Assembly: GCF_017916255.1 (NCBI RefSeq)
Contig: NZ_CP072827.1
Coordinates: 5,047,501 to 5,111,500, forward strand
Length of the DNA stretch: 64,000 bases
Direction of reading: 5' to 3'
DNA from: Streptomyces mobaraensis NBRC 13819 = DSM 40847
GTDB taxonomy: Bacteria > Actinomycetota > Actinomycetes > Streptomycetales > Streptomycetaceae
The notes under the pieces were generated by a model. That model was not told the origin of the DNA and did no database searches. It saw only the letters and a program-made list of their open reading frames with translations. The first letter of the stretch is position 1. Each line of letters opens with the position of its first letter. Shown piece by piece: positions 1 to 64,000 of the stretch. Position numbers and translations under genes: made by a program.

Positions 1-431
1 GCCTGCGGGTCTTCGCGACCAGCCGGGACGAGGCCAAGCGGCGGCGCGCCGTGGAACTGGGCGCGGAGGACGCGTTCGAGCCGGGCGCCCGGCTGCCGCA
101 CCGGGTGGACGCGGTCATCGAGACCGTCGGCGCCGCGACCTGGTCGCACTCGGTCAAATCCCTTAAGCCGGGCGGCACGCTCGTCATCTCCGGCGCCACC
201 AGCGGCCCCAATCCGTCGGCCGTGGAGCTGACCCGGGTCTTCTTCCTGGAGCTGAGGATCGTCGGCTCGACCATGGGCAGCAAGGAGGAGCTGGCGGACC
301 TGCTGGCCTTCTGCGCGGCCACCGGCGTCCGGCCGGTGATCGACTCGGTGCTCCCGCTGGACCGGGCACGCGAAGGGCTCGAAAGGATGGCCGAGGGCGA
401 GCTGTTCGGGAAGGTGGTCCTGACGGTATGA
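1..431 (+). CDS. Zinc-type alcohol dehydrogenase/quinone reductase family, C-terminal part
   Basis: The 5' end lies outside the window; reading begins in frame at base 3. What remains is about the last 142 residues of a medium-chain dehydrogenase. It holds the end of the Rossmann fold (a strand ending VFATSRDEAK, then the AVELGAEDAF element), the DAVIETVGAATW segment where NAD(P) contacts are expected, and a KPGGTLVISGATSG loop. It ends with the ELFGKVVLTV strand typical of MDR proteins. The likely reaction is NAD(P)H-dependent oxidoreduction of a small alcohol, aldehyde or quinone in the cytoplasm. The catalytic half is missing, so substrate and zinc content cannot be judged. The next gene starts 7 bases downstream. 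Confidence 0.85.
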   Translation, partial: LRVFATSRDEAKRRRAVELGAEDAFEPGARLPHRVDAVIETVGAATWSHSVKSLKPGGTLVISGATSGPNPSAVELTRVFFLELRIVGSTMGSKEELADLLAFCAATGVRPVIDSVLPLDRAREGLERMAEGELFGKVVLTV

Positions 432-438
432 CCGTCGG

Positions 439-1911
439 ATGCGGACGAGACGTGCGCGCCGCCCGGGGCCCGTTGTGGCCTCGGCGCTCGCGCTGCTGAC
501 AGCTGTCGCACCACTCGCCACTCCGACATCACGGGCCGAAGCCGCCCCTGCCGCTCCTGCCATTCCGGCCGCTCCGGCCGCGCCGGGTGACGGGATCCCC
601 CCGCTGACCGACGACACCGGGCGGACCCTCACCCTCCGCGGCTGGAACCTCGCCGACAAGGACCACCGCGGCGACCGCGCCCTGGAGGACATCACCGAGC
701 GCCACCTCCGGGACCTGTCGGCCCGCGGCTTCGACTTCGCCCGGCTCGCGGTCTTCTGGGACGACCTCGAACGCCGGCCCGGCCACTACAGCGAGCGCTA
801 CCTGCGGAAGATCGAACGGATCCTGGACTGGGCGGCCCGCTACCGCGTCAGGGTCGTGATCGACGCCCACCAGGACGTCTACGGGCCGGCGTTCGGCGGC
901 CACCGGGGCATCCCCGAGTGGGCCACCCGCACCGACGGCCTGCCCTACCGGCCGCACCCGGGCGACTGGTTCGCCGAGTACTTCGAACCCGGCGTGCAGG
1001 CCGCGTTCGAGCACCTCTACGAGGACGCGGACCTGCGACGGGCCCAGCAGCGGATGTGGCGGGTGCTGGCCGGCCGGCTGGCCGGGCACCCCGCCGTGTA
1101 CGGCTACGACCTGATCAACGAGCCGATGGGCCGGATGCGTCCGGGCGAGGACCTGCCCGCCGCCGCGCGCCGGGTGGAGGCCACCCAGATCACCGCCATG
1201 TACAACCGGCTCGTCGGCGCGATCCGCGCGGTCGACCGGAAGCACCGGATCCTCGTCGAGCCCACGCCCGTCGTCGGCGAGGGCGTCCCGACCTCCCTCG
1301 GCCGGATCGAGGACCCGGGCGGCCGGATCGTCTACGCGCCGCACTTCTACGAGACATCCATGGAGACCGGCGCGGACTACGACCCGGCTTCTCGCTGGAT
1401 CGAACGCTACGAGGCCGCCGTCGTCCGCTACCCGCGCGAGCGGCGGATCCCCGTCGTGGTGGGCGAGTGGGGGCCGCCCGACAGCACCCTGCCGAACATG
1501 GGCCGCTACTACGCGGACGCGCTCGCGTCCCTGGACCGCTACGGCTCCGGCTGGGCCGGCTGGACCTGGTGCTACGGCGGCGGCTACTGCGCCCTGGACC
1601 GCGACGGCCGCTTCCAGCGGCACAAGGAGGACACGGCCCGGCCGTACGCGCCGGCCGTGGCGGGCGATGTGCGGCACACGGCGTACGACCCCCGGGACGG
1701 CGTCTTCCGTCTGGAGTACACCGCCTCGGCGGCGGGCGGCGGCCGGACGGACCTGACCCTGCCGCCGGCCCCGCGCGGCTGGCGCGTCACGGTCTCCGGC
1801 CCGGCCCGCGCGGACGCGGCGTACGTCCGCCCCGGCGAACGCGGCCGGGTGACGGTACGCGCCCGGCCGGGGGCGGCGGTCGGGGTGGTGGCGCGGCAGG
1901 TCCACCCCTGA
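439..1911 (+). CDS. Secreted glycoside hydrolase family 5 (endoglycosylceramidase-like)
   Basis: 490 residues. An arginine-rich N-terminus, a hydrophobic stretch (about residues 12-30) and an Ala/Pro linker ending in AEA suggest an exported protein. The GH5 (beta/alpha)8 barrel follows: LRGWNLADKDH near residue 70, RLAVFWDDLE, the VVIDAHQD strand, and the acid/base Glu in LINEP (E228). The nucleophile Glu is in VVVGEWG (E343). About 90 C-terminal residues after the barrel look like a beta-sandwich, as in endoglycosylceramidases that cut the oligosaccharide from glycolipids. A cellulase-type activity cannot be excluded. The ATG has no clear Shine-Dalgarno sequence but lies 7 bases after the preceding stop, so translational coupling is possible. 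Confidence 0.85.
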   Translation: MRTRRARRPGPVVASALALLTAVAPLATPTSRAEAAPAAPAIPAAPAAPGDGIPPLTDDTGRTLTLRGWNLADKDHRGDRALEDITERHLRDLSARGFDFARLAVFWDDLERRPGHYSERYLRKIERILDWAARYRVRVVIDAHQDVYGPAFGGHRGIPEWATRTDGLPYRPHPGDWFAEYFEPGVQAAFEHLYEDADLRRAQQRMWRVLAGRLAGHPAVYGYDLINEPMGRMRPGEDLPAAARRVEATQITAMYNRLVGAIRAVDRKHRILVEPTPVVGEGVPTSLGRIEDPGGRIVYAPHFYETSMETGADYDPASRWIERYEAAVVRYPRERRIPVVVGEWGPPDSTLPNMGRYYADALASLDRYGSGWAGWTWCYGGGYCALDRDGRFQRHKEDTARPYAPAVAGDVRHTAYDPRDGVFRLEYTASAAGGGRTDLTLPPAPRGWRVTVSGPARADAAYVRPGERGRVTVRARPGAAVGVVARQVHP

Positions 1912-2047
1912 CAGCCGGGCCAGGTGCGCCGCCCGGGTGCCTGACGCGTGGCACCGGCCGCCCGTCGCGCCGACCACATGCGGTGCCGACCACTCGTCGC
2001 GTGGTGAGGACCGCGGGAACCCCGCGCGACGCAGCGCGCCCCGCGCC

Positions 2048-2995
2048 TCACTTCCGCAGCACTCCTCCTATCCGGACCGCCGCCTCGGCCAAGTGCTCCC
2101 GGCACTCGGCGAGTTGCCCCGCGGTCACTCCGTGGTCGCGGGCCGCGTCGCGGATCTCGTCGCGGAAGCGGTCCAGCAGGCGGTCGAGGTCGCGGGCCGG
2201 ATCGGCGGAGTGGGTGTAGTCCACCGACGCCCACTCGGGCGCGTCCGCGCGCTCGACGCGTACCGTCGGGGCCCCTGGGCCGGCCTCGGGACGGCCGCCC
2301 GCCAGTGCGCCGAGCTCCTTGGCGAGCGCGGAGACGCCCTCCATGAGACCGGTCGGCCAGTCGCCGCTCCGGGCGTGCTCGCGGACCTGCTCCTGGACGC
2401 GCTCCTTGATGCGGAGGACCTCCTCGCGGGTGTGCTCCTGAGCCTGTCGCGCCTGGTGGCGGGCCTGCTGGGCCTCCTGGCGGGCCCGTCGGCTCTCCTC
2501 CTTCGCGCGGCGGGCCTGCTCCTTCCACTCCTCCTTGGCCCGGCGCAGCTCCTCCTTCATCCCGGCGAAGGGGTCGCCGCCCTGCCCGTCGGCCCCCGGG
2601 GCGCCGTCGCGCAGCCGGCCCGCGGCCTCGCGCAGCTCGCGGCGCAGGGCGCCGGCCGCGCCGCGGACGTCCTCCTGGATGTCGGCGGCGAGGGCCGTGA
2701 CGGACTCCTGGATCTCCTGTTCCAGACCGGCCAGTTCACCGGCCCGGCCGCCGAGTTCGGCGCGGCCCGCGTCGGTGATCGCGTACACCTTGCGGCCGCC
2801 CTCGGTGGTGTGGGTGACCAGACCCTCGGCCTCCAGCTTGGCGAGCCGGGGGTAGACGGTGCCGGCGGAGGGGGCGTAGAGCCCCTGGAAGCGCTCCTCC
2901 AGCAGCCGGATGATCTCGTAGCCGTGGCGCGGGGCCTCGTCGAGCAGCTTGAGCAGGTAGAGGCGGAGGCGGCCGTGGGCGAAGACGGGGGGCAT
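2048..2995 (-). CDS. PadR-family transcriptional regulator with long coiled-coil tail
   Basis: 315 residues. Residues 1-85 form a PadR winged helix (LYLLKLLDEAPRHGYEI, then an EERFQG..PSAGTVYPRL recognition region and the wing HTTEGGRKVY). The middle is a highly charged coiled coil rich in Lys/Glu/Arg/Gln, longer than in minimal PadR proteins, and the C-terminus is helical. The ATG overlaps the stop of the upstream DUF4097 gene by one base (TGATG), so the two are translationally coupled. It is expected to repress its own operon through the AT-rich palindrome about 100 bases upstream of the first gene. The ligand is unknown. Confidence 0.88.
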   Translation of the reverse strand: MPPVFAHGRLRLYLLKLLDEAPRHGYEIIRLLEERFQGLYAPSAGTVYPRLAKLEAEGLVTHTTEGGRKVYAITDAGRAELGGRAGELAGLEQEIQESVTALAADIQEDVRGAAGALRRELREAAGRLRDGAPGADGQGGDPFAGMKEELRRAKEEWKEQARRAKEESRRARQEAQQARHQARQAQEHTREEVLRIKERVQEQVREHARSGDWPTGLMEGVSALAKELGALAGGRPEAGPGAPTVRVERADAPEWASVDYTHSADPARDLDRLLDRFRDEIRDAARDHGVTAGQLAECREHLAEAAVRIGGVLRK

Positions 2996-3927
2996 CAGAG
3001 GACCTTTCCCTGGGCGGGGGTGTCGGCGGGCGCGTCGGGTGCGTCGGGCTGATCGGGCCCGTCGTGGCCGTCGTGGCCGTCGGTGAAGGCGTCGGCGGCC
3101 GGGGGACGGCGGAGGACGGCCAGGGCCCCCGAGACGCTGGTGGCCCGTACCAGGCCGGTGGCCCGGCCCAGTCGGCCGGTGAGGCGCCGGCCGGCCCATT
3201 CGCCGGACTGCCGGAGCTCGGCGAACGCGTTGGAGACGGCGCCGGTGGCGGTGCCGGCCTCCACGACGGCGTCCGTCGAGCCGGGCAGGCGCAGGGCGAC
3301 GTCGCCGGAGACGGTGTTGAGCTCCAGGGAGGGTGCCGGACCGGGGACGGGCGCGGTGGGTTCGGCGAGGTCGATGACGATGCCGCCGGTGACCGTGTCG
3401 GACTTCACCGCCTCGCTCCGGCAGTCGACGAGGGTGAGCTCGCCGGAGACGGAGTTGTGGCGCAGCGTCCCGGAGAGGGACTGGGCCTCCACGTCGCCGG
3501 AGACCGTCTCGGCCCGGACCGGGCCGGACAGGCCGACCAGCGTGGCGTTCCCGGTGACGCCGCGGACGTCCGTGGCTCCCGAGATGCCCGAGACGACGGC
3601 GTGCGCCCCGACGACGCCGACCTTGACGCGGGTGCCGGTGGGGACGGCCAGCGTGACCGTGACCGAGCGGTGGCGTATGCCGTGGGCGATCCGGCTGAGG
3701 ATGTTCTTCCAGGCGAGGTCCTCGTACCCGACCGTCAGCGCTCCATCCTTGTGGGTGACAAGGAGGGGCGCCCCGGAGTGCGCGGACAGCTCCAGGCGGG
3801 CGGGGCCCGCGTCGGTGCCGACGATGTTGACGGCGCCGTTCACGAGGCGAACTTCCAGGGAGGCGACCGGCTCCTCGAAGGTCAGGTTCTCGGGTGCGGT
3901 CAGCGACCACTCCGGCGGGGTGGGCAT
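2995..3927 (-). CDS. DUF4097 family beta-strand repeat protein
   Basis: 310 residues. The protein is made of short repeating beta-strand units with a SGD or SG turn (for example AETVSGDVEAQSLSG, LELNTVSGDVAL and RATSVSGALAV), the hallmark of DUF4097 adhesin-like right-handed folds. There is no signal peptide or membrane helix. The C-terminus is Asp/Pro-rich and disordered. The start is set by AAGGAGG seven bases before the ATG. It is the first gene of an operon with the PadR gene, an arrangement common in Streptomyces. The biochemical role is unknown; a cell-envelope stress link is often proposed for this family, but nothing here shows it. Confidence 0.8.
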   Translation of the reverse strand: MPTPPEWSLTAPENLTFEEPVASLEVRLVNGAVNIVGTDAGPARLELSAHSGAPLLVTHKDGALTVGYEDLAWKNILSRIAHGIRHRSVTVTLAVPTGTRVKVGVVGAHAVVSGISGATDVRGVTGNATLVGLSGPVRAETVSGDVEAQSLSGTLRHNSVSGELTLVDCRSEAVKSDTVTGGIVIDLAEPTAPVPGPAPSLELNTVSGDVALRLPGSTDAVVEAGTATGAVSNAFAELRQSGEWAGRRLTGRLGRATGLVRATSVSGALAVLRRPPAADAFTDGHDGHDGPDQPDAPDAPADTPAQGKVL

Positions 3928-4020
3928 GCGGGCCTCCTTGGGCGGCGTGGGCCGGTCGCGCCGGCGTGGCTCGGTCGCGGTCGGGCGCGACCCCGGGGCG
4001 TGCGGTGCGCGCCGCCACGG

Positions 4021-4066
4021 CATATCGCGTCTTATCGCGTCTCTGGTAAACACGATATATCGCGGG
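4021..4066. promoter_or_regulatory. Probable PadR operator and promoter of the DUF4097-padR operon
   Basis: An unusually AT-rich stretch lies between the divergent genes. It contains the perfect palindrome CGATATATCG at 4053-4062, extended to a 14-base near-palindrome. Two further half-like copies, ATATCGCG and TTATCGCG, lie at 4022-4039. Repeated TATCGCG units are what an autoregulating PadR dimer would be expected to bind. The link to this PadR protein is inferred from position. Confidence 0.5.
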
Positions 4067-4107
4067 CTCGTGAAGTCAAGCCCACCCCGGTGGCATAGCG
4101 TTGGCGC

Positions 4108-4935
4108 ATGTCCGCTACCGATCACATCCCGGCCGCGGGGCTGCTGCTGCTCTGCCGGGCCGCCCCCGACCGCGTACGACCCGTCGCGCAGCTGCTGCGA
4201 CGGCCGATGGTGCTGGCCCCGGCGGGCGAGGGCTGGAGCGTCCTGGTGCCCGCGGCCGAGTCCTGGCGCGAGGCCGGCACCCACCTCGCCGCGGTCGCGG
4301 GGGACTGGGCGCACGCCCTGACGGTGGCCGACAACTGGCCGGTCGTCGGCCTGTGGTGGGACGCGGACGGCGCGGGGTTCGTGGTGGCGGCGGGCTTCCG
4401 CCGCACCGTGGGCCACACCTGGCTCCCGGACGGCACGCCCCTCGGCGAGGAGGAGGCGCTGACCACCCTCCGCACCCGGCTCGGTCTCGACCCGGTGCTC
4501 GACGGGGCGGCGCTCGACCGGCTGACGCGGCCGGACGCGGAGGCGGACGGGCCCGCCCGGGTTCTCGGCCTCGCCGCCGTCCTGGCGCGGGCGGGCCTCC
4601 AGCTCGGCCCGGGTGTCGTTCCCGGGCTGGCCGCCGGGCGGCTCTGCGAGGCGGCCGGGGCGCTGCCGGGCGCGGAGCCCGTGGACTGGCCCGGGTGGCG
4701 GGCGGCGGTTTGCGGGGGGCTGGGCGCGGCTGAGCGCGGGGCGCTCGGGGCGTGGACGCGGGGGCCGCGGGCGCGGGCTCTTGGTAAGGCCGAAGTCGCC
4801 GCCGGCGTCGTGCTGTTGGCTTGGTCGCGAGGTGGCGCGCGGCGTGGGTGGCGGGCGGCCGGTGCCGTGCTGGTCGCCGACGGCGCGTTGACGTTGCTGT
4901 ACGACCGGTGGCGGGCGGGGCGCGGGGACTCCTGA
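4108..4935 (+). CDS. Hypothetical actinobacterial protein with C-terminal hydrophobic region
   Basis: 275 residues; no family recognised with certainty. The N-terminal 130 residues are mixed alpha/beta with several Trp residues (DNWPVVGLWWDADGAGF). The C-terminal third has a hydrophobic stretch (AEVAAGVVLLAWS) and another near the end (AAGAVLVADGALTLLY) that could be two membrane helices. There is no Shine-Dalgarno sequence. A possible -10 element (TAGCGT) lies only a few bases before the ATG, so the message may be leaderless. It is divergent from the DUF4097-padR operon and shares its intergenic region. Confidence 0.65.
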   Translation: MSATDHIPAAGLLLLCRAAPDRVRPVAQLLRRPMVLAPAGEGWSVLVPAAESWREAGTHLAAVAGDWAHALTVADNWPVVGLWWDADGAGFVVAAGFRRTVGHTWLPDGTPLGEEEALTTLRTRLGLDPVLDGAALDRLTRPDAEADGPARVLGLAAVLARAGLQLGPGVVPGLAAGRLCEAAGALPGAEPVDWPGWRAAVCGGLGAAERGALGAWTRGPRARALGKAEVAAGVVLLAWSRGGARRGWRAAGAVLVADGALTLLYDRWRAGRGDS

Positions 4936-4954
4936 GGGTGGCCTTGCGGCCGGG

Positions 4955-5126
4955 GGTGCCCCAGTCCCGCCCTTTCACCGTTTCTCGCGGGGGTGTCCCC
5001 CCGCACCCCCCCAAACCGCGCTCCGCGCGGTTGTCCTCAAACGCCGGACGGGCTGGTGGGGGCTGGCGTCCTCAAGCGCCGGACGGGCTGGTAGAGGCCG
5101 GCCCCCTCAAACGCCGGACGGCCTGA
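4955..5126. repeat. Streptomyces dispersed intergenic repeat, copy 1
   Basis: This intergenic stretch begins with a block reading GCCCCAGTCCCGCCCTTTC. A CCGCGCTCCGCGCGG hairpin follows, and then three tandem copies of a CTCAAACGCCGGACGGGCTG-like unit (the second has AAGC for AAAC, the third CCTG for GCTG). The same modules occur in reverse orientation at 55550-55784. It lies between two convergent genes, which fits a bidirectional terminator or a mobile REP-like element. I see no coding potential. Confidence 0.75.
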
Positions 5127-5134
5127 AGCGCGCC

Positions 5135-5314
5135 CTATTCGTCATCCTCGTCGTCCAGCCGCGCCAGCCACGTCGCCAGGCGTTCCACCGGTACCTCGAA
5201 GTCCGGGTTGAGGTCGACGAAGGTGCGCAGCTGTTCGGCCACCCATCCGAGGGTGACCTCCTCCTCGCCCCGTCGGTTCTCCAGCTCCTCGATGCCGCGG
5301 TCGGTGAAGTACAA
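5135..5314 (-). CDS. DUF6104 family small protein
   Basis: 59 residues from a TTG start preceded by GGAGAG at good spacing. The frame stays open upstream to an ATG at 5404, but the upstream 30 residues look non-coding, and the conserved family begins at the YFTDRGIEELE element. The body reads RRGEEEVTLGWVAEQL, then an acidic C-terminus ending DDEDDE. It is highly conserved in Streptomyces as a protein of about 59 residues; function unknown, probably cytoplasmic. It is convergent with the gene before it, across the repeat. Confidence 0.75.
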   Translation of the reverse strand: MYFTDRGIEELENRRGEEEVTLGWVAEQLRTFVDLNPDFEVPVERLATWLARLDDEDDE

Positions 5315-5491
5315 CGCTCTCTCCGTCAACAGGGGGTACGAAAGGGTCAGGATCGTCCTCAGGATAGGCGGCTCCCGGCGGCTCCGGCGCGGGGCGTTGG
5401 CCACGGCCTCTCGCGCCCGTCACGTCCGAGGGCTAGCCTGCTGCATCATCGCGGTCACGACAGCGGTGACAGCGCGACGACGGGGGGACGC

Positions 5492-5875
5492 GTGATGGAC
5501 GGGATCACCCAGGTGCGGCTCGACGACGGCACGGTCGTGTGGGCCAGGATCAGCGAAGCGCAGGAGCTGGGCTCGCCCGGGAGCGGCGGGTACAAGGACT
5601 CGACGGCGGCGCGCCGCGTCGCGCGGTTGGCGAACGGGCTCGCGGACACCGTGCGCGGGGTCGTCGACTCGCTGCGCATGGGGGTCGCGGCGGCCCGGCC
5701 GCACGAGGTGCAGGTGCAGTTCGGCATCGAGTTGTCCGCCCAGTCCGGCCAGGTCATCAGTCTGCTCACCGACGCGGGCGGCAAGGCGTCGATCAACGTG
5801 ACGCTCACCTGGAAGGAGAGCGGACCGGCCACCGGCGGCGCCCCCGGGGCGCCCACGACCCCCAGCGCTCCTTGA
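5492..5875 (+). CDS. Trypsin-co-occurring domain 1 (Trypco1, CU044_2847-type) protein
   Basis: 127 residues from GTG (an ATG follows directly). The small beta-rich fold has the signature seen beside VMAP-type proteases: an N-terminal QVRLDDGTVVWARI strand, a helix running VARLANGLADTVRGVVDS, and then a HEVQVQFGIEL...ISLL..GGKASINVTLTW sheet. Family knowledge places Trypco domains next to trypsin-like peptidases in NTP-dependent conflict systems, probably as partner or regulator of the protease. The stop overlaps the TTG start of the protease (TTGA), so the two are likely made in fixed ratio. The C-terminal 20 residues are Gly/Pro/Ala-rich and disordered. Confidence 0.8.
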   Translation: MMDGITQVRLDDGTVVWARISEAQELGSPGSGGYKDSTAARRVARLANGLADTVRGVVDSLRMGVAAARPHEVQVQFGIELSAQSGQVISLLTDAGGKASINVTLTWKESGPATGGAPGAPTTPSAP

Positions 5876-8022
5876 ACCCCCATGAAGCCACCGTGCGCCG
5901 GTCCGTCGTCCGCGTCTCCGCGGCCGACGACGGGGAGCTGTCCGTAGACGACCGGTTCTGGGGCACGGGGTTCTTCATCGCCCCCGGCTGGGCCGTCACC
6001 TGCGCTCACGTCGTGGGGAACGGGGGCGGCGGCGTACTGGACGGCACCGCGGCCATCGAGGTCACGGACGGCGACGACCGCGTCCACGAGGGCAGGGTGG
6101 CGTTCGTCCTGCCGCGCCCGGACGACCCCGAGCGCCTCCCGGACCGCTGGCCGCTGCCCGATCTGGCGCTGGTCGAGGTCGCGGACGCGCACGGCGCCGA
6201 GTGCCTCTGGATGAGCGACCGTTCGGCGGTGGTCCCGGCCGACGTGGCCGTCTACGGCTGGTCGCGGGAGACCGGCGAGCTGGGCTGGCGCTACGGCACG
6301 GGCACCGCCGCCGGCGGCGACGGCAGCGGCCGGGCGATGCTGCTGCGCGGCGAGATCCCGGTGGAGGGCTGCTCCGGCGGTCCGGTGGTGGACACCGGCC
6401 GGGGCGCGGTCATCGGGGTGAGCAAGGGGCGGGGACAGAGCCACGGGCTCGCGGTGCCGATCACCGCCCTGCGGCGGATCGCCAACGACCGCCCCGGGCG
6501 CGACCGCCTGCACACCGTCGTCCGCGCGCACGACCGCTACCACCTGCGGCACTACCGCGCGGTCGGCACCGGCCGCAGCTGGACGGGCATCCAGAAGGGC
6601 CTGCGTCCGGCGGCCGAAGGGTTCACCCCGGTGCTGCGCACCCAGCTGTTCGCCCGCCTCGCCGAACTGACCCAGCCCCGGACGCCCGGCGAGGTGATGG
6701 CCCTGGTCGACCAGGCCAAGAGCCGGGTCGTCCAGGAGCCCTACCAGCCCGGCGTCGAGCACGATCCGCGCACCTGGCGCGAGGGCGTCGGCCTCCTCTA
6801 CGACGTGCGGGACGGCGCGGAGGGCCGCGCCGGGCGCACGGGCTGGCCGGGCGCCGGCTCGGGCCCGGGGCGGGACCTGGAGCTGGAGGCGGTCCTGCTG
6901 TACGCGGCGTGGGTGGCGGCGGCCGTCAGCAGGTTCGGCGACCCCGCCGACGCCGGCCCGCTGCGCGAGCTGGCCGGCTGGGTGACCGGCAAGGCGGACC
7001 AGGTGCAGGACGTCATCCGCAAGGAGGTCCAGCGGATCCTGCACGGCCGCCGCGACCCCGGCCCCGACCGGCCGGAGCCGCCCGTCGGCGTCGTCCTGGT
7101 CAAGGACCGGCCGGGCCCGGTGGAGCCCGCCGAGGAGACCGACCTCCAGGCCCGGGCCGACGTGCTCGTCGAGGTGGACGCCCTGATGTACGGCGACCGC
7201 TACCCGTGGCGCGTCAAACTGCTCGGGCAGGACGACCGGATCACCCCGCTCCACGACGACGCCCAGGGTGCCCGCCGGGCCGAGCTCCGCGAGGCGCTGC
7301 GCGAACCGATAGCGGAGGCGCTGCGCCAGGGCGACGTGGGCGAGCACCTGGCGGCGCTCCAACTCGTCCTGCCGCGCGAGCTGTTCGACGAGCCGGTGGC
7401 CGACTGGCGGCTGGTGCCGCCCGGGACGGACGACGACGGCCTGGACCCGCACACCATGCCGCTCGGCCAGCGCCGCGTCGTGGTCGTCCGGGACCGCCGC
7501 CGCCGGGACCGGCGCCACTTCCCGGAGTGGCAGCGGCGGTGGAACGGCTGTACGGCCGGCCCGATGACCGCCGTACCGCTGCGCGCGGAGGTGCCCGTCC
7601 CCGGGCACGGCGCGCGGCGGCCGGAGAGCAGGCACGCGGCGTACGCCCGGCTCTCGGACGTGGACCCGGGCGCCGTCCCGGTCTTCTGCGGGCCGGTCTC
7701 GCACGGCCCGGGCGCCATGGCCCTGGACGCGGCGCTCGCCGCCGGGCACGCGGTGGTGATCTGGCGGGGATGCGCCGGGGAGCACCTCGATTGCGCCGAA
7801 TTCCACGATGAGGTCTCCCGACTGGTGTGCGAGGCGGCCACGGCCGAGGGACTCCACCGCCGGCTGCGCAACCTGCGGATTCGCTGCGCCGACCCCGAAC
7901 AGCCGGACGAGGAGGCGCGCTGGGCGAGGTCGATCGCCCTGCTGTTGGACCGGCCGGAGCATCCGGCGCCGCCCGGTCCGCCGCTGTCCGCGCCGGGTAT
8001 GCGCCCGGAAGGCGGGGCGTGA
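5872..8022 (+). CDS. Trypsin-like serine protease fused to a VMAP C-terminal domain
   Basis: 716 residues if the overlapping TTG is used; an in-frame GTG at 5893 would give 709. The N-terminal domain is a chymotrypsin-fold protease without a signal peptide, so it acts in the cytoplasm. Its catalytic residues are H46 (TCAHVVG), D97 (PDLALVEV) and S168 (EGCSGGPV). A helical middle follows. From about residue 405 comes a vWA-MoxR-associated-protein C domain (VLVEVDALMYGDRYPWRVKL; LQLVLPRELFDEPVADWRL; then the HFPEWQRRWNG segment). In the VMAP ternary systems described by Aravind and colleagues, this protein works with a MoxR ATPase and a vWA protein, which are the next two genes. The target of the protease is unknown. 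Confidence 0.85.
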   Translation: MNPHEATVRRSVVRVSAADDGELSVDDRFWGTGFFIAPGWAVTCAHVVGNGGGGVLDGTAAIEVTDGDDRVHEGRVAFVLPRPDDPERLPDRWPLPDLALVEVADAHGAECLWMSDRSAVVPADVAVYGWSRETGELGWRYGTGTAAGGDGSGRAMLLRGEIPVEGCSGGPVVDTGRGAVIGVSKGRGQSHGLAVPITALRRIANDRPGRDRLHTVVRAHDRYHLRHYRAVGTGRSWTGIQKGLRPAAEGFTPVLRTQLFARLAELTQPRTPGEVMALVDQAKSRVVQEPYQPGVEHDPRTWREGVGLLYDVRDGAEGRAGRTGWPGAGSGPGRDLELEAVLLYAAWVAAAVSRFGDPADAGPLRELAGWVTGKADQVQDVIRKEVQRILHGRRDPGPDRPEPPVGVVLVKDRPGPVEPAEETDLQARADVLVEVDALMYGDRYPWRVKLLGQDDRITPLHDDAQGARRAELREALREPIAEALRQGDVGEHLAALQLVLPRELFDEPVADWRLVPPGTDDDGLDPHTMPLGQRRVVVVRDRRRRDRRHFPEWQRRWNGCTAGPMTAVPLRAEVPVPGHGARRPESRHAAYARLSDVDPGAVPVFCGPVSHGPGAMALDAALAAGHAVVIWRGCAGEHLDCAEFHDEVSRLVCEAATAEGLHRRLRNLRIRCADPEQPDEEARWARSIALLLDRPEHPAPPGPPLSAPGMRPEGGA

Positions 8023-8037
8023 AGGTGTCCCGGCGGA

Positions 8038-8059
8038 GTGACAGGGAAGTGACAGGGAA
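8038..8059. repeat. Adjacent 11-bp direct repeat upstream of the MoxR gene
   Basis: GTGACAGGGAA occurs twice with no spacer, about 150 bases before the MoxR start, in the 187-base gap after the protease gene. The period is one helical turn, as expected for a regulator binding in tandem on one face of DNA. It could mark an internal promoter for moxR-vWA. The role is inferred. Confidence 0.4.
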
Positions 8060-8209
8060 ACGACGGAGCGAGACGGACGAGACGGAAAGGCTCGGCACGC
8101 CGCGCCCGGACCGGTACCGTCGTCCGGGGAGCGGAAGCGGCGACGGCGGACGCGTGGGGGCCCGGCCGGTGACAGCCGGGAGAGCCACGCCGGCAACGAG
8201 GAGCCCGAT

Positions 8210-9214
8210 GTGAACGATTGGCGCATCTACCGGGGAGCCGGCCTGCCGCACGACGGCGTCCGGCGATTGCCTCCGCCGCCCCCCTGGCGCGACTTCGCCG
8301 CGGCCGGGCCCGACACCGGCGCCGGCACGGACCCGAGCGCGGCCCGCCGGCTGGGGGTGCAGCGCCGGCTGGTGGAGAACCACCACCCGCGGCCCGAGGA
8401 GGTCGAGGCGGTCAACGCCGCGCTGTACCTGCGCCGTCCGCTGCTGGTGACGGGCACGCCCGGAACCGGAAAGTCCACTTTGGCCCACGCGGTCGCCTAC
8501 GAGCTCAAGCTCGGCCGCGTGCTGCGCTGGCCGATCGTCAGCCGCTCCACCCTGCGGGACGGCCTCTACCACTACGACGCCATCGCCCGCCTCCAGGACG
8601 TGCAGTTGGAGCGGGCCGGCGCGGACGTCGGCGAGCGCCACTCCATCGGCTCCTACCTGCGGCTGGGTCCGCTCGGCACCGCCCTGCTCCCGGCGGAGCG
8701 GCCCCGCGTGCTGCTCATCGACGAGCTGGACAAGAGCGATCTCGACCTCCCCAACGACCTGCTGAACGTGCTGGAGGAGGGCGAGTTCCGGATCCACGAG
8801 CTGGAGCGGATCGCCGACCGCGAGCCCGAGGTCGAGGTGGGGACGGACGACGGCGGCCGGGCGGTGGTCCGCTCCGGCCTGGTCCGCTGCACCACCTTCC
8901 CGCTCATCGTCCTCACCTCCAACGGCGAGCGCGACTTCCCGGCCGCCCTGCTGCGCCGCTGCATCCAGCTCGACCTCGAACCGCCGGGCGAGGAGCAGCT
9001 CACCGCGATGGTCCGGGCGCACCTGGGCGACGACGCGGTGACGGACGGGAGCGAGCTGATCCAGCGGTTCCTGCGGCGCGAGCCGGGCGAGGTGGTCGCC
9101 GCCGACCAGCTGCTGAACGCCCTGTTCCTCACCCAGCACGCCCCCAGCGCGGAACGCGTCACCCGAGAACGGCTCGCCGACATGCTGATGCAACCGCTGG
9201 ACCGCCCGAGGTGA
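8210..9214 (+). CDS. MoxR-type AAA+ ATPase of the VMAP ternary system
   Basis: 334 residues from GTG with GAGGAG upstream. Walker A is GTPGTGKST (residues 82-90) and Walker B is LLIDELDK (D171, E172). A sensor-1-like LTSNGERDF and an arginine-finger region LLRRCIQLDL follow. This MoxR subfamily (compact, with an N-terminal Pro-rich extension) couples ATP hydrolysis to remodelling of a client together with a vWA partner. The vWA gene begins 6 bases after its stop. Together with the upstream trypsin-VMAP protein it completes the ternary set. Confidence 0.9.
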   Translation: MNDWRIYRGAGLPHDGVRRLPPPPPWRDFAAAGPDTGAGTDPSAARRLGVQRRLVENHHPRPEEVEAVNAALYLRRPLLVTGTPGTGKSTLAHAVAYELKLGRVLRWPIVSRSTLRDGLYHYDAIARLQDVQLERAGADVGERHSIGSYLRLGPLGTALLPAERPRVLLIDELDKSDLDLPNDLLNVLEEGEFRIHELERIADREPEVEVGTDDGGRAVVRSGLVRCTTFPLIVLTSNGERDFPAALLRRCIQLDLEPPGEEQLTAMVRAHLGDDAVTDGSELIQRFLRREPGEVVAADQLLNALFLTQHAPSAERVTRERLADMLMQPLDRPR

Positions 9215-9220
9215 TGAGCG

Positions 9221-12200
9221 ATGACGGCGCCCCCCGAGCCGTGGCTGGAGGAGCTGGTCGGCCGGTTGCGGGCCACCTCCCAGGACGTGACCGCCGAGGA
9301 GATAGCCGACGCGGTGTGGCTGGCCGGACGGATGACCCCGGGCCCGGGGGCGCCCACCCCGTCCGGGGAGGGCGCAGAGCGCGCGGCGGCCGGTGAGACG
9401 GCCGCTGCCGCGACCGGCCGGCGGTCCGGGCTCACCGACCGCGCCCGGGTTCCGGACGAGCCCCGGCTGCCCTCGGCGGGCGGCGGGGAGCCGGCGCCCG
9501 AGGGTTCCGTCGGCGTGCGCCTCGACGGCCGTGGGGCGCGCGGGACGGGTGAGACCGCCGCGGCGGCCGGCCGGGGCATGGGTCCGGCCCGGGCCACCGA
9601 CGCCGTCGAGCGGACGTTCCCCGTCCGGGTGCCCTGCGCCGCCTCCCTGCCCGGCCTGCTGGGGCTGCAGCGCGCCCTGCGCCCGCTGCGCGGCTACCGG
9701 TCGCTCGCCGCGCCCCCGCGCGGGCCGCTGGACGAGGACGCCACCGCCGACCGCGCGGCCCGCACGGGCGTCGTCCACCCCGCCTACCGCCGGGGCGAAC
9801 GGCAGGCGGCGGCCATGCAGTTACTGATGGACACCTCCGCCTCCATGGTCGTCTGGGAGCGGATGCTGGACGAAATGGAGCAGACCTGTTCGCAGTTGGG
9901 CGTCTTCCGCGACGTCCGGGTGCGGTATCTGCACCGGGCGCCCGACGGTACGCCCCTGATCGCCACCTCGGCGGCCGGCGGCGCTCCCGGCTCGTCCCGG
10001 CAACGCCCGCGCCCCGCAGACCAGTTCCTCGACCCCTCCGGCCGCCGGCTCACCCTGGTCATCAGTGACTGCGTGGGTCCCCTGTGGCAGGAGGGGCGCG
10101 CCCAGCGGCTGCTGCACCGCTGGTCCGCGACCGCGCCGCTCGCCGTCGTCCAGCCGCTGCCGCCCAGGCTCTGGCCGCGCACCGCGCTGCCCGCCGAGGG
10201 CGGGACGCTCACCCGCGACCCCCTGTCGGGCGGCCGGCTGGGCTTCGAGCCGGACGCCTTCGGCCCGCCCCCGCCGCGGGGCGCACTGCCCGTGCCCGTC
10301 CTGCTGCCCGTCCGCGAGGCGCTGGGCGCGTGGGCCCGGCTGCTGTCCGGCCCCGGGCGGACGGCCGTGCACGGCGCGGCCGGCTGGGTGCTCCCGGAGC
10401 ATCCGGCGTCGGCGCCACCGCCCCCGGAGGAGACCGGGAACCTCACCGCGGACGCCCGCCTGGCCGCGTTCCGCGCCACGGCCTCGCCCGGCGCCCTGCG
10501 CCTGGCGACGCACTTCGCGGCCGTTCCCCTGGCGTTGCCCGTGATGCAGATGGTGCAGCGGGCGATGCTGCCCGACACCGGGGCCATGGAGCTGGCCGAG
10601 GTGCTGCTCGGCGGGCTGCTCTGGCGGGTGCCCGCCCCGACGGGCAGCGACGCGGCCACCGGCCCCTGGTACGAGTTCGCCGACGGCGTCCGGGAGCTGC
10701 TGCTCCAGTCCCTCGGGGTGGACGAGGCCACCCTGGTGCTCAAGCACTGCTCCGACTACGTGGAGCGGCACTTCGGCCGGAGCGCCCGCAACTTCTCCGC
10801 CCTCGCGGTCGCGCGGCTGCGCGGCCGTCCGCTGCCCGACACCGGCGCCGACGACCCCGCCGACTCCGCCGATCCCTCCGGCTCCTCCGGCGCGGAACCC
10901 GAGCTGTTCGCCCGGGTCCCGGCCCGGGTGGTGCGCTGGTACCGGCCGACGCCCCCGGAGACCGGGCCGGTCGGCGAGGCGGCGGGCCTGCTGCGGCTCT
11001 GGCACGACCAGGGCGACTCCGCCCTGCTGCACGAGGCGCGCGGCCTCGTCGCCCCCCTGGCGGCGGCCCCGCTCGCCGGGCCGCACGGCGACGGACGCGA
11101 CGAGGCGGTCCGCGCCCGGTTCGTGCTCGGCGGCGTCCTGCTGGCCCTGGCCGGCACCGAGGCCGTCCGCGACGATCCCGCCGGCCGCCGCGAGCTGCTG
11201 GACCGGGCCGTCGCCCTGCTCGCCGAGGCCCACGCGCACACGCCCCCCGGCACCGGGGAGCGCACCGCCGCCGGCACCGACGCGCACACCGCCACCGGCC
11301 TCGAACTGGCCGCCGCCCACTGGGCCCGCTGGCGGGCCGCGGCCGATCCCGCCGACGGTTCCGACCTCACGGCCGCCGAGGCGGTCCTGCGGGCCCTGCC
11401 CGCCCGGACCGACCGCCGGCTGCGGCTGGGCCGGGTCCTGCTGGCCCTCGCCGAGTCCGGCACCGAGTCGAGGGTCCCGCGCGCCGCCGAGGCCGCCGTC
11501 GAACTCCGCGCCGCCTGCGAGCTGCTGGAGGCCGAGGACGCGCCCGACGGGCGGCGCTGCGCCGCCCTGCTGGACCTGGGCCGTGCCCTGCGGCTGGCCG
11601 GCGAACCCGCCGCGGACACGCTCGCCGTCCTCGACCGGGCCGCCGAGGCCGCCGCGGACGAACTCCAGTCGCTCTACGCCCACCTCGAACGCGCCCGCGC
11701 GCACACCGGCGCGGGCGACGGCCCGCGGGCCGACGAGGCGTACACCGCCGCCGTCGCCCTCACCGGCCGCGACAGCCCGCGCCGCTGCCAACTGCTCACC
11801 GAGTGGGGCGAGTCGCTCCTCGGCCGCGCCGAGGCGGCCGGGCCGGCCGGGGACACCGGGACGGTCTCCCGCGCGGAGGCGGTCCTGCGCGAGGCGTACG
11901 CCGTGAGCCCCGGGCGCTCGCCACGCCGCCCGCGCCTCCAACTGCTGCTCGGGCGCGCCCTGGTGCTGCGCTACGGCCGGCTCGGCTTCCTGCCCGACCT
12001 CTACGAAAGCTGTCACCTGCTGGAACAGGCCGCCCGCCGGGCGCCGGACGGCGACACCCGCGCGGAGGCGTGGCTGGAGCTGGGCACCGCGCGGCTCGCC
12101 CTGCGGGAGCGCTCGCCCGGCCTGCCGCTGACCGACGCGGCCGACGCCTTCGCCGCCGCGGCCGAACAGGCGCGCCGCAGCGCCGGGGACGAGCCGGGCT

Positions 12201-12391
12201 CGGTCGTCGCCGCCCGCGCCTCGCACCGCTACGGCGAGGCCCTGGAGCGGATGGGGCTGCGCCGGCAGGCCCTGGCCGCGTACCGGGCCGCGGCGGGGGA
12301 GTGGCGCGACCTCACCGCCCGGCTGGCGGAGGTGCCCTGGGAGGAGGTCGCGGCCACCCGGGAAAGCGTCGCCCGCCTTTCCGGGGGGTGA
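9221..12391 (+). CDS. SAV_2336-type large vWA domain protein with C-terminal helical repeats
   Basis: 1056 residues. After about 180 disordered residues comes a von Willebrand A-like domain whose metal site is intact (LMDTSASM: D204, S206, S208). A helical middle carries VLKHCSDYVERHFGRSARNFSAL. Residues from about 640 to the end are Ala/Leu/Arg-rich helical hairpins resembling TPRs (for example ALLDLGRALRLAGEPAADTL). In MoxR-vWA pairs the vWA protein is the substrate adaptor; here it probably bridges the ATPase, the protease and other partners. A TTA codon is present at 9821-9823 (codon 201), rare in Streptomyces and a sign of bldA-dependent translation. The nearest ATG was taken as start. 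Confidence 0.85.
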   Translation: MTAPPEPWLEELVGRLRATSQDVTAEEIADAVWLAGRMTPGPGAPTPSGEGAERAAAGETAAAATGRRSGLTDRARVPDEPRLPSAGGGEPAPEGSVGVRLDGRGARGTGETAAAAGRGMGPARATDAVERTFPVRVPCAASLPGLLGLQRALRPLRGYRSLAAPPRGPLDEDATADRAARTGVVHPAYRRGERQAAAMQLLMDTSASMVVWERMLDEMEQTCSQLGVFRDVRVRYLHRAPDGTPLIATSAAGGAPGSSRQRPRPADQFLDPSGRRLTLVISDCVGPLWQEGRAQRLLHRWSATAPLAVVQPLPPRLWPRTALPAEGGTLTRDPLSGGRLGFEPDAFGPPPPRGALPVPVLLPVREALGAWARLLSGPGRTAVHGAAGWVLPEHPASAPPPPEETGNLTADARLAAFRATASPGALRLATHFAAVPLALPVMQMVQRAMLPDTGAMELAEVLLGGLLWRVPAPTGSDAATGPWYEFADGVRELLLQSLGVDEATLVLKHCSDYVERHFGRSARNFSALAVARLRGRPLPDTGADDPADSADPSGSSGAEPELFARVPARVVRWYRPTPPETGPVGEAAGLLRLWHDQGDSALLHEARGLVAPLAAAPLAGPHGDGRDEAVRARFVLGGVLLALAGTEAVRDDPAGRRELLDRAVALLAEAHAHTPPGTGERTAAGTDAHTATGLELAAAHWARWRAAADPADGSDLTAAEAVLRALPARTDRRLRLGRVLLALAESGTESRVPRAAEAAVELRAACELLEAEDAPDGRRCAALLDLGRALRLAGEPAADTLAVLDRAAEAAADELQSLYAHLERARAHTGAGDGPRADEAYTAAVALTGRDSPRRCQLLTEWGESLLGRAEAAGPAGDTGTVSRAEAVLREAYAVSPGRSPRRPRLQLLLGRALVLRYGRLGFLPDLYESCHLLEQAARRAPDGDTRAEAWLELGTARLALRERSPGLPLTDAADAFAAAAEQARRSAGDEPGSVVAARASHRYGEALERMGLRRQALAAYRAAAGEWRDLTARLAEVPWEEVAATRESVARLSGG

Positions 12392-12517
12392 CCGTACGTG
12401 GTCCGAACGGGTTTCCGGATTACGGCGCCCGGGAAGAACCGAGCAGCCGCGAGGGGGCCGTCCACCGGACGTCCGGCGGGAGCCGCGGCAGGGAACCATG
12501 GCAGGGAGGAGCAGAGG

Positions 12518-12763
12518 GTGGCCAAGCACAGGAACGCCGCCGCGTCGGACCCCGCGGGCGGAGCGGGGGCGGCGCCGCCGCTGCCCGACCTTCGAGGCGT
12601 CGGCCTGCGCGGCCTGCGCGGCCTGCGGGATCCCGGCCTGGCCGCCGCCGTCGACAGCACGCTCCGGCGGCCGGCCGAGCTGGACGAGACCTGGTACTCC
12701 AGCGGCCACCAGGGGGGCCGCTTACGGGAGCCGGTGGAGGAGGCGGCCGGGGCGGGCGCGTGA
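12518..12763 (+). CDS. Putative RiPP-like precursor peptide
   Basis: 81 residues from GTG, with GGGAGGAGCAGAGG just upstream. Residues 1-20 are Ala/Gly/Pro-rich and disordered. A short repetitive amphipathic stretch follows (LRGVGLRGLRGLRDPGLAAA), then ELDETWYSSGHQGG and an acidic-alanine end. The size, the leader-like helix and the aromatic-hydroxyl motif W-Y-S-S-G-H suggest a modification substrate. The stop overlaps the start of the HExxH gene (GTGA). It does not end in FxSxx, so it is not a canonical FxsA precursor. Codon 69 (12722-12724) is TTA, implying bldA control. It may instead be an adaptor rather than a precursor. Confidence 0.6.
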   Translation: MAKHRNAAASDPAGGAGAAPPLPDLRGVGLRGLRGLRDPGLAAAVDSTLRRPAELDETWYSSGHQGGRLREPVEEAAGAGA

Positions 12764-14286
12764 CGAGCGGAGAACAGAGCGGGGAACGGAGTGGGGAGCC
12801 GGCCGCGGGGACACCGCCCGGACGGCGGCCCGCGCCGCCGCCGCGTCCCGCGGGGGACGCGGGGCGCGGGGCGGGAGCGCGGGCGCCGGTGTCCGTACGG
12901 CCGCGCCCGGCCGCGCGACGGGCCGGCGACCCCCCTCGGCCCCTCGCCACCGCCTCCCTGCCGCTCGCCGTGAGCCTCGTGGCGCCGGACGCGCTGGAGC
13001 GGCTCGCGCGGACGCGCGCCACGGCCGACGACCTCGCGCTCCTCCTGCACGCCCTGCACAGCAGACGCCTCGTCCTCCTCAAGTCCCTGCTGACCCGCCT
13101 GGAACGGGACCCGCGCGCCGTCCCCGCCTCCGCGCGGGAGCGGTTCGAGGCGCATTGGAGCCTGATGGAGCGCGCGGAGGCGCGGCACGCGCCGGCGGTT
13201 CGCGACACCCTCGACTACCCCTCCGTCGGCAACTGGCTGGCGCGCGCCCTGGCCGCGCCCCAAGGCGCCCCGCTCGCCGCCGAGCTGGAGCACTTCGGGT
13301 CCGTCGCCGCCGCCGCCGCACTCCGCTCCGGGGCCGCCTTCACGGCCGAACTCGCCGCCCCCGCGGGGACGCTGGCCCTCCCCGGCATCGGCCTGCTGGA
13401 AGCCGGAGCCCCCGTCGTCCGGCTCACCGCCCGGGCCCGTACCGCCCGCCTCACCGTGCCCGGCGCCGGCCGCCACCCCGCGCACCACGGGCCGGTGCTG
13501 CTGCGCGGCGCCCGCCGGGTCACCGGCGCCGGGACGGGCTGGCACGGCCTGCGCAGGCTGCCCGGCGCCGCCGCCGTCCTGGACGACCTCGACCCCTACC
13601 GCGCCCCCGCCACCGGCGTCGGCCGGACCGCCCTGCCGCCTTCCGGCCGCACCGCGGGCGCCGGCCGGCCCTGGACCCGCCGCTGGCGCGCCGCCCTGGG
13701 CCTGCTGCGCGCCACCGACCCGCGGCGGGCCGCCGAGACCACCGCGCTGCTGCGCTGCCTGGTGCCCGTCGCCGGCCCGGCGGACGGCGGGGAGACCGAG
13801 GTCAGCGCCACCGCCCGGGCGGCGCCCGGCGCCATACTGGCCACCCTGCCGCGCACCGCCGCCGACCTGGCCGAGGTGCTCGTCCACGAGACCCAGCACA
13901 CGAAACTGGCCGTGCTGCACGACCTCGTCCCGCTGCACGACGCCGGTCCCGCGGCCGTGCACCGGGTCGCCTGGCGGCCCGATCCCCGCCCGCTCGCCGG
14001 TGTGTTCCAGGGGACGTACGCGCATCTGGCCCTCGCCGAGTTCTGGGACCGGGCGGCCCGGGGGACCGCCCTGCCGGACGCGGTGCGCGAGGAGGCGCGG
14101 ACCCGGTGCGATTCGTACCGCCGACAGGTCGCGGAAGCGGTGCCCATCCTGCTTGAATCCAGTGAACTGACTCCCGCGGGCCGGGAGTTCGCGACGGGCA
14201 TGGAACGGCTCCTCCTGAGTCTGGGACGAACCGGACGCATGGCGCCCGGCATCGCCGGTGCGTCATCATGTGATGACGTACAGTGA
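12760..14286 (+). CDS. aKG-HExxH-type putative peptide beta-hydroxylase
   Basis: 508 residues. About 70 disordered residues lead into a helical domain (ALERLARTRATADDLALLLHAL). The signature lies in AEVLVHETQHTKLAVLHDLVPLHD (H376, E377, H380), followed by the YAHLALAEFW helix. Proteins with this mod_HExxH signature sit beside short peptides and FxSxx-COOH systems. The family is now treated as alpha-ketoglutarate/iron-dependent peptide hydroxylases rather than metalloproteases, with the HExxH supplying iron ligands. The 4-base overlap with the peptide gene suggests that peptide is the substrate. The exact residue modified is unknown. Confidence 0.75.
   Translation: MTSGEQSGERSGEPAAGTPPGRRPAPPPRPAGDAGRGAGARAPVSVRPRPAARRAGDPPRPLATASLPLAVSLVAPDALERLARTRATADDLALLLHALHSRRLVLLKSLLTRLERDPRAVPASARERFEAHWSLMERAEARHAPAVRDTLDYPSVGNWLARALAAPQGAPLAAELEHFGSVAAAAALRSGAAFTAELAAPAGTLALPGIGLLEAGAPVVRLTARARTARLTVPGAGRHPAHHGPVLLRGARRVTGAGTGWHGLRRLPGAAAVLDDLDPYRAPATGVGRTALPPSGRTAGAGRPWTRRWRAALGLLRATDPRRAAETTALLRCLVPVAGPADGGETEVSATARAAPGAILATLPRTAADLAEVLVHETQHTKLAVLHDLVPLHDAGPAAVHRVAWRPDPRPLAGVFQGTYAHLALAEFWDRAARGTALPDAVREEARTRCDSYRRQVAEAVPILLESSELTPAGREFATGMERLLLSLGRTGRMAPGIAGASSCDDVQ
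14261..14278. promoter_or_regulatory. 18-bp palindrome near the end of the HExxH gene, upstream of fxsT
   Basis: CGTCATCA, a 2-base spacer, then TGATGACG: a perfect inverted repeat overlapping the last codons of the hydroxylase gene and about 77 bases before the fxsT start. Its half-site shares CGTCAT/ATGACG with the palindrome at 18215-18230. It could be an operator for fxsT or for the XRE regulator downstream; this is inference. Confidence 0.35.
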
Positions 14287-14354
14287 TGATGTCGCCGCAC
14301 CGGACCCCCGGGCGGCCGCCCGGACCACGCGGTGCGAAGGAACGAGGGACGCGC

Positions 14355-17300
14355 ATGAACACGCAGCGGTATCAGGTCGGCGCCGGTGCGCAGGACCGGG
14401 TCGGCGAGCACTTCACCATCGTCTTCGCCGGCTTCTACCGGCCTTGGGCGACCTGGATCCAGCACCGGCTGGAAAGCCACGGCCACCGGACGACACTCCA
14501 CCGCTGGGACCCGCCCCGAGAGGTCCCCCTGGAGGCCGCGCTGGGCGACCTGCTGCTCGCCAGGGGCCGGATCCTGCTGGTGCTCAGCGACTGGTTCTTC
14601 GAACTCGGCCCGCGCCGCGAGGACGAGTGGAACGAGGCGCTGCGCGGCATCGTCGCGGACAACGTCGACCGCTTCGCCGCCGTCAACCTCACCAACCGGG
14701 CGCTCCTCCCCGCCACCGCCGTCCTGGAGCCGGCCGACCTCTGGGGCGTCGGCGCGCCCGAGGCCGAGCGCCGGCTCCTCGCCCGCCTTCAGCTGCCCGA
14801 GGGCCCGCCCCGGCGCCCGCTCCCCGCCGGCCCGGGCGCCCGCTACCCCAACGACCCGCCGGCCGTCTGGGGCGACGTCCCCCGCCGCAACCGCCGCTTC
14901 ACCGGCCGCGACGACCTGCTCAACCAGGTCCAGGAGCAGCTGATGGACGCCGACCGCGGCACCGCCGTCTGCGTCCTCGTCGGCATGTCCGGCATCGGCA
15001 AGACGCAGATGGCCGCCGAGTACGCGCACCGGTTCAGCTCCGACTACGACGTCGTCTGGTGGGTCAACTCCGACACCCGCGGCACCCAGCGCGAGCGGTT
15101 CGGCGAGCTCGCCCCCGAGTTGCAGCTCGACGTCGGCTCCGAGCCCGGTGAGCGCATCCGCGCGCTGCGCGAGGCGCTGCGCCGCGGCGAGCCCTACAAG
15201 AACTGGCTGATCATCTTCGACGGCTGGGACGACACCGACCTCGTCGACGAGATCCTGCCCTGGGGCCAGGGGCACGTCCTGATCACCTCGCGCAACCGCC
15301 TCTGGGACCGGTACGGCGCCACCGTCGACGTACCGGGCTTCCAGCGGCACGAGAGCACCGGCTACCTGATGCGCCGCGCCCCCCGGCTCACCGCCGAACA
15401 GGCCGACGCCGTCGCCTCCGAGCTCGGCGACGTGCCCATCGCCCTGGTCCAGGCCGCCGCCTGGCTGGGCGAGTCGGACATGGAGGTCGCCGACTACCTG
15501 CGGATGGTCCGGGACGGCGACGGGGTCGGCCTGGCCGACCACGGCGAGTACGAGGGCATCCCCACCTCGATGATCACCTCCTGGTCGATACTGATCAACC
15601 GGCTCCGCGAGACCCAGCCCCACGCCGTCGAACTCCTCACCCTCTGCACGTCGTTCGGGGCCGGCCGGATCCCGATCGGCCTCATCCGCGTCATGCCGCC
15701 CGCCCAGCTGCCCGACAGCCTCGGCTGGCTGGTGTCCGACCTGCCGAGCTGGACGCGGGCGCTCGACACCCTGGTCAACTACTCGGTGTTCACCCGCGAA
15801 TCGCGCGACCTGCGCACCACCCAGGCGCACGAGCCCGGACCCGAGCAGGAGTCGGTGCACATGCACCGGCTGGTCCACGACATCGTCGCCCGCCTCACCT
15901 CACCCGAGGAACGGCAGCTGCACCGCCGCATCGTCCGCCGCATGATCGCCGCCGCCGACCCGGGCAACCCCCAGGACAGCCGGCTCTGGCCCCGCTACGC
16001 CGAGCTGCTGCCGCACCTGGAGCCCTCCGGCGCGCTCGGCAGCCACGACTACCGGGTCCAGGAGACCGTCCTCAACCTGCTGCGCTACTGCATGCACAGC
16101 GGCGAGTTCCGCACCGGCGTCGAGCTGGCGGAGCAGATCCGCACCCAGTGGTCCGAGATGTTCCCGCCCGAGCACCCCCGGATGGTCGAACTCACCACCC
16201 AGCAGGGCAACATCCTGCGCGCCCACGGCCTCTTCCGGGCCGCCTACGAGCTCGACCGCGAGTGCCTGGAGCGGCTGCGCGCCCTCCCGGACACCGACGC
16301 CGGCAGCCTGATGACGGCCACCAGCTGCCTCGCCGCCGACCAGCGCTTCCTCGGCCAGTACACCGAGGCCCTCCAGATGCAGCGCGAAGTCCTCAACACG
16401 GCCCTCGAACTGCTCGGCCCCGACGACTACACCACCCTCCTCGCCCAGCACAACCTCGGCGTCGGCCTCCGGCTGCTCGGCCGCTACTCCGAGGCGTACG
16501 ACATCGACCTGGAGACCCTGCGCGCCCGCGAGAACCAGCTCCGCGCCCGGCACGCCGCCACCCTGGTCTCCGGCATCGCCTGCGCCCGCGACCTGCGCCT
16601 GATGGGCCGCTACGGCGACGCCCTGGCCCGCCAGGAGCTCGGCATGCGGCTGCACATCCAGGTCCTGGGCGCCAACCACCCGCAGACCCTGCGCGCCCGC
16701 CACAACCTGCTGCTCTGCCAGCGCCGCGCCGGCTCCCCGCAGGACCTCACCGGCGCCATGGCCGGTCTCCTCGAACAGATGGAGCAGGTCCACGGCCGCC
16801 GGCACTACGCCACCATGGGCCTCGTCGTGGACTTCGGCAACTACGCCCGCGAGCACGGCGACATCCGGCAGGCCCGCGAGCTCATCGAGGAGGGCGAGAG
16901 CGGCTTCCGCACCCTCCTCGGCCCCGCCCACCCCATCAGCACCGGCATGCTCTCCAACACGGGCCTTGTCCTCCAGGCCGCCGGTGAACGGGCCGAGGCC
17001 CTCACCATGTTCGAGTCCGCCTACGCGGGCCTGGCCGCCTCCCTCGGCCCCGACCACCCCTGGGTCCTCGGCTGCGCCCTCAACGCCGCCGCCGGCCGCA
17101 ACTTCACCGGCCGCCTGGAGAGCGCCGCCGACCTCAGCCGCGACACCCTCCGCCGCGCCCGCACCGCCCTGGGCCAGGACCACCCCTTCACCCTCTCCTG
17201 CGAAGTGGCCCTGGCGGCGGACCTGCGGGCGCTGAGGGAGCACGAGGAAGCGGAGAAGGTGGAGGAAGACGCCCTCCAGCGCCTCGCCCGCACCCTGGGC

Positions 17301-17375
17301 GCCCAACACCCCCACGCCCTCTCGGCCCGCCAACGCTCCCGGCCGTACTGGGACTTCGAGCCGTACCTGGGATAA
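14355..17375 (+). CDS. fxsT: FxSxx-COOH system TPR protein (FxsT-like): TIR-like, NB-ARC and TPR
   Basis: 1006 residues from ATG. Residues 1-140 are TIR-like (HFTIVFAGFYRPWATWI, ILLVLSDWFFELGPRREDEWNEAL). Next comes an NB-ARC/STAND NTPase with Walker A GMSGIGKT (210-217), a Walker-B-like WLIIFDGWDD and HVLITSRNRLWDR. From about residue 570 to the end are kinesin-light-chain-like TPRs (LGPDDYTTLLAQHNLGVGL, LGANHPQTLRARHNLLLC). This is the architecture of STAND sensors used in bacterial immunity and signalling. In Streptomyces such genes are annotated with FxSxx-COOH peptide systems. Here no FxsB radical SAM gene is present in the window. The 3' end is partly duplicated at 18234-18465. Confidence 0.8.
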   Translation: MNTQRYQVGAGAQDRVGEHFTIVFAGFYRPWATWIQHRLESHGHRTTLHRWDPPREVPLEAALGDLLLARGRILLVLSDWFFELGPRREDEWNEALRGIVADNVDRFAAVNLTNRALLPATAVLEPADLWGVGAPEAERRLLARLQLPEGPPRRPLPAGPGARYPNDPPAVWGDVPRRNRRFTGRDDLLNQVQEQLMDADRGTAVCVLVGMSGIGKTQMAAEYAHRFSSDYDVVWWVNSDTRGTQRERFGELAPELQLDVGSEPGERIRALREALRRGEPYKNWLIIFDGWDDTDLVDEILPWGQGHVLITSRNRLWDRYGATVDVPGFQRHESTGYLMRRAPRLTAEQADAVASELGDVPIALVQAAAWLGESDMEVADYLRMVRDGDGVGLADHGEYEGIPTSMITSWSILINRLRETQPHAVELLTLCTSFGAGRIPIGLIRVMPPAQLPDSLGWLVSDLPSWTRALDTLVNYSVFTRESRDLRTTQAHEPGPEQESVHMHRLVHDIVARLTSPEERQLHRRIVRRMIAAADPGNPQDSRLWPRYAELLPHLEPSGALGSHDYRVQETVLNLLRYCMHSGEFRTGVELAEQIRTQWSEMFPPEHPRMVELTTQQGNILRAHGLFRAAYELDRECLERLRALPDTDAGSLMTATSCLAADQRFLGQYTEALQMQREVLNTALELLGPDDYTTLLAQHNLGVGLRLLGRYSEAYDIDLETLRARENQLRARHAATLVSGIACARDLRLMGRYGDALARQELGMRLHIQVLGANHPQTLRARHNLLLCQRRAGSPQDLTGAMAGLLEQMEQVHGRRHYATMGLVVDFGNYAREHGDIRQARELIEEGESGFRTLLGPAHPISTGMLSNTGLVLQAAGERAEALTMFESAYAGLAASLGPDHPWVLGCALNAAAGRNFTGRLESAADLSRDTLRRARTALGQDHPFTLSCEVALAADLRALREHEEAEKVEEDALQRLARTLGAQHPHALSARQRSRPYWDFEPYLG

Positions 17376-17419
17376 GAGGTGCCGACCGGGAGGCGGTTCC
17401 CACTGAGACGGGTCGGCCG

Positions 17420-17620
17420 CTACCGGCGGGGTGTGAGGCTCACCGTGATGTCGCATTCGAGGGCGGCGGCCAGGCGTTGGAGAACCGGAAGGGTCGGTAT
17501 CGCCTTGCCGGACTCGACGCGCGAGACGAATGCCTGTCCTGTGCCCGCGCGGGTGGCGAGCTCGGCCTGGGAAAGGCCGAGCTCGATCCTCCGGGAGCGG
17601 ACGAGGGCCGCGGTGTTCAC
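17420..17620 (-). CDS. Small XRE-family HTH regulator
   Basis: 66 residues, little more than a Cro/CI-type helix-turn-helix (LVRSRRIELGLSQAELATR, then FVSRVESGKAIPTLPVLQRL). The GTG start overlaps the stop of the upstream Uma2 gene by four bases (GTGA), so the pair is coupled. An autoregulatory role through the palindrome at 18215-18230 is likely. The small regulator-nuclease pairing resembles toxin-antitoxin or restriction-controller modules, but toxicity is not shown. Confidence 0.8.
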   Translation of the reverse strand: MNTAALVRSRRIELGLSQAELATRAGTGQAFVSRVESGKAIPTLPVLQRLAAALECDITVSLTPRR

Positions 17621-18201
17621 TGCGGCGCCGCGTTGTAGCGCGGCAGTTCACCGGTGTCGATGACCCAGTCGCTGATGGTGATCTTGTCGCCGAAGGTGTA
17701 AGGAACCCTGGCGCTGTACTCCGGGACGCCGTTCTTCGATGTGATGGCCCAGTAGTGGACGCACGTGCCGTCACGAGGGTCGACGATCAGATAGTGCGGG
17801 ATGCCGAGCCGGGGGTAGTGGCGCACCTTGCTCTCGTAGTCGTTCTCCGGGTTGGAGGGCGAGACGATCTCGACGGCTGCCAGCAGGGCCTCGGGGTCGA
17901 TGGCGTCGTCCGTGTCCATGGCGGCTTCGGGAAGGACGAGGACGTCGGGACGGCGCAGCTGGCCGAGGTCGGCCGCCTCGATGTCGCCCGAGGTGGTGGC
18001 GACGATCCCGGGAGGCAGCTGCGGCTGGAGTTGGCGTTCGATGCGCAGGGCGGCGAGGCCATGACGTCCTGCGGGACTCATCATCATGATGATCTGGCCG
18101 TCGCTGATCTCGACATGTGGGCTCAGGGGCGCCGGCGGCGTGAGGTGTTCGGCCAGTGAGCGCAGCTGGCGGTAGATCTCTCGTCGCGTCGCAGCCGTCA
18201 T
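17617..18201 (-). CDS. Uma2-family putative endonuclease (DUF820, PD-(D/E)XK)
   Basis: 194 residues from ATG, with AAGGTGAGG upstream. It has the family layout: an N-terminal helix, HVEISDGQIIMMMSPAGRHG, the conserved QLRRPDVLVLPEA strand, the core VEIVSPSNPENDYESKVRHY (Glu and Lys of the nuclease-like site), and GIPHYLIVDPRDG. Uma2 proteins are abundant in Streptomyces and predicted to be nucleases, though activity is rarely shown. It forms an operon with the XRE gene and lies between fxsT and a decayed copy of the fxsT tail, so it looks like a mobile cassette. Confidence 0.85.
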   Translation of the reverse strand: MTAATRREIYRQLRSLAEHLTPPAPLSPHVEISDGQIIMMMSPAGRHGLAALRIERQLQPQLPPGIVATTSGDIEAADLGQLRRPDVLVLPEAAMDTDDAIDPEALLAAVEIVSPSNPENDYESKVRHYPRLGIPHYLIVDPRDGTCVHYWAITSKNGVPEYSARVPYTFGDKITISDWVIDTGELPRYNAAPQ

Positions 18202-18214
18202 GACCTCACCTTAC

Positions 18215-18230
18215 ATGACGAAATCGTCAT
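18215..18230. promoter_or_regulatory. Palindromic operator of the uma2-xre operon
   Basis: ATGACGA, a 2-base AA spacer, then TCGTCAT: a perfect 7-base inverted repeat. It is centred about 20 bases before the uma2 ATG, beside an AT-rich CTTATAT element on the minus strand that could be the -10. The position suits repression by the co-encoded XRE protein. Binding is inferred. Confidence 0.55.
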
Positions 18231-18233
18231 ATA

Positions 18234-18465
18234 AGGGGTGAACGAGCGGGCCGAGGCCCTCGTCGTGTTCGAGTCCGCCCGCGCGGGCCTGGCTGCCTCC
18301 CTCGGCCCCGGCCACCCCTGGTCGGCCACCCCTGGTCCTCGGCCGCGCCGCCAACGCCGCCGCCGGCCGCGACTTCACCGGCCGCCTGGGAGGCGCCGCC
18401 CCCGCGCCCTCTCGGTCAGCCAACGCTCCCGGCCGTACCGGGACTTCGAGCCGTATCGGGGGTAG
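18234..18465 (+). pseudogene. Decayed partial copy of the fxsT 3' end
   Basis: The first part matches fxsT from about 16981 to 17130, with scattered substitutions (GCCGAGGCCCTC, TTCGAGTCCGCC, GGCCTGG.TGCCTCCCTCGG). A 14-base tandem duplication of GGCCACCCCTGGTC breaks the frame, about 190 bases are then missing, and the last part matches 17320-17375 (CAACGCTCCCGGCCGTAC, GACTTCGAGCCGTA) up to a TAG stop. There is no start codon or ribosome site. It shows that the fxsT tail was duplicated and that xre-uma2 now lies between the copies. Confidence 0.8.
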
Positions 18466-18604
18466 CGGCGCCTCGGGTGGTTCAAGTAGCCCCTGTGGCA
18501 AGGCCGTTACCGGCGGTGCCCCGCGAACGCTCGCGGTGACGACTCACAAGTCCGTGGTGAGAGGACGCACCTCTCGGACGTGAGTCGGGTCAAGGAGCGG
18601 CGCA

Positions 18605-19456
18605 TTGGGTACGGAACGTCAGTGGGTGCGCGAAGAGTCGGGGACATCCCGGGCGACCGGGCGAGCGGCCACCCGGAAGAGTGCCATCGTGCTCGCCGCG
18701 GTGCTCCTGGCGGGCACGGGGGCAGTCCACGCGTCCGACGGTGAACCGGGGGACCGCGGCACGCACTGGAAGGTGCCCCGCCTCGTGGTGATGCCGCTGG
18801 GTGATTCGATCACCTATGGCGTCGGCAGCTCGGACGGCTCCGGGTACCGGGGCACACTGCGGAACCGGCTCGCCAAGCATGCCGGAACGCTGGATTTCGT
18901 CGGCTCGGAGCGGAGCGGCCGGCTTCCCGACCCCGATAACGAAGGCCATCCGGGGTGGCAGATCGACGACATCTCGACCAACATCGGCACCTGGCTGCCG
19001 GCGGCCAAGCCCAACGTCGTCCTCCTGCACATAGGGACGAACGACCTGGCCTACGACTACGGCTACGGCGTGGACGACGCCCCCGGCCGGTTGGGCGAGC
19101 TCATCGACAGGATCACATCGGCCGCCCCCGACATGACCGTGCTGGTCTCCACACTCGTTCCGGCCGGGGACCCCCGTACACGGAAACGCATCGACGCCTT
19201 CAACGCCGCGGTGCCGACCGTGGTGGCGGAACGCCGGCGCAGAGGATTCCACATCGGCCACGTGGACATGGGCAGGCTCACGAAGCAGGACCTCATCGAC
19301 AGGCTCCATCCGAACGACGATGGATTCGCCAAGATGAGCGACGTCTTCTACGACGGAATCGCCCGGGCCGCCGTCGCCGGATGGATCCGGCAGCAGGTGG
19401 GTGTCAAACCGGCTCCGACGCCCAAGGTGTCCCCCGACAACCGACGGGAGCGCTGA
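18605..19456 (+). CDS. Secreted SGNH/GDSL-type esterase
   Basis: 283 residues from TTG, with AAGGAG eight bases upstream. A signal peptide or anchor lies at about residues 22-44 (SAIVLAAVLLAGTGAVHASDG). Catalytic blocks are MPLGDSITYG (Ser68), a glycine in block II, HIGTNDLAYD, and the Asp-His pair in DRLHPNDDGF (D232, H235). It should hydrolyse ester or acetyl groups on extracellular lipids, glycans or antibiotics. Its stop is one base before the start of an acyltransferase-3 gene, so the two probably act on the same surface molecule, one adding and one removing acyl groups. Confidence 0.85.
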   Translation: MGTERQWVREESGTSRATGRAATRKSAIVLAAVLLAGTGAVHASDGEPGDRGTHWKVPRLVVMPLGDSITYGVGSSDGSGYRGTLRNRLAKHAGTLDFVGSERSGRLPDPDNEGHPGWQIDDISTNIGTWLPAAKPNVVLLHIGTNDLAYDYGYGVDDAPGRLGELIDRITSAAPDMTVLVSTLVPAGDPRTRKRIDAFNAAVPTVVAERRRRGFHIGHVDMGRLTKQDLIDRLHPNDDGFAKMSDVFYDGIARAAVAGWIRQQVGVKPAPTPKVSPDNRRER

Positions 19457-19457
19457 C

Positions 19458-20645
19458 ATGAGCTCCCCGGCCCCCGGCACCCTCGACCACGGACCGGCCG
19501 AAAGCCGGCGAACCAAAGCACGCAGGCTGTACGCCCTGGACGGACTGCGGCTGATCGCGGCCCTGATGGTGGCCGCCTTCCACCTCATGGCCTACAACGG
19601 CCCGGGCTGGACCTACCCTGTGCAGATCGTCTTCCCCGACGCCCACGCCGTCGCGTACTACGGATGGACGGGGGTCCAGCTCTTCTTCCTCATCAGCGGT
19701 TTCGTCATCTGCATGAGCTGCTGGGGGAAGAGCGTGGGGGAATTCGCCGTATCCCGGGTGACGCGCCTCTATCCCGCGTACTGGTTCGCCGTCATCGCCG
19801 CCGCCTCGGCCCTGTGGCTTTTTCCCGGTGTGCGGGACGCCCCCACGCTCAGCGGTCTGGCGGTCAATCTCACCATGTTCCAGGACCCGTTGGGAGTGGA
19901 CCGGGTGGACAGCGTCTACTGGTCCCTGTGGGCCGAGATGCGGTTCTACCTGCTGTTCGCGCTCGTCGCCTGGCGTGGGCTGACGTACCGGCGGCTCGTC
20001 GCCTTCTGCCTGGGGTGGGCCACCGCCGGAATGCTCGCCACCAAAGTCGACAACGGTCTTTTCCGGGCCGTCGTCATGCCGGAACACTGCTGGTACTTCA
20101 TCGCCGGCATCGCCCTCTACCTGATCCACCGGTTCAAGCCGAACGTGCTGTTGTGGGGCATCGTCGCGGGCTGTTTCCTGCTAGGCCAGCATTTCCTGAT
20201 CGCCGCCCACGCCTCGAACGAGCGCTACGCCGGGGTGAAAGCGCCCCTCTGGCCCGCCACGCTCCTGCTCGCGGCCGCCTTCCTCGCGATGGCGGCGGTG
20301 GCCGTCGGAATGACCGACCGCATCACCTGGCGCCGACTGCCCGTCCTCGGCGCCCTGACGTACCCCTTCTACCTGCTCCACGAGGACATCGGGTGGATCT
20401 TCATCCGGCACATGGAACACCGCATGAATCCCTATGCCGTTCTGGCGGTTCTGTTCTCGGCGGCCCTCGTCGCCTCCTGGCTGGTACACCGCTGGATCGA
20501 ACGACCTCTGGGACGCCGCCTGCGGCGGGCCCTGAACAAGGGATTCGAGGAAATGCGTTTCTACAGTCAGCCCCTGCCTTCCTTGGAAAGCCCTTCCCTC
20601 GACGGCCCGGTGAAGGGATCCGGCGAATCATCCATTCCCCACTGA
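19458..20645 (+). CDS. Acyltransferase 3 family membrane protein (OafA/YrhL-like)
   Basis: 395 residues. The N-terminus has the family start ALDGLRLIAALMVAAFHLM, with the conserved His, followed by about nine hydrophobic helices. VQLFFLISGFVI and the RVTRLYPAYW motif are clear. The last helix is followed by RWIERPLGRRLRRAL and a hydrophilic tail. Such enzymes transfer acetyl or other acyl groups from the cytoplasm to sugars or lipids at the membrane. It is coupled to the SGNH gene (1-base gap). Some acyltransferases have these two domains fused, which supports a shared substrate. Confidence 0.88.
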   Translation: MSSPAPGTLDHGPAESRRTKARRLYALDGLRLIAALMVAAFHLMAYNGPGWTYPVQIVFPDAHAVAYYGWTGVQLFFLISGFVICMSCWGKSVGEFAVSRVTRLYPAYWFAVIAAASALWLFPGVRDAPTLSGLAVNLTMFQDPLGVDRVDSVYWSLWAEMRFYLLFALVAWRGLTYRRLVAFCLGWATAGMLATKVDNGLFRAVVMPEHCWYFIAGIALYLIHRFKPNVLLWGIVAGCFLLGQHFLIAAHASNERYAGVKAPLWPATLLLAAAFLAMAAVAVGMTDRITWRRLPVLGALTYPFYLLHEDIGWIFIRHMEHRMNPYAVLAVLFSAALVASWLVHRWIERPLGRRLRRALNKGFEEMRFYSQPLPSLESPSLDGPVKGSGESSIPH

Positions 20646-20691
20646 CGCGGTTAGCCTTCCGGTGCCGACGATCACCGGAAGGAATCCGCAC

Positions 20692-21903
20692 ATGACCGCT
20701 CACCCACCGCCCTTGACCGTCGAGGCGGACACCGACGCGGGCCTGTGGACGCTGTCCGTACCCGGCGACGGCCTTGGCCTCCCCGGCATCGCCGGCGACG
20801 CCGTGTACGTACCGGTGGGGGAGGACCAACTGGCCGCCGTCGACGCCCGCACCGGCCGGATCCGCTGGTGCGCCGGGGGAATCACCGAGCCGGACGCCGC
20901 GGGGGCGGTGCGCGCGGGCAGGGCGGTCGTCGTCCCGACGGCACGGGAACACAGCCGCAGCGGATTCACCGCCCTGGACGCGGCGACGGGCGAGGTCCTG
21001 TGGAAGCGCCGCAAGAGCGGACTCAACCGGCCGGCCGCCGCCGGCTCGGCCGTCGTGCTGTGGAACGACTCCGAGGACGACCGGAGCACGATCACCGGTG
21101 TCGACGGGGCGACCGGCGAGACGCTGTGGGAGGACGAGTACGACCGGATCTACAGTCTGCTCGTCCGTGGTGACCTGGTGGTCCTGGACACCGCCTCACA
21201 CCGTGCCCTGGACGCCCGTACCGGTAAGGAGATCTGGCATGGAGGCGGCGCCGGCACCCTGCTCGCCGAGAACGGGCCGAGCGATGCCGCGGTCTTCCAC
21301 GCGTGGCACCGCTTCGGGAGTCTGACCCGGCACGCGACCCGTACGGGTGAGGAACTGGGAAGAGTCTCGTTCCCCCCACGGGTGCTGAAGCCCTCCCCGT
21401 ACGTCGACCCCGTCCTGGTCGGCGGGGGCCGCGCCCTCTTCTCCGAGAGCTTCGGCCGCCGGGTCCGGGTGTACGCCTACGGAACCGAGCGGGCCGCGTG
21501 GCCCGTGGCCGACCTCAAGCTGGGGCTCCGGCGGTTCTCCACCTTCCGCGGCCCGGCGGTCTGCGTCGACGACTGGGCCTACGTGGTCACCTGGCGGGAT
21601 CGCCTGTACGGGGCCGACGTCACCGGACGGCGCGGCCTGCGCAGGCTCGCGACGACCGCCCCGGACGGCACGGTCCTGAAGGAGCCGAAGGAGATCACCG
21701 CGGGCCCCCGGCACGTCTTCGTCTCCGGCGACGGCACCGTCGCCGGGCTCCGCGAAGGCCACGTCCTGTGGGTCGCCGCCACCAACCGATGGAGCCACCG
21801 CATCGTCCCCCTCGGCCCCGACCGCGTCCTGTTCCCGTCCACCGACGGACGACACAGCCACCTGCACTGCGCCGACGCGGAGACCGGCCGCCGGATCGGC
21901 TGA
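20692..21903 (+). CDS. PQQ-like beta-propeller repeat protein
   Basis: 403 residues from ATG with GGAAGGA upstream. At least five repeats of a PQQ-type blade carry the signature DARTG.IRW, DAATGEVLWKRR, DGATGETLWEDE, DARTGKEIWHGG. There is no signal peptide or membrane segment, so it is probably a cytoplasmic scaffold or sensor rather than a quinoprotein enzyme. An N-terminal WTLSVPGDGLGLPG strand closes the propeller. It is single-standing, preceded by a 46-base gap after the acyltransferase, and ends at a strong bidirectional terminator. Confidence 0.8.
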   Translation: MTAHPPPLTVEADTDAGLWTLSVPGDGLGLPGIAGDAVYVPVGEDQLAAVDARTGRIRWCAGGITEPDAAGAVRAGRAVVVPTAREHSRSGFTALDAATGEVLWKRRKSGLNRPAAAGSAVVLWNDSEDDRSTITGVDGATGETLWEDEYDRIYSLLVRGDLVVLDTASHRALDARTGKEIWHGGGAGTLLAENGPSDAAVFHAWHRFGSLTRHATRTGEELGRVSFPPRVLKPSPYVDPVLVGGGRALFSESFGRRVRVYAYGTERAAWPVADLKLGLRRFSTFRGPAVCVDDWAYVVTWRDRLYGADVTGRRGLRRLATTAPDGTVLKEPKEITAGPRHVFVSGDGTVAGLREGHVLWVAATNRWSHRIVPLGPDRVLFPSTDGRHSHLHCADAETGRRIG

Positions 21904-21956
21904 GCCCGGGAACGGGCCGGGGCCCGTACCGCCGATGCGGTACGGGCCCCGGGCTC
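21902..21956. terminator. Bidirectional terminator between the propeller gene and kgd
   Basis: A perfect 14-base stem (GGGGCCCGTACCGC at 21919-21932, complement at 21937-21950) closes a CGAT loop. An outer GAGCCCG/CGGGCTC pair extends it. It lies between two convergent genes and probably serves both. Confidence 0.85.
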
Positions 21957-21977
21957 GTAGCGGGTCGCCAGCCGGGC

Positions 21978-25805
<3,828 letters not shown>

Positions 25806-26066
25806 GGCGGCAACCGCCCTCTTCCGCTTCCTAAGGTGGTGGACAGCGGGAATAAAGGCTACGCCTGTCCGCTGCCCTGATGCAGGCCACCGGGGCCAGT
25901 CGTCGCGCAAGTCACACTCGGCCCCGTGTTTCAGGGCATGACTTGGCGGGAAACACCCGAGGTTTCGCACTCCCCGACTGTTTCCGACCCCTCCGTGGGT
26001 ACGCGGAATGGTGCCCCACATCCGGATGAACGTGTGCTTCCGCCTTCGACCCTACGTCAACTCGGA

Positions 26067-27155
26067 TCACGAGGCTCGTCCTGGAAGAGTGACCCGGATC
26101 CGGCAGCCCCGGGGGGATTCGGCCACGCCGATGCTGCCGCCGTGCAGATCGACCGCCCAGCGGGCGATGGCGAGCCCCAGCCCCGTCCCCCCGTCGCTGC
26201 CCGGCCCGTGCTGCCCGGAGCCGCCCCGGTTGAACCGCTCGAAGACCCGGTGCCGCTCGGCCGGCGGGATGCCCGGACCCTCGTCCAGCACCTCCAGGTC
26301 CAGCGACTGCGGCCCCTCGCCGCGCCGCGCCCGGACCGTCACCCGGCCGTGCGGGGGGCTGTGCCGGACGGCGTTCTCCACCAGGTTGGCGACCACCTGG
26401 TGCAGCCGCTCCGCGTCCGCGTGCGCGGTCAGGTCGGGCGGCGAGACGTCCAGGTGCAGGTGGACGTCCTTGCGGGCGGCCCGGGGCGCGGCGCCGGTGC
26501 CGCAGGCGATGCTGGTCTCCTTCAGCACCTGCGCCAGGTAGGGCCAGACCTCGAAGCCGCGCGCGTGCAGCGGTACGACACCGTTGTCGAGCCGGGACAG
26601 GTCGAGTAACTGCTCCACCAGCCGCCCCAGCCGTTCGGTCTGCTGGAGGGCGGTCCGCATGGTCTCGGGATCGGCGGCCGAGACGCCGTCCACCACGTTC
26701 TCCAGCACCGCCCGCAGCCCGGCGATCGGCGTGCGCAGCTCGTGCGAGACGTTGGCGACCAGCTCCTTGCGGTGGGTGTCCACCGCCTCCAGGTCGGCCG
26801 CCATCCGGTTGAAGGCGTGCGCCAGGTCGCCGAACTCGTCCCGCCGCCCGTCCCGCACCCGGCGGGTGTAGTCACCGTGCGCCATCGCCCGGGTGACCTC
26901 GGTCATCTCGTCCAGCGGCGCGGTCAGCCCGTGCGCCACGAACTGGGTGATCAGCAGCGAGGCGATGATCGAGAAGACGGTGATGATCCGCAGCCCGGTC
27001 GCCGACCGGAACGCGACGAACACCAGGAACGTCGTGATCACCACCGACCCGACCACCAGCCACCCGAGCGCGGCCTTGACCGACCGGTAGGGATCCAGCG
27101 GGCGCAGCGCCTCCCAGGCACGGCCCAGCAGGCTCGGCCGCGGACAGACCGTCAT
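26067..27155 (-). CDS. HAMP-containing sensor histidine kinase
   Basis: 362 residues. Two hydrophobic helices (about 30-50 and 56-76) with almost no extracytoplasmic loop precede a HAMP domain (GLTAPLDEMTEVTRAMAHGDY). The H-box follows, with phospho-acceptor H138 (LVANVSHELRTPI), then the N-box (VVANLVENAVRHSPP), G1 (DEGPGIPP) and G2 (GGTGLGLAIARW). It probably senses a membrane or cytoplasmic signal, given the short loop. It follows its response regulator by 16 bases and is followed by kgd after 261 bases. Confidence 0.92.
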   Translation of the reverse strand: MTVCPRPSLLGRAWEALRPLDPYRSVKAALGWLVVGSVVITTFLVFVAFRSATGLRIITVFSIIASLLITQFVAHGLTAPLDEMTEVTRAMAHGDYTRRVRDGRRDEFGDLAHAFNRMAADLEAVDTHRKELVANVSHELRTPIAGLRAVLENVVDGVSAADPETMRTALQQTERLGRLVEQLLDLSRLDNGVVPLHARGFEVWPYLAQVLKETSIACGTGAAPRAARKDVHLHLDVSPPDLTAHADAERLHQVVANLVENAVRHSPPHGRVTVRARRGEGPQSLDLEVLDEGPGIPPAERHRVFERFNRGGSGQHGPGSDGGTGLGLAIARWAVDLHGGSIGVAESPRGCRIRVTLPGRAS

Positions 27156-27171
27156 CTCGCGTCCGTTCCCC

Positions 27172-27909
27172 TCACGCGGCCGGGGTCTCCAGCGCGTACC
27201 CCACCCCGTGCACCGTCCGGATGCGCTCCGCGCCGATCTTCCGGCGCAGGGCCTTGATGTGGCTGTCGACGGTCCGGGTGCCGGAGGCGTCCGCCCAGTC
27301 CCACACCTCGGCCAGCAGCTGCTCCCGGGAGAGGACGGCGCGCGGGGTGTTCGCCAGGCAGACCAGCAGGTCGAACTCGGTCGGCGTCAGGTGGACGTCC
27401 GCGCCGCGCACCCGCACCCGGCGCTGCGCGTGGTCGATCTCCAGCTCGCCCAGCCGCAGGATCCCGCTGCGCGGGGTGTGCGCGGCGAGCGTCGCCCGCT
27501 CCACCCGGCGCAGCAGGACGTGCACCCGCGCCGCCAGCTCGCGCATGGAGAACGGCTTGGTCATGTAGTCGTCCGCGCCGACGCCCAGCCCGACCAGCAT
27601 GTCCGTCTCGTCGTCGCGCGCGGTGAGCATCAGCACCGGCACCGGGCGGCGGGCCTGGACCCGCCGGCACACCTCCAGGCCGTCGTAGCCCGGCAGCATC
27701 ACGTCCAGCACCAGCAGGTCCGGCTGCCACGCCTCGGTGGTGTCCACGGCCGCGGGCCCGTCGCCCGCGATCCGCACCTGGAACCCCTCGGCCCGCAGCC
27801 GTGCCGCGATGGCGTCGGCGATGGTCCGGTCGTCCTCGACGATCAGTACCCGCCGCTGCGCCCCGGCGGAGGCTGCGGCGCCGCTCGGGCCCGTGTGTGT
27901 CTGCTCCAT
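27172..27909 (-). CDS. OmpR/PhoB-family response regulator
   Basis: 245 residues from ATG. The receiver domain contains the acidic pair EDD near residue 25, phospho-acceptor D69 (LLVLDVMLPGYDG), T97 and K119 (DDYMTKPFSMREL). The DNA-binding domain is a winged helix (VHLTPTEFDLLVCLANTPRAV, then SGTRTVDSHIKALRRKIG and the wing VHGVGYAL). It is transcribed just ahead of its cognate kinase. The signal and targets are not visible in the sequence. Confidence 0.92.
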   Translation of the reverse strand: MEQTHTGPSGAAASAGAQRRVLIVEDDRTIADAIAARLRAEGFQVRIAGDGPAAVDTTEAWQPDLLVLDVMLPGYDGLEVCRRVQARRPVPVLMLTARDDETDMLVGLGVGADDYMTKPFSMRELAARVHVLLRRVERATLAAHTPRSGILRLGELEIDHAQRRVRVRGADVHLTPTEFDLLVCLANTPRAVLSREQLLAEVWDWADASGTRTVDSHIKALRRKIGAERIRTVHGVGYALETPAA

Positions 27910-27999
27910 GTGCCCCGCCCCTAGCCGTCGTCCCCAGCGTCTTCCGGTGCCGGTCCTCCCACTGTGGCAAGCAGGGTACGGGCAGGTGGCGGGGGACGG

Positions 28000-28731
28000 C
28001 TACGCGGCGAGGACGGCGAGGTGGACGACGTCGGGGACGCCTCGGGCAACGATGATCTCTTCGGTGGTTACCCCGGCGAACCCGGCATTCCGGAGGGCCT
28101 CCTCGAACCGTTCGGACGGCTGTGCGGACCACACGGCGAGTACGCCGCCGGGGCGCAGCCGGGCGCGGCAGGCTGCGAGACCGGCGGGGGAGTAGAGGCC
28201 CTTGTTGTCTTCTGTGACGGTCCAGTCGGGGCCGTTGTCGATGTCCAGGCAGATCGCGTCGTAGTCGTAGTCGTAGTCGTGGGCGGGGCCGGGGAGCGGG
28301 GCGTCCAGGTACGCGAGGAGGTCCGCCTCCTCGATCCGTACCCGCGGATCGGCCAGCGCCGCGCCGGAGACGGCGGACAGCGGGCCCGTACGGTGCCAGT
28401 CGATCACCGCCCGCTCCCGCTCCACGACCGTGATCCGCTCCCAGCGCGGCTCCGCCGCCGCGTGCGCCAGCGAGAAGCCCACGCCCAGCCCGCCGATCAG
28501 CACCGCGGGCTCCGCCCGCCCGGCCGGCAGTGCCCGCAGCGCGGCGTCCACCAGCAGCCGCTCGGAGCGGCCGTCCGAGGTGTCCATCAGGAAGCAGCCG
28601 TTCGCGATGATCTCGTACACCGGCGGGGCCCCCGCCGCCGGGCCGCGCCGTCGCAGGACGACCTCGCCGTGGGGGCCGTCACGGCGGTCGAGGGTGGTCA
28701 CGGGATCGTTCGGGACATACGGGACGGGCAC
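28000..28731 (-). CDS. Spermidine synthase-like methyltransferase-fold protein
   Basis: 243 residues from GTG with GGAGG seven bases upstream. The Rossmann core matches the spermidine/spermine synthase family: YEIIANGCFLMDTSDGRSERLLVDAAL, ILIGGLGVGFSLA (ligand loop; here VLIGGLGVGF), VVERERAVIDWH, ADLLAYLDAP, and a KGLYSPAGLAACRARLRPGGVLAVWSA end. Many actinobacterial members lack the polyamine-binding gate and their reaction is unknown, so polyamine synthesis should not be assumed. It is divergent from the rhomboid-like gene. Confidence 0.8.
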   Translation of the reverse strand: MPVPYVPNDPVTTLDRRDGPHGEVVLRRRGPAAGAPPVYEIIANGCFLMDTSDGRSERLLVDAALRALPAGRAEPAVLIGGLGVGFSLAHAAAEPRWERITVVERERAVIDWHRTGPLSAVSGAALADPRVRIEEADLLAYLDAPLPGPAHDYDYDYDAICLDIDNGPDWTVTEDNKGLYSPAGLAACRARLRPGGVLAVWSAQPSERFEEALRNAGFAGVTTEEIIVARGVPDVVHLAVLAA

Positions 28732-28943
28732 GGGAGACCTCCGGAGACCGTTGATGTTCGACGGACGCATCCGAAGGTTAAGAGGTTGACAGGGGTGGGC
28801 TTGTTCACGGACCGAAGACGGGTCGGGGAGACGCCCGGGCCCGTACTGTTCGTACTGCGGCCCGCCGCCGGGCGGGCCGTCCGGAACGTCCCGGGAAGGT
28901 CCGGGCACGCCCCGGGCACGTCGACGGAAGGGAGCCCGGCCGA

Positions 28944-30146
28944 GTGACCGCCGCTGATCCCGCCGAGGCGGGCGCGTCCGCGCCGGCCGTCGGCAGTGCC
29001 GCCGGCCGACGGTGCCGACGGCCGGCGCGCCCGCTCCGCAGCCGCCTCGACGGGCTGCGGCAGCTGGTCCCCACCCCTCGGGCCACGCCCTTCACCTTCT
29101 GCTACGGCCTCGTCCTGCTCGGCACCGCGGTCTACGCCGAGCTCGGCGACGAGTCCACCGTCAACCAGCTGCTGCGCGACTCCAGCACCGACGCGGCCCA
29201 CCTGGCCGACCGGCCGCTGGTCGTCCTGTTCGCCAGCGCCCTGTGGGTCGCCGGCGGGCTCTGGTCCTTCTTCGGCTGGGCGTTCGCCCCGGTGCTCGGC
29301 GCCCTGGAGCGGCGCGTGGGCGGGCTGCGCACGGCCGGCGTCTTCCTGCTCGGCCATGTGCTGGCGACCCTGGCGACCGAGCTGCCGGTGGCCGGCGCGG
29401 TCGCCGCCGGCCGGCTGCCGGCCGACTCGCTGCACCGGCTCGACTACGGCATCAGCTTCGGCCTGATGGCCTGTCTCGGCGCGCTGGCGAGCCTCCAGCG
29501 CCCGTCCTGGAAGTGGACGCTGCTGGGCACCGCCTCCCTGATGTGCGCCCAGGACCTGGTGGAACTCGCGGATCCGCTGGCCAGTTGGGGGCACCCCATC
29601 GCCCTGCTGGCCGGCGTCGCCTGCGAGCTGCTGCTGCGCGGTGACGTCCGGGAGGTCCGGGGCGGCGCCCGCCGGGGCGGCGGCGTCCGGAACGTGGTGG
29701 CGTCGGCCGCGCGGGCTCCCCTCCGGCCCGCGCCGGCCGTCGCCGGAGTCCCGGACACCGCCGCCCCGACCGGCACGGACGTCCCCGCCGGGACGGACTC
29801 AGCGGACGGTGCCGTCCCAGCTCCACTCGGCGACGTGCCCCTCCCCGGGCCGCGCGATCCGTCCGGTGGCGCGGAGCAGGGCGCGGCCGGGCTCGTCCTC
29901 GTGCGGGACGCCGGGGAACAGCCGGGCGAGGGCGGGACCGGCGAGCCCGGCCGGCGGGGTCCAGTCGACGCCCAGGCCGGCGGCGATGTCATGGGTGTGG
30001 ACGACGGTCTCCACCACGCCCATGGCGGCGAAGCCGGGCCCGTCGGAGTGGCCCCACGGGTGCCAGGCCCGGTCCTCGGGCGCGGCGGCCCGGACCGCGG
30101 CGGCGAGGAACGACGCCGCGACGCGGATGCCCTCCAGCCGGGCTGA
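28944..30146 (+). CDS. Rhomboid-like membrane protein with long 3' overlap
   Basis: 400 residues as read. Residues 1-45 are basic and cytoplasmic. About six hydrophobic helices follow (ATPFTFCYGLVLLGTAVYAE, FGWAFAPVLGAL, AGVFLLGHVLATLATELPV, YGISFGLMACLGALASL, HPIALLAGVACELLL). The Ser in YGISFG and the His in WGHPIAL are in the places of the rhomboid dyad, but the GxSG motif is not intact, so it may be inactive. From about residue 285 the reading runs antisense through the next gene for 348 bases and the amino acids look non-natural. The useful protein probably ends near residue 280. Confidence 0.72.
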   Translation: MTAADPAEAGASAPAVGSAAGRRCRRPARPLRSRLDGLRQLVPTPRATPFTFCYGLVLLGTAVYAELGDESTVNQLLRDSSTDAAHLADRPLVVLFASALWVAGGLWSFFGWAFAPVLGALERRVGGLRTAGVFLLGHVLATLATELPVAGAVAAGRLPADSLHRLDYGISFGLMACLGALASLQRPSWKWTLLGTASLMCAQDLVELADPLASWGHPIALLAGVACELLLRGDVREVRGGARRGGGVRNVVASAARAPLRPAPAVAGVPDTAAPTGTDVPAGTDSADGAVPAPLGDVPLPGPRDPSGGAEQGAAGLVLVRDAGEQPGEGGTGEPGRRGPVDAQAGGDVMGVDDGLHHAHGGEAGPVGVAPRVPGPVLGRGGPDRGGEERRRDADALQPG

Positions 30147-30413
30147 GACCGGGGCCCGCGGGTCGAGCGAGGCGAACAGGGTGATGTAGCGGTCCTGGGG
30201 CCTGGCGGTGAGCAGGCCCGCGTACCCCGTGATGCCCAGGGCCAGATGGTCCAGCGTCGCGTGGCAGGACCACTCCAGCCGCCCGGCCGGCCGCGACCAG
30301 TCCGCGTCCGGGGCCAGGCCGTCGAGGAAGGCGGTGGCCCGCTCGGCGGCCTCGGTGACCAGGGCGGCCGGGGCCAGGGCCACGGCCGTGCCCGGCGCCG
30401 TCAGGACGCTCAC
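29799..30413 (-). CDS. DinB/maleylpyruvate isomerase-like mycothiol-dependent family protein
   Basis: 204 residues from GTG, overlapping the upstream stop by four bases. It is a four-helix DinB-type fold: RATAFLDGLAPDADWSRPAGRLEWSC with HATLDHLALG (metal His), ASFLAAAVRAA, and GVVETVVHTHDIAAGLGVDW with further His residues. The family includes mycothiol-S-transferases and isomerases of actinobacteria. It is co-transcribed with an imine-reductase-like dehydrogenase and may detoxify or process its product. The precise substrate is unknown. The 3' half is antisense to the rhomboid-like reading frame. Confidence 0.75.
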   Translation of the reverse strand: MSVLTAPGTAVALAPAALVTEAAERATAFLDGLAPDADWSRPAGRLEWSCHATLDHLALGITGYAGLLTARPQDRYITLFASLDPRAPVSARLEGIRVAASFLAAAVRAAAPEDRAWHPWGHSDGPGFAAMGVVETVVHTHDIAAGLGVDWTPPAGLAGPALARLFPGVPHEDEPGRALLRATGRIARPGEGHVAEWSWDGTVR

Positions 30414-31285
30414 GCGCGTCCCTCCGCCCGGACGAACTCCACCAGCCGGCCCCAGCTGTCGCCGCCGTGCCCGGCGTCGACGCCCCGCTTGACCAGGCGC
30501 TCGAACAGCTCGGGCAGACCGGAGGCCACCCCGCGCGCCTCGCTGGCGTGGGCGAGGTGTCCGATGGCCGCGAGGTGCACGTCGAGCGTGGCGTCGTCGC
30601 CCGGGTAGCTGCGGGCGTCGGCCTGCGGGGCGTACGTGTTCATGAAGAACTCGACGGCCCGCATCCAGCGGCCGGCGACCGCGGTGAAGGCCGCGGCCTT
30701 GCCCTCGCCGTCCGTCCCGACGAGCGCCACGCCGTGCGCCCAGCCGGTGAGCGTGGACCACATCAGGCCGAGCAGCGCGGTGTCGTAGAGCGAGGCCAGG
30801 GTGACGTCGGTGCCCAGGTCCACCGGGTCGCCGAGGGCGGCGAGCGTCGCGCGGTGCTCGGCGAGGGCCTCCGGGGAACCGCTGTAGAGGAACATGAAGT
30901 CGGGGTTGCCGACGCCGGGCGGCGTCGTCATGATCGCGCCGTCGAGGTAGCGGAAGCCGTGCTCCTCGGCCCAGCGGGCCGCCTCGGCGGCCTGCTCCGG
31001 GGCGCCGGAGGTGAGGTTGACGACGGTCCGGCCGGCCAGGTCGCCGACCAGCGGGTCCAGGACCTCGTGGACCGTGTCGTAGGTGGCCAGGCAGACGACC
31101 ACCAGCGGGCTCGCCGCCACGGCCGCGGCGGCGTCCGGCGCCTCGGCGGCGCCCTTCTCCACCAGGGCGGCGGCCTTGCCGGCCGTGCGGTTCCAGACGG
31201 TCGTGCGGTGGCCGGCCGCCAGGAACGCACCGGCCAGCGCGGTGCCCATCGAGCCCAGCCCGAGGACGGTCACCTTCGTGCTCAT
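30410..31285 (-). CDS. NADP-dependent imine-reductase-like oxidoreductase
   Basis: 291 residues. It opens with a Rossmann motif VLGLGSMGTALAGAFLAAGH, then TTVWNRTAGKAAALVEKGA, VVCLATYDTVHEVLDPL, VVNLTSGAPEQAAEAARWA and YLDGAIMTTPPGVG, as in 6-phosphogluconate-dehydrogenase-like IREDs. The C-terminal helical dimerisation half contains YDTALLGLMWSTLTGWAHG. The likely reaction is NADPH-dependent reduction of a C=N or C=O group. It is followed by a coupled DinB gene and is divergent from a GlxA regulator, with a 10-base inverted repeat between them. Confidence 0.85.
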   Translation of the reverse strand: MSTKVTVLGLGSMGTALAGAFLAAGHRTTVWNRTAGKAAALVEKGAAEAPDAAAAVAASPLVVVCLATYDTVHEVLDPLVGDLAGRTVVNLTSGAPEQAAEAARWAEEHGFRYLDGAIMTTPPGVGNPDFMFLYSGSPEALAEHRATLAALGDPVDLGTDVTLASLYDTALLGLMWSTLTGWAHGVALVGTDGEGKAAAFTAVAGRWMRAVEFFMNTYAPQADARSYPGDDATLDVHLAAIGHLAHASEARGVASGLPELFERLVKRGVDAGHGGDSWGRLVEFVRAEGRA

Positions 31286-31388
31286 GGAAAAGTCACCCGT
31301 TTCATGCGGATTCATGCGGAAGTACTGGGAGTTGAGAGGACGTGCTCTCGTGTGACCCCTACATTTCCAGCGCCGCCGCGCCCCCGAC

Positions 31389-31427
31389 AGTGGCAGGACT
31401 GACCGCCTCCGCAAAATTCCTGCCACT
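31389..31427. promoter_or_regulatory. Inverted repeat operator between the IRED and glxA-type genes
   Basis: AGTGGCAGGA (31389-31398) and its exact complement TCCTGCCACT (31418-31427) are separated by 19 bases. They end 13 bases before the regulator start and about 100 bases before the dehydrogenase start. This is a likely site for the GlxA-type AraC protein acting on both promoters. Confidence 0.6.
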
Positions 31428-31439
31428 AGGCTTCCGGGT

Positions 31440-32474
31440 ATGAGCGCTGGTTCCGTGGCCGTGGCAGTGATCGACGACGACATCCCCTATTGGGACCTGT
31501 ACGAACTGGGGGTGGTCTGCACCGTCTTCGGCATCCCGCACCCGGATCTCGCCGACCCCTGGTACGACCTGCGCCTGTGCGCCGCCGACCCGTCCCCGGA
31601 CCAGCCGCCGCCCGGCCCGCTCGGCTTCACCCTGCGCACCCCCTACGGGCTGGAGGGACTGGACGGCGCGGACACCGTGATCATCCCGTCCGTTCCGGAG
31701 GCGTGCGTCGACGGAGAGCGCGAACTGCCGGACGAACTCCTCCGCGCGCTCCGACGCGCCGCCGACCGGGGCGCGCGCATGGTCTCCTTGTGCGCCGGAG
31801 CCTTCGCCCTGGCCGCCGCCGGGATCCTCGACGGCCGCCGGGCGACCGCCCACTGGATGCACACCGAGGCCCTGGCCCGCCGTCACCCGGAGGTGGAGGT
31901 GGACGACTCGGTGCTGTACGTCGACGACGGGAACGTCCTCACCAGTGCCGGCGTCACCGCCGGCCTCGACCTCTGCCTCCACCTCGTCCGCCGCGACCTG
32001 GGCGCGCACGTCGCCAACCAGCTCGCCCGGCGGCTCGTCGTGCCGGCCCACCGCCCCGGCGGGCAGGCCCAGTTCGTCGAGGTCTCCGTCCCCGAGACCG
32101 GCGACGACGGCCTGGCCCCCGTCCTCCAGTGGGCCACCGAGCGCCTCGACCAGCCCCTCACCGTCGACGACCTGGCCGCCCGCGCCGGCATGAGCCCCCG
32201 CACCTTCTTCCGCCGCCTCCAGGCCGCGACCGGCACCACCCCCCTCCAGTGGCTCCTGTCCCAGCGCCTGTCCCGCGCCCAGTCCCTCCTGGAGGCCACC
32301 GCCCTCCCGGTGGAGCGCGTCGGCGAGCTGAGCGGCCTGGGCACGGCCGCCAATTTGCGCCGCCATTTCACCCTGCACTTCGGCATCACCCCCACGGACT
32401 ACCGCCGCGCCTTCCCGGGCCACGGCGGCAGAACGGTCCGCCCGGGCCGGACGGTACGCCGGGTGGGGCACTGA
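31440..32474 (+). CDS. GlxA-family transcriptional regulator (DJ-1/PfpI plus AraC HTH)
   Basis: 344 residues. The N-terminal domain is a DJ-1/PfpI fold (VAVIDDDIPYWDLYELGVV, MVSLCAGAFALAAAGILDGRRATAHW with the nucleophile-elbow Cys). Residues from about 225 form the AraC double HTH (LTVDDLAARAGMSPRTFFRRLQA, then TALPVERVGELSGLGTAANLRRHF and the FGITPTDYRRAF end). It probably senses a small molecule made or consumed by the divergent IRED-DinB operon and controls both directions through the inverted repeat. Confidence 0.9.
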   Translation: MSAGSVAVAVIDDDIPYWDLYELGVVCTVFGIPHPDLADPWYDLRLCAADPSPDQPPPGPLGFTLRTPYGLEGLDGADTVIIPSVPEACVDGERELPDELLRALRRAADRGARMVSLCAGAFALAAAGILDGRRATAHWMHTEALARRHPEVEVDDSVLYVDDGNVLTSAGVTAGLDLCLHLVRRDLGAHVANQLARRLVVPAHRPGGQAQFVEVSVPETGDDGLAPVLQWATERLDQPLTVDDLAARAGMSPRTFFRRLQAATGTTPLQWLLSQRLSRAQSLLEATALPVERVGELSGLGTAANLRRHFTLHFGITPTDYRRAFPGHGGRTVRPGRTVRRVGH

Positions 32475-32504
32475 CGGCGCGTCCTGTCGGCGACCTCCCC
32501 CTGA

Positions 32505-32517
32505 TCGCTCACAGCGA
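32505..32517. promoter_or_regulatory. Possible ClgR box upstream of lon
   Basis: TCGCT-CAC-AGCGA, followed by AC, is a perfect 5-base dyad about 80 bases before the lon ATG. ClgR is known to activate lon and clp genes in Streptomyces lividans through GC-rich CGCT/AGCG dyads. The assignment here is by resemblance and position only. Confidence 0.4.
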
Positions 32518-32593
32518 ACGCCGCCTCGGGAACATCTCCCCGCGCAAGGACATTGAGTCTGCATAGCTCAACTTGCCTGCCGAAGGGGAGATC

Positions 32594-35032
32594 ATGGCTG
32601 CTGAGGCCGCTGACAGCAACGCCGTCACGACGCTGACCCTGCCCGTGCTGCCGCTCGACGACGAGGTGGTCCTGCCGGGAATGGTGGTTCCGCTGGATCT
32701 GACCGACTCCGAGGTGCGCGCGGCCGTCGAGGCGGCGCAGGCGGCGGCGCAGGGAGGTGCGAAGCCGCGCGTGCTGCTCGTGCCACGCGTGGACGGCACC
32801 TACGCGGGCGTCGGCACGCTCGGCACGGTGGAGCAGGTCGGCCGGCTCTCCGACGGGGATCCGGGCGCCCTCATCCGCGGTGTCCGCCGCGTCCGGATCG
32901 GGGCCGGGACGACCGGGCCCGGCGCCGCGCTCTGGGTGGAAGGCACGGCCGTCGAGGAGGCCGTCCCCGACCCGCTGCCGGGGGCCGTCACCGAGCTGAT
33001 GAAGGAGTACAAGGCGCTCGCCACCAGCTGGCTCCGCAAGCGCGGCGCCTGGCAGGTCGTGGACCGCGTCCAGCAGATCGACGACGTCGCCCTGCTCGCC
33101 GACAACTCCGGCTACTCGCCGTTCCTCACCGTCGCCCAGCGCGTCGAGCTGCTGGAGACCGCCGACCCGGTCGCGCGGCTGAAGCTCGCCGTGAAGCAGC
33201 TCGGCGACCACCTCGCCGAGCAGGACGTCGCCGAGTCCATCGCCAAGGACGTCCAGGAGGGCGTCGACAAGCAGCAGCGCGAGTTCCTGCTCCGCCGGCA
33301 GCTGGAGGCCGTCCGCAAGGAGCTGGCCGAGCTCAACGGGGACGCGGACGGGGAGTCCGACGACTACCGCGCCCGGGTGGAGGCCGCCGACCTGCCGGAG
33401 AAGGTGCGCGAGGCGGCCCTGAAGGAGGTCGACAAGCTGGAGCGGGCCTCCGACCAGAGCCCCGAGAGCGGCTGGATCCGCACCTGGCTCGACACCGTCC
33501 TGGAGATGCCCTGGACGAAGCGCACCGAGGACGCCTACGACATCCCGGGCGCCCGGGCCGTGCTCGACGCGGACCACGCGGGCCTGGACGACGTCAAGGA
33601 GCGGATCACCGAGTACCTGGCGGTGCGCAAGCGGCGTGCCGACCGGGGGATGGGCGTGGTCGGCGGGCGGCGCGGGGGCGCGGTGCTCGCGCTCGTCGGC
33701 CCGCCCGGCGTCGGCAAGACCTCGCTCGGCGAGAGCGTCGCCAAGGCCATGGGGCGCGAGTTCGTCCGGGTGGCGCTCGGCGGCGTGCGCGACGAGGCGG
33801 AGATCCGCGGCCACCGGCGCACGTACGTCGGCGCACTCCCCGGCCGTATCGTGCGCGCCATCAAGGAGGCCGGTTCGATGAACCCGGTCGTCCTCCTCGA
33901 CGAGATCGACAAGGTCGGTTCCGACTTCCGCGGCGACCCCGCCGCGGCCCTTCTGGAAGTCCTCGACCCCGCGCAGAACCACACCTTCCGCGACCACTAC
34001 CTGGAGGTCGAACTCGACCTCTCCGACGTCGTCTTCCTCGCCACTGCCAACGTCCTGGAGGCTATCCCGCAGCCCCTGCTCGACCGGATGGAGCTCGTCC
34101 GCCTCGACGGCTACACCGAGGACGAGAAGGTCGTCATCGCCCGCGACCACCTGCTGCCCCGGCAGCTGGAGCGGGCGGGCCTGGAGCCCGGCGAGGTCAC
34201 GGTGGACGACGCGGCGCTGCGCCGGCTCGCCGGCGAGTACACCCGCGAGGCCGGCGTCCGCACGCTGGAGCGGTCGCTCGCCCGGCTGCTCCGCAAGGTC
34301 GCGGCCCAGCACGAACTCGGCGAGCGGGAGCTGCCGTTCACGATCGGCGTGGACGAGCTGCGCCCGCTGATCGGCCGCCCGCACCACACGCCCGAGTCCG
34401 CCCAGGACCCGGCCGAGCGGCGCACCTCCGTCCCGGGCGTGGCCACCGGTCTGGCCGTCACCGGCGCGGGCGGCGACGTCCTCTTCGTCGAGGCGTCCCT
34501 GGCCGACCCGGAGACGGGTGCCGCCGGCCTGACCCTCACCGGTCAGCTCGGCGACGTGATGAAGGAGTCCGCGCAGATCGCCCTGTCCTTCCTCCGCTCC
34601 CACGGCGCGGAACTGGAGCTTCCGGTCGGTGACCTCAAGGAGCGCGGCGTCCACCTGCACGTCCCGGCCGGCGCCGTCCCCAAGGACGGGCCGAGCGCGG
34701 GCATCACGATGACGACGGCCCTGGCGTCCCTGCTCTCCGGCCGCCGGGTCCGCCCGGACGTCGCGATGACCGGCGAGGTGTCGCTGACCGGCCGGGTCCT
34801 GCCGATCGGCGGCGTCAAGCAGAAGCTCCTGGCGGCGCACCGGGCGGGCGTCACGACCGTCGTCATCCCCAAGCGCAACGAGCCGGATCTCGACGACGTC
34901 CCGGCCGAGATCCTGGAGAAGCTGGACGTCCACGCGGTGTCGGACGTCCGGCGGGTGCTGGAGCTGGCACTTGAACCGGTAACCGCGCCGGCGACGGCCT
35001 CCCTTGACGAAGAGGTTCCCGTGGCGGCGTAA
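32594..35032 (+). CDS. lon: ATP-dependent Lon protease
   Basis: 812 residues from ATG, preceded by GAAGGGGAG. The N-terminal substrate domain starts LPVLPLDDEVVLPGMVVPL. A coiled-coil linker carries QREFLLRRQLEAVRKEL. The AAA+ module has Walker A GPPGVGKT (369-376), Walker B VVLLDEIDKV and LATANVLEAIPQPLLDRM. The proteolytic domain has the Ser-Lys dyad S701 (KDGPSAGITM) and K744 (GGVKQKLLAAHRAG). It degrades misfolded and regulatory proteins in the cytoplasm. Single gene, ended by a hairpin. Confidence 0.97.
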   Translation: MAAEAADSNAVTTLTLPVLPLDDEVVLPGMVVPLDLTDSEVRAAVEAAQAAAQGGAKPRVLLVPRVDGTYAGVGTLGTVEQVGRLSDGDPGALIRGVRRVRIGAGTTGPGAALWVEGTAVEEAVPDPLPGAVTELMKEYKALATSWLRKRGAWQVVDRVQQIDDVALLADNSGYSPFLTVAQRVELLETADPVARLKLAVKQLGDHLAEQDVAESIAKDVQEGVDKQQREFLLRRQLEAVRKELAELNGDADGESDDYRARVEAADLPEKVREAALKEVDKLERASDQSPESGWIRTWLDTVLEMPWTKRTEDAYDIPGARAVLDADHAGLDDVKERITEYLAVRKRRADRGMGVVGGRRGGAVLALVGPPGVGKTSLGESVAKAMGREFVRVALGGVRDEAEIRGHRRTYVGALPGRIVRAIKEAGSMNPVVLLDEIDKVGSDFRGDPAAALLEVLDPAQNHTFRDHYLEVELDLSDVVFLATANVLEAIPQPLLDRMELVRLDGYTEDEKVVIARDHLLPRQLERAGLEPGEVTVDDAALRRLAGEYTREAGVRTLERSLARLLRKVAAQHELGERELPFTIGVDELRPLIGRPHHTPESAQDPAERRTSVPGVATGLAVTGAGGDVLFVEASLADPETGAAGLTLTGQLGDVMKESAQIALSFLRSHGAELELPVGDLKERGVHLHVPAGAVPKDGPSAGITMTTALASLLSGRRVRPDVAMTGEVSLTGRVLPIGGVKQKLLAAHRAGVTTVVIPKRNEPDLDDVPAEILEKLDVHAVSDVRRVLELALEPVTAPATASLDEEVPVAA

Positions 35033-35055
35033 AGCGGCGGGGTGGCTTCTGACGG

Positions 35056-35090
35056 GCCGTCGGAGTGCGGGAATGCCGCGCTCCGACGGC
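35056..35090 (+). terminator. Terminator of lon
   Basis: GCCGTCGGAG pairs exactly with CTCCGACGGC. An inner GCGG/CCGC pair separated by one T-G wobble gives a 15-base stem with a GAATG loop. It starts 24 bases after the lon stop and ends just before the MBL gene. Confidence 0.85.
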
Positions 35091-35104
35091 CTGTTGTTCG
35101 CACC

Positions 35105-35965
35105 ATGACGAACACTCGCACGCGTCTGAACCGCCCCTCCGGCGTCCGCTCCCTCCGCCTCGGCGACACCAAGGTGACCTACGTGCCCGACGGCCTCGTC
35201 CAGTTGTCGCCGCGAGGCTGGCTCCCGGCCACCACGGACGAGGTGTGGGCGGCCCACCCCGAATACCTCGACGACGACGGCTACCTGGTGGCCGGCGTGG
35301 GCGGCCTGCTGGTGGAGCACGGCGACCGCGCCCTGCTGATCGACGCCGGCATCGGCCCGGTCTCGCTGCCGGCCACGCCCGGCGCCCCCGTCGGGCGGAT
35401 CGAGGGCGGCGCCCTCCTCGACCACCTCACCGCCCTCGGCCGTCCGCCCGCCGCCCTGGAAGCGGTCGCGATCACACACTTCCACCGCGACCACATCGGC
35501 TGGTCCGCCCGGTTGACCGCGGCGGGCGTGCCCCACCTGGTCGCGGCGCCGGAGTGGGAGGAGCGGCACCTCGCCGTGGAACACGGCGTGCCGGAGGAGA
35601 CCCTCGCCGCGATAGCGACCGACGTGCGCACGGTCGCCGACGGCGAGGAGGTCTTCCCGGGCGTCCGGGCCCTGTTCACCCCCGGCCACACGATCGGCCA
35701 CGCCGCCTACGTCATCACCGGCGGCGGCCGCACCCTGATCGCCTTCGGCGACGCGCTGCACACTCCGCTCCAGGTCGCCCACCCCGAATGGTCCGCCGTC
35801 GTCGACCACGACCCACGCCAGTCCGCCACCCACCGCCACGCCCTCGTCACCCGCCTCACCGAACCCGGCACCCTCGGCTTCGGCATCCACTTCGCCGACG
35901 TCCCCTTCGGCCACGCCCGCCGGACGGAGGACGGCGGGGCGACGTGGGAGGCGGTGGACGAGTGA
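35105..35965 (+). CDS. MBL-fold metallohydrolase
   Basis: 286 residues. It is a metallo-beta-lactamase fold with the metal motif ITHFHRDHIGW, plus LLIDAGIG near residue 80, FTPGHTIGHAAYVI and a C-terminal ADVPFGHARR His. This is the quorum-quenching-lactonase-like branch of the family; hydrolysis of a lactone or thioester is plausible but the substrate is not known. The ATG lies directly after the lon terminator with no strong ribosome site. An in-frame GTG or ATG further upstream would run into the hairpin. Confidence 0.82.
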   Translation: MTNTRTRLNRPSGVRSLRLGDTKVTYVPDGLVQLSPRGWLPATTDEVWAAHPEYLDDDGYLVAGVGGLLVEHGDRALLIDAGIGPVSLPATPGAPVGRIEGGALLDHLTALGRPPAALEAVAITHFHRDHIGWSARLTAAGVPHLVAAPEWEERHLAVEHGVPEETLAAIATDVRTVADGEEVFPGVRALFTPGHTIGHAAYVITGGGRTLIAFGDALHTPLQVAHPEWSAVVDHDPRQSATHRHALVTRLTEPGTLGFGIHFADVPFGHARRTEDGGATWEAVDE

Positions 35966-36015
35966 GGTGACCGAGCGGCGCTCGGCTCGAGAAGGCCACT
36001 GCCAGGACGAGGCTG

Positions 36016-36282
36016 TCAGGCCAAAAGCGTCACCTGGCGGATGTAGACCCGCTGGTGACGTGGGACGACTTGGTAGACGAACATGCCGTACCCCCTGATG
36101 ATCTCCTGTTTCATCCGGGGCGACGGTCCTTCGTACTTCGTCCCGTCCAGGTAGAGGGCTGCCGCCGCACGGACCAGCTCGTCGGCTTTCTCCTCGATTT
36201 GCGCGACAAAGACAAGGTGATCAAGGCCGCCGATGACGTGCTCGGGGGAGGGGTCGTATTCCCAACCCCAGGCATCACTCAT
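36016..36282 (-). CDS. Small protein, possible RelE-like toxin partner of the DUF6247 gene
   Basis: 88 residues. Starts MSDAWGWEYDPSPEHVIGG, has a helix EEKADELVRAAAALYLDG, and ends in a beta stretch GMFVYQVVPRHQRVYIRQVTLL. The helix followed by strands with Arg/His near the C-terminus resembles RelE/ParE size and layout, but similarity is weak. Its start overlaps the stop of the upstream DUF6247 gene by eight bases. It is therefore the second gene of a two-gene operon with toxin-antitoxin geometry. Activity unproven. Confidence 0.65.
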   Translation of the reverse strand: MSDAWGWEYDPSPEHVIGGLDHLVFVAQIEEKADELVRAAAALYLDGTKYEGPSPRMKQEIIRGYGMFVYQVVPRHQRVYIRQVTLLA

Positions 36283-36634
36283 CGGTCACCGCGGATCGGG
36301 CCTCGTCGTGAAGGGCCAGGCAAGTGTCCATGGCGTCCCGCCACCGCGGATCGTCCCGATCGAGGGAGTTGGCCGCGTCCAACGCCGCCTGGTAACGAGC
36401 TGCCAAGGACGGTTGACGCTCGATTTCGATCTCGGTGGCCCACTTGATCTGGAAGAACCGGATCGGCTGGAACGAGCCGTCCTGTGTGGCGGCGGTGAAG
36501 GCCATGTCGCGGTCCGCTTGGAACTCGGCCAGACGGGACGGGGCGACTCGGGCGAGTGCCGCTCTCAAGGCGGGGAAGGTCATGTCCGGTCGCGGGATGA
36601 GTTCGGACGGCTGTTCGTCGTGCGCCGTGGTCAT
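36275..36634 (-). CDS. DUF6247 family protein (antitoxin-like)
   Basis: 119 residues from ATG with GGAGGAG upstream. The family pattern is visible: a short disordered N-terminus, TFPALRAALARVAPSRLAEFQADRDMAF, then PIRFFQIKWATEIEIERQPSLAARYQAAL and a charged C-terminus. DUF6247 proteins are common in Streptomyces beside small RelE-like genes and are thought to be antitoxins or regulators. The neighbour downstream overlaps and is probably its partner. Confidence 0.72.
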   Translation of the reverse strand: MTTAHDEQPSELIPRPDMTFPALRAALARVAPSRLAEFQADRDMAFTAATQDGSFQPIRFFQIKWATEIEIERQPSLAARYQAALDAANSLDRDDPRWRDAMDTCLALHDEARSAVTDE

Positions 36635-36803
36635 GGCTCCTCCGTCTATCCGAGCGTACTGAGAACGGTAACGCCTTCGCGGTGGAGGTGGGCGGCCATG
36701 CGTGAGGAGACCGTACCGGTGGACGAGTGACGTGTCGGCCGACCACATGGTTGGGCCTCGTGATCGCCCGCGCCGTCTGGTGGCGGGGAGGAGTGCGCGA
36801 TAG

Positions 36804-37157
36804 GCGTCGAGCCGAGTCGTCCGCATCGACTTTCCCGGGCACCTGAACGGTTTCGCCGCCGATGTCGTTCTCCTCAAGGAAGGCGCGGAGAAGAACGCCA
36901 AGGGGCGTTGGACGTACCAGGACGTCGCCTTCGTCGCCGAGGTAATCTCCAAGGACACCGCGCGGAACGACTACGGGCCCAAGAAGGACGCCTACGCGGC
37001 CGCCGGGGTCCCGGTGCTCCTGATCGTCGATCCGTACACCGGGCTCTGCCACGTCTACACGGACCCCAAGGACGGTGCGTATCGCCTGGAGCCGGTCGAT
37101 CTCGCGGGCACGGTCGTCGGACTCGTGCTGGACACCGGGGAGTTCACCCACGAGTGA
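36804..37157 (+). pseudogene. 5'-truncated Uma2-family nuclease
   Basis: The frame is open from after a TAG at 36801 to a TGA at 37157 and encodes the C-terminal two thirds of a Uma2 protein: VVRIDFPGHLNGFAADVVLL, DVAFVAEVISKDTARNDYG, then AAGVPVLLIVDPYTG and an LDTGEFTHE end. There is no start codon before the homology and the N-terminal domain is absent, so the gene is a remnant. The core Glu and the Lys of GPKKDAY are retained. Confidence 0.78.
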
Positions 37158-37178
37158 CCGGATCGGCCGGGAGCGGTC

Positions 37179-38015
37179 TCAGTTCCACGTCCGGGCCAGG
37201 AACAGAGCCGTCGTCGTCATCAGGTCGACGCGTCCGCCGTGCGCGTCGACGGTCCGGGCGACCTCCGCGAGGAGGCGGCGGCGGGTGTCCTCCGGTTGGA
37301 CGCGGTAGAAGGACAGGGACGTCAGCAGGGCCGCGATGCCGGTGGTGGAGCGTTCGTGCGTCGTGGAGTAGACGCGGTGGCCGAGGTCGGTGAAAGCGGG
37401 ATCCGCGCGGAGTTCCGCGGTCACCCAGGCGTGCTCGCCGCGGACGGACTCGCGGGGGCGCTCGTCGAGGATCGAGTGCGGGGGACGCTCGGGGAGGAAG
37501 CGGTCGTGGACGGCGGCGAGTTCCCGGCGCAGGGGTTCGTCGGTGACGTACCAGTCGTTCCAGAAGAGGGCGAGCGCGCCGCCGGGGCGGAGTACGGAAC
37601 GAGCGCGGGACCAGCGGACCTCCGGGTCGGTCCAGTGCCACGCCTGGGCGGAGAAGAGGAGGTCGAAGCGGCGGCCTGCGGGGTCCCAGGTCTCGAACTC
37701 ACCCGGCTGCACGGTGATTCCGGGGCGGTCGGCGCGGTGCCGGGCCAGGACGGCGGCCATGCGCGGGTCCGGCTCGATCGCCGTCACCGAGACGCCGAGC
37801 GCGGCGAACACCAGCGTCGCCTTCCCGGTGCCGGCACCGACCTCCAGCGCCTCGACGCGGCCCCCCGCGCCGTGCCGCGCGAACTCCAGGACGCCGGCGA
37901 ACAGTTGCGCCGGGTACCCGGGCCGCGCGGCGTCGTACTCTTCGGCGGCCTCACCGAACACCGCCCGCCGTGCGCGGTCCGGCCGGCCGGGTCCGTCCTC
38001 GTCGCGATGCGTCAT
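37179..38015 (-). CDS. Class I SAM-dependent methyltransferase
   Basis: 278 residues from ATG. The Rossmann motif I is [16 protein letters not shown], followed by [17 protein letters not shown] (acidic motif), [19 protein letters not shown] (motif IV) and a [14 protein letters not shown] loop. The C-terminal third is a helical cap ([20 protein letters not shown]). The [12 protein letters not shown] opening is typical of UbiE/CmoA-like enzymes acting on small molecules. The substrate is not visible. It ends 21 bases after the truncated Uma2 stop, in convergent orientation. Confidence 0.85.
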
Positions 38016-38120
38016 GGCGGCAGCCTACGAGGCGGGCGCCAAGGGCCGGGGAGGGCACGTGGGTTGTGCCCTGGGTACGGTGGTGTTCCCGTGCCTGGTG
38101 TGACAACGAGGAGTGCGCGC

Positions 38121-39125
38121 GTGAAGTACCGCAGGCTGGGCCACGACGGCCCGGAGGTGTCGTCCGTGGGTCTCGGCTGCATGGGCATGTCGGTCGCCTA
38201 CGGGACGCCCGACGACGCGGAGTCCCTCCGCACCCTCGACCACGCCCTCGACCTGGGCGTCACCCTGCTGGACACGGCGGACGCCTACGGGCGCGGCGCC
38301 AACGAGGAGCTGCTGGGCCGCTGGCTGCGGCGGCGGGGCGCCGGTGACCGGGAACGCCTCGTGCTCGCCACGAAGTTCGGGCTCCGGCACGACCCGGTGA
38401 CCGGCCGCGTCGACGCGGTGGACACCTCGGCGGCGTACGTCCGCGCCGCCTGCGACGCGTCGCTGCGCCGCCTGGGCACCGACCGCGTCGACCTCTACTA
38501 CGCCCACCGCCGTGACCCGGCGACCCCCGTCGAGGAGACCGCCGGCGCCCTGGCCGAGCTGGTGGCGGCGGGCAAGGTGCGCTGGATCGGGCTGAGCGAG
38601 GTCGGCCCGGAGACGCTGCGCCGGGCGCACGCGGTCCACCCCGTGAGCGCGGTGCAGATGGAGTACTCGCTGTTCACCCGCGACGCCGTGGAGGGCGGGC
38701 TGCTGGACGTCTGCCGCGAGCTGGGGATCGCCGTGGTCGCGTACTCGCCGCTCGGCCGCGGCATGCTGACCGGCGCCCTGGGCTCCCGCGACGACCTGGC
38801 GGAACACGACAACCGGCGGCGCTGGCCCCGGTTCTCGCCGGAGAACTTCGGCCCCAACCTCGCGCTCGTGGACGCCGTGCGGCAGGTCGCAGGGGAGATC
38901 GGCTGCACGCCCGCGCAGGCGGCGCTGGCCTGGCTGCTCGCCCGGGGCGAGGACGTGGTGCCGATCCCCGGGACGAAGAAGCGGCGCTACCTCGCGGAGA
39001 ACGCCGCCGCCGCGGACCTCCTCCTCACCGCCGAACAGACCGCCCTGCTCGACCGCGCCGTGCCGCCGGACGCGGTGGCCGGCGAGCGCTACCCGCAGCA
39101 GGCGCTGCGGCGGCTGGGGCACTGA
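38121..39125 (+). CDS. Aldo/keto reductase
   Basis: 334 residues from GTG with GAGGAG upstream. The TIM-barrel carries the AKR tetrad: Asp and Tyr in [18 protein letters not shown], Lys in [10 protein letters not shown], His in LYYAHRRDP. The NADPH-binding region is [10 protein letters not shown], with the [15 protein letters not shown] end. It reduces aldehydes or ketones in the cytoplasm; the natural substrate is unknown. It is divergent from the methyltransferase gene by about 105 bases. Confidence 0.93.
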
Positions 39126-39153
39126 AGGGGTAGGTGGGCCTACAGGGGGGACG

Positions 39154-39381
39154 TCAGGGTGCGGCCTCGGCAAGCCAAGTGCGGTGGATGACCTCCCGGA
39201 AGCGTAGGTGATCCGGATACGCGGTCACGTGCCGGACGGACCAACCGTGTGGGACGGTGAAGTCCTCCACACGGTCGGAACTCGCCCCGCACTTGGCGCA
39301 CCGCATCGAGAACGTCACCGCTGCTGCCGCCTCGTACTCCGGACGGATCGTCGGGCCACGGGCCCCGGCAAGGCTGTTCAC
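39154..39381 (-). CDS. Small CxxC zinc-ribbon-like protein
   Basis: 75 residues from GTG. After about 25 residues comes MRCAKCGASSDRVEDFTV, with one CxxC pair, then a PHGWSVRHVTAYPDHLRFREVIHRTW helix-strand region. The start overlaps the stop of the gene before it by four bases. The second Cys pair of a full zinc ribbon is missing, so metal binding would need dimerisation or His ligands. Function unknown. Such genes are often seen in Streptomyces mobile elements, but no integrase is present here. Confidence 0.6.
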   Translation of the reverse strand: MNSLAGARGPTIRPEYEAAAAVTFSMRCAKCGASSDRVEDFTVPHGWSVRHVTAYPDHLRFREVIHRTWLAEAAP

Positions 39382-39713
39382 TCGCCACCCCTCTCGGCCG
39401 GGAGCACGGAGGGTGCCGGCGAACCCGGCCTTTGGGCGCCCGGGACGGACGCGCTGGTGACGCGACGGGGCGCCGGAACCCTTTCGCGGCAGATACACGG
39501 CGACGGACTGCGGTGGACGATGTCGATGCCGTGTGCGGAAACCCTGACGAAGGGCGCGGTCGGGTCCTCCGTCGGCGGGACGTCGGCCCAGGCCGCTCCG
39601 GCGGTCGGGACATGTACTTCCCGCGGCGGGCGGTGGCCGTCTCTGACGGCTCTGGGGGCCGGGCACAGCTTTTCCCATGCCCGGGAAAGCCAATGGGGGA
39701 TAGCGTTGAACAC
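39378..39713 (-). CDS. Hypothetical small protein, first gene of a two-gene operon
   Basis: 111 residues from GTG with GAAGGAG seven bases upstream, a strong start. The N-terminus is FNAIPHWLSRAWEKLCPAP, amphipathic. A basic Pro-rich middle follows, then TAPFVRVSAHGIDIVHRS and a disordered tail. No domain recognised. The stop overlaps the start of the zinc-ribbon-like gene (GTGA), so both are real and coupled. It is divergent from a minimal GntR regulator. Confidence 0.6.
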   Translation of the reverse strand: MFNAIPHWLSRAWEKLCPAPRAVRDGHRPPREVHVPTAGAAWADVPPTEDPTAPFVRVSAHGIDIVHRSPSPCICRERVPAPRRVTSASVPGAQRPGSPAPSVLPAERGGE

Positions 39714-39873
39714 GTCGACGCTCCTTCGCAGCGTGGACCGTGCCCCGGGGCGCTGGCAGGCGCCGCCGGGGTGTTGTGTGCTGCGACCGTAATACCGGAA
39801 TGTGGAGCGGTGTAGAGCAGTTGGGAGCTATCCACTCATCCGTGTAGCGCTTCCTTGCTCTATGTTGACTGCT

Positions 39874-40134
39874 ATGGCAGGTGAGCAGGGCCCGGCGCCC
39901 ATCGACCCGACCAAGGCGATCTACGTCTACATGCAGGTCGCGGACCACATCGCGGCCCGCATCGTCGCGGGTGAACTCAGGCCGGGCGCCAGGCTCGCGG
40001 GGGAGCGAGACCTGGCGGAGGAGTACCGCGTGGCCATCGGCACCGTTCGGCGGGCCATCCAGGAACTGCGGGAGCGGGGCTTGCTGGTGACGCTGCCCGC
40101 CAAGGGAACGTTCGTCACCGAGCCCACGGAGTAG
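39874..40134 (+). CDS. Minimal GntR-family regulator (HTH only)
   Basis: 86 residues from ATG. It consists of the GntR winged helix alone: YVYMQVADHIAARIVAGELRPGARL, GERDLAEEYRVAIGTVRRAIQELRERGLL, then the wing TLPAKGTFVTEP. There is no effector-binding domain, so it probably acts as a DNA-binding switch, as KorSA-type regulators of actinomycete elements do. It is divergent from the two-gene small-protein operon, and the shared 160-base gap contains the pair TAGAGCA (39813) and TGCTCTA (39856). Confidence 0.82.
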   Translation: MAGEQGPAPIDPTKAIYVYMQVADHIAARIVAGELRPGARLAGERDLAEEYRVAIGTVRRAIQELRERGLLVTLPAKGTFVTEPTE

Positions 40135-40175
40135 GCGTCGCCGTCGGCATGCGACGGAGGGCGGCGGCCGGAACC

Positions 40176-40823
40176 CTAACCACGGCCCGGAGCGGCCGCC
40201 TCCAGTTCGTCGATCGTGCCGGACATGATGGTCTTGACGTGCCGGGTGATGTGCTCCACCGGCCAGTCCCACCAGGCGACGTCCAGCAGCCGGGCGATGT
40301 CCTCGGGCGCGTACCGGTACCGGATGACCTTGGCCGGGTTGCCGCCGACGATGGCGAAGTCCGGTACGTCGTCGACGACGACCGAGCCGGAGGCGACGAT
40401 CGCCCCGTGCCCGATCCGGACGCCGGGCATCACCAGCGAGCGGTAGCCGAACCACACGTCGTTCCCGACCACGGTGTCGCCGCGGCCGGGCAGCCCGGTG
40501 ATCAGGTCGAAGTGGTCGGTCCAGGAGCCGCCCATGACGGGGAAGGGGAACGTCGAGGGGCCGTCCATCCGGTGGTTGGCGCCGTTCATCACGAACCGCG
40601 TCCCCTCGCCCAGGGCGCAGAACCTGCCGATGACCAGCTTCTCCGGGCCGTAGTGGTACAGCACGTTCCGGGTCTCGAACGCCGTCGGGTCGTCCGGGTC
40701 GTCGTAGTACGAGAACTCTCCGACCTCGATCAACGGCGAGGTCACCAGCGGTTTCAGCAGTACCACCCGGGGCTGGTCGGGCATCGGGTGGAGGGTGGTG
40801 GGGTCGAGGGGAACAGGCGGCAT
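40176..40823 (-). CDS. Vat/CatB-like xenobiotic acetyltransferase (left-handed beta-helix)
   Basis: 215 residues from ATG with GGAGG eight bases upstream. Hexapeptide repeats run through VIGRFCALGEGTRFVMNGANHRMD, where the His of NGANHRM is the family's catalytic base, and continue as VVGNDVWFGYRSLVMPGVRIGHGAIVASGSVV. The AIVGGNPAKVIRYRY end is typical of the xenobiotic acyltransferase group, which includes streptogramin A acetyltransferases (Vat) and chloramphenicol CatB. Antibiotic resistance is possible but cannot be read from the sequence alone. Confidence 0.85.
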   Translation of the reverse strand: MPPVPLDPTTLHPMPDQPRVVLLKPLVTSPLIEVGEFSYYDDPDDPTAFETRNVLYHYGPEKLVIGRFCALGEGTRFVMNGANHRMDGPSTFPFPVMGGSWTDHFDLITGLPGRGDTVVGNDVWFGYRSLVMPGVRIGHGAIVASGSVVVDDVPDFAIVGGNPAKVIRYRYAPEDIARLLDVAWWDWPVEHITRHVKTIMSGTIDELEAAAPGRG

Positions 40824-41052
40824 CAAGGGGCCTCCTTCTCGCACACGGCGGACCAGGACCGCTCAATGATCACAAACGCCGGGCGGGCGCGCGGAGTGTC
40901 ACGGGAGCGTGAGAACCGCGTCACAGGAGATCGAATCCGTTCCCCCGAACGGCCGACTCCGCGCGAGAGTAGGCGAGCCCGGCAGCCGTCGGGCGGACAG
41001 CCGTGGTCGCGGCGGCCCCACCCGGCCGCCGGGCCGGAAAGCAGAGGTTCCC

Positions 41053-41505
41053 TTGTCGCGATCCATAGCCCGCCTGGTCGTCACCGCCGCCTGCGGGGCG
41101 GCGCTGGCATCCGCCGTCGTGCCCGCGGCGGTGGCGGCGGAGCGGAGTGCCGCCGCTCGGCCGACCGTCGTGTTCGGCAAGATCCAGTACGACAGCCCGG
41201 GGCGCGACGACCGCTCCGACCGGAGCCTGAACGCCGAGTGGGTCACCGTCACCAACACCGGCAAGAAGGCCGTGGACCTCAGCCGCTGGACGCTCACCGA
41301 CAACGAGCGCCACACCTACCGCTTCGGCAAGCTGCGCCTCGCCGCCCACGCGTCCGTCCGCGTGCACACCGGCACCGGCCGCGACACCGCCGCCGACGTG
41401 TACCAGAACCGGCGCGCCTACGTCTGGAACAACGACCGGGACAAGGCCACCCTGCGGGACGCCGCCGGGCGTACCGTCGCCACCGCCTCCTGGGGCCGTC
41501 GCTGA
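41053..41505 (+). CDS. Secreted lamin tail domain protein
   Basis: 150 residues from TTG with AGAGG upstream. A signal peptide (ARLVVTAACGAALASAVVPAAVAA) ends near residue 30. The mature part is an Ig-like lamin tail domain: VVFGKIQYDSPG, LNAEWVTVTNTGKKAVDLSRWTL, then HTYRF..LRLAAHASVRVHTG and the WNNDRDKATLRD turn. These domains occur in exported actinobacterial proteins and may bind polymer or nucleic acid; function unknown. The frame stays open upstream to an ATG at 40909, but that part looks non-coding. Confidence 0.85.
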   Translation: MSRSIARLVVTAACGAALASAVVPAAVAAERSAAARPTVVFGKIQYDSPGRDDRSDRSLNAEWVTVTNTGKKAVDLSRWTLTDNERHTYRFGKLRLAAHASVRVHTGTGRDTAADVYQNRRAYVWNNDRDKATLRDAAGRTVATASWGRR

Positions 41506-41562
41506 TCCGCGCGAGGTCGTGAGGTCCGCCGCCGGCCTCCGGGCCGGTGGCGGAACCCCGGC

Positions 41563-42201
41563 TCAGCCCTCGACCGCCATCCGCACGCCCAGCGCCACCA
41601 GCACCCCGCCGGAGGCCAGTTCCAGCCGCCTGCGCACCCGCTCCCGCGAGATGATCGCCCGCATCCGGCCGACGAACCACACGTACATCCCGTAGTACCC
41701 GACCTCGAACACCGCCCAGATCGCGGCCAGTGCCACCATCGCCGGCAGGTGCGGCACCCCGTCCGGGACGAACTGCGGCAGGAACGACATCGCGAACACC
41801 GCCGCCTTGGGGTTCGCCAGATTGCACAGCAGGCCGGCGCGGTACGAGGACCAGCCCGAACGTTCCTCCTCCGGCTGCGGAGCGCCGGCGTCCCCGACGG
41901 CCTTCGCCTTCCCCGCTCCGCGCCGCACCTCCAGCAGCGTCCTGACCCCGAACATCACCAGCACCCCGGCCCCGACGATCCGCATCACGTCGTACGCCAC
42001 CTGGGACGCCGCCAGCAGCGCCGTCAGGCCGAACGCGGCGGCGAGGCCCCAGACGAAGACGCCGGTCTCGTTGCCGAGCACCGTCATGAAGCCGGCCCGG
42101 CGGCTCTGCAGCGACTTGCGGATGATCAGCATGGTGCCCGGCCCGGGGGAGGCGGCGATCAGTGTGCAGGCCCCGAGGAAGGCGAGAAGGGTGGTGAGCA
42201 T
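41563..42201 (-). CDS. LysE-family translocator
   Basis: 212 residues from ATG; a TTG at 42219 could extend it by six. There are six hydrophobic segments with the family start LLAFLGACTLIAASPGPGTMLI (ASPGPG motif), GFMTVLGNETGVFVWGLAAAFGL, and LLCNLANPKAAVFAMSFLPQF. It exports amino acids or small basic molecules across the cytoplasmic membrane. It follows the MerR gene by four bases in the same direction, so it is probably its regulated or co-regulated partner. Confidence 0.9.
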   Translation of the reverse strand: MLTTLLAFLGACTLIAASPGPGTMLIIRKSLQSRRAGFMTVLGNETGVFVWGLAAAFGLTALLAASQVAYDVMRIVGAGVLVMFGVRTLLEVRRGAGKAKAVGDAGAPQPEEERSGWSSYRAGLLCNLANPKAAVFAMSFLPQFVPDGVPHLPAMVALAAIWAVFEVGYYGMYVWFVGRMRAIISRERVRRRLELASGGVLVALGVRMAVEG

Positions 42202-42205
42202 GGGA

Positions 42206-42643
42206 CTATCGTGAGCCAAGGGGTTGAGGGGACGCCAGTGTTTCGTGCCCGCAGCCGGTCCCGTCGCCGCCGTCCGCCGCCCGGGACTCCAGCCCCGAGC
42301 GGTCGATCATCTCCCGCAACAGCCCGAGCGCTGCCCCCAGTTGCCTCATGGTCTCCTCGATCCGGTCCCGCTCCGCCGGCACCTCCTCCGCCAGCGGCGC
42401 ACACGCGGGCAGCAGCAACGACACCTCGTCCCCGGCGGTGCACGGCAGGACCGCCGCGATGGTGGCCGTGCCCAGCCCCGCCGCCAGCAGGGTGCGGACG
42501 TCGCGAACGGTCCGGACGTCGTCCTCGTCGTACTCGCGGTAGCCGCTCGGCCGGCGCTCCGGCCGCAGCAGCCCCTGCTCCTCGTAGTAGCGCAGCGCCC
42601 GGGGGCTGACGCCCGAACGCCGTGCCAGTTCACCGATGCGCAA
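42206..42643 (-). CDS. MerR-family transcriptional regulator
   Basis: 145 residues from TTG. The N-terminal winged HTH reads MRIGELARRSGVSPRALRYY, then EEQGLLRPERRPSGYREY and VRTVRDVRTLLAAGLG. A coiled-coil dimerisation helix follows. Only one Cys near the effector position (LPCTAGDEV) and another near the C-terminus are present, so metal sensing is not obvious; an organic ligand is more likely. It is divergent from an IRED-like gene across 60 bases that contain a classic MerR-type promoter. Confidence 0.9.
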   Translation of the reverse strand: MRIGELARRSGVSPRALRYYEEQGLLRPERRPSGYREYDEDDVRTVRDVRTLLAAGLGTATIAAVLPCTAGDEVSLLLPACAPLAEEVPAERDRIEETMRQLGAALGLLREMIDRSGLESRAADGGDGTGCGHETLASPQPLGSR

Positions 42644-42663
42644 ACGGACCGCCCGCCCTCCGA

Positions 42664-42687
42664 GTTGACTCTCACGCCGACGTCAAC
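42664..42687. promoter_or_regulatory. MerR-type operator-promoter of the IRED-like gene
   Basis: GTTGAC and GTCAAC form a perfect dyad with a 12-base spacer. The TTGACT at 42665-42670 is a good -35, and TAGCTT at 42691 a possible -10 at the lengthened spacing (about 20 bases) typical of MerR-activated promoters. Inference from sequence and position. Confidence 0.65.
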
Positions 42688-42703
42688 GTCTAGCTTCGCG
42701 GGC

Positions 42704-43609
42704 ATGGCGATTCATTCCCCGGAGCACCCCGTTCACCCCACCGACCCCACCCCCGTCACCGTCCTCGGCATGGGCCCCATGGGCCGCGCCCTCGCCGGCG
42801 CGCTGCTCGCCGCCGGGCACCCCGTGACCGTCTGGAACCGCACCCCCGGCCGCGCCGCCGAACTCGTCGAACGCGGCGCCGCGGAGGCCGGATCGGTCCG
42901 GGCGGCGGTCGGCGCCTCCCCCCTCGTCATCGTCTGCGTGATCGACTACGCGGCGGCGGACGCGATCGTCCGTCCCGCCGCCGCGGCGCTGCGCGGCCGG
43001 ACGCTGGTCAACCTCACCGCCGACACCCCGGACCGGGCCCGGGCCACCGCCGCGTGGGCCGCCGAGCACGGTGTCGGCTACCTGGACGGCTCCATCCTGA
43101 CGCCCGCGACGACGATCGGCACCGACGCCGCCGTCGTCATCTACAGCGGACCGGAGGAGCGGTTCGCCGCGCACCGGTCCGCCCTGGCCGCCCTCGGCGG
43201 CCGGTCCGACCACCTCGGCGCCGACCCCGGCCGCGCCGCCGCGTTCGACGTCGCCGCGCTGGACTTCTGCTGGACGGCCGTGAGCGGCTACCTCCACGCC
43301 CTGGCCCTGGCCCGGGCGGAAGGCATCACCGCCGCGCAACTCCTGCCGTACGCCCAGGGAATCGTGGAACTGCTGGGGCAGGTGGTACCGGTGTACGCGG
43401 AGCGGGCCGACGCGGACAGCCACCCGGGCGACGTCTCCAACGTCACCTCCGTCGCGGCCGGCATCGAGCACATCGTCCACGCCTCGGCCGCGCGCGGGCT
43501 GGACACCGGCGTCCTCGACGCGGCCCTCGCCGTCGCCCGCCGGGCGATCGCCGAAGGGCGCGGCCGGGACGACTTCTCGCGCCTCGTGGACACCGTGCGC
43601 GTGGCGTGA
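42704..43609 (+). CDS. NADP-dependent imine-reductase-like oxidoreductase, second copy
   Basis: 301 residues from ATG. The Rossmann motif is VTVLGMGPMGRALAGALLAAGH, followed by VTVWNRTPGRAAELVERGAA, VIVCVIDYAAADAIV and YLDGSILTPATTIG. The C-terminal helical half carries FDVAALDFCWTAVSGYLHAL. It is clearly paralogous to the gene at 30410-31285 but diverged. It is controlled by the divergent MerR protein through the dyad upstream. Natural substrates of this family are mostly unknown; C=N reduction is the reference reaction. Confidence 0.85.
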   Translation: MAIHSPEHPVHPTDPTPVTVLGMGPMGRALAGALLAAGHPVTVWNRTPGRAAELVERGAAEAGSVRAAVGASPLVIVCVIDYAAADAIVRPAAAALRGRTLVNLTADTPDRARATAAWAAEHGVGYLDGSILTPATTIGTDAAVVIYSGPEERFAAHRSALAALGGRSDHLGADPGRAAAFDVAALDFCWTAVSGYLHALALARAEGITAAQLLPYAQGIVELLGQVVPVYAERADADSHPGDVSNVTSVAAGIEHIVHASAARGLDTGVLDAALAVARRAIAEGRGRDDFSRLVDTVRVA

Positions 43610-43890
43610 ATCGGCGCCCGAGGCGCGCGTTTCCCTACGGAAGGGGTGATTCCGGCGGGGAAAGACCGCGGAGTTGCCGACTCCGCGGCCGGAAGCGGCA
43701 GTTCCGCCCCGTCGGCCCCCGCCCGGACCCCCTCCGCCCACCGGCCGAAAAGTGCCCGTGGAATACCCCTCCCCATTGTCCGGCCGACCGGCTGCCGCTT
43801 GCATGTCCCTGCCCTGAAGCAGTCCCACGGGTCGAAGCGGCCCACCGAGTGGAGCGGTTCGACCGTCCGGCGCGTATCGAGGGGGAGACC
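43610..43890. other. 281-base gap before the M4 metalloprotease gene
   Basis: This is a non-coding stretch holding the presumed promoter and leader of the protease gene. I see no clear -35/-10 pair, no tRNA and no strong hairpin. The reading frames on either strand have no ribosome site or recognisable protein. Confidence 0.5.
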
Positions 43891-46764
43891 TTGCGCAGTA
43901 CCGGAGCACGTTCAGGCAGAGCCGGCAGATCCGGCAGAAGCAGAGCACAGAGCGGCATATCGGGTGCGGCGGCGCTGATCGGCGCCGCCGCACTCGTCGT
44001 CTCGGCGGTCCCGGCCCACGCCGATCCGGCGAAACCGGGGGACGGGCCCGGTCAGGTGATCCCGGCGGGCAGGACCGCGACCCCGGCCCTGGTCCGGGGC
44101 ATCCGCGAGCCCGTCGCCGCGAGCGGCAGCCCCGCCGACGCGGCCCGCGGCCACCTCGCGGAGAAGAAGGGCCGCTACCGCATCGCCGACCCCGGCCGCG
44201 ACCTGCGGCCGGTGCAGACCCTGAGCTCGGGGACGACCGAGACGGTACGGCTCCAGCAGCGGCACCGGGGCGTGGAGGTCCTGGGCGGCCAGTACGTCGT
44301 ACGGATGGAGCACAAGGACGGCAAACGCGTCGTCACCGGCACCTCCGGCAAGTACTTCACCGGGCTGAAGACCGCCACGACCCCCGACGTCGACGAAGAG
44401 CTGGCCGTCGAACGGGCCGTCGGCGCCACCGAGGACCGGCTCGCCGCGCAGCGGGCGGCCGGGCCCCGCAAGAGCGCGGACGACGCCGAGAAGGCGCCCC
44501 CGCTGACCGGCACGGCCCGCGGGCTGGTCGTGCTGCCCAAGGGCGAGGGCGTCCTGACCCAGCACGTCACCGTGCGCGGCGCCGACCCGGCCACCGGCCG
44601 GCCGGTGCTGCAGGAGGTGTACATCGACGCCAAGTCGGGCTACCCGGTCCTCCAGTACAGCGCCATCAAGACGTTCGGCGCGCCGAGCGCCGACGCGGGC
44701 AAGGGCAAGGCCGCGGACGCCTCCCGTACCGCCGCGAAGCGGACCGCGGCGGCGGCCGACGGGCCGCAGGACGGCGCCACCGGCACCGGCGTCCGGCTCG
44801 ACGGCAAGTCCGTCGACCTCCAGGTCACCAAGGACGCGACGCGCAACGAGTACGTGATGCGCGACCTCTCCCGGATGCGCGACAGCACCCACAACGAGCT
44901 GTCCACCTGGGACGCCCGCGGCAAGTCCGTCGACGAGACGTCCGGCACCTGGCCCGAGGGCGTCAAGGAGTTCGGCTCGGCCGACCCGGCGTTCGGCAAG
45001 GACGCCACCGAGTCGGGCGCGGTCGACGCGCACTGGGCCGCCGGCAAGGTCTACGACTACTACCGGACCGTGCACGGCCGGAACAGCCTCAACGGGCGTG
45101 GCATGGCCATCAGGTCCCTGGTGGGCGTGAGCTACTGGGGCATGCCGTACGTCAACGCCTTCTGGGACGGCACCAAGATGGTGTACGGCAACGGCGACGC
45201 CGAGTACCGGCCGCTCTCCGCCGGTCTGGACGTCGTCGGCCACGAGATGACCCACGGCGTCGTCGAGAACTCCGCGGACCTCGTCTACGCCGGCCAGTCG
45301 GGCGCCATGAACGAGGCCATCGCCGACTACTTCGGCAACGCCATCAAGAACGACGCCCGCGGCGTCGCCATGGACGACCCCGACTCCGGTCTGCTCGGCG
45401 AGTCGCTGTGCCGCACCAAGTCGCCGCGCGACTGCGCGTTCCGGGACCTCAACGACGGGAGGACCACCTCCAAGTCCTTCCTCGGCGTGGGCTTCGGCAC
45501 CGACAACGGCGGGGTGCACCTCAACTCGACGATCTTCTCCGGCGCCCTGTGGGACATCCGCCAGGACCTGGACAAGACCCTCGCCGACAAGATCGTCTAC
45601 AAGGCGCTCACCGAGTACATGACGCCGCTGGACGGCTTCACCGAGGGGCGCAACGCCGTGCTCGCCGCGGCGAAGGACCTCAAGGTCACCGACGCCCAAC
45701 TGCGGACCGTCGAGCGCTCGTTCAACGCCCACGGCATCGTCCCCGGCTGGGAGCTCGCCATGGGCGTGGACTCCGACCAGCTGCTGGGCCGGGTCAACAC
45801 CAACGAGAGCCGCGCGGGCGCGGGCGGCGGCTGGTGGGCCGCGTCCAAGTCCAACGACGACGGGACCGAGGCGTACTCCGTCTGGGCCGGCCGCACCGAC
45901 GGCACCGGCGCCCCCAAGCTGATCAGCCCCAACGACGGCCGCTTCCACGTCGACCCGGTCACCGACGGCAAGACCGTGGTGTGGATGTCGTACAAGGGCC
46001 GGGACATCCAGCTGCTGGCCCGGCCGCTGGCCGGCGGGCCGGTCAAGGTGCTCGCCACCAGCCGCTACCGCTTCACCTCGCTGGCGGTCGAGGGCAAGAC
46101 GGTCGCCTTCGAGCTGCACGGGCGGCGCGGCTACACCGCGGCGGCGTACCTGCGGATGGGCCAGGACGACGAACCGGTCCGCATCCCGCCCTCCGCGGGC
46201 ACCGGCCGCTTCAACCGCACCAACTACCCCTCGCTGCACAACGGCAGGATCGCCTTCGCCGACGAGCACCGCGTCGACGGCGCGTACCGGAACGACGTCG
46301 GGATCCTGGACGTCGCCACCGGCAACCGGACCACGGTCAAGCTGACCGACGCCGCGGCCGAGGCCGGCCCGACCGCGATCACCGGCAAGCACGTCTTCTG
46401 GCTGAGCACGCCGGACTACGAGACCGGGCTGACCGCGGTGCGCCGGGCGGACCTGGACGGCGGTAACGTCGTCGACATCAGCCCGGCGACGGGCAAGGAC
46501 GCGCTGCGCGGCGTGCTGCTCACGGCCTCCGACGAGGCGGTGACGGTCCTGGCGCAGACCCCGGACACCCAGTACCGCAACGAGACGCTGTCCAAGCTGT
46601 GGCAGTTCTCGCCGGACGGCGCCCGCAAGGGCCGGGTCTCCTGCAACCGCGGTGAGCAGCTGGGCGGCGCGGCCGACACCGGCACCCGCGTGGTGTGGAC
46701 CGACGCGACCACCGGCTACACCGACCTGGTGACCCGGCACCGCCCGGCCGGCAACTGCGGCTGA
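43891..46764 (+). CDS. Secreted M4 (thermolysin-family) metalloprotease with C-terminal beta-propeller
   Basis: 957 residues from TTG with GGGGGAG upstream. The signal peptide ends near residue 46 (GAAALIGAAALVVSAVPAHA). An FTP/PepSY-type propeptide follows (QQRHRGVEVLGGQYVVRM). The catalytic domain has HEMTH (H451-H455), the third zinc ligand E475 in MNEAIADYFGN, and the NGGVHLNSTIFSGALWDI active-site region. After residue 630 comes a domain of short WD-like blades (VDPVTDGKTVVWMSYKG; YPSLHNGRIAFADEHR), perhaps for substrate or wall binding. Normal M4 proteases stop near residue 600, so the extension is notable. Confidence 0.9.
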   Translation: MRSTGARSGRAGRSGRSRAQSGISGAAALIGAAALVVSAVPAHADPAKPGDGPGQVIPAGRTATPALVRGIREPVAASGSPADAARGHLAEKKGRYRIADPGRDLRPVQTLSSGTTETVRLQQRHRGVEVLGGQYVVRMEHKDGKRVVTGTSGKYFTGLKTATTPDVDEELAVERAVGATEDRLAAQRAAGPRKSADDAEKAPPLTGTARGLVVLPKGEGVLTQHVTVRGADPATGRPVLQEVYIDAKSGYPVLQYSAIKTFGAPSADAGKGKAADASRTAAKRTAAAADGPQDGATGTGVRLDGKSVDLQVTKDATRNEYVMRDLSRMRDSTHNELSTWDARGKSVDETSGTWPEGVKEFGSADPAFGKDATESGAVDAHWAAGKVYDYYRTVHGRNSLNGRGMAIRSLVGVSYWGMPYVNAFWDGTKMVYGNGDAEYRPLSAGLDVVGHEMTHGVVENSADLVYAGQSGAMNEAIADYFGNAIKNDARGVAMDDPDSGLLGESLCRTKSPRDCAFRDLNDGRTTSKSFLGVGFGTDNGGVHLNSTIFSGALWDIRQDLDKTLADKIVYKALTEYMTPLDGFTEGRNAVLAAAKDLKVTDAQLRTVERSFNAHGIVPGWELAMGVDSDQLLGRVNTNESRAGAGGGWWAASKSNDDGTEAYSVWAGRTDGTGAPKLISPNDGRFHVDPVTDGKTVVWMSYKGRDIQLLARPLAGGPVKVLATSRYRFTSLAVEGKTVAFELHGRRGYTAAAYLRMGQDDEPVRIPPSAGTGRFNRTNYPSLHNGRIAFADEHRVDGAYRNDVGILDVATGNRTTVKLTDAAAEAGPTAITGKHVFWLSTPDYETGLTAVRRADLDGGNVVDISPATGKDALRGVLLTASDEAVTVLAQTPDTQYRNETLSKLWQFSPDGARKGRVSCNRGEQLGGAADTGTRVVWTDATTGYTDLVTRHRPAGNCG

Positions 46765-46785
46765 CGGCCGACGCCCGGTGGGACG

Positions 46786-46836
46786 CTGACGGCCGTGCCC
46801 CCGGCGCCGATGTGCCGGGGGCACGGCCCGCCGTCA
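46786..46836. terminator. Bidirectional terminator between the M4 protease and lysozyme genes
   Basis: A perfect 14-base stem (GCCGTGCCCCCGGC at 46792-46805, complement at 46814-46827) has an 8-base loop. CTGACG/CGTCAG pairs extend it. It starts about 22 bases after the protease stop. Confidence 0.85.
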
Positions 46837-46872
46837 GGCCGCTTCTCAGCCGACCGCCGACCGCCGGCCGCC

Positions 46873-46932
46873 GACCGCAGACCGCAGACCGCAGACCGCA
46901 GACCGCAGACCGCAGACCGCAGACCGCAGACC
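46873..46932. repeat. Heptanucleotide tandem repeat (GACCGCA)n
   Basis: Eight exact copies of GACCGCA plus a four-base partial. They are preceded by diverged GACCGCC/GGCCGCC versions and followed by GGCCGTCAGCC variants. The array lies between convergent genes just outside both coding sequences. Unit number is likely to vary between strains. Confidence 0.95.
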
Positions 46933-46954
46933 TCCGGCCGTCAGCCGCCGGCCG

Positions 46955-47836
46955 TCAGCCGTCGGCCAGTGCCTGGAGGCGGGATTGCGAGCCGTTGAAG
47001 CGGTTGTGGTCGCCGACCGTCGGCCCGGTGTCGGTGTACTGCCAGAACGTGTGGAAGCTCCAGCCGGCCGGGAGCGTCCCCGGCGACCCGGAATAGCGTG
47101 GGATCCAGAGCGGGTTGACGGCGCCGAAGCCGGCGTAGTCACCGGTGCACCGCTGCCACCAGGCGGTGGAGGTGTAGAGGACGGCGTCGCGGCCGGTGCG
47201 CTGCCGGTAGGTGCCGAAGAAGTCGGTCATCCAGTCGACCAGGGCGGTGGCGCTCATCCCGTAGCAGATGTCGCCGTAGGGGTTGTACTCCATGTCGAGC
47301 ACGCCCGGCAGCGTCCGCCCGTCGGCGGACCAGCCGCCGCCGTGGTCGGCGAAGTAGTTCGCCTGGGCGGCGCCGCCGGAGTGGTCGGGCAGCGCGAAGT
47401 GGTAGGAGCCGCGCAGCATGCCGACGTTGTACGAGCCGTTGTACTGCTGGGCGAAGTACGGGTTGGTGTAGCCGGTGCCCTCGGTGGCCTTGACGTAGGC
47501 GAAGCGGGCGCCGGAGTTCCAGAGGGTGCTCCACGCCACGTTGCCGTTGTGGCTGCTGACGTCCACGCCTTCGACGGAGGCGGTCAGCCGCGCCGGTTCG
47601 TTGACGGACCGGCCGCCCTCGTGGAGGCGGACCGTGGAGCCCATCCAGTCGCGGTCCGGGTGGCCCGGGCGGGGCGCCGCGAAGCCGCCGGCGGCGTGCG
47701 CGGTGCCGGGGAGGGCGACGAGCAGGGCGAACACGGCGAGCAGGAGGGTCAGGAGGGTCGGGAAGGAGGGGACGGCCGCCCGCGTAGCGGGTCTGCGGCG
47801 GGCGTGGGGACTGGTGGGGCGGGGGAGTGCGGACAT
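46955..47836 (-). CDS. Secreted GH25 lysozyme (N,O-diacetylmuramidase type)
   Basis: 293 residues from ATG with CGGAGG upstream. The signal peptide (LLTLLLAVFALLVALPGTAHA) ends near residue 48. The GH25 barrel carries VEGVDVSSHNGNVAWSTLWN (catalytic Asp), YVKATEGTGYTNPYFAQQY, GSYHFALPD, and the DMEYNP acidic pair on the fourth strand. It ends in FWQYTDTGPTVGDHNRFNGS, the Trp-Gln-Tyr motif of the family. It cleaves the beta-1,4 bond of peptidoglycan outside the cell. No wall-binding domain is attached. Confidence 0.93.
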   Translation of the reverse strand: MSALPRPTSPHARRRPATRAAVPSFPTLLTLLLAVFALLVALPGTAHAAGGFAAPRPGHPDRDWMGSTVRLHEGGRSVNEPARLTASVEGVDVSSHNGNVAWSTLWNSGARFAYVKATEGTGYTNPYFAQQYNGSYNVGMLRGSYHFALPDHSGGAAQANYFADHGGGWSADGRTLPGVLDMEYNPYGDICYGMSATALVDWMTDFFGTYRQRTGRDAVLYTSTAWWQRCTGDYAGFGAVNPLWIPRYSGSPGTLPAGWSFHTFWQYTDTGPTVGDHNRFNGSQSRLQALADG

Positions 47837-48060
47837 GCTGCCTCCGGGACCTCGGTGGGGGAGGATCCGATCGGTGGGCGCCGATTGGCGCGGCCATGAC
47901 ATAGATATGCCCACTCGACAAACTACGCGGGGAGCGGTATCGGGGATAGGCCCCCGGGGTGCCGTCGTTGGTCTAATCCTGCGAAATACTGACGGAGCTG
48001 CGGCGACCTGCCGCGACCCGGGCAAAGTTTCACGTACTGGAAAGCCGGAGAGGGCCCCAC

Positions 48061-48555
48061 GTGCACCAGACCACCACGCCGCCTCCCGAGGAGGGCGGCA
48101 CGGACCAGCGGACCGCCAGTGGTGAGGACCACCCGTTCCTCGCCCTGGAACGCGAGCTCTCCGTGTTCCTGCGCCGCGCCCGCGCCTCCTCGGGGGAGAT
48201 GGCACGCGAGGTCCACCCCGAGCTCGAAGCCGCCGCCTACGGCCTGCTGGTCCGGCTGGCCGACGCCGGCCGCCAGCGCGCCACCGACCTCGCCGCCTAC
48301 TTCGGCGTCGGCAAGGCCACCATGAGCCGCCAGCTCCGCGCCCTGAGCGACCTCGGCCTGGTCACCCGCACCCCCGACCCGGCGGACGGCCGCGCCTCGC
48401 TGGTCGCCCTCACCGAGGAGGGGCACGCCCGCTTCAGCCGCGTCCGCGACGCCCGCCGGGGCCAGTACATGCGCAAGCTCGCCGACTGGGACCGCGCCGA
48501 GATCGGCGAACTGGCCCGGCTGCTGCACCGGCTGAACACGACCCTGGGCGGCTGA
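48061..48555 (+). CDS. MarR-family transcriptional regulator
   Basis: 164 residues from GTG with GGAGAGG upstream. It is a winged helix of the MarR type: AAYGLLVRLADAGRQRATDLA, YFGVGKATMSRQLRALSDLGLV and the wing TPDPADGRASLVALT, with N- and C-terminal dimerisation helices. It is divergent from the lysozyme gene by about 225 bases and may regulate itself. I found no clear dyad in the gap. The ligand is unknown. Confidence 0.9.
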   Translation: MHQTTTPPPEEGGTDQRTASGEDHPFLALERELSVFLRRARASSGEMAREVHPELEAAAYGLLVRLADAGRQRATDLAAYFGVGKATMSRQLRALSDLGLVTRTPDPADGRASLVALTEEGHARFSRVRDARRGQYMRKLADWDRAEIGELARLLHRLNTTLGG

Positions 48556-49035
48556 CGGGCCGGGGACGGGCGAGGGGCCGCGGGTGGCGGACGGGCCCGG
48601 GGCGGGCCGTTTCGTCGATGTGAGCGGATCGTTCATCGGACTCCCCGAGTGGCTGACGGTCACGCGACGGCGGACGGCCGCCGCAGGCCGTTCCGGACGG
48701 ATACCCGGCATGGACCGCTCCAGGCGGGAGGTTCACCCGGACGCCGCGCCCGAAGGGGGATCCGGCCGTGGGCGGGGCCCCGGCCCGCTTGCCCCGCGGA
48801 CCCGCGCGGGGCCTTCGGCCGCGGGGCCTTCGGCCGCAGGGCCGGTCCGCAGACGTCTCCGGCCGCAGGGGCTGCCCGGACGCGTGGGGTCGCGGGGCTT
48901 GTCCGGAGCGCCTTCGGTCGCGGACTGGCCGGGAGGCGCCTCCGTCCACGGCGGGGCCCGCTCGCCGGTGGAGCCACCCGTCCGCCGGCAGGCCCGCCCG
49001 CCGGCGGACCCGCTCGCCCGCCGGCCCCCGGCCGG
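48556..49035. other. 480-base non-coding gap with low-complexity tandem repeat
   Basis: Between MarR and the minus-strand PP2C gene I see no gene I can support. The stretch contains two exact tandem copies of GCGGGGCCTTCGGCC (48806-48820 and 48821-48835) and further GGCC-rich near-repeats, which keep several frames open by composition alone. Confidence 0.6.
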
Positions 49036-49809
49036 CTAGAGCTCCGCGTACACCGCCGCCGCGTCGTCGTGCACCTTCCCCCGCCGGAACAGGCGCCGGT
49101 CCGGGTCGGCCAGTTCCGCCGCCCGGACCCGGTCGACGAGGGCGCGCGGGCCGCTCTTGGCCAGCAGGGCGGCGCAGGCGGTCCAGTCGCCCTCGGCGAA
49201 GACCTCCACCCAGCGGGCCGCGCCGTCGCTGAGCGCGGCCAGGGCGCGGACCCCGGCGCGCGGCAGCGCGCCGGTGACGGCCAGGCCGGCCACGGCCGGG
49301 TCGGCGGCGGCCGTGTGGAAGCCGCCCTCGGCGTTGCGGTGGGCGTCCGTCACCGGGCCGAGCGCGGCGAGCCGGGCGATCCGGTCGTCGAGCACGGGCG
49401 TCACCGCGCCGTCCGCGCCCTCCACCAGGAGGACGGAGTCCGACAGCACCAGGTACTCCACCCGCTCCTCGTCCCAGCGGGCGGCCACCACGGTGGCCTG
49501 CGGGGTGCGGCGGTGACCGAGATCACAGTGGGCCCGGTGGGCGTCCGCGGCGCGGGTGATCGCGTCGGACAGGCAGTGGCGGAGCGTCAGTTCGCGCCGG
49601 GTGGCGCACAGTTCCAGCAGTGCGCCGCCCAGACGCGCCGTGAACCAGGGAACGCCGTGCTCACAGCCGTCGTCCCCGTCCGGCGGCGGCGTCACGCCGT
49701 CCAGCAGCACCAGCGCGCCGCCCTGTCCGGAAGCGGGCAGGACCGCCGAGACGAAGTCCTCGTTGGGCCGGGCCGGGTCGCCCGGCCGGGTGGCCAGCTC
49801 GATGCGCAT
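49036..49809 (-). CDS. PP2C-family protein phosphatase
   Basis: 257 residues from ATG. Metal-binding acidic residues of the PP2C fold are in place: ARPNEDF near residue 17, LVLLDGVTPP, ALSDGAARWVEVF and GKVHDDAAAV at the C-terminus. The central His-rich segment (AHRAHCDLGHRR) is unusual. It probably dephosphorylates Ser/Thr residues in the cytoplasm. It is divergent from the conservon by 302 bases. Confidence 0.82.
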   Translation of the reverse strand: MRIELATRPGDPARPNEDFVSAVLPASGQGGALVLLDGVTPPPDGDDGCEHGVPWFTARLGGALLELCATRRELTLRHCLSDAITRAADAHRAHCDLGHRRTPQATVVAARWDEERVEYLVLSDSVLLVEGADGAVTPVLDDRIARLAALGPVTDAHRNAEGGFHTAAADPAVAGLAVTGALPRAGVRALAALSDGAARWVEVFAEGDWTACAALLAKSGPRALVDRVRAAELADPDRRLFRRGKVHDDAAAVYAEL

Positions 49810-50111
49810 GGGGCCAGTGTGCACGAGCCGTGATTTCCGCGGCGGTTGACGCGCATCCTTCCGGCGGGCCGGGCGGTTTACCGGGTGGCGGTTGCCGGGG
49901 GCGGCGGACGCGGCGGACACGACACTCCACCTACGCGACGGAGGCGGCGTGCGGCCGGTGGACGATCACGGCAACTTCCGGGACGGAACCCCACACCTTC
50001 GGGTGTGGCGGACGGATGACCGGCGCCCGCCCCGCCCCCGTGCTGACAAGGTCCAGTCAGCGCCAGGGGTGGGCGGGACCCAGACCGGACGAGAGCGGAT
50101 TGTGAGCACCG
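49810..50111. other. Divergent control region of the PP2C gene and conservon, with UUCG hairpin
   Basis: The 302-base gap contains a CCACACC-TTCG-GGTGTGG hairpin at 49991-50008, a tight UUCG tetraloop stem 104 bases before cvnA. It could be a leader structure or a weak terminator. No gene is seen in this stretch. Confidence 0.45.
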
Positions 50112-52712
50112 GTGCGGAAGAAGCGGCTTCGGGGCGGGCGACGGGAGCGACAGACCACGGGGGTGCCGGAGGGCACCGCCCGCGCCCGCAACCGGCTCGT
50201 CCTCTCCGTCGCGACCGCCTCCCTGGCGGTCCTCGGCGCGGGCGCGCTGGGCGTCGCGGACGCCTACCGCGACGCGGCGGACACCGCGCGGCTGGTCCCC
50301 ACGGCCGAGGCCGCGAGCGACGCGGTGCGCCTCGCCCACGAACTGGCGGACGAGCGCGACGCGGTCACCGAGTACGTGGCGGCCGGCCGGGGTCCCGTAC
50401 CGGCCACCCTCGCGGCCCGGCGCGCCCGGACGGACCGGCGGCTCGGCGCCTTCCTGACCTCGGCGACGACGCGCGCCGGGCTCCCCGAGGCGGTCCGCAC
50501 CCGGCTCGACGGCCTGGCCGGGGAACGGCGTACGGTCCTCACCGGCTCCGCCGACCCGCTGACCGTCTTCCGCACGTACACCTCCACCGTGCAGGCCCTG
50601 CACGGCGTCGCCGGCACCCTCGCGGCCCGGCTGCCCGAGCGGGCCGGGACGGGCGACGGCGAGGCCGTGGCGCTGCTCGGCCGCGCGGTCGAGGAGGCGT
50701 CCGCCACCCGCGGGCTGCTCCTCGCCTCGTACGCCGCCTCCGCCGCCCACGGCGAACGGCCCGAACTGGCCGCCGCCGCCCAGCAGACCGACACCCGCGA
50801 GCGCGCCGCCCGCGCCGACTTCGCCCAGCTCGCCCCGGCCAAGGCCCGCGACGCCTACGCCCGGGAGGTGAGCGGCCCGGACGTGTCCGCCGCCGAGTCC
50901 CGGCTCCCCGCCCTGGTCGCCGGGGAGCGGGTGCAGGACCCCGGGCCGGTGCGCGCCCTGCTCACCACCCGCCTCGACCGGATGCGCGGCGTCGAGACCG
51001 ACCTGGCCGCCGCCGAGGCCGACCACCTGGCGCGGGTCCACGAGCGCGACGTGACGGCCTTCCAGGTGCGCGCCGGGCTGGTCGCCCTGTGCTTCGCCGC
51101 CGCCCTGTTCGGCGGCGTCCGGGCCACCCGCTCGCTGACCCGCCCGCTGGCCGCCCTCCGGCAGGGTGCCCGCCGGGTCTGCGCCGACCCCGGCGCCACC
51201 GAACCGGTCGCCTTCAAGGGCCGGGACGACGAGTTCGCGGAGATCGCCCGCTCGGTCAACGTCCTGCACGGCACCGTCGTCCGGCAGCGGGAGCGCATCA
51301 CCCTGCTGGAGGGCGAGCGGGCCCGGCTGGACGCCGCCCGCCAGGACCTCGCCGAGGAGCGCGACGCGCTGCGCGCCCGCGACCGGGACCGCGAGGAGAA
51401 GCTCGCCGGCCTCGCCGGACGCGCCCACACCACCTGTGCCAGCCTGTCGCTGCGCACCCTCGGCCTGGTCGAGCGGCAACTGACGGTCATCGAGGGGCTG
51501 GAGGCGCACGAGGCCGACCCCGACCGCCTCGACGTCCTCTTCAAACTCGACCACCTCGCCACCCGGATGCGCAGGCACAGCGAGAACCTGCTGGTCCTGG
51601 CCGGCTCCGAGCACGCCGGCGGGCACGCCGGGGCGGTCCCGCTGCTGGACGTGCTGCGGGCCGCCGTCAGCGAGATCGAACGGTACGAGCGGGTCCGCAT
51701 CCACTCCCTTCCGGCCCGCTCCCAGCTGGCCGGCTTCGCCTCGGACGACATCAGCCACCTGGTCGCCGAACTCCTGGAGAACGCCACGGCGTTCTCGCCG
51801 CCGGACGTGCCCGTGCAGGTCTCCGGCTGGCTGCTGGAGAACGGCGACGTGATGCTGTCCGTCCAGGACGAGGGCATCGGCATGGCCCCGGACCGTCTGG
51901 AGCAGATCAACTCCCTGCTGGCGCAGGCCGATCCGGAGCCGCCGGGCGCGGGCCCGGCGGGCGTTCCGGACGACGCCGTGATGGGCCTCGGCCTCTACGT
52001 CGTCGCGCGGCTCGCGGCCCGGCACGGCGTCCGCGTCCAGCTGCGCGAGCAGCGGCCCGGCGGCATCACGGCCGTCGTGGTGCTGCCCGCCCGGCTGCTG
52101 CCCGCGGGCCCGCCGGCCGCGGCCGAGCCGCAGACCGCGCCCCCGGTGCCGGGCGCCTCCACCGCCCCGCCCGTCCAGCTCCCGGGCGTCGCCGCCGAGG
52201 CCAACTCGCACGTGATGTCCGGGCGTTCGCGACGGATGGCCGGGTTCGCGCCCCAGCCGGCGGCCTCCGGACCGCCGGACGACGCGACGATCCAGCTCAT
52301 CGTCCCGGAGCGGGGCGCCGCGCCCGTCGTCCCGCCCGAGGTGCGTCCGCTCAGCCCGGAGGGCCGCCCCACCGTCCCCGCCCAGCCCGGCGGGAGCGGA
52401 CGGCACGCCCGGCCCCCGGCCCCGGACCCGTACCCGACCGGTACGGCGGAAGGTGCCCTCACCGACAGCGGTCTGCCCAAGCGCACCCCGCGCTCGGTGC
52501 CGCAGGCGGTGACGGTGTCACCGCCCCGGCAGGTGCGCAAGGGCGTGGACGCGGAGGCGCTGCGGGCCAAGCTCGCCGGGTTCCAGCAGGGGGCGCGGGA
52601 AGGGCGGCGCGACGTCGAGCAGGAGCTCGCGGGGCGCGAGGGCGGCCGGCGCCGGGCGGCGGCGCCGCCCGCAGGTGGTGACGTCGGCGATGTCGAGGAG
52701 GCACGCGGTTGA
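50112..52712 (+). CDS. cvnA: Conservon sensor-kinase-like protein CvnA
   Basis: 866 residues from GTG. TM1 is at about 27-48 (VLSVATASLAVLGAGALGVAD). A large extracytoplasmic helical domain of the NIT (nitrate/nitrite sensing) type runs to about 315, with TM2 (AGLVALCFAAALFGGV) near 319-335. A HAMP-like region and coiled coil (RARLDAARQDLAEERDALRA) follow. The HATPase domain has VAELLENATAFSPPD, DEGIGMAP and GLGLYVVARLA. There is no conventional phospho-acceptor H-box, as in CvnA proteins. A long Pro-rich tail ends the protein. It is the receptor of a G-protein-like conservon, coupled to the next gene by a TTGA overlap. Confidence 0.9.
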   Translation: MRKKRLRGGRRERQTTGVPEGTARARNRLVLSVATASLAVLGAGALGVADAYRDAADTARLVPTAEAASDAVRLAHELADERDAVTEYVAAGRGPVPATLAARRARTDRRLGAFLTSATTRAGLPEAVRTRLDGLAGERRTVLTGSADPLTVFRTYTSTVQALHGVAGTLAARLPERAGTGDGEAVALLGRAVEEASATRGLLLASYAASAAHGERPELAAAAQQTDTRERAARADFAQLAPAKARDAYAREVSGPDVSAAESRLPALVAGERVQDPGPVRALLTTRLDRMRGVETDLAAAEADHLARVHERDVTAFQVRAGLVALCFAAALFGGVRATRSLTRPLAALRQGARRVCADPGATEPVAFKGRDDEFAEIARSVNVLHGTVVRQRERITLLEGERARLDAARQDLAEERDALRARDRDREEKLAGLAGRAHTTCASLSLRTLGLVERQLTVIEGLEAHEADPDRLDVLFKLDHLATRMRRHSENLLVLAGSEHAGGHAGAVPLLDVLRAAVSEIERYERVRIHSLPARSQLAGFASDDISHLVAELLENATAFSPPDVPVQVSGWLLENGDVMLSVQDEGIGMAPDRLEQINSLLAQADPEPPGAGPAGVPDDAVMGLGLYVVARLAARHGVRVQLREQRPGGITAVVVLPARLLPAGPPAAAEPQTAPPVPGASTAPPVQLPGVAAEANSHVMSGRSRRMAGFAPQPAASGPPDDATIQLIVPERGAAPVVPPEVRPLSPEGRPTVPAQPGGSGRHARPPAPDPYPTGTAEGALTDSGLPKRTPRSVPQAVTVSPPRQVRKGVDAEALRAKLAGFQQGAREGRRDVEQELAGREGGRRRAAAPPAGGDVGDVEEARG

Positions 52713-53260
52713 CTGCATTTTCCCGGGGGGCGACCCCCGTCACCCCCGTCGGCACCCCAGGAATCCCCGGCGGCGCCGGACTTCCCTCCGGCGGCACCGG
52801 CTACGGGCTGAGCCATGAGGCCCGCAACCTCCAATGGCTGCTGACCGACGTGGTCGAGGAGGTGCCCGGCGTCCGGTCCGTGGCGGTCGTCTCCTCCGAC
52901 GGCCTGCTGCTGCTCTCCTCCGACCCGCGGCAGCGGCCGGACGGCGGCGGCCCGGTGGACGGTCCCCGGCACTCCAGCGCCGACCTGGCGACCATCGTCG
53001 CCGGCCTGGGCAGCCTCACCACCGGGGCCGCGTCCCTGATGGACGGGGGCACCGTCAAACAGACCATGGTGGCCATGGAGGAGGGCAGCCTGTTCGTCAT
53101 GACCATCAGCGACGGCTCACTGCTGGGCGTCCACACCGCCCCGGACTGCGACATGAGCGTCGTCGCCTACCACATGGCGCTGTTCGTCGGCCGCGCCGGA
53201 CACGTCCTGACCCCCGAACTCCGCCGCGAGCTGCGGCAGTCGGTGGAGGCGGTCAGGTGA
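52709..53260 (+). CDS. cvnB: Conservon roadblock/LC7 protein CvnB
   Basis: 183 residues from TTG. About 40 Gly/Pro-rich residues lead to a roadblock/LC7 domain: NLQWLLTDVVEEVPGVRSVAVVSSDGLLL, ATIVAGLGSLTTGAASLMDGG and then the ISDGSLLGVHTAP strand. It resembles GTPase-regulating proteins such as MglB. In conservons it works with CvnC and CvnD downstream of CvnA. Four-base overlaps with the genes on both sides point to a tightly coupled operon. Confidence 0.9.
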   Translation: MTAFSRGATPVTPVGTPGIPGGAGLPSGGTGYGLSHEARNLQWLLTDVVEEVPGVRSVAVVSSDGLLLLSSDPRQRPDGGGPVDGPRHSSADLATIVAGLGSLTTGAASLMDGGTVKQTMVAMEEGSLFVMTISDGSLLGVHTAPDCDMSVVAYHMALFVGRAGHVLTPELRRELRQSVEAVR

Positions 53261-53658
53261 CCGGCGGCTGCGCCGTGCCCGCCCCGCGCCCGGCCCCCGC
53301 GCCCGCGCGCCGGGGCCGGACGGCCCGGGTCCGCCCGTACTCCGCCGCGGGCGGCCGCGCCCCCTGCGGGCACGTCCTCCAGGTGGAGACGTTCGTGCAG
53401 ACCCACGAGCGGCGGCCCGGCGAGGCGGGGGCCGCCCGGCTGGTCCCCGAGGCGGGCGCCATCGTCGGGCTCTGCCGCGGGCTCCGGGCCGTCGCCGAGG
53501 TCTCCGCGCTGCTCAGGATGCCGCTCGGCGTGGTCCGCGTCCTCCTCGGCGACCTGGCGGACCAGGGAAGAATCCGCGTCTACGGGCCCGGCCACGGCAC
53601 CGGCCGGCCCGACCGCGCGCTGCTCGAAAGGGTCCAGTGTGGACTTCGCAGGATCTGA
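53257..53658 (+). CDS. cvnC: Conservon DUF742 protein CvnC
   Basis: 133 residues from GTG. After a Pro/Arg-rich start, the DUF742 winged-helix-like domain reads VRPYSAAGGRAPCGHVLQVETFVQ, EAGAIVGLCRGLRAVAEVSALL and then MPLGVVRVLLGDLADQGRIRVY. It overlaps cvnB by four bases and cvnD by 20. A small DNA- or protein-binding partner of the roadblock protein and GTPase is inferred from conservon knowledge. Confidence 0.87.
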   Translation: MTGGCAVPAPRPAPAPARRGRTARVRPYSAAGGRAPCGHVLQVETFVQTHERRPGEAGAARLVPEAGAIVGLCRGLRAVAEVSALLRMPLGVVRVLLGDLADQGRIRVYGPGHGTGRPDRALLERVQCGLRRI

Positions 53659-54280
53659 CACCGAGACGGAGACGATAGCGGGCTCCGAACCCGTACGGGA
53701 GCGCCCGCAGCACGCCCCGGACGGCCGCACCCGGGCCCCCGCCGCGACGAAGATCGTCATCGCGGGCGGCTTCGGCGTGGGCAAGACGACGTTCGTGGGC
53801 TCGGTCTCCGAGATCACCCCGCTGCGCACCGAGGCCGTGATGACGGTCGCCGGCGAGGAGGTGGACGACGCCGTCGCGGTCCCCGAGAAGGCCACGACCA
53901 CCGTCGCCATGGACTTCGGCCGGATCACCCTCGAACCCGACCTCGTCCTCTACCTGTTCGGCACCCCCGGCCAGCAGCGGTTCTGGTTCATGTGGGACGA
54001 CCTGGTACGCGGCGCCATCGGGGCCGTCGTCATGTGCGACACCCGCCGGCTGGCGGACTGCTTCCCCGCCCTCGACTACTTCGAGAGCAGCGGACTGCCG
54101 TACATCGTCGCCGTCAACCACTTCGAGGGGACGCCCCGGCACGAGACGGAGGAGGTCCGCGAGGCGCTGTCGCTGACCGCTCAGGTGCCGATCGTGATCA
54201 TGGACGCGCGGAAGCGGAACACGGTCGTCGACTCGCTGCTGATCCTGGTCGGCCGCGCCCTCGACGTCACCCCCGGATGA
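53639..54280 (+). CDS. cvnD: Conservon Ras-like GTPase CvnD
   Basis: 213 residues from GTG. P-loop GGFGVGKTTFVGS near residue 43, the switch region TVAMDFGRITL, then LYLFGTPGQQRFWFMW (DxxG-equivalent TPGQ) and an AVNHFEG motif in place of NKxD. This is the MglA/CvnD type of small GTPase. It acts at the inner face of the membrane as the switch of the conservon. The next gene begins 7 bases downstream. Confidence 0.9.
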   Translation: MDFAGSDTETETIAGSEPVRERPQHAPDGRTRAPAATKIVIAGGFGVGKTTFVGSVSEITPLRTEAVMTVAGEEVDDAVAVPEKATTTVAMDFGRITLEPDLVLYLFGTPGQQRFWFMWDDLVRGAIGAVVMCDTRRLADCFPALDYFESSGLPYIVAVNHFEGTPRHETEEVREALSLTAQVPIVIMDARKRNTVVDSLLILVGRALDVTPG

Positions 54281-54287
54281 ACGGACC

Positions 54288-55547
54288 ATGCGACGCATCC
54301 TCATAGTCGGCGCCGGCCAGTCCGGACTCCAGCTCGCCCTCGGCCTCCAGGCCCGGGACTACGACGTGACGCTGCTCTCCAACCGCACCCCGGACGAGAT
54401 GCGCTCCGGCCGGGTCACCTCCACCCAGGTCATGTTCGGCACCGCCCTGCGCCACGAACGCGAACTCGGCCTCGCCTTCTGGGAGGACCGGGCCCCCGGC
54501 ATCCAGGGCTTCGGCTACTCCGTGGCCGGTCCGCCGCTCCCGGCCGCGGCCGGACGGGTGCGGCGCATCGTCGACTGGGTCGGCCGGCTCGACGAGCCCG
54601 CCCGCTCCGTGGACCAGCGGCTCAAGATGGCCGGCTGGCTGGAGACCTTCGCGGCCCGCGGCGGCACCCTGGTCCTCCACGGCGCCACCGTCTGCGACCT
54701 GGACTTCTTCGCCGGCCGCTACGACCTGGTGCTGGTCGCCGCCGGCAAGGGCGAGCTGGTCTCCCTCTTCGACCGCGACCCCGCCCGCTCCCCGTACGCC
54801 GCGCCGCAGCGCTGCCTGGCCCTCGCCTACGTGCACGGCCTGGGGCCGCGCCCCGAACACCCCGAGTACGACGCGGTCCGCTGCACCCTCGTACCCGGCG
54901 TCGGCGAACTGCTCGTCATCCCCGCCCTCACCCTCTCCGGCCGCGCCGACATCCTCTTCTGGGAGGGCCTGCCCGGCGGCCCCCTCGACGTCTTCGGCGC
55001 CGGCGAGAGCCCGGCGGAGCACCTGGCCCGCATGCTCGAACTGATCGAACGCTACGCGCCCTGGGAGTACGGCCGCGCCACCCAGGTCGAACTCACCGAC
55101 GCCGGAGCCACGCTGGCCGGCCGCTACACCCCCGTCGTCCGCGATCCCGTCGGCCGGCTCCCCTCCGGGGGCCTCGTCCTCGGCATCGGCGACGCGGTCG
55201 TCGTCGACGACCCGGTCACCGGGCAGGGCGCCAACTCGGCGGCGAAGTCCGCGGCGGCGTGCCTCGCCGCGATCGTCGAGCGGGGGGACGAGCCGTTCGA
55301 CGAGGCGTGGATGCGGTCGGTCTCCGACCGCCACTGGACGACGTCCGCGCGCCACGCCACGCGCTGGACGAACACGATGCTCGCGCCGCTGCCGCTGCAC
55401 GTCCAGCGGCTCATCGGGGCGGCTTCCGACTGCCGGCCGGTCGCGGACCGCTTCGCGAACGGGTACGACGATCCGGCGGATTTCGAGGGGTGGTTCTATG
55501 AGGAGGAGAGGGCGGAGGCGTATCTGCGGGAGGTGGGTGGGGGGTGA
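54288..55547 (+). CDS. Styrene/indole monooxygenase-like flavoprotein
   Basis: 419 residues from ATG. FAD-binding GxGxxG is in LIVGAGQSGLQLALGL. The StyA/IndA-type region RTPDEMRSGRVTSTQVMFG follows, then VLVAAGKGELVSLF and the second FAD motif DDPVTGQGANSAAKSAA. It would hydroxylate or epoxidise an aromatic substrate using FADH2 from a separate reductase, which is not seen nearby. It is placed 7 bases after cvnD, so it is probably in the conservon operon, as oxygenases are in some other conservons. Confidence 0.85.
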   Translation: MRRILIVGAGQSGLQLALGLQARDYDVTLLSNRTPDEMRSGRVTSTQVMFGTALRHERELGLAFWEDRAPGIQGFGYSVAGPPLPAAAGRVRRIVDWVGRLDEPARSVDQRLKMAGWLETFAARGGTLVLHGATVCDLDFFAGRYDLVLVAAGKGELVSLFDRDPARSPYAAPQRCLALAYVHGLGPRPEHPEYDAVRCTLVPGVGELLVIPALTLSGRADILFWEGLPGGPLDVFGAGESPAEHLARMLELIERYAPWEYGRATQVELTDAGATLAGRYTPVVRDPVGRLPSGGLVLGIGDAVVVDDPVTGQGANSAAKSAAACLAAIVERGDEPFDEAWMRSVSDRHWTTSARHATRWTNTMLAPLPLHVQRLIGAASDCRPVADRFANGYDDPADFEGWFYEEERAEAYLREVGGG

Positions 55548-55549
55548 GG

Positions 55550-55784
55550 GTGCCCCGGTCCCGCCCTTTCGCCGTTTCCTGGGGCTGCGCCCCAGACCCC
55601 GCTTGTCGCGGCTTCGCCGCTCGTCCTCAAACTCCCCCAGAGGGGGCACCCCCAACGGGCTGGATATCGCGCCCGGGCGCGATATCCAGCCCGTCCGGCG
55701 TTTGAGGACAACCGCGCGGAGCGCGGTTTCGGGGGTGCGGGGGCGCAGCCCCTGCAAGAAACGGTGAAAGGGCGGGACCGGGGC
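55550..55784. repeat. Streptomyces dispersed intergenic repeat, copy 2, with 40-bp perfect palindrome
   Basis: The outer arms are inverted repeats differing at one base (GCCCCGGTCCCGCCCTTTC at the left, its complement at 55766-55784). Inside are a GGGGCTGCGCCCC hairpin, CCTCAAAC units, and a perfect 40-base palindrome at 55655-55694, centred on CGCCCGGGCG with GGATATCGC arms. To the right are the GTCCGGCGTTTGAGGAC and CCGCGCGGAGCGCGG modules, the reverse complement of 4955-5126. It separates convergent genes, so bidirectional termination is likely. Confidence 0.85.
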
Positions 55785-56411
55785 TCACCCCCTACCCGAC
55801 GCCCGCAGCGCCGCCAATTCCCTCTCCGAAAGCCCGGCCAGCAGCCGCTCCACCTCGTCCAACCCCCGCCGCGCCGCCTCCCGCCGCCGATCCCGCCGAT
55901 CCGCCAACGTCAACTGAGCGTCCAGAGCGACCCGAGCCCCCCGCGCGACGACCTCCGCCCGCGCCGCGGAAGAGGCGAGCCGCGACAGCGCACCGACGCG
56001 CCGCGCCGCCTCCCGTTCCAGCTCGTGCTGCCGGCGAAGAGCCCCCTCCGGATCCGCGGCGAGCAGCAGGGTGACGGCGGGGGAGAGACCACCCACGCCA
56101 CCGCGGTACTGCTCCCGCGCGAGCGCACCCGCCTCGTCGCGGCTCCGCGCCAGCGCCGTCCGCGCCACGGCCAGTTCCTCGGCCGTCCGATCGGCCGCCG
56201 CCCGCTGCCGCCGCAGCACGGGCCCCGCCGCCTCGTACTCCCTCGTGGCCGCGTCGGCCTGCCGGTAGAGCGTGCGCAGCCGGGTGAGCAGGGCACCGAC
56301 CGACCGGTCACCGGACGGCGGCGGCGTCGGCCCCCCGGGCGGCGGGGCCGCCGAGACCGCGGCGGCGACCAGCGCCAGGGCGCAGAAGCAGCGCACCAGC
56401 CGTCCTGACAC
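55785..56411 (-). CDS. Secreted coiled-coil protein, function unknown
   Basis: 208 residues from GTG with GGAGGTG upstream. The signal peptide is short (VRCFCALALVAAAVSAAPP). The rest is a long coiled coil rich in Ala/Arg/Glu (LRTLYRQADAATREYEAAG, RTAEELAVARTALARSRDEA, a loop with GLSPAVTLLLAADP, then LDEVERLLAGLSERELAAL). The layout is that of the N-terminal coiled coil of PcsB/RipA-type peptidoglycan hydrolases, but no NlpC/P60 domain is attached. It may regulate a separate hydrolase. Confidence 0.68.
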   Translation of the reverse strand: MSGRLVRCFCALALVAAAVSAAPPPGGPTPPPSGDRSVGALLTRLRTLYRQADAATREYEAAGPVLRRQRAAADRTAEELAVARTALARSRDEAGALAREQYRGGVGGLSPAVTLLLAADPEGALRRQHELEREAARRVGALSRLASSAARAEVVARGARVALDAQLTLADRRDRRREAARRGLDEVERLLAGLSERELAALRASGRG

Positions 56412-56511
56412 GGGGGTTCACCTCCGGGGCGATCGTGTCACGGACCGGTCGTACTTTTAGGGCGTCAGGGGCGGAACCGCCCGAGCCGCACACCGTCCGG
56501 GCGACGCCCCG

Positions 56512-56811
56512 TCACCCGGACGGCGGCCGCTCACCCCCGGCGTCAGGCCGGGGCCGCGACCACGGCCACCGGATCCGTTCGCTCCGCCGCCCCTCCGGGT
56601 CGTACACGAACTTCCACCCCCGCGGCAGCCCCAGCCGCCGCGTCACCCCGGCCTGCGCCCGCCGGTAGACCAGGACGGTGGGCGGCCCGCCGGCCGCGTC
56701 CGGCACCGGGACCTCGTAGACCTTCGGGGGGTGCCCGGTCGGCCCCAGCAGCACCGGCAGTACCCGCCCGTCGAGGGGCCCGCCCTCGAAGGGCACTTCT
56801 TCGCTTCGCAC
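56512..56811 (-). CDS. Conserved hypothetical small protein
   Basis: 99 residues from GTG. Starts [21 protein letters not shown], a pattern seen in small proteins of phage and actinobacteria, with [21 protein letters not shown] and a basic tail. No signal peptide or membrane segment. No ribosome site is evident. Function unknown. Confidence 0.6.
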
Positions 56812-56856
56812 CGTACGAGCCTACGTTCGCTCCGCCCGAGCCGCCCGTCCGCGCCG

Positions 56857-57579
56857 TCAGAGCAGATGCCCCGCCTCCGCCAGCACCGGCCCCAACCGCC
56901 GCACCAGCCGCGTCACCACCCCGTCCGCCGGTTCCAGCGCGAGGGCCGCCCGCGTCACCCGAGCCGTCTGCTCGTCGCTCGCCGCCGTGGTGATCAGCAG
57001 GGCGACGAAGTGGTCGACGAGCCAGTCCCGCAGCTCCTCCACGGGCGGCCGCTTCCCCTCGTCCAGCCAGGTCAGCGACGCGCCCTCGACGGCCGCTATC
57101 CACGTCCTGACCGTCATCCGCAGCCGCACCCCGGGCTCGGGCACCTGGAGGTGGGCGAGGATGTGGCCGGCGGCGGTGCGGCGCACCTCGTCCACGATCG
57201 CGCCGGTCCGCGACGTCTCGACGACGCTGCCGCCCTGGAGCAGCGCGCCGAACCCCGCCGCGTGCCCGTCGACGAAGGCGAGGTAGCGGTCGAGGGCGGC
57301 GGCCAGCCGGACGGTCAGCGGGCCGGTCTGCGGTTCGGCGAAGCACAGTTCCAGCTCGTCGGCCGCGCTGCGCAGCGCGGCTTCGTACAACTGGGTCTTG
57401 CCGCCCGGGAAGTAGCGGTAGACCAGCGGCCGGGACACCTGGGCGGCCGCCGCCACGTCGTCGAGGGAGACGTCCTCGGGCGGACGCTGGGCGAACAGGC
57501 CGAGCGCGGCGGTGATCAGCTGGGCGCGGCGCTGGGCGACGCCCAGCCGGCGGTAGGAGGTGGTTCCGCTGCCGGTCAT
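56857..57579 (-). CDS. TetR-family regulator
   Basis: 240 residues from ATG. The HTH reads RRAQLITAALGLFAQRPPEDVSLDDVAAAAQVSRPLVYRYF in the usual position, and the ligand domain is helical (AALDRYLAFVDGHAAGFGAL; VRTWIAAVEGASLTWLDEG). It is downstream of and in line with the AurF-like gene (53-base gap). It probably represses that operon and the divergent diiron gene through the dyad at 58704-58718. Confidence 0.9.
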   Translation of the reverse strand: MTGSGTTSYRRLGVAQRRAQLITAALGLFAQRPPEDVSLDDVAAAAQVSRPLVYRYFPGGKTQLYEAALRSAADELELCFAEPQTGPLTVRLAAALDRYLAFVDGHAAGFGALLQGGSVVETSRTGAIVDEVRRTAAGHILAHLQVPEPGVRLRMTVRTWIAAVEGASLTWLDEGKRPPVEELRDWLVDHFVALLITTAASDEQTARVTRAALALEPADGVVTRLVRRLGPVLAEAGHLL

Positions 57580-57632
57580 GCAGGGCAGGGTACGGCAGCC
57601 GGCGCGGCGCCCGGCCGGTGCCCGCGGCCCGC

Positions 57633-58580
57633 TCAGGCCAGCAGGCCGGAACTGCGCCACAGCCGGCGCCCGGCCCCCCGCAGCACCCCGATCTCCCCGA
57701 GGAAGTCGGTCAGCCGCTTGGCGCCCGCCTGCATCACCTCGCGCCGGTGCCCGCTCGCCCGCACCTGGGCGACCGCCTCGCGCCGGTCGAGCCCGACGTT
57801 GGTGTAGACGGCCGGGTTGACGAAGGCGACGGAGAAGACGCGGGCCGCCTCCCCGCAGCTCAGCCGGGTGAGTTCCGCCTCCCAGCGCGGGCAGGTCTTC
57901 ATCTGGCGGCGCAGTTCCTCCCGGGCGTAGCGGACGTGCCGCGCCTCCTCGACGACATGGATCCGCGTCACGCCGCGCACCAGCGGCTGGACGCGCTCGT
58001 CGGGGAAGGTCAGCCGCTGCATGTAGTCGAGGATCTCCTCGCCGAGCAGGGTGCAGGCGAACGAGCCGGGGGTGGTGGAGATGGTCTTCAGGATCCGGGC
58101 GAGGTTGTGGTGCAGCCGGGCGACGGGGTACGCGGGGGCGCCGCCGCGCTGGATCATGCGGGCGAACATCATGGAGTGCCGGCACTCGTCGGCTATCTCG
58201 GTGAGCGCGTAGCGGACGTGGGCGCTGGTCACCGGCTTGTCGTAGATGTGCCGGACGAGCAGCTGCATCAGGATGACCTCGAACCAGATGCCCAGCGAGG
58301 CGAGTGAGGCGGCCTCGTGCCGGGCGAGGTCCATGCGCTGTTCCTCGGGCATCCGCCGCCACAGCGGCGTCCCGTAGAGCGAGACGAGCTCCGGGGGCCA
58401 GTACCACTTGCCGTCCTCGGGCGGGCTGTCCCAGTCGAGTTCGGTGTCCGGGTCGAAGGAGTGTCTGGCCGAGGACTCCAGCAACCGCTGGGCGATCTGT
58501 TCGCGGTCCTTGAGCGGCCCGAGCGCGTCGCGGAGCGCGGGTCCGGCCGTACCGGCCGGGGTCATCGGGTCTGCTGCCAT
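57633..58580 (-). CDS. AurF-like diiron oxygenase
   Basis: 315 residues from ATG with GAGGTG upstream; a GTG four codons earlier is possible. It is a helical protein with diiron ligand motifs: LARHEAASLASLGIWFE, LTEIADECRHSMMF (ExxH), LLGEEILDYMQRL and VVEEARHVRYAREEL (ExxH). The spacing fits the AurF/CmlI group, which oxidises aryl amines to nitro compounds; the substrate here is not known. It is divergent from a second ferritin-like diiron gene, with a TetR dyad between them. Confidence 0.82.
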   Translation of the reverse strand: MAADPMTPAGTAGPALRDALGPLKDREQIAQRLLESSARHSFDPDTELDWDSPPEDGKWYWPPELVSLYGTPLWRRMPEEQRMDLARHEAASLASLGIWFEVILMQLLVRHIYDKPVTSAHVRYALTEIADECRHSMMFARMIQRGGAPAYPVARLHHNLARILKTISTTPGSFACTLLGEEILDYMQRLTFPDERVQPLVRGVTRIHVVEEARHVRYAREELRRQMKTCPRWEAELTRLSCGEAARVFSVAFVNPAVYTNVGLDRREAVAQVRASGHRREVMQAGAKRLTDFLGEIGVLRGAGRRLWRSSGLLA

Positions 58581-58703
58581 GCCTGATCCCACCTCAATTG
58601 CGGGTTACCCGAGGTTACCTGCTTATAAGACTGCGTGTCAGCAAGCCCGTCAAGACCCCCGAGAGCCCCTGCCGTCCCTCGCGGCCCGAACCGCTCCGGA
58701 CGA

Positions 58704-58718
58704 TTGACCGCCGGTCAA
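58704..58718. promoter_or_regulatory. TetR-type operator between the two diiron genes
   Basis: TTGACCG, one spacer base, then CGGTCAA: a perfect 7-base dyad in the divergent region. It lies about 70 bases before the ferritin-like start and 125 bases before the AurF-like start. Nearer the AurF-like gene is a direct repeat of GGTTACC (about 58604-58619). Assignment to the local TetR is inferred. Confidence 0.6.
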
Positions 58719-58789
58719 AAACCGTGTGAGCCTGCCCACAGTGGCGAGCCGCGAGGGACAGCGAGCGAAGGAAGCGAAGGAGGCGTCCG

Positions 58790-59950
58790 ATGGCGACGCG
58801 ACAGCTCTACGCGCACGAGCCCGACGAGCCGCTGTGGGAGGTCCCCGCGAGCGGCGCCGCCCGCTTCGGCTGGGAGTACGAGGAGGGCCGCGAACGGCTC
58901 CTCGCCCTCTACCGGAAGGGCAAGGACAAGCAGTGGGACGCCGCCAAGCGCATCGACTGGGACGTGGAGGTCGATCCGTACGACCCGCTCGGCGTCCCCG
59001 ACGAGAACATGGCGGTGTACGACACCCCGTACTGGCACCGGATGGGCGAGGCGAACCGGCGCGACATGCGCCGCCACTACGCCGCGTGGCAGTTCAGCCA
59101 GTTCCTCCACGGCGAGCAGGGCGCACTGGTCTGCGCGAGCCGGATCACCGAGTCGGTGCCCGACCTCGACGCCAAGTTCTACTCCGCCACCCAGGCCATG
59201 GACGAGGCCCGGCACGTGGAGGTCTACAGCCGCTTCCTGCACGAGAAGATCGGCATGCTCTACCCCGTCGACGCCAGCCTTCGGGAACTCCTCGGGGACA
59301 CCCTGCGCGACTCCCGCTGGGACATGCCCTACCTGGGGATGCAGGTCCTCATCGAGGGGCTCGCCCTCGCCGCGTTCGGCATGCTGCGCGACTTCACCGA
59401 GAAGCCGCTGCCCAAGCAGATCCTCACCTATGTGATGCAGGACGAGGCCCGGCACGTCGCCTTCGGCCGGCTGGCACTGCGCGACTACTACGCGCAGCTC
59501 GGCGACGCCGAGCTGCGCGAGCGCGAGGAGTTCGTGATCGAGGGCTGCTACCTGATGCGGAACCGGCTGCGCGGGGAGGCGGTCCTCACGGACTTCGGCA
59601 TCCCGGCCGCGGAGGCGGTGGAGCTGAGCGAACGGTCCGACTTCGTCCGGGCGTTCCGCAAGCTGCTGTTCAGTAGGATCGTCCCCTGCGTCAAGGACAT
59701 CGGGCTGTGGGGCGAGCGCCTGCGGCGCGCCTACGTCGACCTCGGCGTCCTCGACCTGGGCGACGCCAGCCTGGACCGGTTGATGGCCCAGGACGAGGAA
59801 CTCGCCGAACAGCTCGACGCCCGGCGTTTCGCCGCCGAGGAGGCGGCCCGCGTCGCCGAAGTGGCGCGCGTGATCGCGGAGGGCGAAGCGCCGGACGTGA
59901 AGGAGGACGGTATTCCGGGAGAAGATGGCGGAGGAAAGCCGGAAGAGTGA
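58790..59950 (+). CDS. Ferritin-like diiron protein (R2-like)
   Basis: 386 residues from ATG. The helical core has paired iron-ligand motifs: AAWQFSQFLHGEQGAL (Glu), AMDEARHVEVYSRFLH (ExxH), QVLIEGLALAAFGML (Glu) and MQDEARHVAFGRLALRDY (ExxH). It has the ligand set of ribonucleotide-reductase-R2-like and fatty-acid-desaturase-like diiron proteins. A charged tail ends it. It is divergent from the AurF-like gene and probably co-regulated. The reaction is unknown; an oxidase or oxygenase on a lipid-like or aromatic substrate is plausible. Confidence 0.8.
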   Translation: MATRQLYAHEPDEPLWEVPASGAARFGWEYEEGRERLLALYRKGKDKQWDAAKRIDWDVEVDPYDPLGVPDENMAVYDTPYWHRMGEANRRDMRRHYAAWQFSQFLHGEQGALVCASRITESVPDLDAKFYSATQAMDEARHVEVYSRFLHEKIGMLYPVDASLRELLGDTLRDSRWDMPYLGMQVLIEGLALAAFGMLRDFTEKPLPKQILTYVMQDEARHVAFGRLALRDYYAQLGDAELREREEFVIEGCYLMRNRLRGEAVLTDFGIPAAEAVELSERSDFVRAFRKLLFSRIVPCVKDIGLWGERLRRAYVDLGVLDLGDASLDRLMAQDEELAEQLDARRFAAEEAARVAEVARVIAEGEAPDVKEDGIPGEDGGGKPEE

Positions 59951-60099
59951 CCGCCGTACGGTGATTGAGGACGTCTCAGGCGCGTGAGCGCCTGCTTTGT
60001 CACTGTTTTGTGAGCGATACCGCATAACGGAACGGCATGCGGTACAAGCACGTCTTCGCGGGCAGGGAACAGACAGGCGTGCGAGGGAGTGGATCGTTC

Positions 60100-60915
60100 A
60101 TGACGCGAACTACCGGGCGGGGGCGGCACATCGCGGTGGCGGCCGGGTCGGGCCTTGCGCTCGTGGCCGTGATACTGGGCTCGGTGGCCGTGGCCAACCA
60201 GACGTCGGGCGGTGGCGGGGGCGAGCATGTCGCCGCCGACGCCAAGGGCCCGTCGGCGAAGGTGCCCCGCGAGCGGGGCAAGGCCGCCGAACCCGACGCG
60301 GGGGGACCGGTGTCGGAGGAGATCTCGCACGACAGCGAGAGCCCCGGCAAGGTCGTCAACATCACCATCGACGACGGCCCGGACCCCGTCTGGACGCCCA
60401 AGGTGCTGGACCTGCTGCGCCGGAACGACGTCAAGGCGACGTTCTGCATGATAGGTCCGCGAGCCAAGGAGTACCCGTCCCTGGTCAAGAAGGTCGTCGC
60501 GGAGGGGCACCGGCTCTGCGACCACTCCATGGACCACAACACGGCCATGGACAAACGCCCCGAGTCGTACCAGGCGAGCCAGATCCTCGACGCCCAGAAG
60601 CTGATAGAGGACGCCGCCGGCGACGGCGTGAAGGTGCGGTACTACCGCGCTCCCGGTGGCGCGTTCACCCCGTACAGCCGCAAGGTGGCCGCCGCGCACG
60701 GGATGCGGCCGCTCGGCTGGCAGGTCGACAGCCGCGACTGGCAGCGTCCGGGCACCGCCCGCATCGTGGCCAACGTCAAGCGCGAGGTCCCCAACGGCCC
60801 CACCATCCTCTTCCATGACGCCGGCGGCGACCGCAGCCAGACGATGGCCGCGATGGAAGAAACGCTTCCGTGGCTGAAGGCGCAGGGATACGGCTTCAGC
60901 TTCCCGAAGATCTGA
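60100..60915 (+). CDS. Secreted polysaccharide deacetylase (NodB-type)
   Basis: 271 residues from ATG with GAGGGAG upstream; an ATG at 60037 would add 21 residues. A signal or anchor helix (VAAGSGLALVAVILGSVAVA) is followed by a charged linker. The CE4 domain contains NITIDDGPDPVW (metal Asp), HRLCDHSMDHNT (His pair), YYRAPGGAFTPYS (catalytic Arg region), LGWQVDSRDWQ and ILFHDAGG (His). It removes N-acetyl groups from peptidoglycan or chitin-like polymers outside the cell. Confidence 0.92.
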   Translation: MTRTTGRGRHIAVAAGSGLALVAVILGSVAVANQTSGGGGGEHVAADAKGPSAKVPRERGKAAEPDAGGPVSEEISHDSESPGKVVNITIDDGPDPVWTPKVLDLLRRNDVKATFCMIGPRAKEYPSLVKKVVAEGHRLCDHSMDHNTAMDKRPESYQASQILDAQKLIEDAAGDGVKVRYYRAPGGAFTPYSRKVAAAHGMRPLGWQVDSRDWQRPGTARIVANVKREVPNGPTILFHDAGGDRSQTMAAMEETLPWLKAQGYGFSFPKI

Positions 60916-60923
60916 GGCGAGCC

Positions 60924-60946
60924 GGGGGCGCCGTTCCGGCGCCCCC
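60924..60946 (+). terminator. Terminator of the deacetylase gene
   Basis: GGGGGCGCC and GGCGCCCCC form a perfect 9-base stem with a GTTCC loop, starting 9 bases after the stop. Confidence 0.8.
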
Positions 60947-60952
60947 GCCCCT

Positions 60953-60996
60953 CGGGAAGAGCGCTTACCGCGCACGGGAAGAGCGCTTACCGCGCA
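60953..60996. repeat. 22-bp perfect tandem duplication
   Basis: CGGGAAGAGCGCTTACCGCG followed by CA occurs twice head to tail, between the deacetylase terminator and the tRNA terminator. It is a recent duplication or strand-slippage product. No function assigned. Confidence 0.9.
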
Positions 60997-61032
60997 AAAA
61001 AAGAACCCGCTTCGTCGAAACGAAGCGGGTTC
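60996..61032 (-). terminator. Intrinsic terminator of the tRNA-Arg gene
   Basis: On the minus strand a 13-base perfect stem (GAACCCGCTTCGT with its complement) and a TTCG loop are followed by seven T residues. It is a textbook rho-independent terminator, 8 bases after the tRNA. Confidence 0.95.
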
Positions 61033-61039
61033 CTCGCGG

Positions 61040-61112
61040 TGCGCTCGGCAGGATTCGAACCTGCAACCTCTTGATCCGTAGTCAAGTGCTCTATCCGTTA
61101 AGCTACGAGCGC
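61040..61112 (-). tRNA. tRNA-Arg (anticodon ACG)
   Basis: A 73-base cloverleaf on the minus strand: acceptor GCGCTCG/CGAGCGC, D-arm GCTTAACGGATAGAGC, anticodon stem CTTGA/TCAAG with loop CTACGGA (anticodon ACG), T-arm GCAGGTTCGAATCCTGC and discriminator A. CCA is not encoded. It reads CGU and, after A-to-I editing, CGC/CGA. No integrase or att duplication is seen beside it. Confidence 0.96.
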
Positions 61113-61269
61113 GGGCTTGCGAGAAATACTTTACACGCCCCACGGACCCCCGATGACCAGGTCAGGGGGTATTCGGAAAAGAAACGACTGTGACGGTCGC
61201 CACTTCCGCTCGCGGCCTCTTGCGGCCTGGGGGAATTCCCGGCGGCGATACCTGGCGAACGGCCCGCCC

Positions 61270-63447
61270 TCAGTCGCGCCGTCCGCGTCCCGGGGCCGGC
61301 GCCCCGGTGGCCGGCGGTTCCGGAGCGCCCTGCTCGTCGGGCCGGTACTTCCCGATCTTCGGCTCCTCGATGGTCCCGTCAGCGTTGATCTTCGGCAGGC
61401 TCTTCTGCGGGGTGGGCAGCAGCGCCTTCTTCGGGTCGACCGAGCCCTTCCCGTCGACGCCGTACAGCGCGCTGTAGATGTTCCGCACGGCCGGGGCCGA
61501 GGCGCCGGAGCCGGTGCCGCCCTGCGCGATCGTCATCACCACCGCGTAGTCGTCGCTGTAGGTGGCGAACCACGAGGTGGTCTGCTTGCCGTAGACCTCC
61601 GCCGTGCCCGTCTTGGCGCGCAGCCGGATCCGGTCCTGCGGCCAGCCACCGAAGCGCCAGGCGGCCGAACCGCGGGTGACGACCCCCGCGAGGGCCTGGT
61701 CCATCTCGTCGCGCAACCGCTTGCTCACGGGCAGTTTCCCGCGCGCCTTGGGGGTGAGCTCCCGCACCTTCTTCCCGTCCGGGCTGATCACCGCCTTGCC
61801 GATGGAGGGCGTGTAGAGCGTGCCGCCGTTGGCGAGGGCCGCGTAGACGCTCGCCATCTGGACGGGCGTGACGAGGGTGTCGCCCTGGCCGATGGAGTAG
61901 TTCACGGCGTCACCGGCGCGCAGCAGGTCGCCGCCGCGGCAGTTGTCGTAGGCGATCCGCTCGGCGTAGCTCCCGTCCTTCTTGCCCTGTTTGCACCAGG
62001 CGTCCTTGTTGGCCTCCCAGTACCGCTGCTTCCACCGGCGGTCGGGGACCCGGCCGGGGACCTCGTTCGGCAGGTCGACCCCGGTGGTCGCGCCGAGGCC
62101 GAACCGGTGGGCCGTCCGGTAGAACCAGTCGCCGGCGCCGCCCTTCGCCCGGAGTCCGCCGTCCGCGCGCCACTCGTCGTGGGCGAGCCGGTAGAAGACG
62201 GTGTCGCAGGAGACCTCCAGGGCGCGGCCCAGGGAGATCGGGCCGTGGTTCGCCGACTCGAAGTTCTTGAAGACCTGGCTGCCGATCCGGTACGAGCTGG
62301 AGCAGTCGTAGGGCCCCTCGTAGGAGTGGCCCGCGTCGACCGCGGCCGTGGTGGAGATCACCTTGAAGATCGAACCGGGCGCCGACTGGCCCTGGATCGC
62401 CCGGTTGAGCAGCGGGTGGTGGGAGTCCTCGCCGGTGAGCTTGCGGTAGTCGGCGGCCGAGATGCCGCCCACCCAGGCGTTCGGGTCGTACGTCGGCGCG
62501 GACGCCATGGCCACCACGCGGCCCGTCTTCGCCTCCATCACCACGACGGCGCCGGAGTCCGCCTTGTAGTTCTCGCCGGTGTTGTGGTCCCACTCCTTGC
62601 GGGCGGCCTTCATGGCCTCGTTCAGCTCGTACTCGGCGACCCGCTGGACGCGGGCGTCGATGCTGGTGACGAGGTTCGAGCCGGGCACCGGCGGGTCGGT
62701 CTCGGCCGTGCCGATCACGCGTCCCAGCTTGTCGACCTCGTGCCGGGTCACGCCGGCCCTGCCGCGCAGCACCTCGTCGTACTGCCGCTCCAGCCCGGAC
62801 CGGCCGATCATGTCCGAGCGCAGGTACGGCGAGTCGCCGTCCTTGGCCCGCGCCACCTCCTCGTCGGTGACGGGGGAGAGGTAGCCGAGGACCTGCGCGG
62901 TGTTGGCCTCGCCGGGGGCCGGGTAGCGGCGCACCGCCGTGGGCTCGGCGGTGATGCCGGGGAAGTCCTCGGCGCGCTCCCGGATCTGGAGCGCCTGCCG
63001 GGTGGTGGCCTTGTCGGTGATCGGGATCGGCTGGTACGGAGAACCGTTCCAGCACGGCCGTGGCGTCTTCGCGTCACACAGCCGGACCTTGGCCATGACC
63101 TCTTTCGGGTCCATGTCCAGCAGCCCGGCGAGCCGGGTGAGCACCGCCTTGCCGCGGTCCTTCGCCTTCGACAGCTCGGTCCGGGACGCGGAGACGACCA
63201 GGCGGCTCTCGTTGTCCGCGAGCGGCACCCCGCGCGCGTCGAGGATCGACCCGCGCACGGCGGGCTGGACGGACCGCTGGACGCGGTTGCCGGTCGCCTC
63301 CGCCGCGTACTCGTCCCCCTTGCGGATCTGGAGGTACCAGAGCCGCCCGCCGAGGGTCAGGAGCAACGAGAAGACGAGGATCTGGACGACGACGAGCCGT
63401 ATGCGGATCCGCTGCGTCCGGCCGCCGGTCTCCGGGATGTTGGTCAC
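61270..63447 (-). CDS. mrdA: Penicillin-binding protein 2 (class B transpeptidase)
   Basis: 725 residues from GTG; upstream ATG and GTG codons are possible, but the conserved N-terminus TNIPETGGRTQRIRIRL begins here. One membrane helix (VVVQILVFSLLLTLGGRLWYL) precedes a PBP dimerisation domain (VRGSILDARGVPLADN). The transpeptidase domain has SxxK at S359-K362 (APGSIFKV), the SxN-equivalent in YSIGQGD, and KTG at K612-G614 (AKTGTAEVYG). It cross-links peptidoglycan for cell elongation or sporulation with MreBCD and RodA/SfrA. The C-terminus is Pro-rich and disordered. Confidence 0.93.
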   Translation of the reverse strand: MTNIPETGGRTQRIRIRLVVVQILVFSLLLTLGGRLWYLQIRKGDEYAAEATGNRVQRSVQPAVRGSILDARGVPLADNESRLVVSASRTELSKAKDRGKAVLTRLAGLLDMDPKEVMAKVRLCDAKTPRPCWNGSPYQPIPITDKATTRQALQIRERAEDFPGITAEPTAVRRYPAPGEANTAQVLGYLSPVTDEEVARAKDGDSPYLRSDMIGRSGLERQYDEVLRGRAGVTRHEVDKLGRVIGTAETDPPVPGSNLVTSIDARVQRVAEYELNEAMKAARKEWDHNTGENYKADSGAVVVMEAKTGRVVAMASAPTYDPNAWVGGISAADYRKLTGEDSHHPLLNRAIQGQSAPGSIFKVISTTAAVDAGHSYEGPYDCSSSYRIGSQVFKNFESANHGPISLGRALEVSCDTVFYRLAHDEWRADGGLRAKGGAGDWFYRTAHRFGLGATTGVDLPNEVPGRVPDRRWKQRYWEANKDAWCKQGKKDGSYAERIAYDNCRGGDLLRAGDAVNYSIGQGDTLVTPVQMASVYAALANGGTLYTPSIGKAVISPDGKKVRELTPKARGKLPVSKRLRDEMDQALAGVVTRGSAAWRFGGWPQDRIRLRAKTGTAEVYGKQTTSWFATYSDDYAVVMTIAQGGTGSGASAPAVRNIYSALYGVDGKGSVDPKKALLPTPQKSLPKINADGTIEEPKIGKYRPDEQGAPEPPATGAPAPGRGRRD

Positions 63448-63540
63448 GCGCGGCATTCCCCCCACAGGAACCGAACAGTCGTACCAGCAGCAGAGCTTAG
63501 GCGACGTGGGGGGAGCGCGGCATCGGGGGGCGGGGCAGGC

Positions 63541-63594
63541 CCGTCCTTCGGTCGCGGATCAGCCGATCCGGGTGATCCGCGTACCGAAGGACGG
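63541..63594 (-). terminator. Long hairpin across the carboxypeptidase stop codon
   Basis: CCGTCCTTCGGT and its complement (63583-63594), plus GCGGATCA/TGATCCGC inside, give a 20-base stem with a small asymmetric bulge. The right arm and part of the loop lie within the last codons of the partial gene; the left arm lies downstream. It probably terminates or attenuates transcription before pbp2. Confidence 0.65.
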
Positions 63595-64000
63595 CTCCTT
63601 GAGCGCCGACTTCACCACGACGGGGACCTTCCCGGCCGCCGACCCGGGCCCGGGGGTGGCGATCAGCTCGCCGACGACGGTCCCGCGCTTGGCCGTACGG
63701 GCGAGGGCCCGTCCGCCGTCGCGGAAGGTGACGCGCACCCGCTGCCCCGGCAGGCCGACGACGGTGAGGTCCTTGGCGGCCACGACGGGCGTCCGGCCGC
63801 CGAACCCGTCGTCGACATGCCCGACGACTTGCCCCTTGCGCACGACGGTGGCGGTGGTCAGCCCCTTGCGCACGGCCGCGACGACCTTCCTGCTGTTCTC
63901 CAGCACCAGGGCGAGGCTGTTGGAGCCGTTCGGGTCCGGGCCGGTGACGTGCTGGTCCATCATCGTGCCGAGGACCAGCCGTTCCTTCCCGTCCACGGTG
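63559..64000 (-). CDS. D-alanyl-D-alanine carboxypeptidase-like protein, C-terminal part
   Basis: The 5' end lies beyond the window. The remaining 147 residues contain LVLGTMMDQHVTGPDPNGS, SLALVLENSRKVVAAV, GHVDDGFGGRTPVVAAKDLTVVG and an end in FGTRITRIG. This resembles the beta-sandwich C-terminal region of serine D,D-carboxypeptidases of the DacC/PBP5 type from Streptomyces. The catalytic domain is not visible, so the call is moderate. Its position directly upstream of PBP2 suits a wall-synthesis role. Confidence 0.6.
   Translation of the reverse strand, partial: TVDGKERLVLGTMMDQHVTGPDPNGSNSLALVLENSRKVVAAVRKGLTTATVVRKGQVVGHVDDGFGGRTPVVAAKDLTVVGLPGQRVRVTFRDGGRALARTAKRGTVVGELIATPGPGSAAGKVPVVVKSALKEPSFGTRITRIG

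Follow-up and report, generated by a model that had tools for sequence, protein, structure and literature searches.

Seven consecutive genes, all on the + strand, occupy positions 5495-17375 of the window, a stretch of 64,000 nucleotides of Streptomyces mobaraensis DNA. The original prediction had spoken of a run of six or seven co-directional genes; profile searches settle the number at seven, listed here together with kgd, a core gene that lies outside the system and marks its site:

5495..5875, + strand: Trypco1 (trypsin-co-occurring domain 1; CU044_2847 family), 126 aa; PF19493 68.7 bits, NF041216 60 bits
5872..8022, or from 5893, + strand: VMAP (trypsin-like serine protease with VMAP-C); PF13365, PF20028
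8210..9214, + strand: MoxR-type AAA+ ATPase, 334 aa; AAA_5 35.2 bits, AAA 30.2 bits
9221..12391, + strand: vWA protein (SAV_2336 N-terminal family), 1056 aa; NF041121 466 bits over residues 24-520
12518..12763, + strand: precursor-like peptide, 81 aa; leader LPDL..., core WYSSGHQGG
12760..14286, + strand: predicted aKG-HExxH-type peptide beta-hydroxylase; TIGR04267 162 bits against a cut-off of 40
14355..17375, + strand: FxsT-type TIR-like/NB-ARC/TPR STAND protein, 1006 aa; NF040586 785 bits against a cut-off of 300
21978..26021, - strand: kgd (2-oxoglutarate decarboxylase/dehydrogenase); NF008907 2120 bits

The first four genes are, as proposed, of the published VMAP ternary type: the protease, paired with Trypco1, carries Trypsin_2 (53 bits) and VMAP-C (122 bits) matches in Pfam, the vWA protein is recognized by NF041121 and the ATPase by generic AAA+ models. 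The VMAP start is either TTG 5872, which overlaps the Trypco1 stop, or GTG 5893. Numbered from 5872, the catalytic triad named in the prediction (H46/D97/S168) is real, and across aligned proteins of type B, the radical-SAM-free form to which the window belongs, H46 is kept in 63/65 and D97 and S168 in 64/65 each. The ATPase scores 20.5 bits with bpMoxR, under the cut-off of 27, and since it matches only generic AAA models, its "MoxR" label is partly based on context; the residues of its Walker A/B region are invariant or almost invariant in type B. The vWA protein has a MIDAS-like DTSAS at 204-208 in the window (DxSxS kept). Across type B, D204 is present in 65/65 proteins, with Gly at position 206 in 41/65 and Ala at 208 in 37/65, and this frequent loss of the MIDAS serines weakens the idea that the vWA protein captures the peptide. 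It has no Pfam family match, and its C-terminal region is likewise unmatched, with no effector domain found in Pfam. PADLOC returned weak matches only, namely RT-Protease_XI (26 bits) for the protease and mad8, IetA and RtcR for the ATPase.

The FxsT protein matches TIR_2, NB-ARC and TPR in Pfam and, as in the FxSxx-type module, is a separate TIR-AP-ATPase-TPR gene downstream; the model of its TIR domain reaches a pLDDT of 88.8. In TIR NADases, the catalytic Glu follows the conserved helix-C Trp at a distance of four residues. If FxsT W92 is taken, by sequence only, to be this Trp, the catalytic-Glu site falls at position 96, where no Glu is found: Leu occupies it in 64/65 rows of type B and 23/23 of type A. 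The TIR-like domain probably serves assembly, not NAD hydrolysis.

The precursor-like peptide and the HExxH enzyme

The last three genes had been assigned to FxSxx-COOH-type neighbourhoods, which holds for the HExxH enzyme (TIGR04267) and FxsT (NF040586) but not for the peptide, which scores 13.3 bits with the FxSxx-COOH model TIGR04268 (cut-off 28) and lacks the FxSxx C-terminus. Such an end occurs in 0/90 type-B peptides, a count that predates the restoring by hand of four more, also without it by eye, whereas the type-A control gives 13/20 under a strict and 20/20 under a loose match. Peptides were recovered from 94/100 type-B loci, with five cut at a contig end and none found by the search pattern in L232. 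Before the core Trp was counted, sub-threshold peptides (four type-B and eight type-A, type A then standing at 28/30 loci) were restored by hand; this Trp is kept in 79/80 distinct type-B peptide sequences. The type-B leader resembles that of FxSxx precursors, and selective constraint on the peptide stops at the Trp, with pN/pS of 0.21 for leader plus Trp and 0.76 for the tail in a rough count over 44 non-independent related pairs.

The GTG start of the HExxH gene overlaps the peptide stop. Its product matches PDB entries 22nu/22ob and 8s5f by sequence, Foldseek matches its model to SjiH (22ob; E 1.6e-20, TM 0.76) and also to ChlH (8s5f), and H376, E377, H380, R410 and H422 are present in 22/22 type-B rows. 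The protein thereby models as an aKG-dependent peptide oxygenase of the SjiH/ChlH fold, a predicted activity in line with the putative peptide hydroxylase of the original prediction, and the same matches rule out a peptidase as first choice. Kaur et al. 2020 (PMC7159879) had proposed a zincin peptidase, which in this locus would cut the precursor to yield a toxin or signal peptide, and the family member PflC is described, in the part of PMC12636437 available, as proteolytic without its leader. Against a peptidase stand the sequence and fold matches with SjiH and with ChlH, an aKG-dependent oxygenase, as well as the invariance in type B of R410 and other residues common to both, and we regard it as improbable.

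For the preferred oxygenase reading, the available text of PMC12636437 and PMC13060819 describes aKG-HExxH relatives as aKG-dependent hydroxylases. ChlH activity needs a preinstalled cyclophane, according to the available part of PMC12636437, and the window cluster contains no known cyclophane-making enzyme; the hydroxylated residues listed in the accessible portion of PMC13060819 do not include Trp. A literature search on SjiB/SjiH/FxsB returned nothing recognisably relevant among the matches listed.

The predicted lack of radical SAM chemistry was supported as well. No FxsB radical SAM gene lies in the window cluster or in type-B clusters, the HExxH protein has no radical SAM domain, and the best FxsB match in the window genome, among the matches listed, reaches 35 bits against a cut-off of 370. 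The same check across 21 of the 23 type-B genomes (all but G015 and G118) found, among the matches listed, none over the cut-off in 15/21 and FxsB elsewhere in the genome in 6/21, which rules out a general reliance on FxsB in trans. FxsB adjoins 4/4 type-A-like loci from another genus, and type-B scores occur, among the matches listed, in the window's genus only; together, these observations tentatively favour loss of radical SAM in type B, the sister of type A.

Conservation and genomic site

Type B forms one HExxH clade, found among the matches listed in 23/150 sampled genomes of the window's genus; some of these count through contig-cut loci that were assigned by tree, one of which (L155) has a third of its columns. 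Among the 32 genomes of type A, too, are some with contig-cut loci, as well as that of L079 (20 kb without ternary genes). Neither count includes the four HExxH-only loci akin to type A, and no genome among the 150 holds both types. In trees built by a quick method, 19 type-B MoxR sequences stand apart from 24 of type A (support 86 and 94), the two types being sister groups, and 22 type-B HExxH rows and one contig-cut row share a single branch (support 100). In type C, 23/23 of the loci picked encode the AP-ATPase and the vWA protein as one fused product, against 0/42 type-A and type-B loci; of these type-C loci, 21/23 lack FxsB, while L152 and L154 have it.

The first set of loci comprises the window and 120 matches of roughly 101 bits or higher in 99 genomes, the best of a longer list; three more matches in the window genome (77-94 bits) and everything weaker fell outside this selection. 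The named set holds the best 80 of 410 loci by similarity to type-B sequences and is therefore enriched for type B; it also overlaps the 150-genome set, so the two are not independent. The type-B locus is complete in 19/121 first-set loci and in 64/80 named Streptomyces loci, 14 others of the latter being cut at contig edges. No matched set gene lies on the opposite strand in 80/80 named loci, and the window gene order recurs in full in 64/80 of these and in 18/120 other loci of the first set, which argues that this order is not due to chance. Scans for promoters (0 promoter-like sites) and terminators (2 terminator-like sites versus 1.5 expected) have no bearing on operon structure.

That the genes form one conserved unit was supported by genome-neighbourhood comparison: among the matches listed, genomes with a window-like MoxR (at least 76% identity) also carry a type-B HExxH in 22/22 cases, two of these MoxR matches being partial (G118, G135), and the converse holds in 22/23. 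As these genomes coincide, the first four and last three genes, far from never meeting, do travel together in the type-B clade. Judged by sequence, the seven genes travel as a unit in which the protease triad, ATPase site and HExxH residues are kept. Such near-complete co-occurrence speaks against two independent modules, the VMAP ternary genes and the peptide/HExxH/FxsT genes, held together by inheritance of a kgd-linked locus. The parts do occur separately in other lineages, with FxsB-HExxH-FxsT but no ternary genes in 9/121 loci (six with the full 20 kb, three cut short by contigs), and gaps separate the modules, for instance at 12391-12518. Considering also that, according to Kaur et al. 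2020 (PMC7159879), peptide processing linked to VMAP systems always comes with an AP-ATPase, we give independent modules a slim chance.

A convergent kgd is found at 72/80 named loci, at a median of 99.5 nt from FxsT, and, in the first set, within the retrieved stretch at 20/21 non-window type-B and 17/29 type-A loci; for the type-B clade, the 72/80 and 20/21 counts rule out a mobile island. Of 17 loci on long contigs, 10 lie at 0.31-0.35 of the contig from an end (full range 0.07-0.38), and Kaur et al. 2020 (PMC7159879) report that VMAP systems prefer a place some 33% of the way in from either end of the chromosome. Together with kgd adjacency and the finding that types A and B share none of the 150 genomes, these positions suggest that, for both types, the preferred position of Kaur et al. 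is one inherited site. A fixed chromosomal site beside kgd, a conserved leader with a variable tail and only weak PADLOC matches would also suit a RiPP-type signalling or developmental system unrelated to defence, in which the peptide product is the output and VMAP and FxsT are the apparatus for maturation and response. Profile searches identified no exporter among the seven genes, however, and Kaur et al. (PMC7159879) assign components such as its protease, STAND protein and AAA+ ATPase to conflict systems, which leaves signalling a minor chance.

Proposed mechanism

We hold with moderate confidence that this chromosomal locus is a VMAP-ternary conflict system of the type with peptide processing (Kaur et al. 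2020), here free of radical SAM; its predicted role is a chain from hydroxylation via a ligand to protease release. Specifically, the HExxH enzyme would recognize the leader and, in a reaction that needs aKG, O2 and Fe(II), hydroxylate the linear peptide at its Trp or a nearby residue. In modified or unmodified form, the peptide would then serve as a ligand for either the TIR-NB-ARC-TPR protein or the vWA protein, upon which MoxR-vWA may remodel the complex and release the trypsin-VMAP protease, with Trypco1, as effector. The putative peptide-to-sensor link derives from co-occurrence. A protease effector fits the lack of an effector domain in the vWA protein (Pfam) and is also proposed in the available part of PMC10907252; against it, that paper reports that Kaur et al. 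assign the sensor role to VMAP, whose peptidase would cleave the vWA protein.

A far more speculative version, which we consider highly improbable, is an intracellular alarm gated by 2-oxoglutarate, oxygen and iron: as long as the cell is healthy, the HExxH enzyme would maintain the Trp-core peptide in its hydroxylated state; should this fail upon metabolic collapse or phage takeover, unmodified peptide would trip the STAND protein and license the VMAP protease. If true, this would mirror the logic of HIF hydroxylation in a bacterium and give meaning to the constant position next to kgd, a core enzyme that consumes 2-oxoglutarate. Returning to the conflict-locus reading, the system concerned is widespread and unproven, and type B, by uncoupling the HExxH step from the radical-SAM step, makes peptide modification testable with one enzyme and one peptide. 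Should the peptide be the STAND ligand, a bacterial NB-ARC receptor would have a defined trigger of endogenous origin.

Comparison with known systems

Among enzymes, ChlH and SjiH (the latter compared here as a PDB entry alone) have sequence, fold and active-site residues in common with the window enzyme. ChlH, PflC/PosC and PesO sit in RiPP gene clusters, none of them described as a VMAP locus in the available text of PMC12636437 and PMC13060819, whereas the window enzyme does lie in one. Among whole systems, the DGR-linked VMAP ternary systems share trypsin-VMAP, MoxR, vWA, Trypco1 and nearby TIR effectors with the window, but employ diversified C-type lectin sensors, and the words HExxH, hydroxylase and radical SAM are absent from the part of the paper available (PMC10907252). 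The RxD/acidic-peptide VMAP-ternary systems (PMC7159879) resemble the window in that, going by the text, their HExxH gene is not accompanied by a radical SAM gene, but fuse the AP-ATPase to the vWA protein, the two being separate genes in the window; type C is putatively of this RxD/acidic kind.

Closest is the FxSxx-type VMAP-ternary system, in which Kaur et al. 2020 (PMC7159879) predicted the coupling of trypsin-VMAP/MoxR/vWA to a small peptide, a HExxH enzyme and a separate TIR-NB-ARC-TPR protein, together with a radical-SAM gene. The suggestion that this coupling was undescribed is thereby overturned, down to the separate downstream TIR-AP-ATPase. Like the window, that system combines trypsin-VMAP and Trypco1 with MoxR, vWA, peptide, HExxH and a separate downstream TIR-AP-ATPase-TPR gene; it also has a radical-SAM/SPASM gene and an FxSxx peptide, neither of which is present in the window or type B. 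As such, the window departs from the paper's statement that a separate TIR-AP-ATPase goes with the FxSxx type. A prediction of the general system had already been published, and the new part is a radical-SAM-free form with a different peptide core.

The seven consecutive forward-strand genes of the original prediction were confirmed, with their families as named. In order, the matches are Trypco1, trypsin-VMAP, a MoxR-type AAA+ ATPase, a SAV_2336-type vWA protein, a small peptide, an aKG-HExxH enzyme and an FxSxx_TPR protein (FxsT) with TIR_2 and NB-ARC matches.

5495–17375, + strand: seven-gene set, assigned by family matches
12518–12763, + strand: small peptide of 81 aa, 13.3 bits against the FxSxx-COOH model, under its cut-off of 28

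The label "MoxR" is based on generic AAA models and context, the bpMoxR model scoring under its cut-off. The VMAP triad and the MoxR nucleotide-site residues are kept in the aligned sets, and the stop codon of the peptide gene and the start of the HExxH gene overlap. The predicted lack of radical SAM chemistry also stands: the best match to FxsB, the radical-SAM/SPASM gene, in the window's own genome reaches 35 bits against a cut-off of 370. Directly upstream of the set, an unassigned co-directional gene (4108–4932) gave no match in a family search, but 20 of the 120 other loci contain a relative, with about 50–56% identity in the longest matches; the gene may belong to the set as an eighth member or may be a neighbour of the locus.

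Of 150 genomes sampled from the window's genus, 118 have HExxH matches; for 120 matches, as much as 20 kb of surrounding sequence was used for classification, giving 121 classified loci with the window included. Type A carries FxsB, type B has a separate TIR protein and no FxsB, and type C is the form in which the AP-ATPase is fused to the vWA protein, a fusion seen in 23/23 type-C loci versus 0/42 of types A and B. FxsB is nevertheless present in two type-C loci (L152 and L154). The complete type-B locus was found 19 times, the window among them, and complete type A 15 times, with 8 more short only of a Trypco1 match. With contig-cut loci assigned by the HExxH tree, type B is present in 23 and type A in 32 of the 150 genomes, and none has both, an exclusion whose chance of 0.002 presumes independent genomes, which these are not. 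Elsewhere in the genome, FxsB exceeds its cut-off in 6 of 21 type-B genomes examined.

In the MoxR tree, A (24 rows, support 94) and B (19 rows, support 86) come out as sisters, and B forms a single branch in the HExxH tree (support 100; 22 B rows plus one contig-cut locus). Scores of at least 466 bits, the type-B level, are confined to the window's genus (3 genomes in a family sample of 101 and 17 in an order sample of 147, the samples being partly shared). The top score outside it in these samples is 338 bits, from a genus in which 4/4 loci read carry FxsB. When genome contigs were scanned with 15 type-B HExxH sequences, the best 80 of 410 relatives, all titled Streptomyces, showed no opposite-strand matched gene, and 64 had the complete type-B order, in line with the predicted joint conservation of all seven genes. 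The others comprise 14 contig-edge cuts, L214, in type-B order apart from an extra vWA match and no Trypco1 match, and L238, which has FxsB. Moreover, MoxR of at least 76% identity was found in 22 genomes, every one a type-B HExxH genome; the sole type-B genome without it is G072, whose contig starts inside vWA.

The convergent core gene kgd lies near 72 of these 80 loci, with a gap to FxsT of 76–270 nt in 68 of them and a median of 99.5 nt, and near 44 of the 121 classified loci (20 B, 17 A, 7 others); it was not found in the sequence around 12 of 29 type-A loci. In the window, kgd is 4.6 kb from the locus, and 17376–21977, between FxsT and kgd, holds genes for a Uma2-family protein, two unassigned proteins and a PQQ-propeller-like protein. 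These extra genes are probably an insertion, given the short gap in the relatives. The window sits at 0.67 of its chromosome, in agreement with the position that the available text of Kaur et al. (PMC7159879) reports for VMAP systems. In four genomes (loci L147, L149, L153, L156) the kgd site has an HExxH gene of type-A kin alone: the 20 kb around it gave no match to the ternary genes, FxsB or FxsT. Directly upstream of it, L147 has a Ni-superoxide dismutase frame. The window's genome also holds three tandem HExxH matches at C1:6045676–6047948 (open frames of 288–316 aa, 77–94 bits).

Type-B peptides, recovered from 94 of 100 loci, share a core Trp in 79 of 80 distinct sequences, with Phe in the other (L221). 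This Trp aligns with a type-A leucine (Met in one), which is followed three residues later by Phe/Tyr in 28/28 and one residue later by Trp in 21/28. The C-terminal end F/Y-x-S/N-x-x occurs in 0/90 type-B peptides; as a control, 13/20 type-A peptides match it strictly and 20/20 under a looser pattern. Across 44 close pairs, the leader and Trp together have a pN/pS of 0.21 and the tail one of 0.76, and constraint thus drops past the Trp. W-Y-S-(S/G/C)-G is present in eight of the nine nearest peptide-bearing named loci (L159–L165, L167, L168), and L168 has W-D-D-G-G instead.

The last 418 residues of the HExxH enzyme were modelled with AlphaFold2 (35 sequences, pLDDT 89.6). Foldseek matched only SjiH (22ob, TM 0.76) and four ChlH chains (8s5f) at E < 0.001, and sequence search agrees on this relation. 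H376, E377, H380, R406, R410, G418 and H422 are kept in 22/22 type-B rows. The H422 column is His in types A, B and D and Phe in ChlH and 23/23 type-C rows, a possible shift of the iron site in type C. Such enzymes are αKG-dependent hydroxylases in the available text of PMC12636437 and PMC13060819; the former states that ChlH needs a cyclophane, and these portions describe no such need for PflC, PosC or PesO. If it acts alone, the window's enzyme would work without a cyclophane.

In the vWA MIDAS of type B, Asp is invariant and both serines are often gone; type A has Ser at both positions in 22/23. The TIR-like domain (model pLDDT 88.8) weakly matches TIR structures (best E 5.9e-4, 5for). NADase activity is doubtful for it, because the fourth position after its conserved Trp, where the TIR NADase motif has Glu, is Leu in 64/65 type-B rows. 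Two published schemes assign roles within the ternary core differently. In that of Kaur et al., as told in the available part of PMC10907252, VMAP is the sensor and its peptidase cuts the vWA protein to free effectors; that paper's own proposal puts the sensor on the vWA side and makes the protease the effector. Going beyond conserved residues and co-occurrence, we favour the second scheme, in which the protease would be the effector, since Pfam gave no effector domain in the vWA protein of the window.

The coupling of the VMAP set with a peptide/HExxH/TIR module, originally put forward as undescribed, is already in print. Kaur et al. 2020 (PMC7159879) described a peptide-processing module in about 20% of actinobacterial VMAP-ternary systems, consisting of a zincin-like (HExxH) gene, named a metallopeptidase there, a small peptide and an AP-ATPase-TPR protein. 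In systems with RxD or acidic peptides the latter forms a fusion with vWA; in those with FxSxx peptides it is encoded separately and starts with a TIR domain, and a radical-SAM gene is added. The available text of the later VMAP papers PMC8195603 and PMC10907252 mentions neither HExxH nor radical SAM. Against this background, and as far as searches of the open-licence literature without supplements show, the radical-SAM-free Trp-core form, which may be present in Kaur's data or elsewhere in print, is a new variant.
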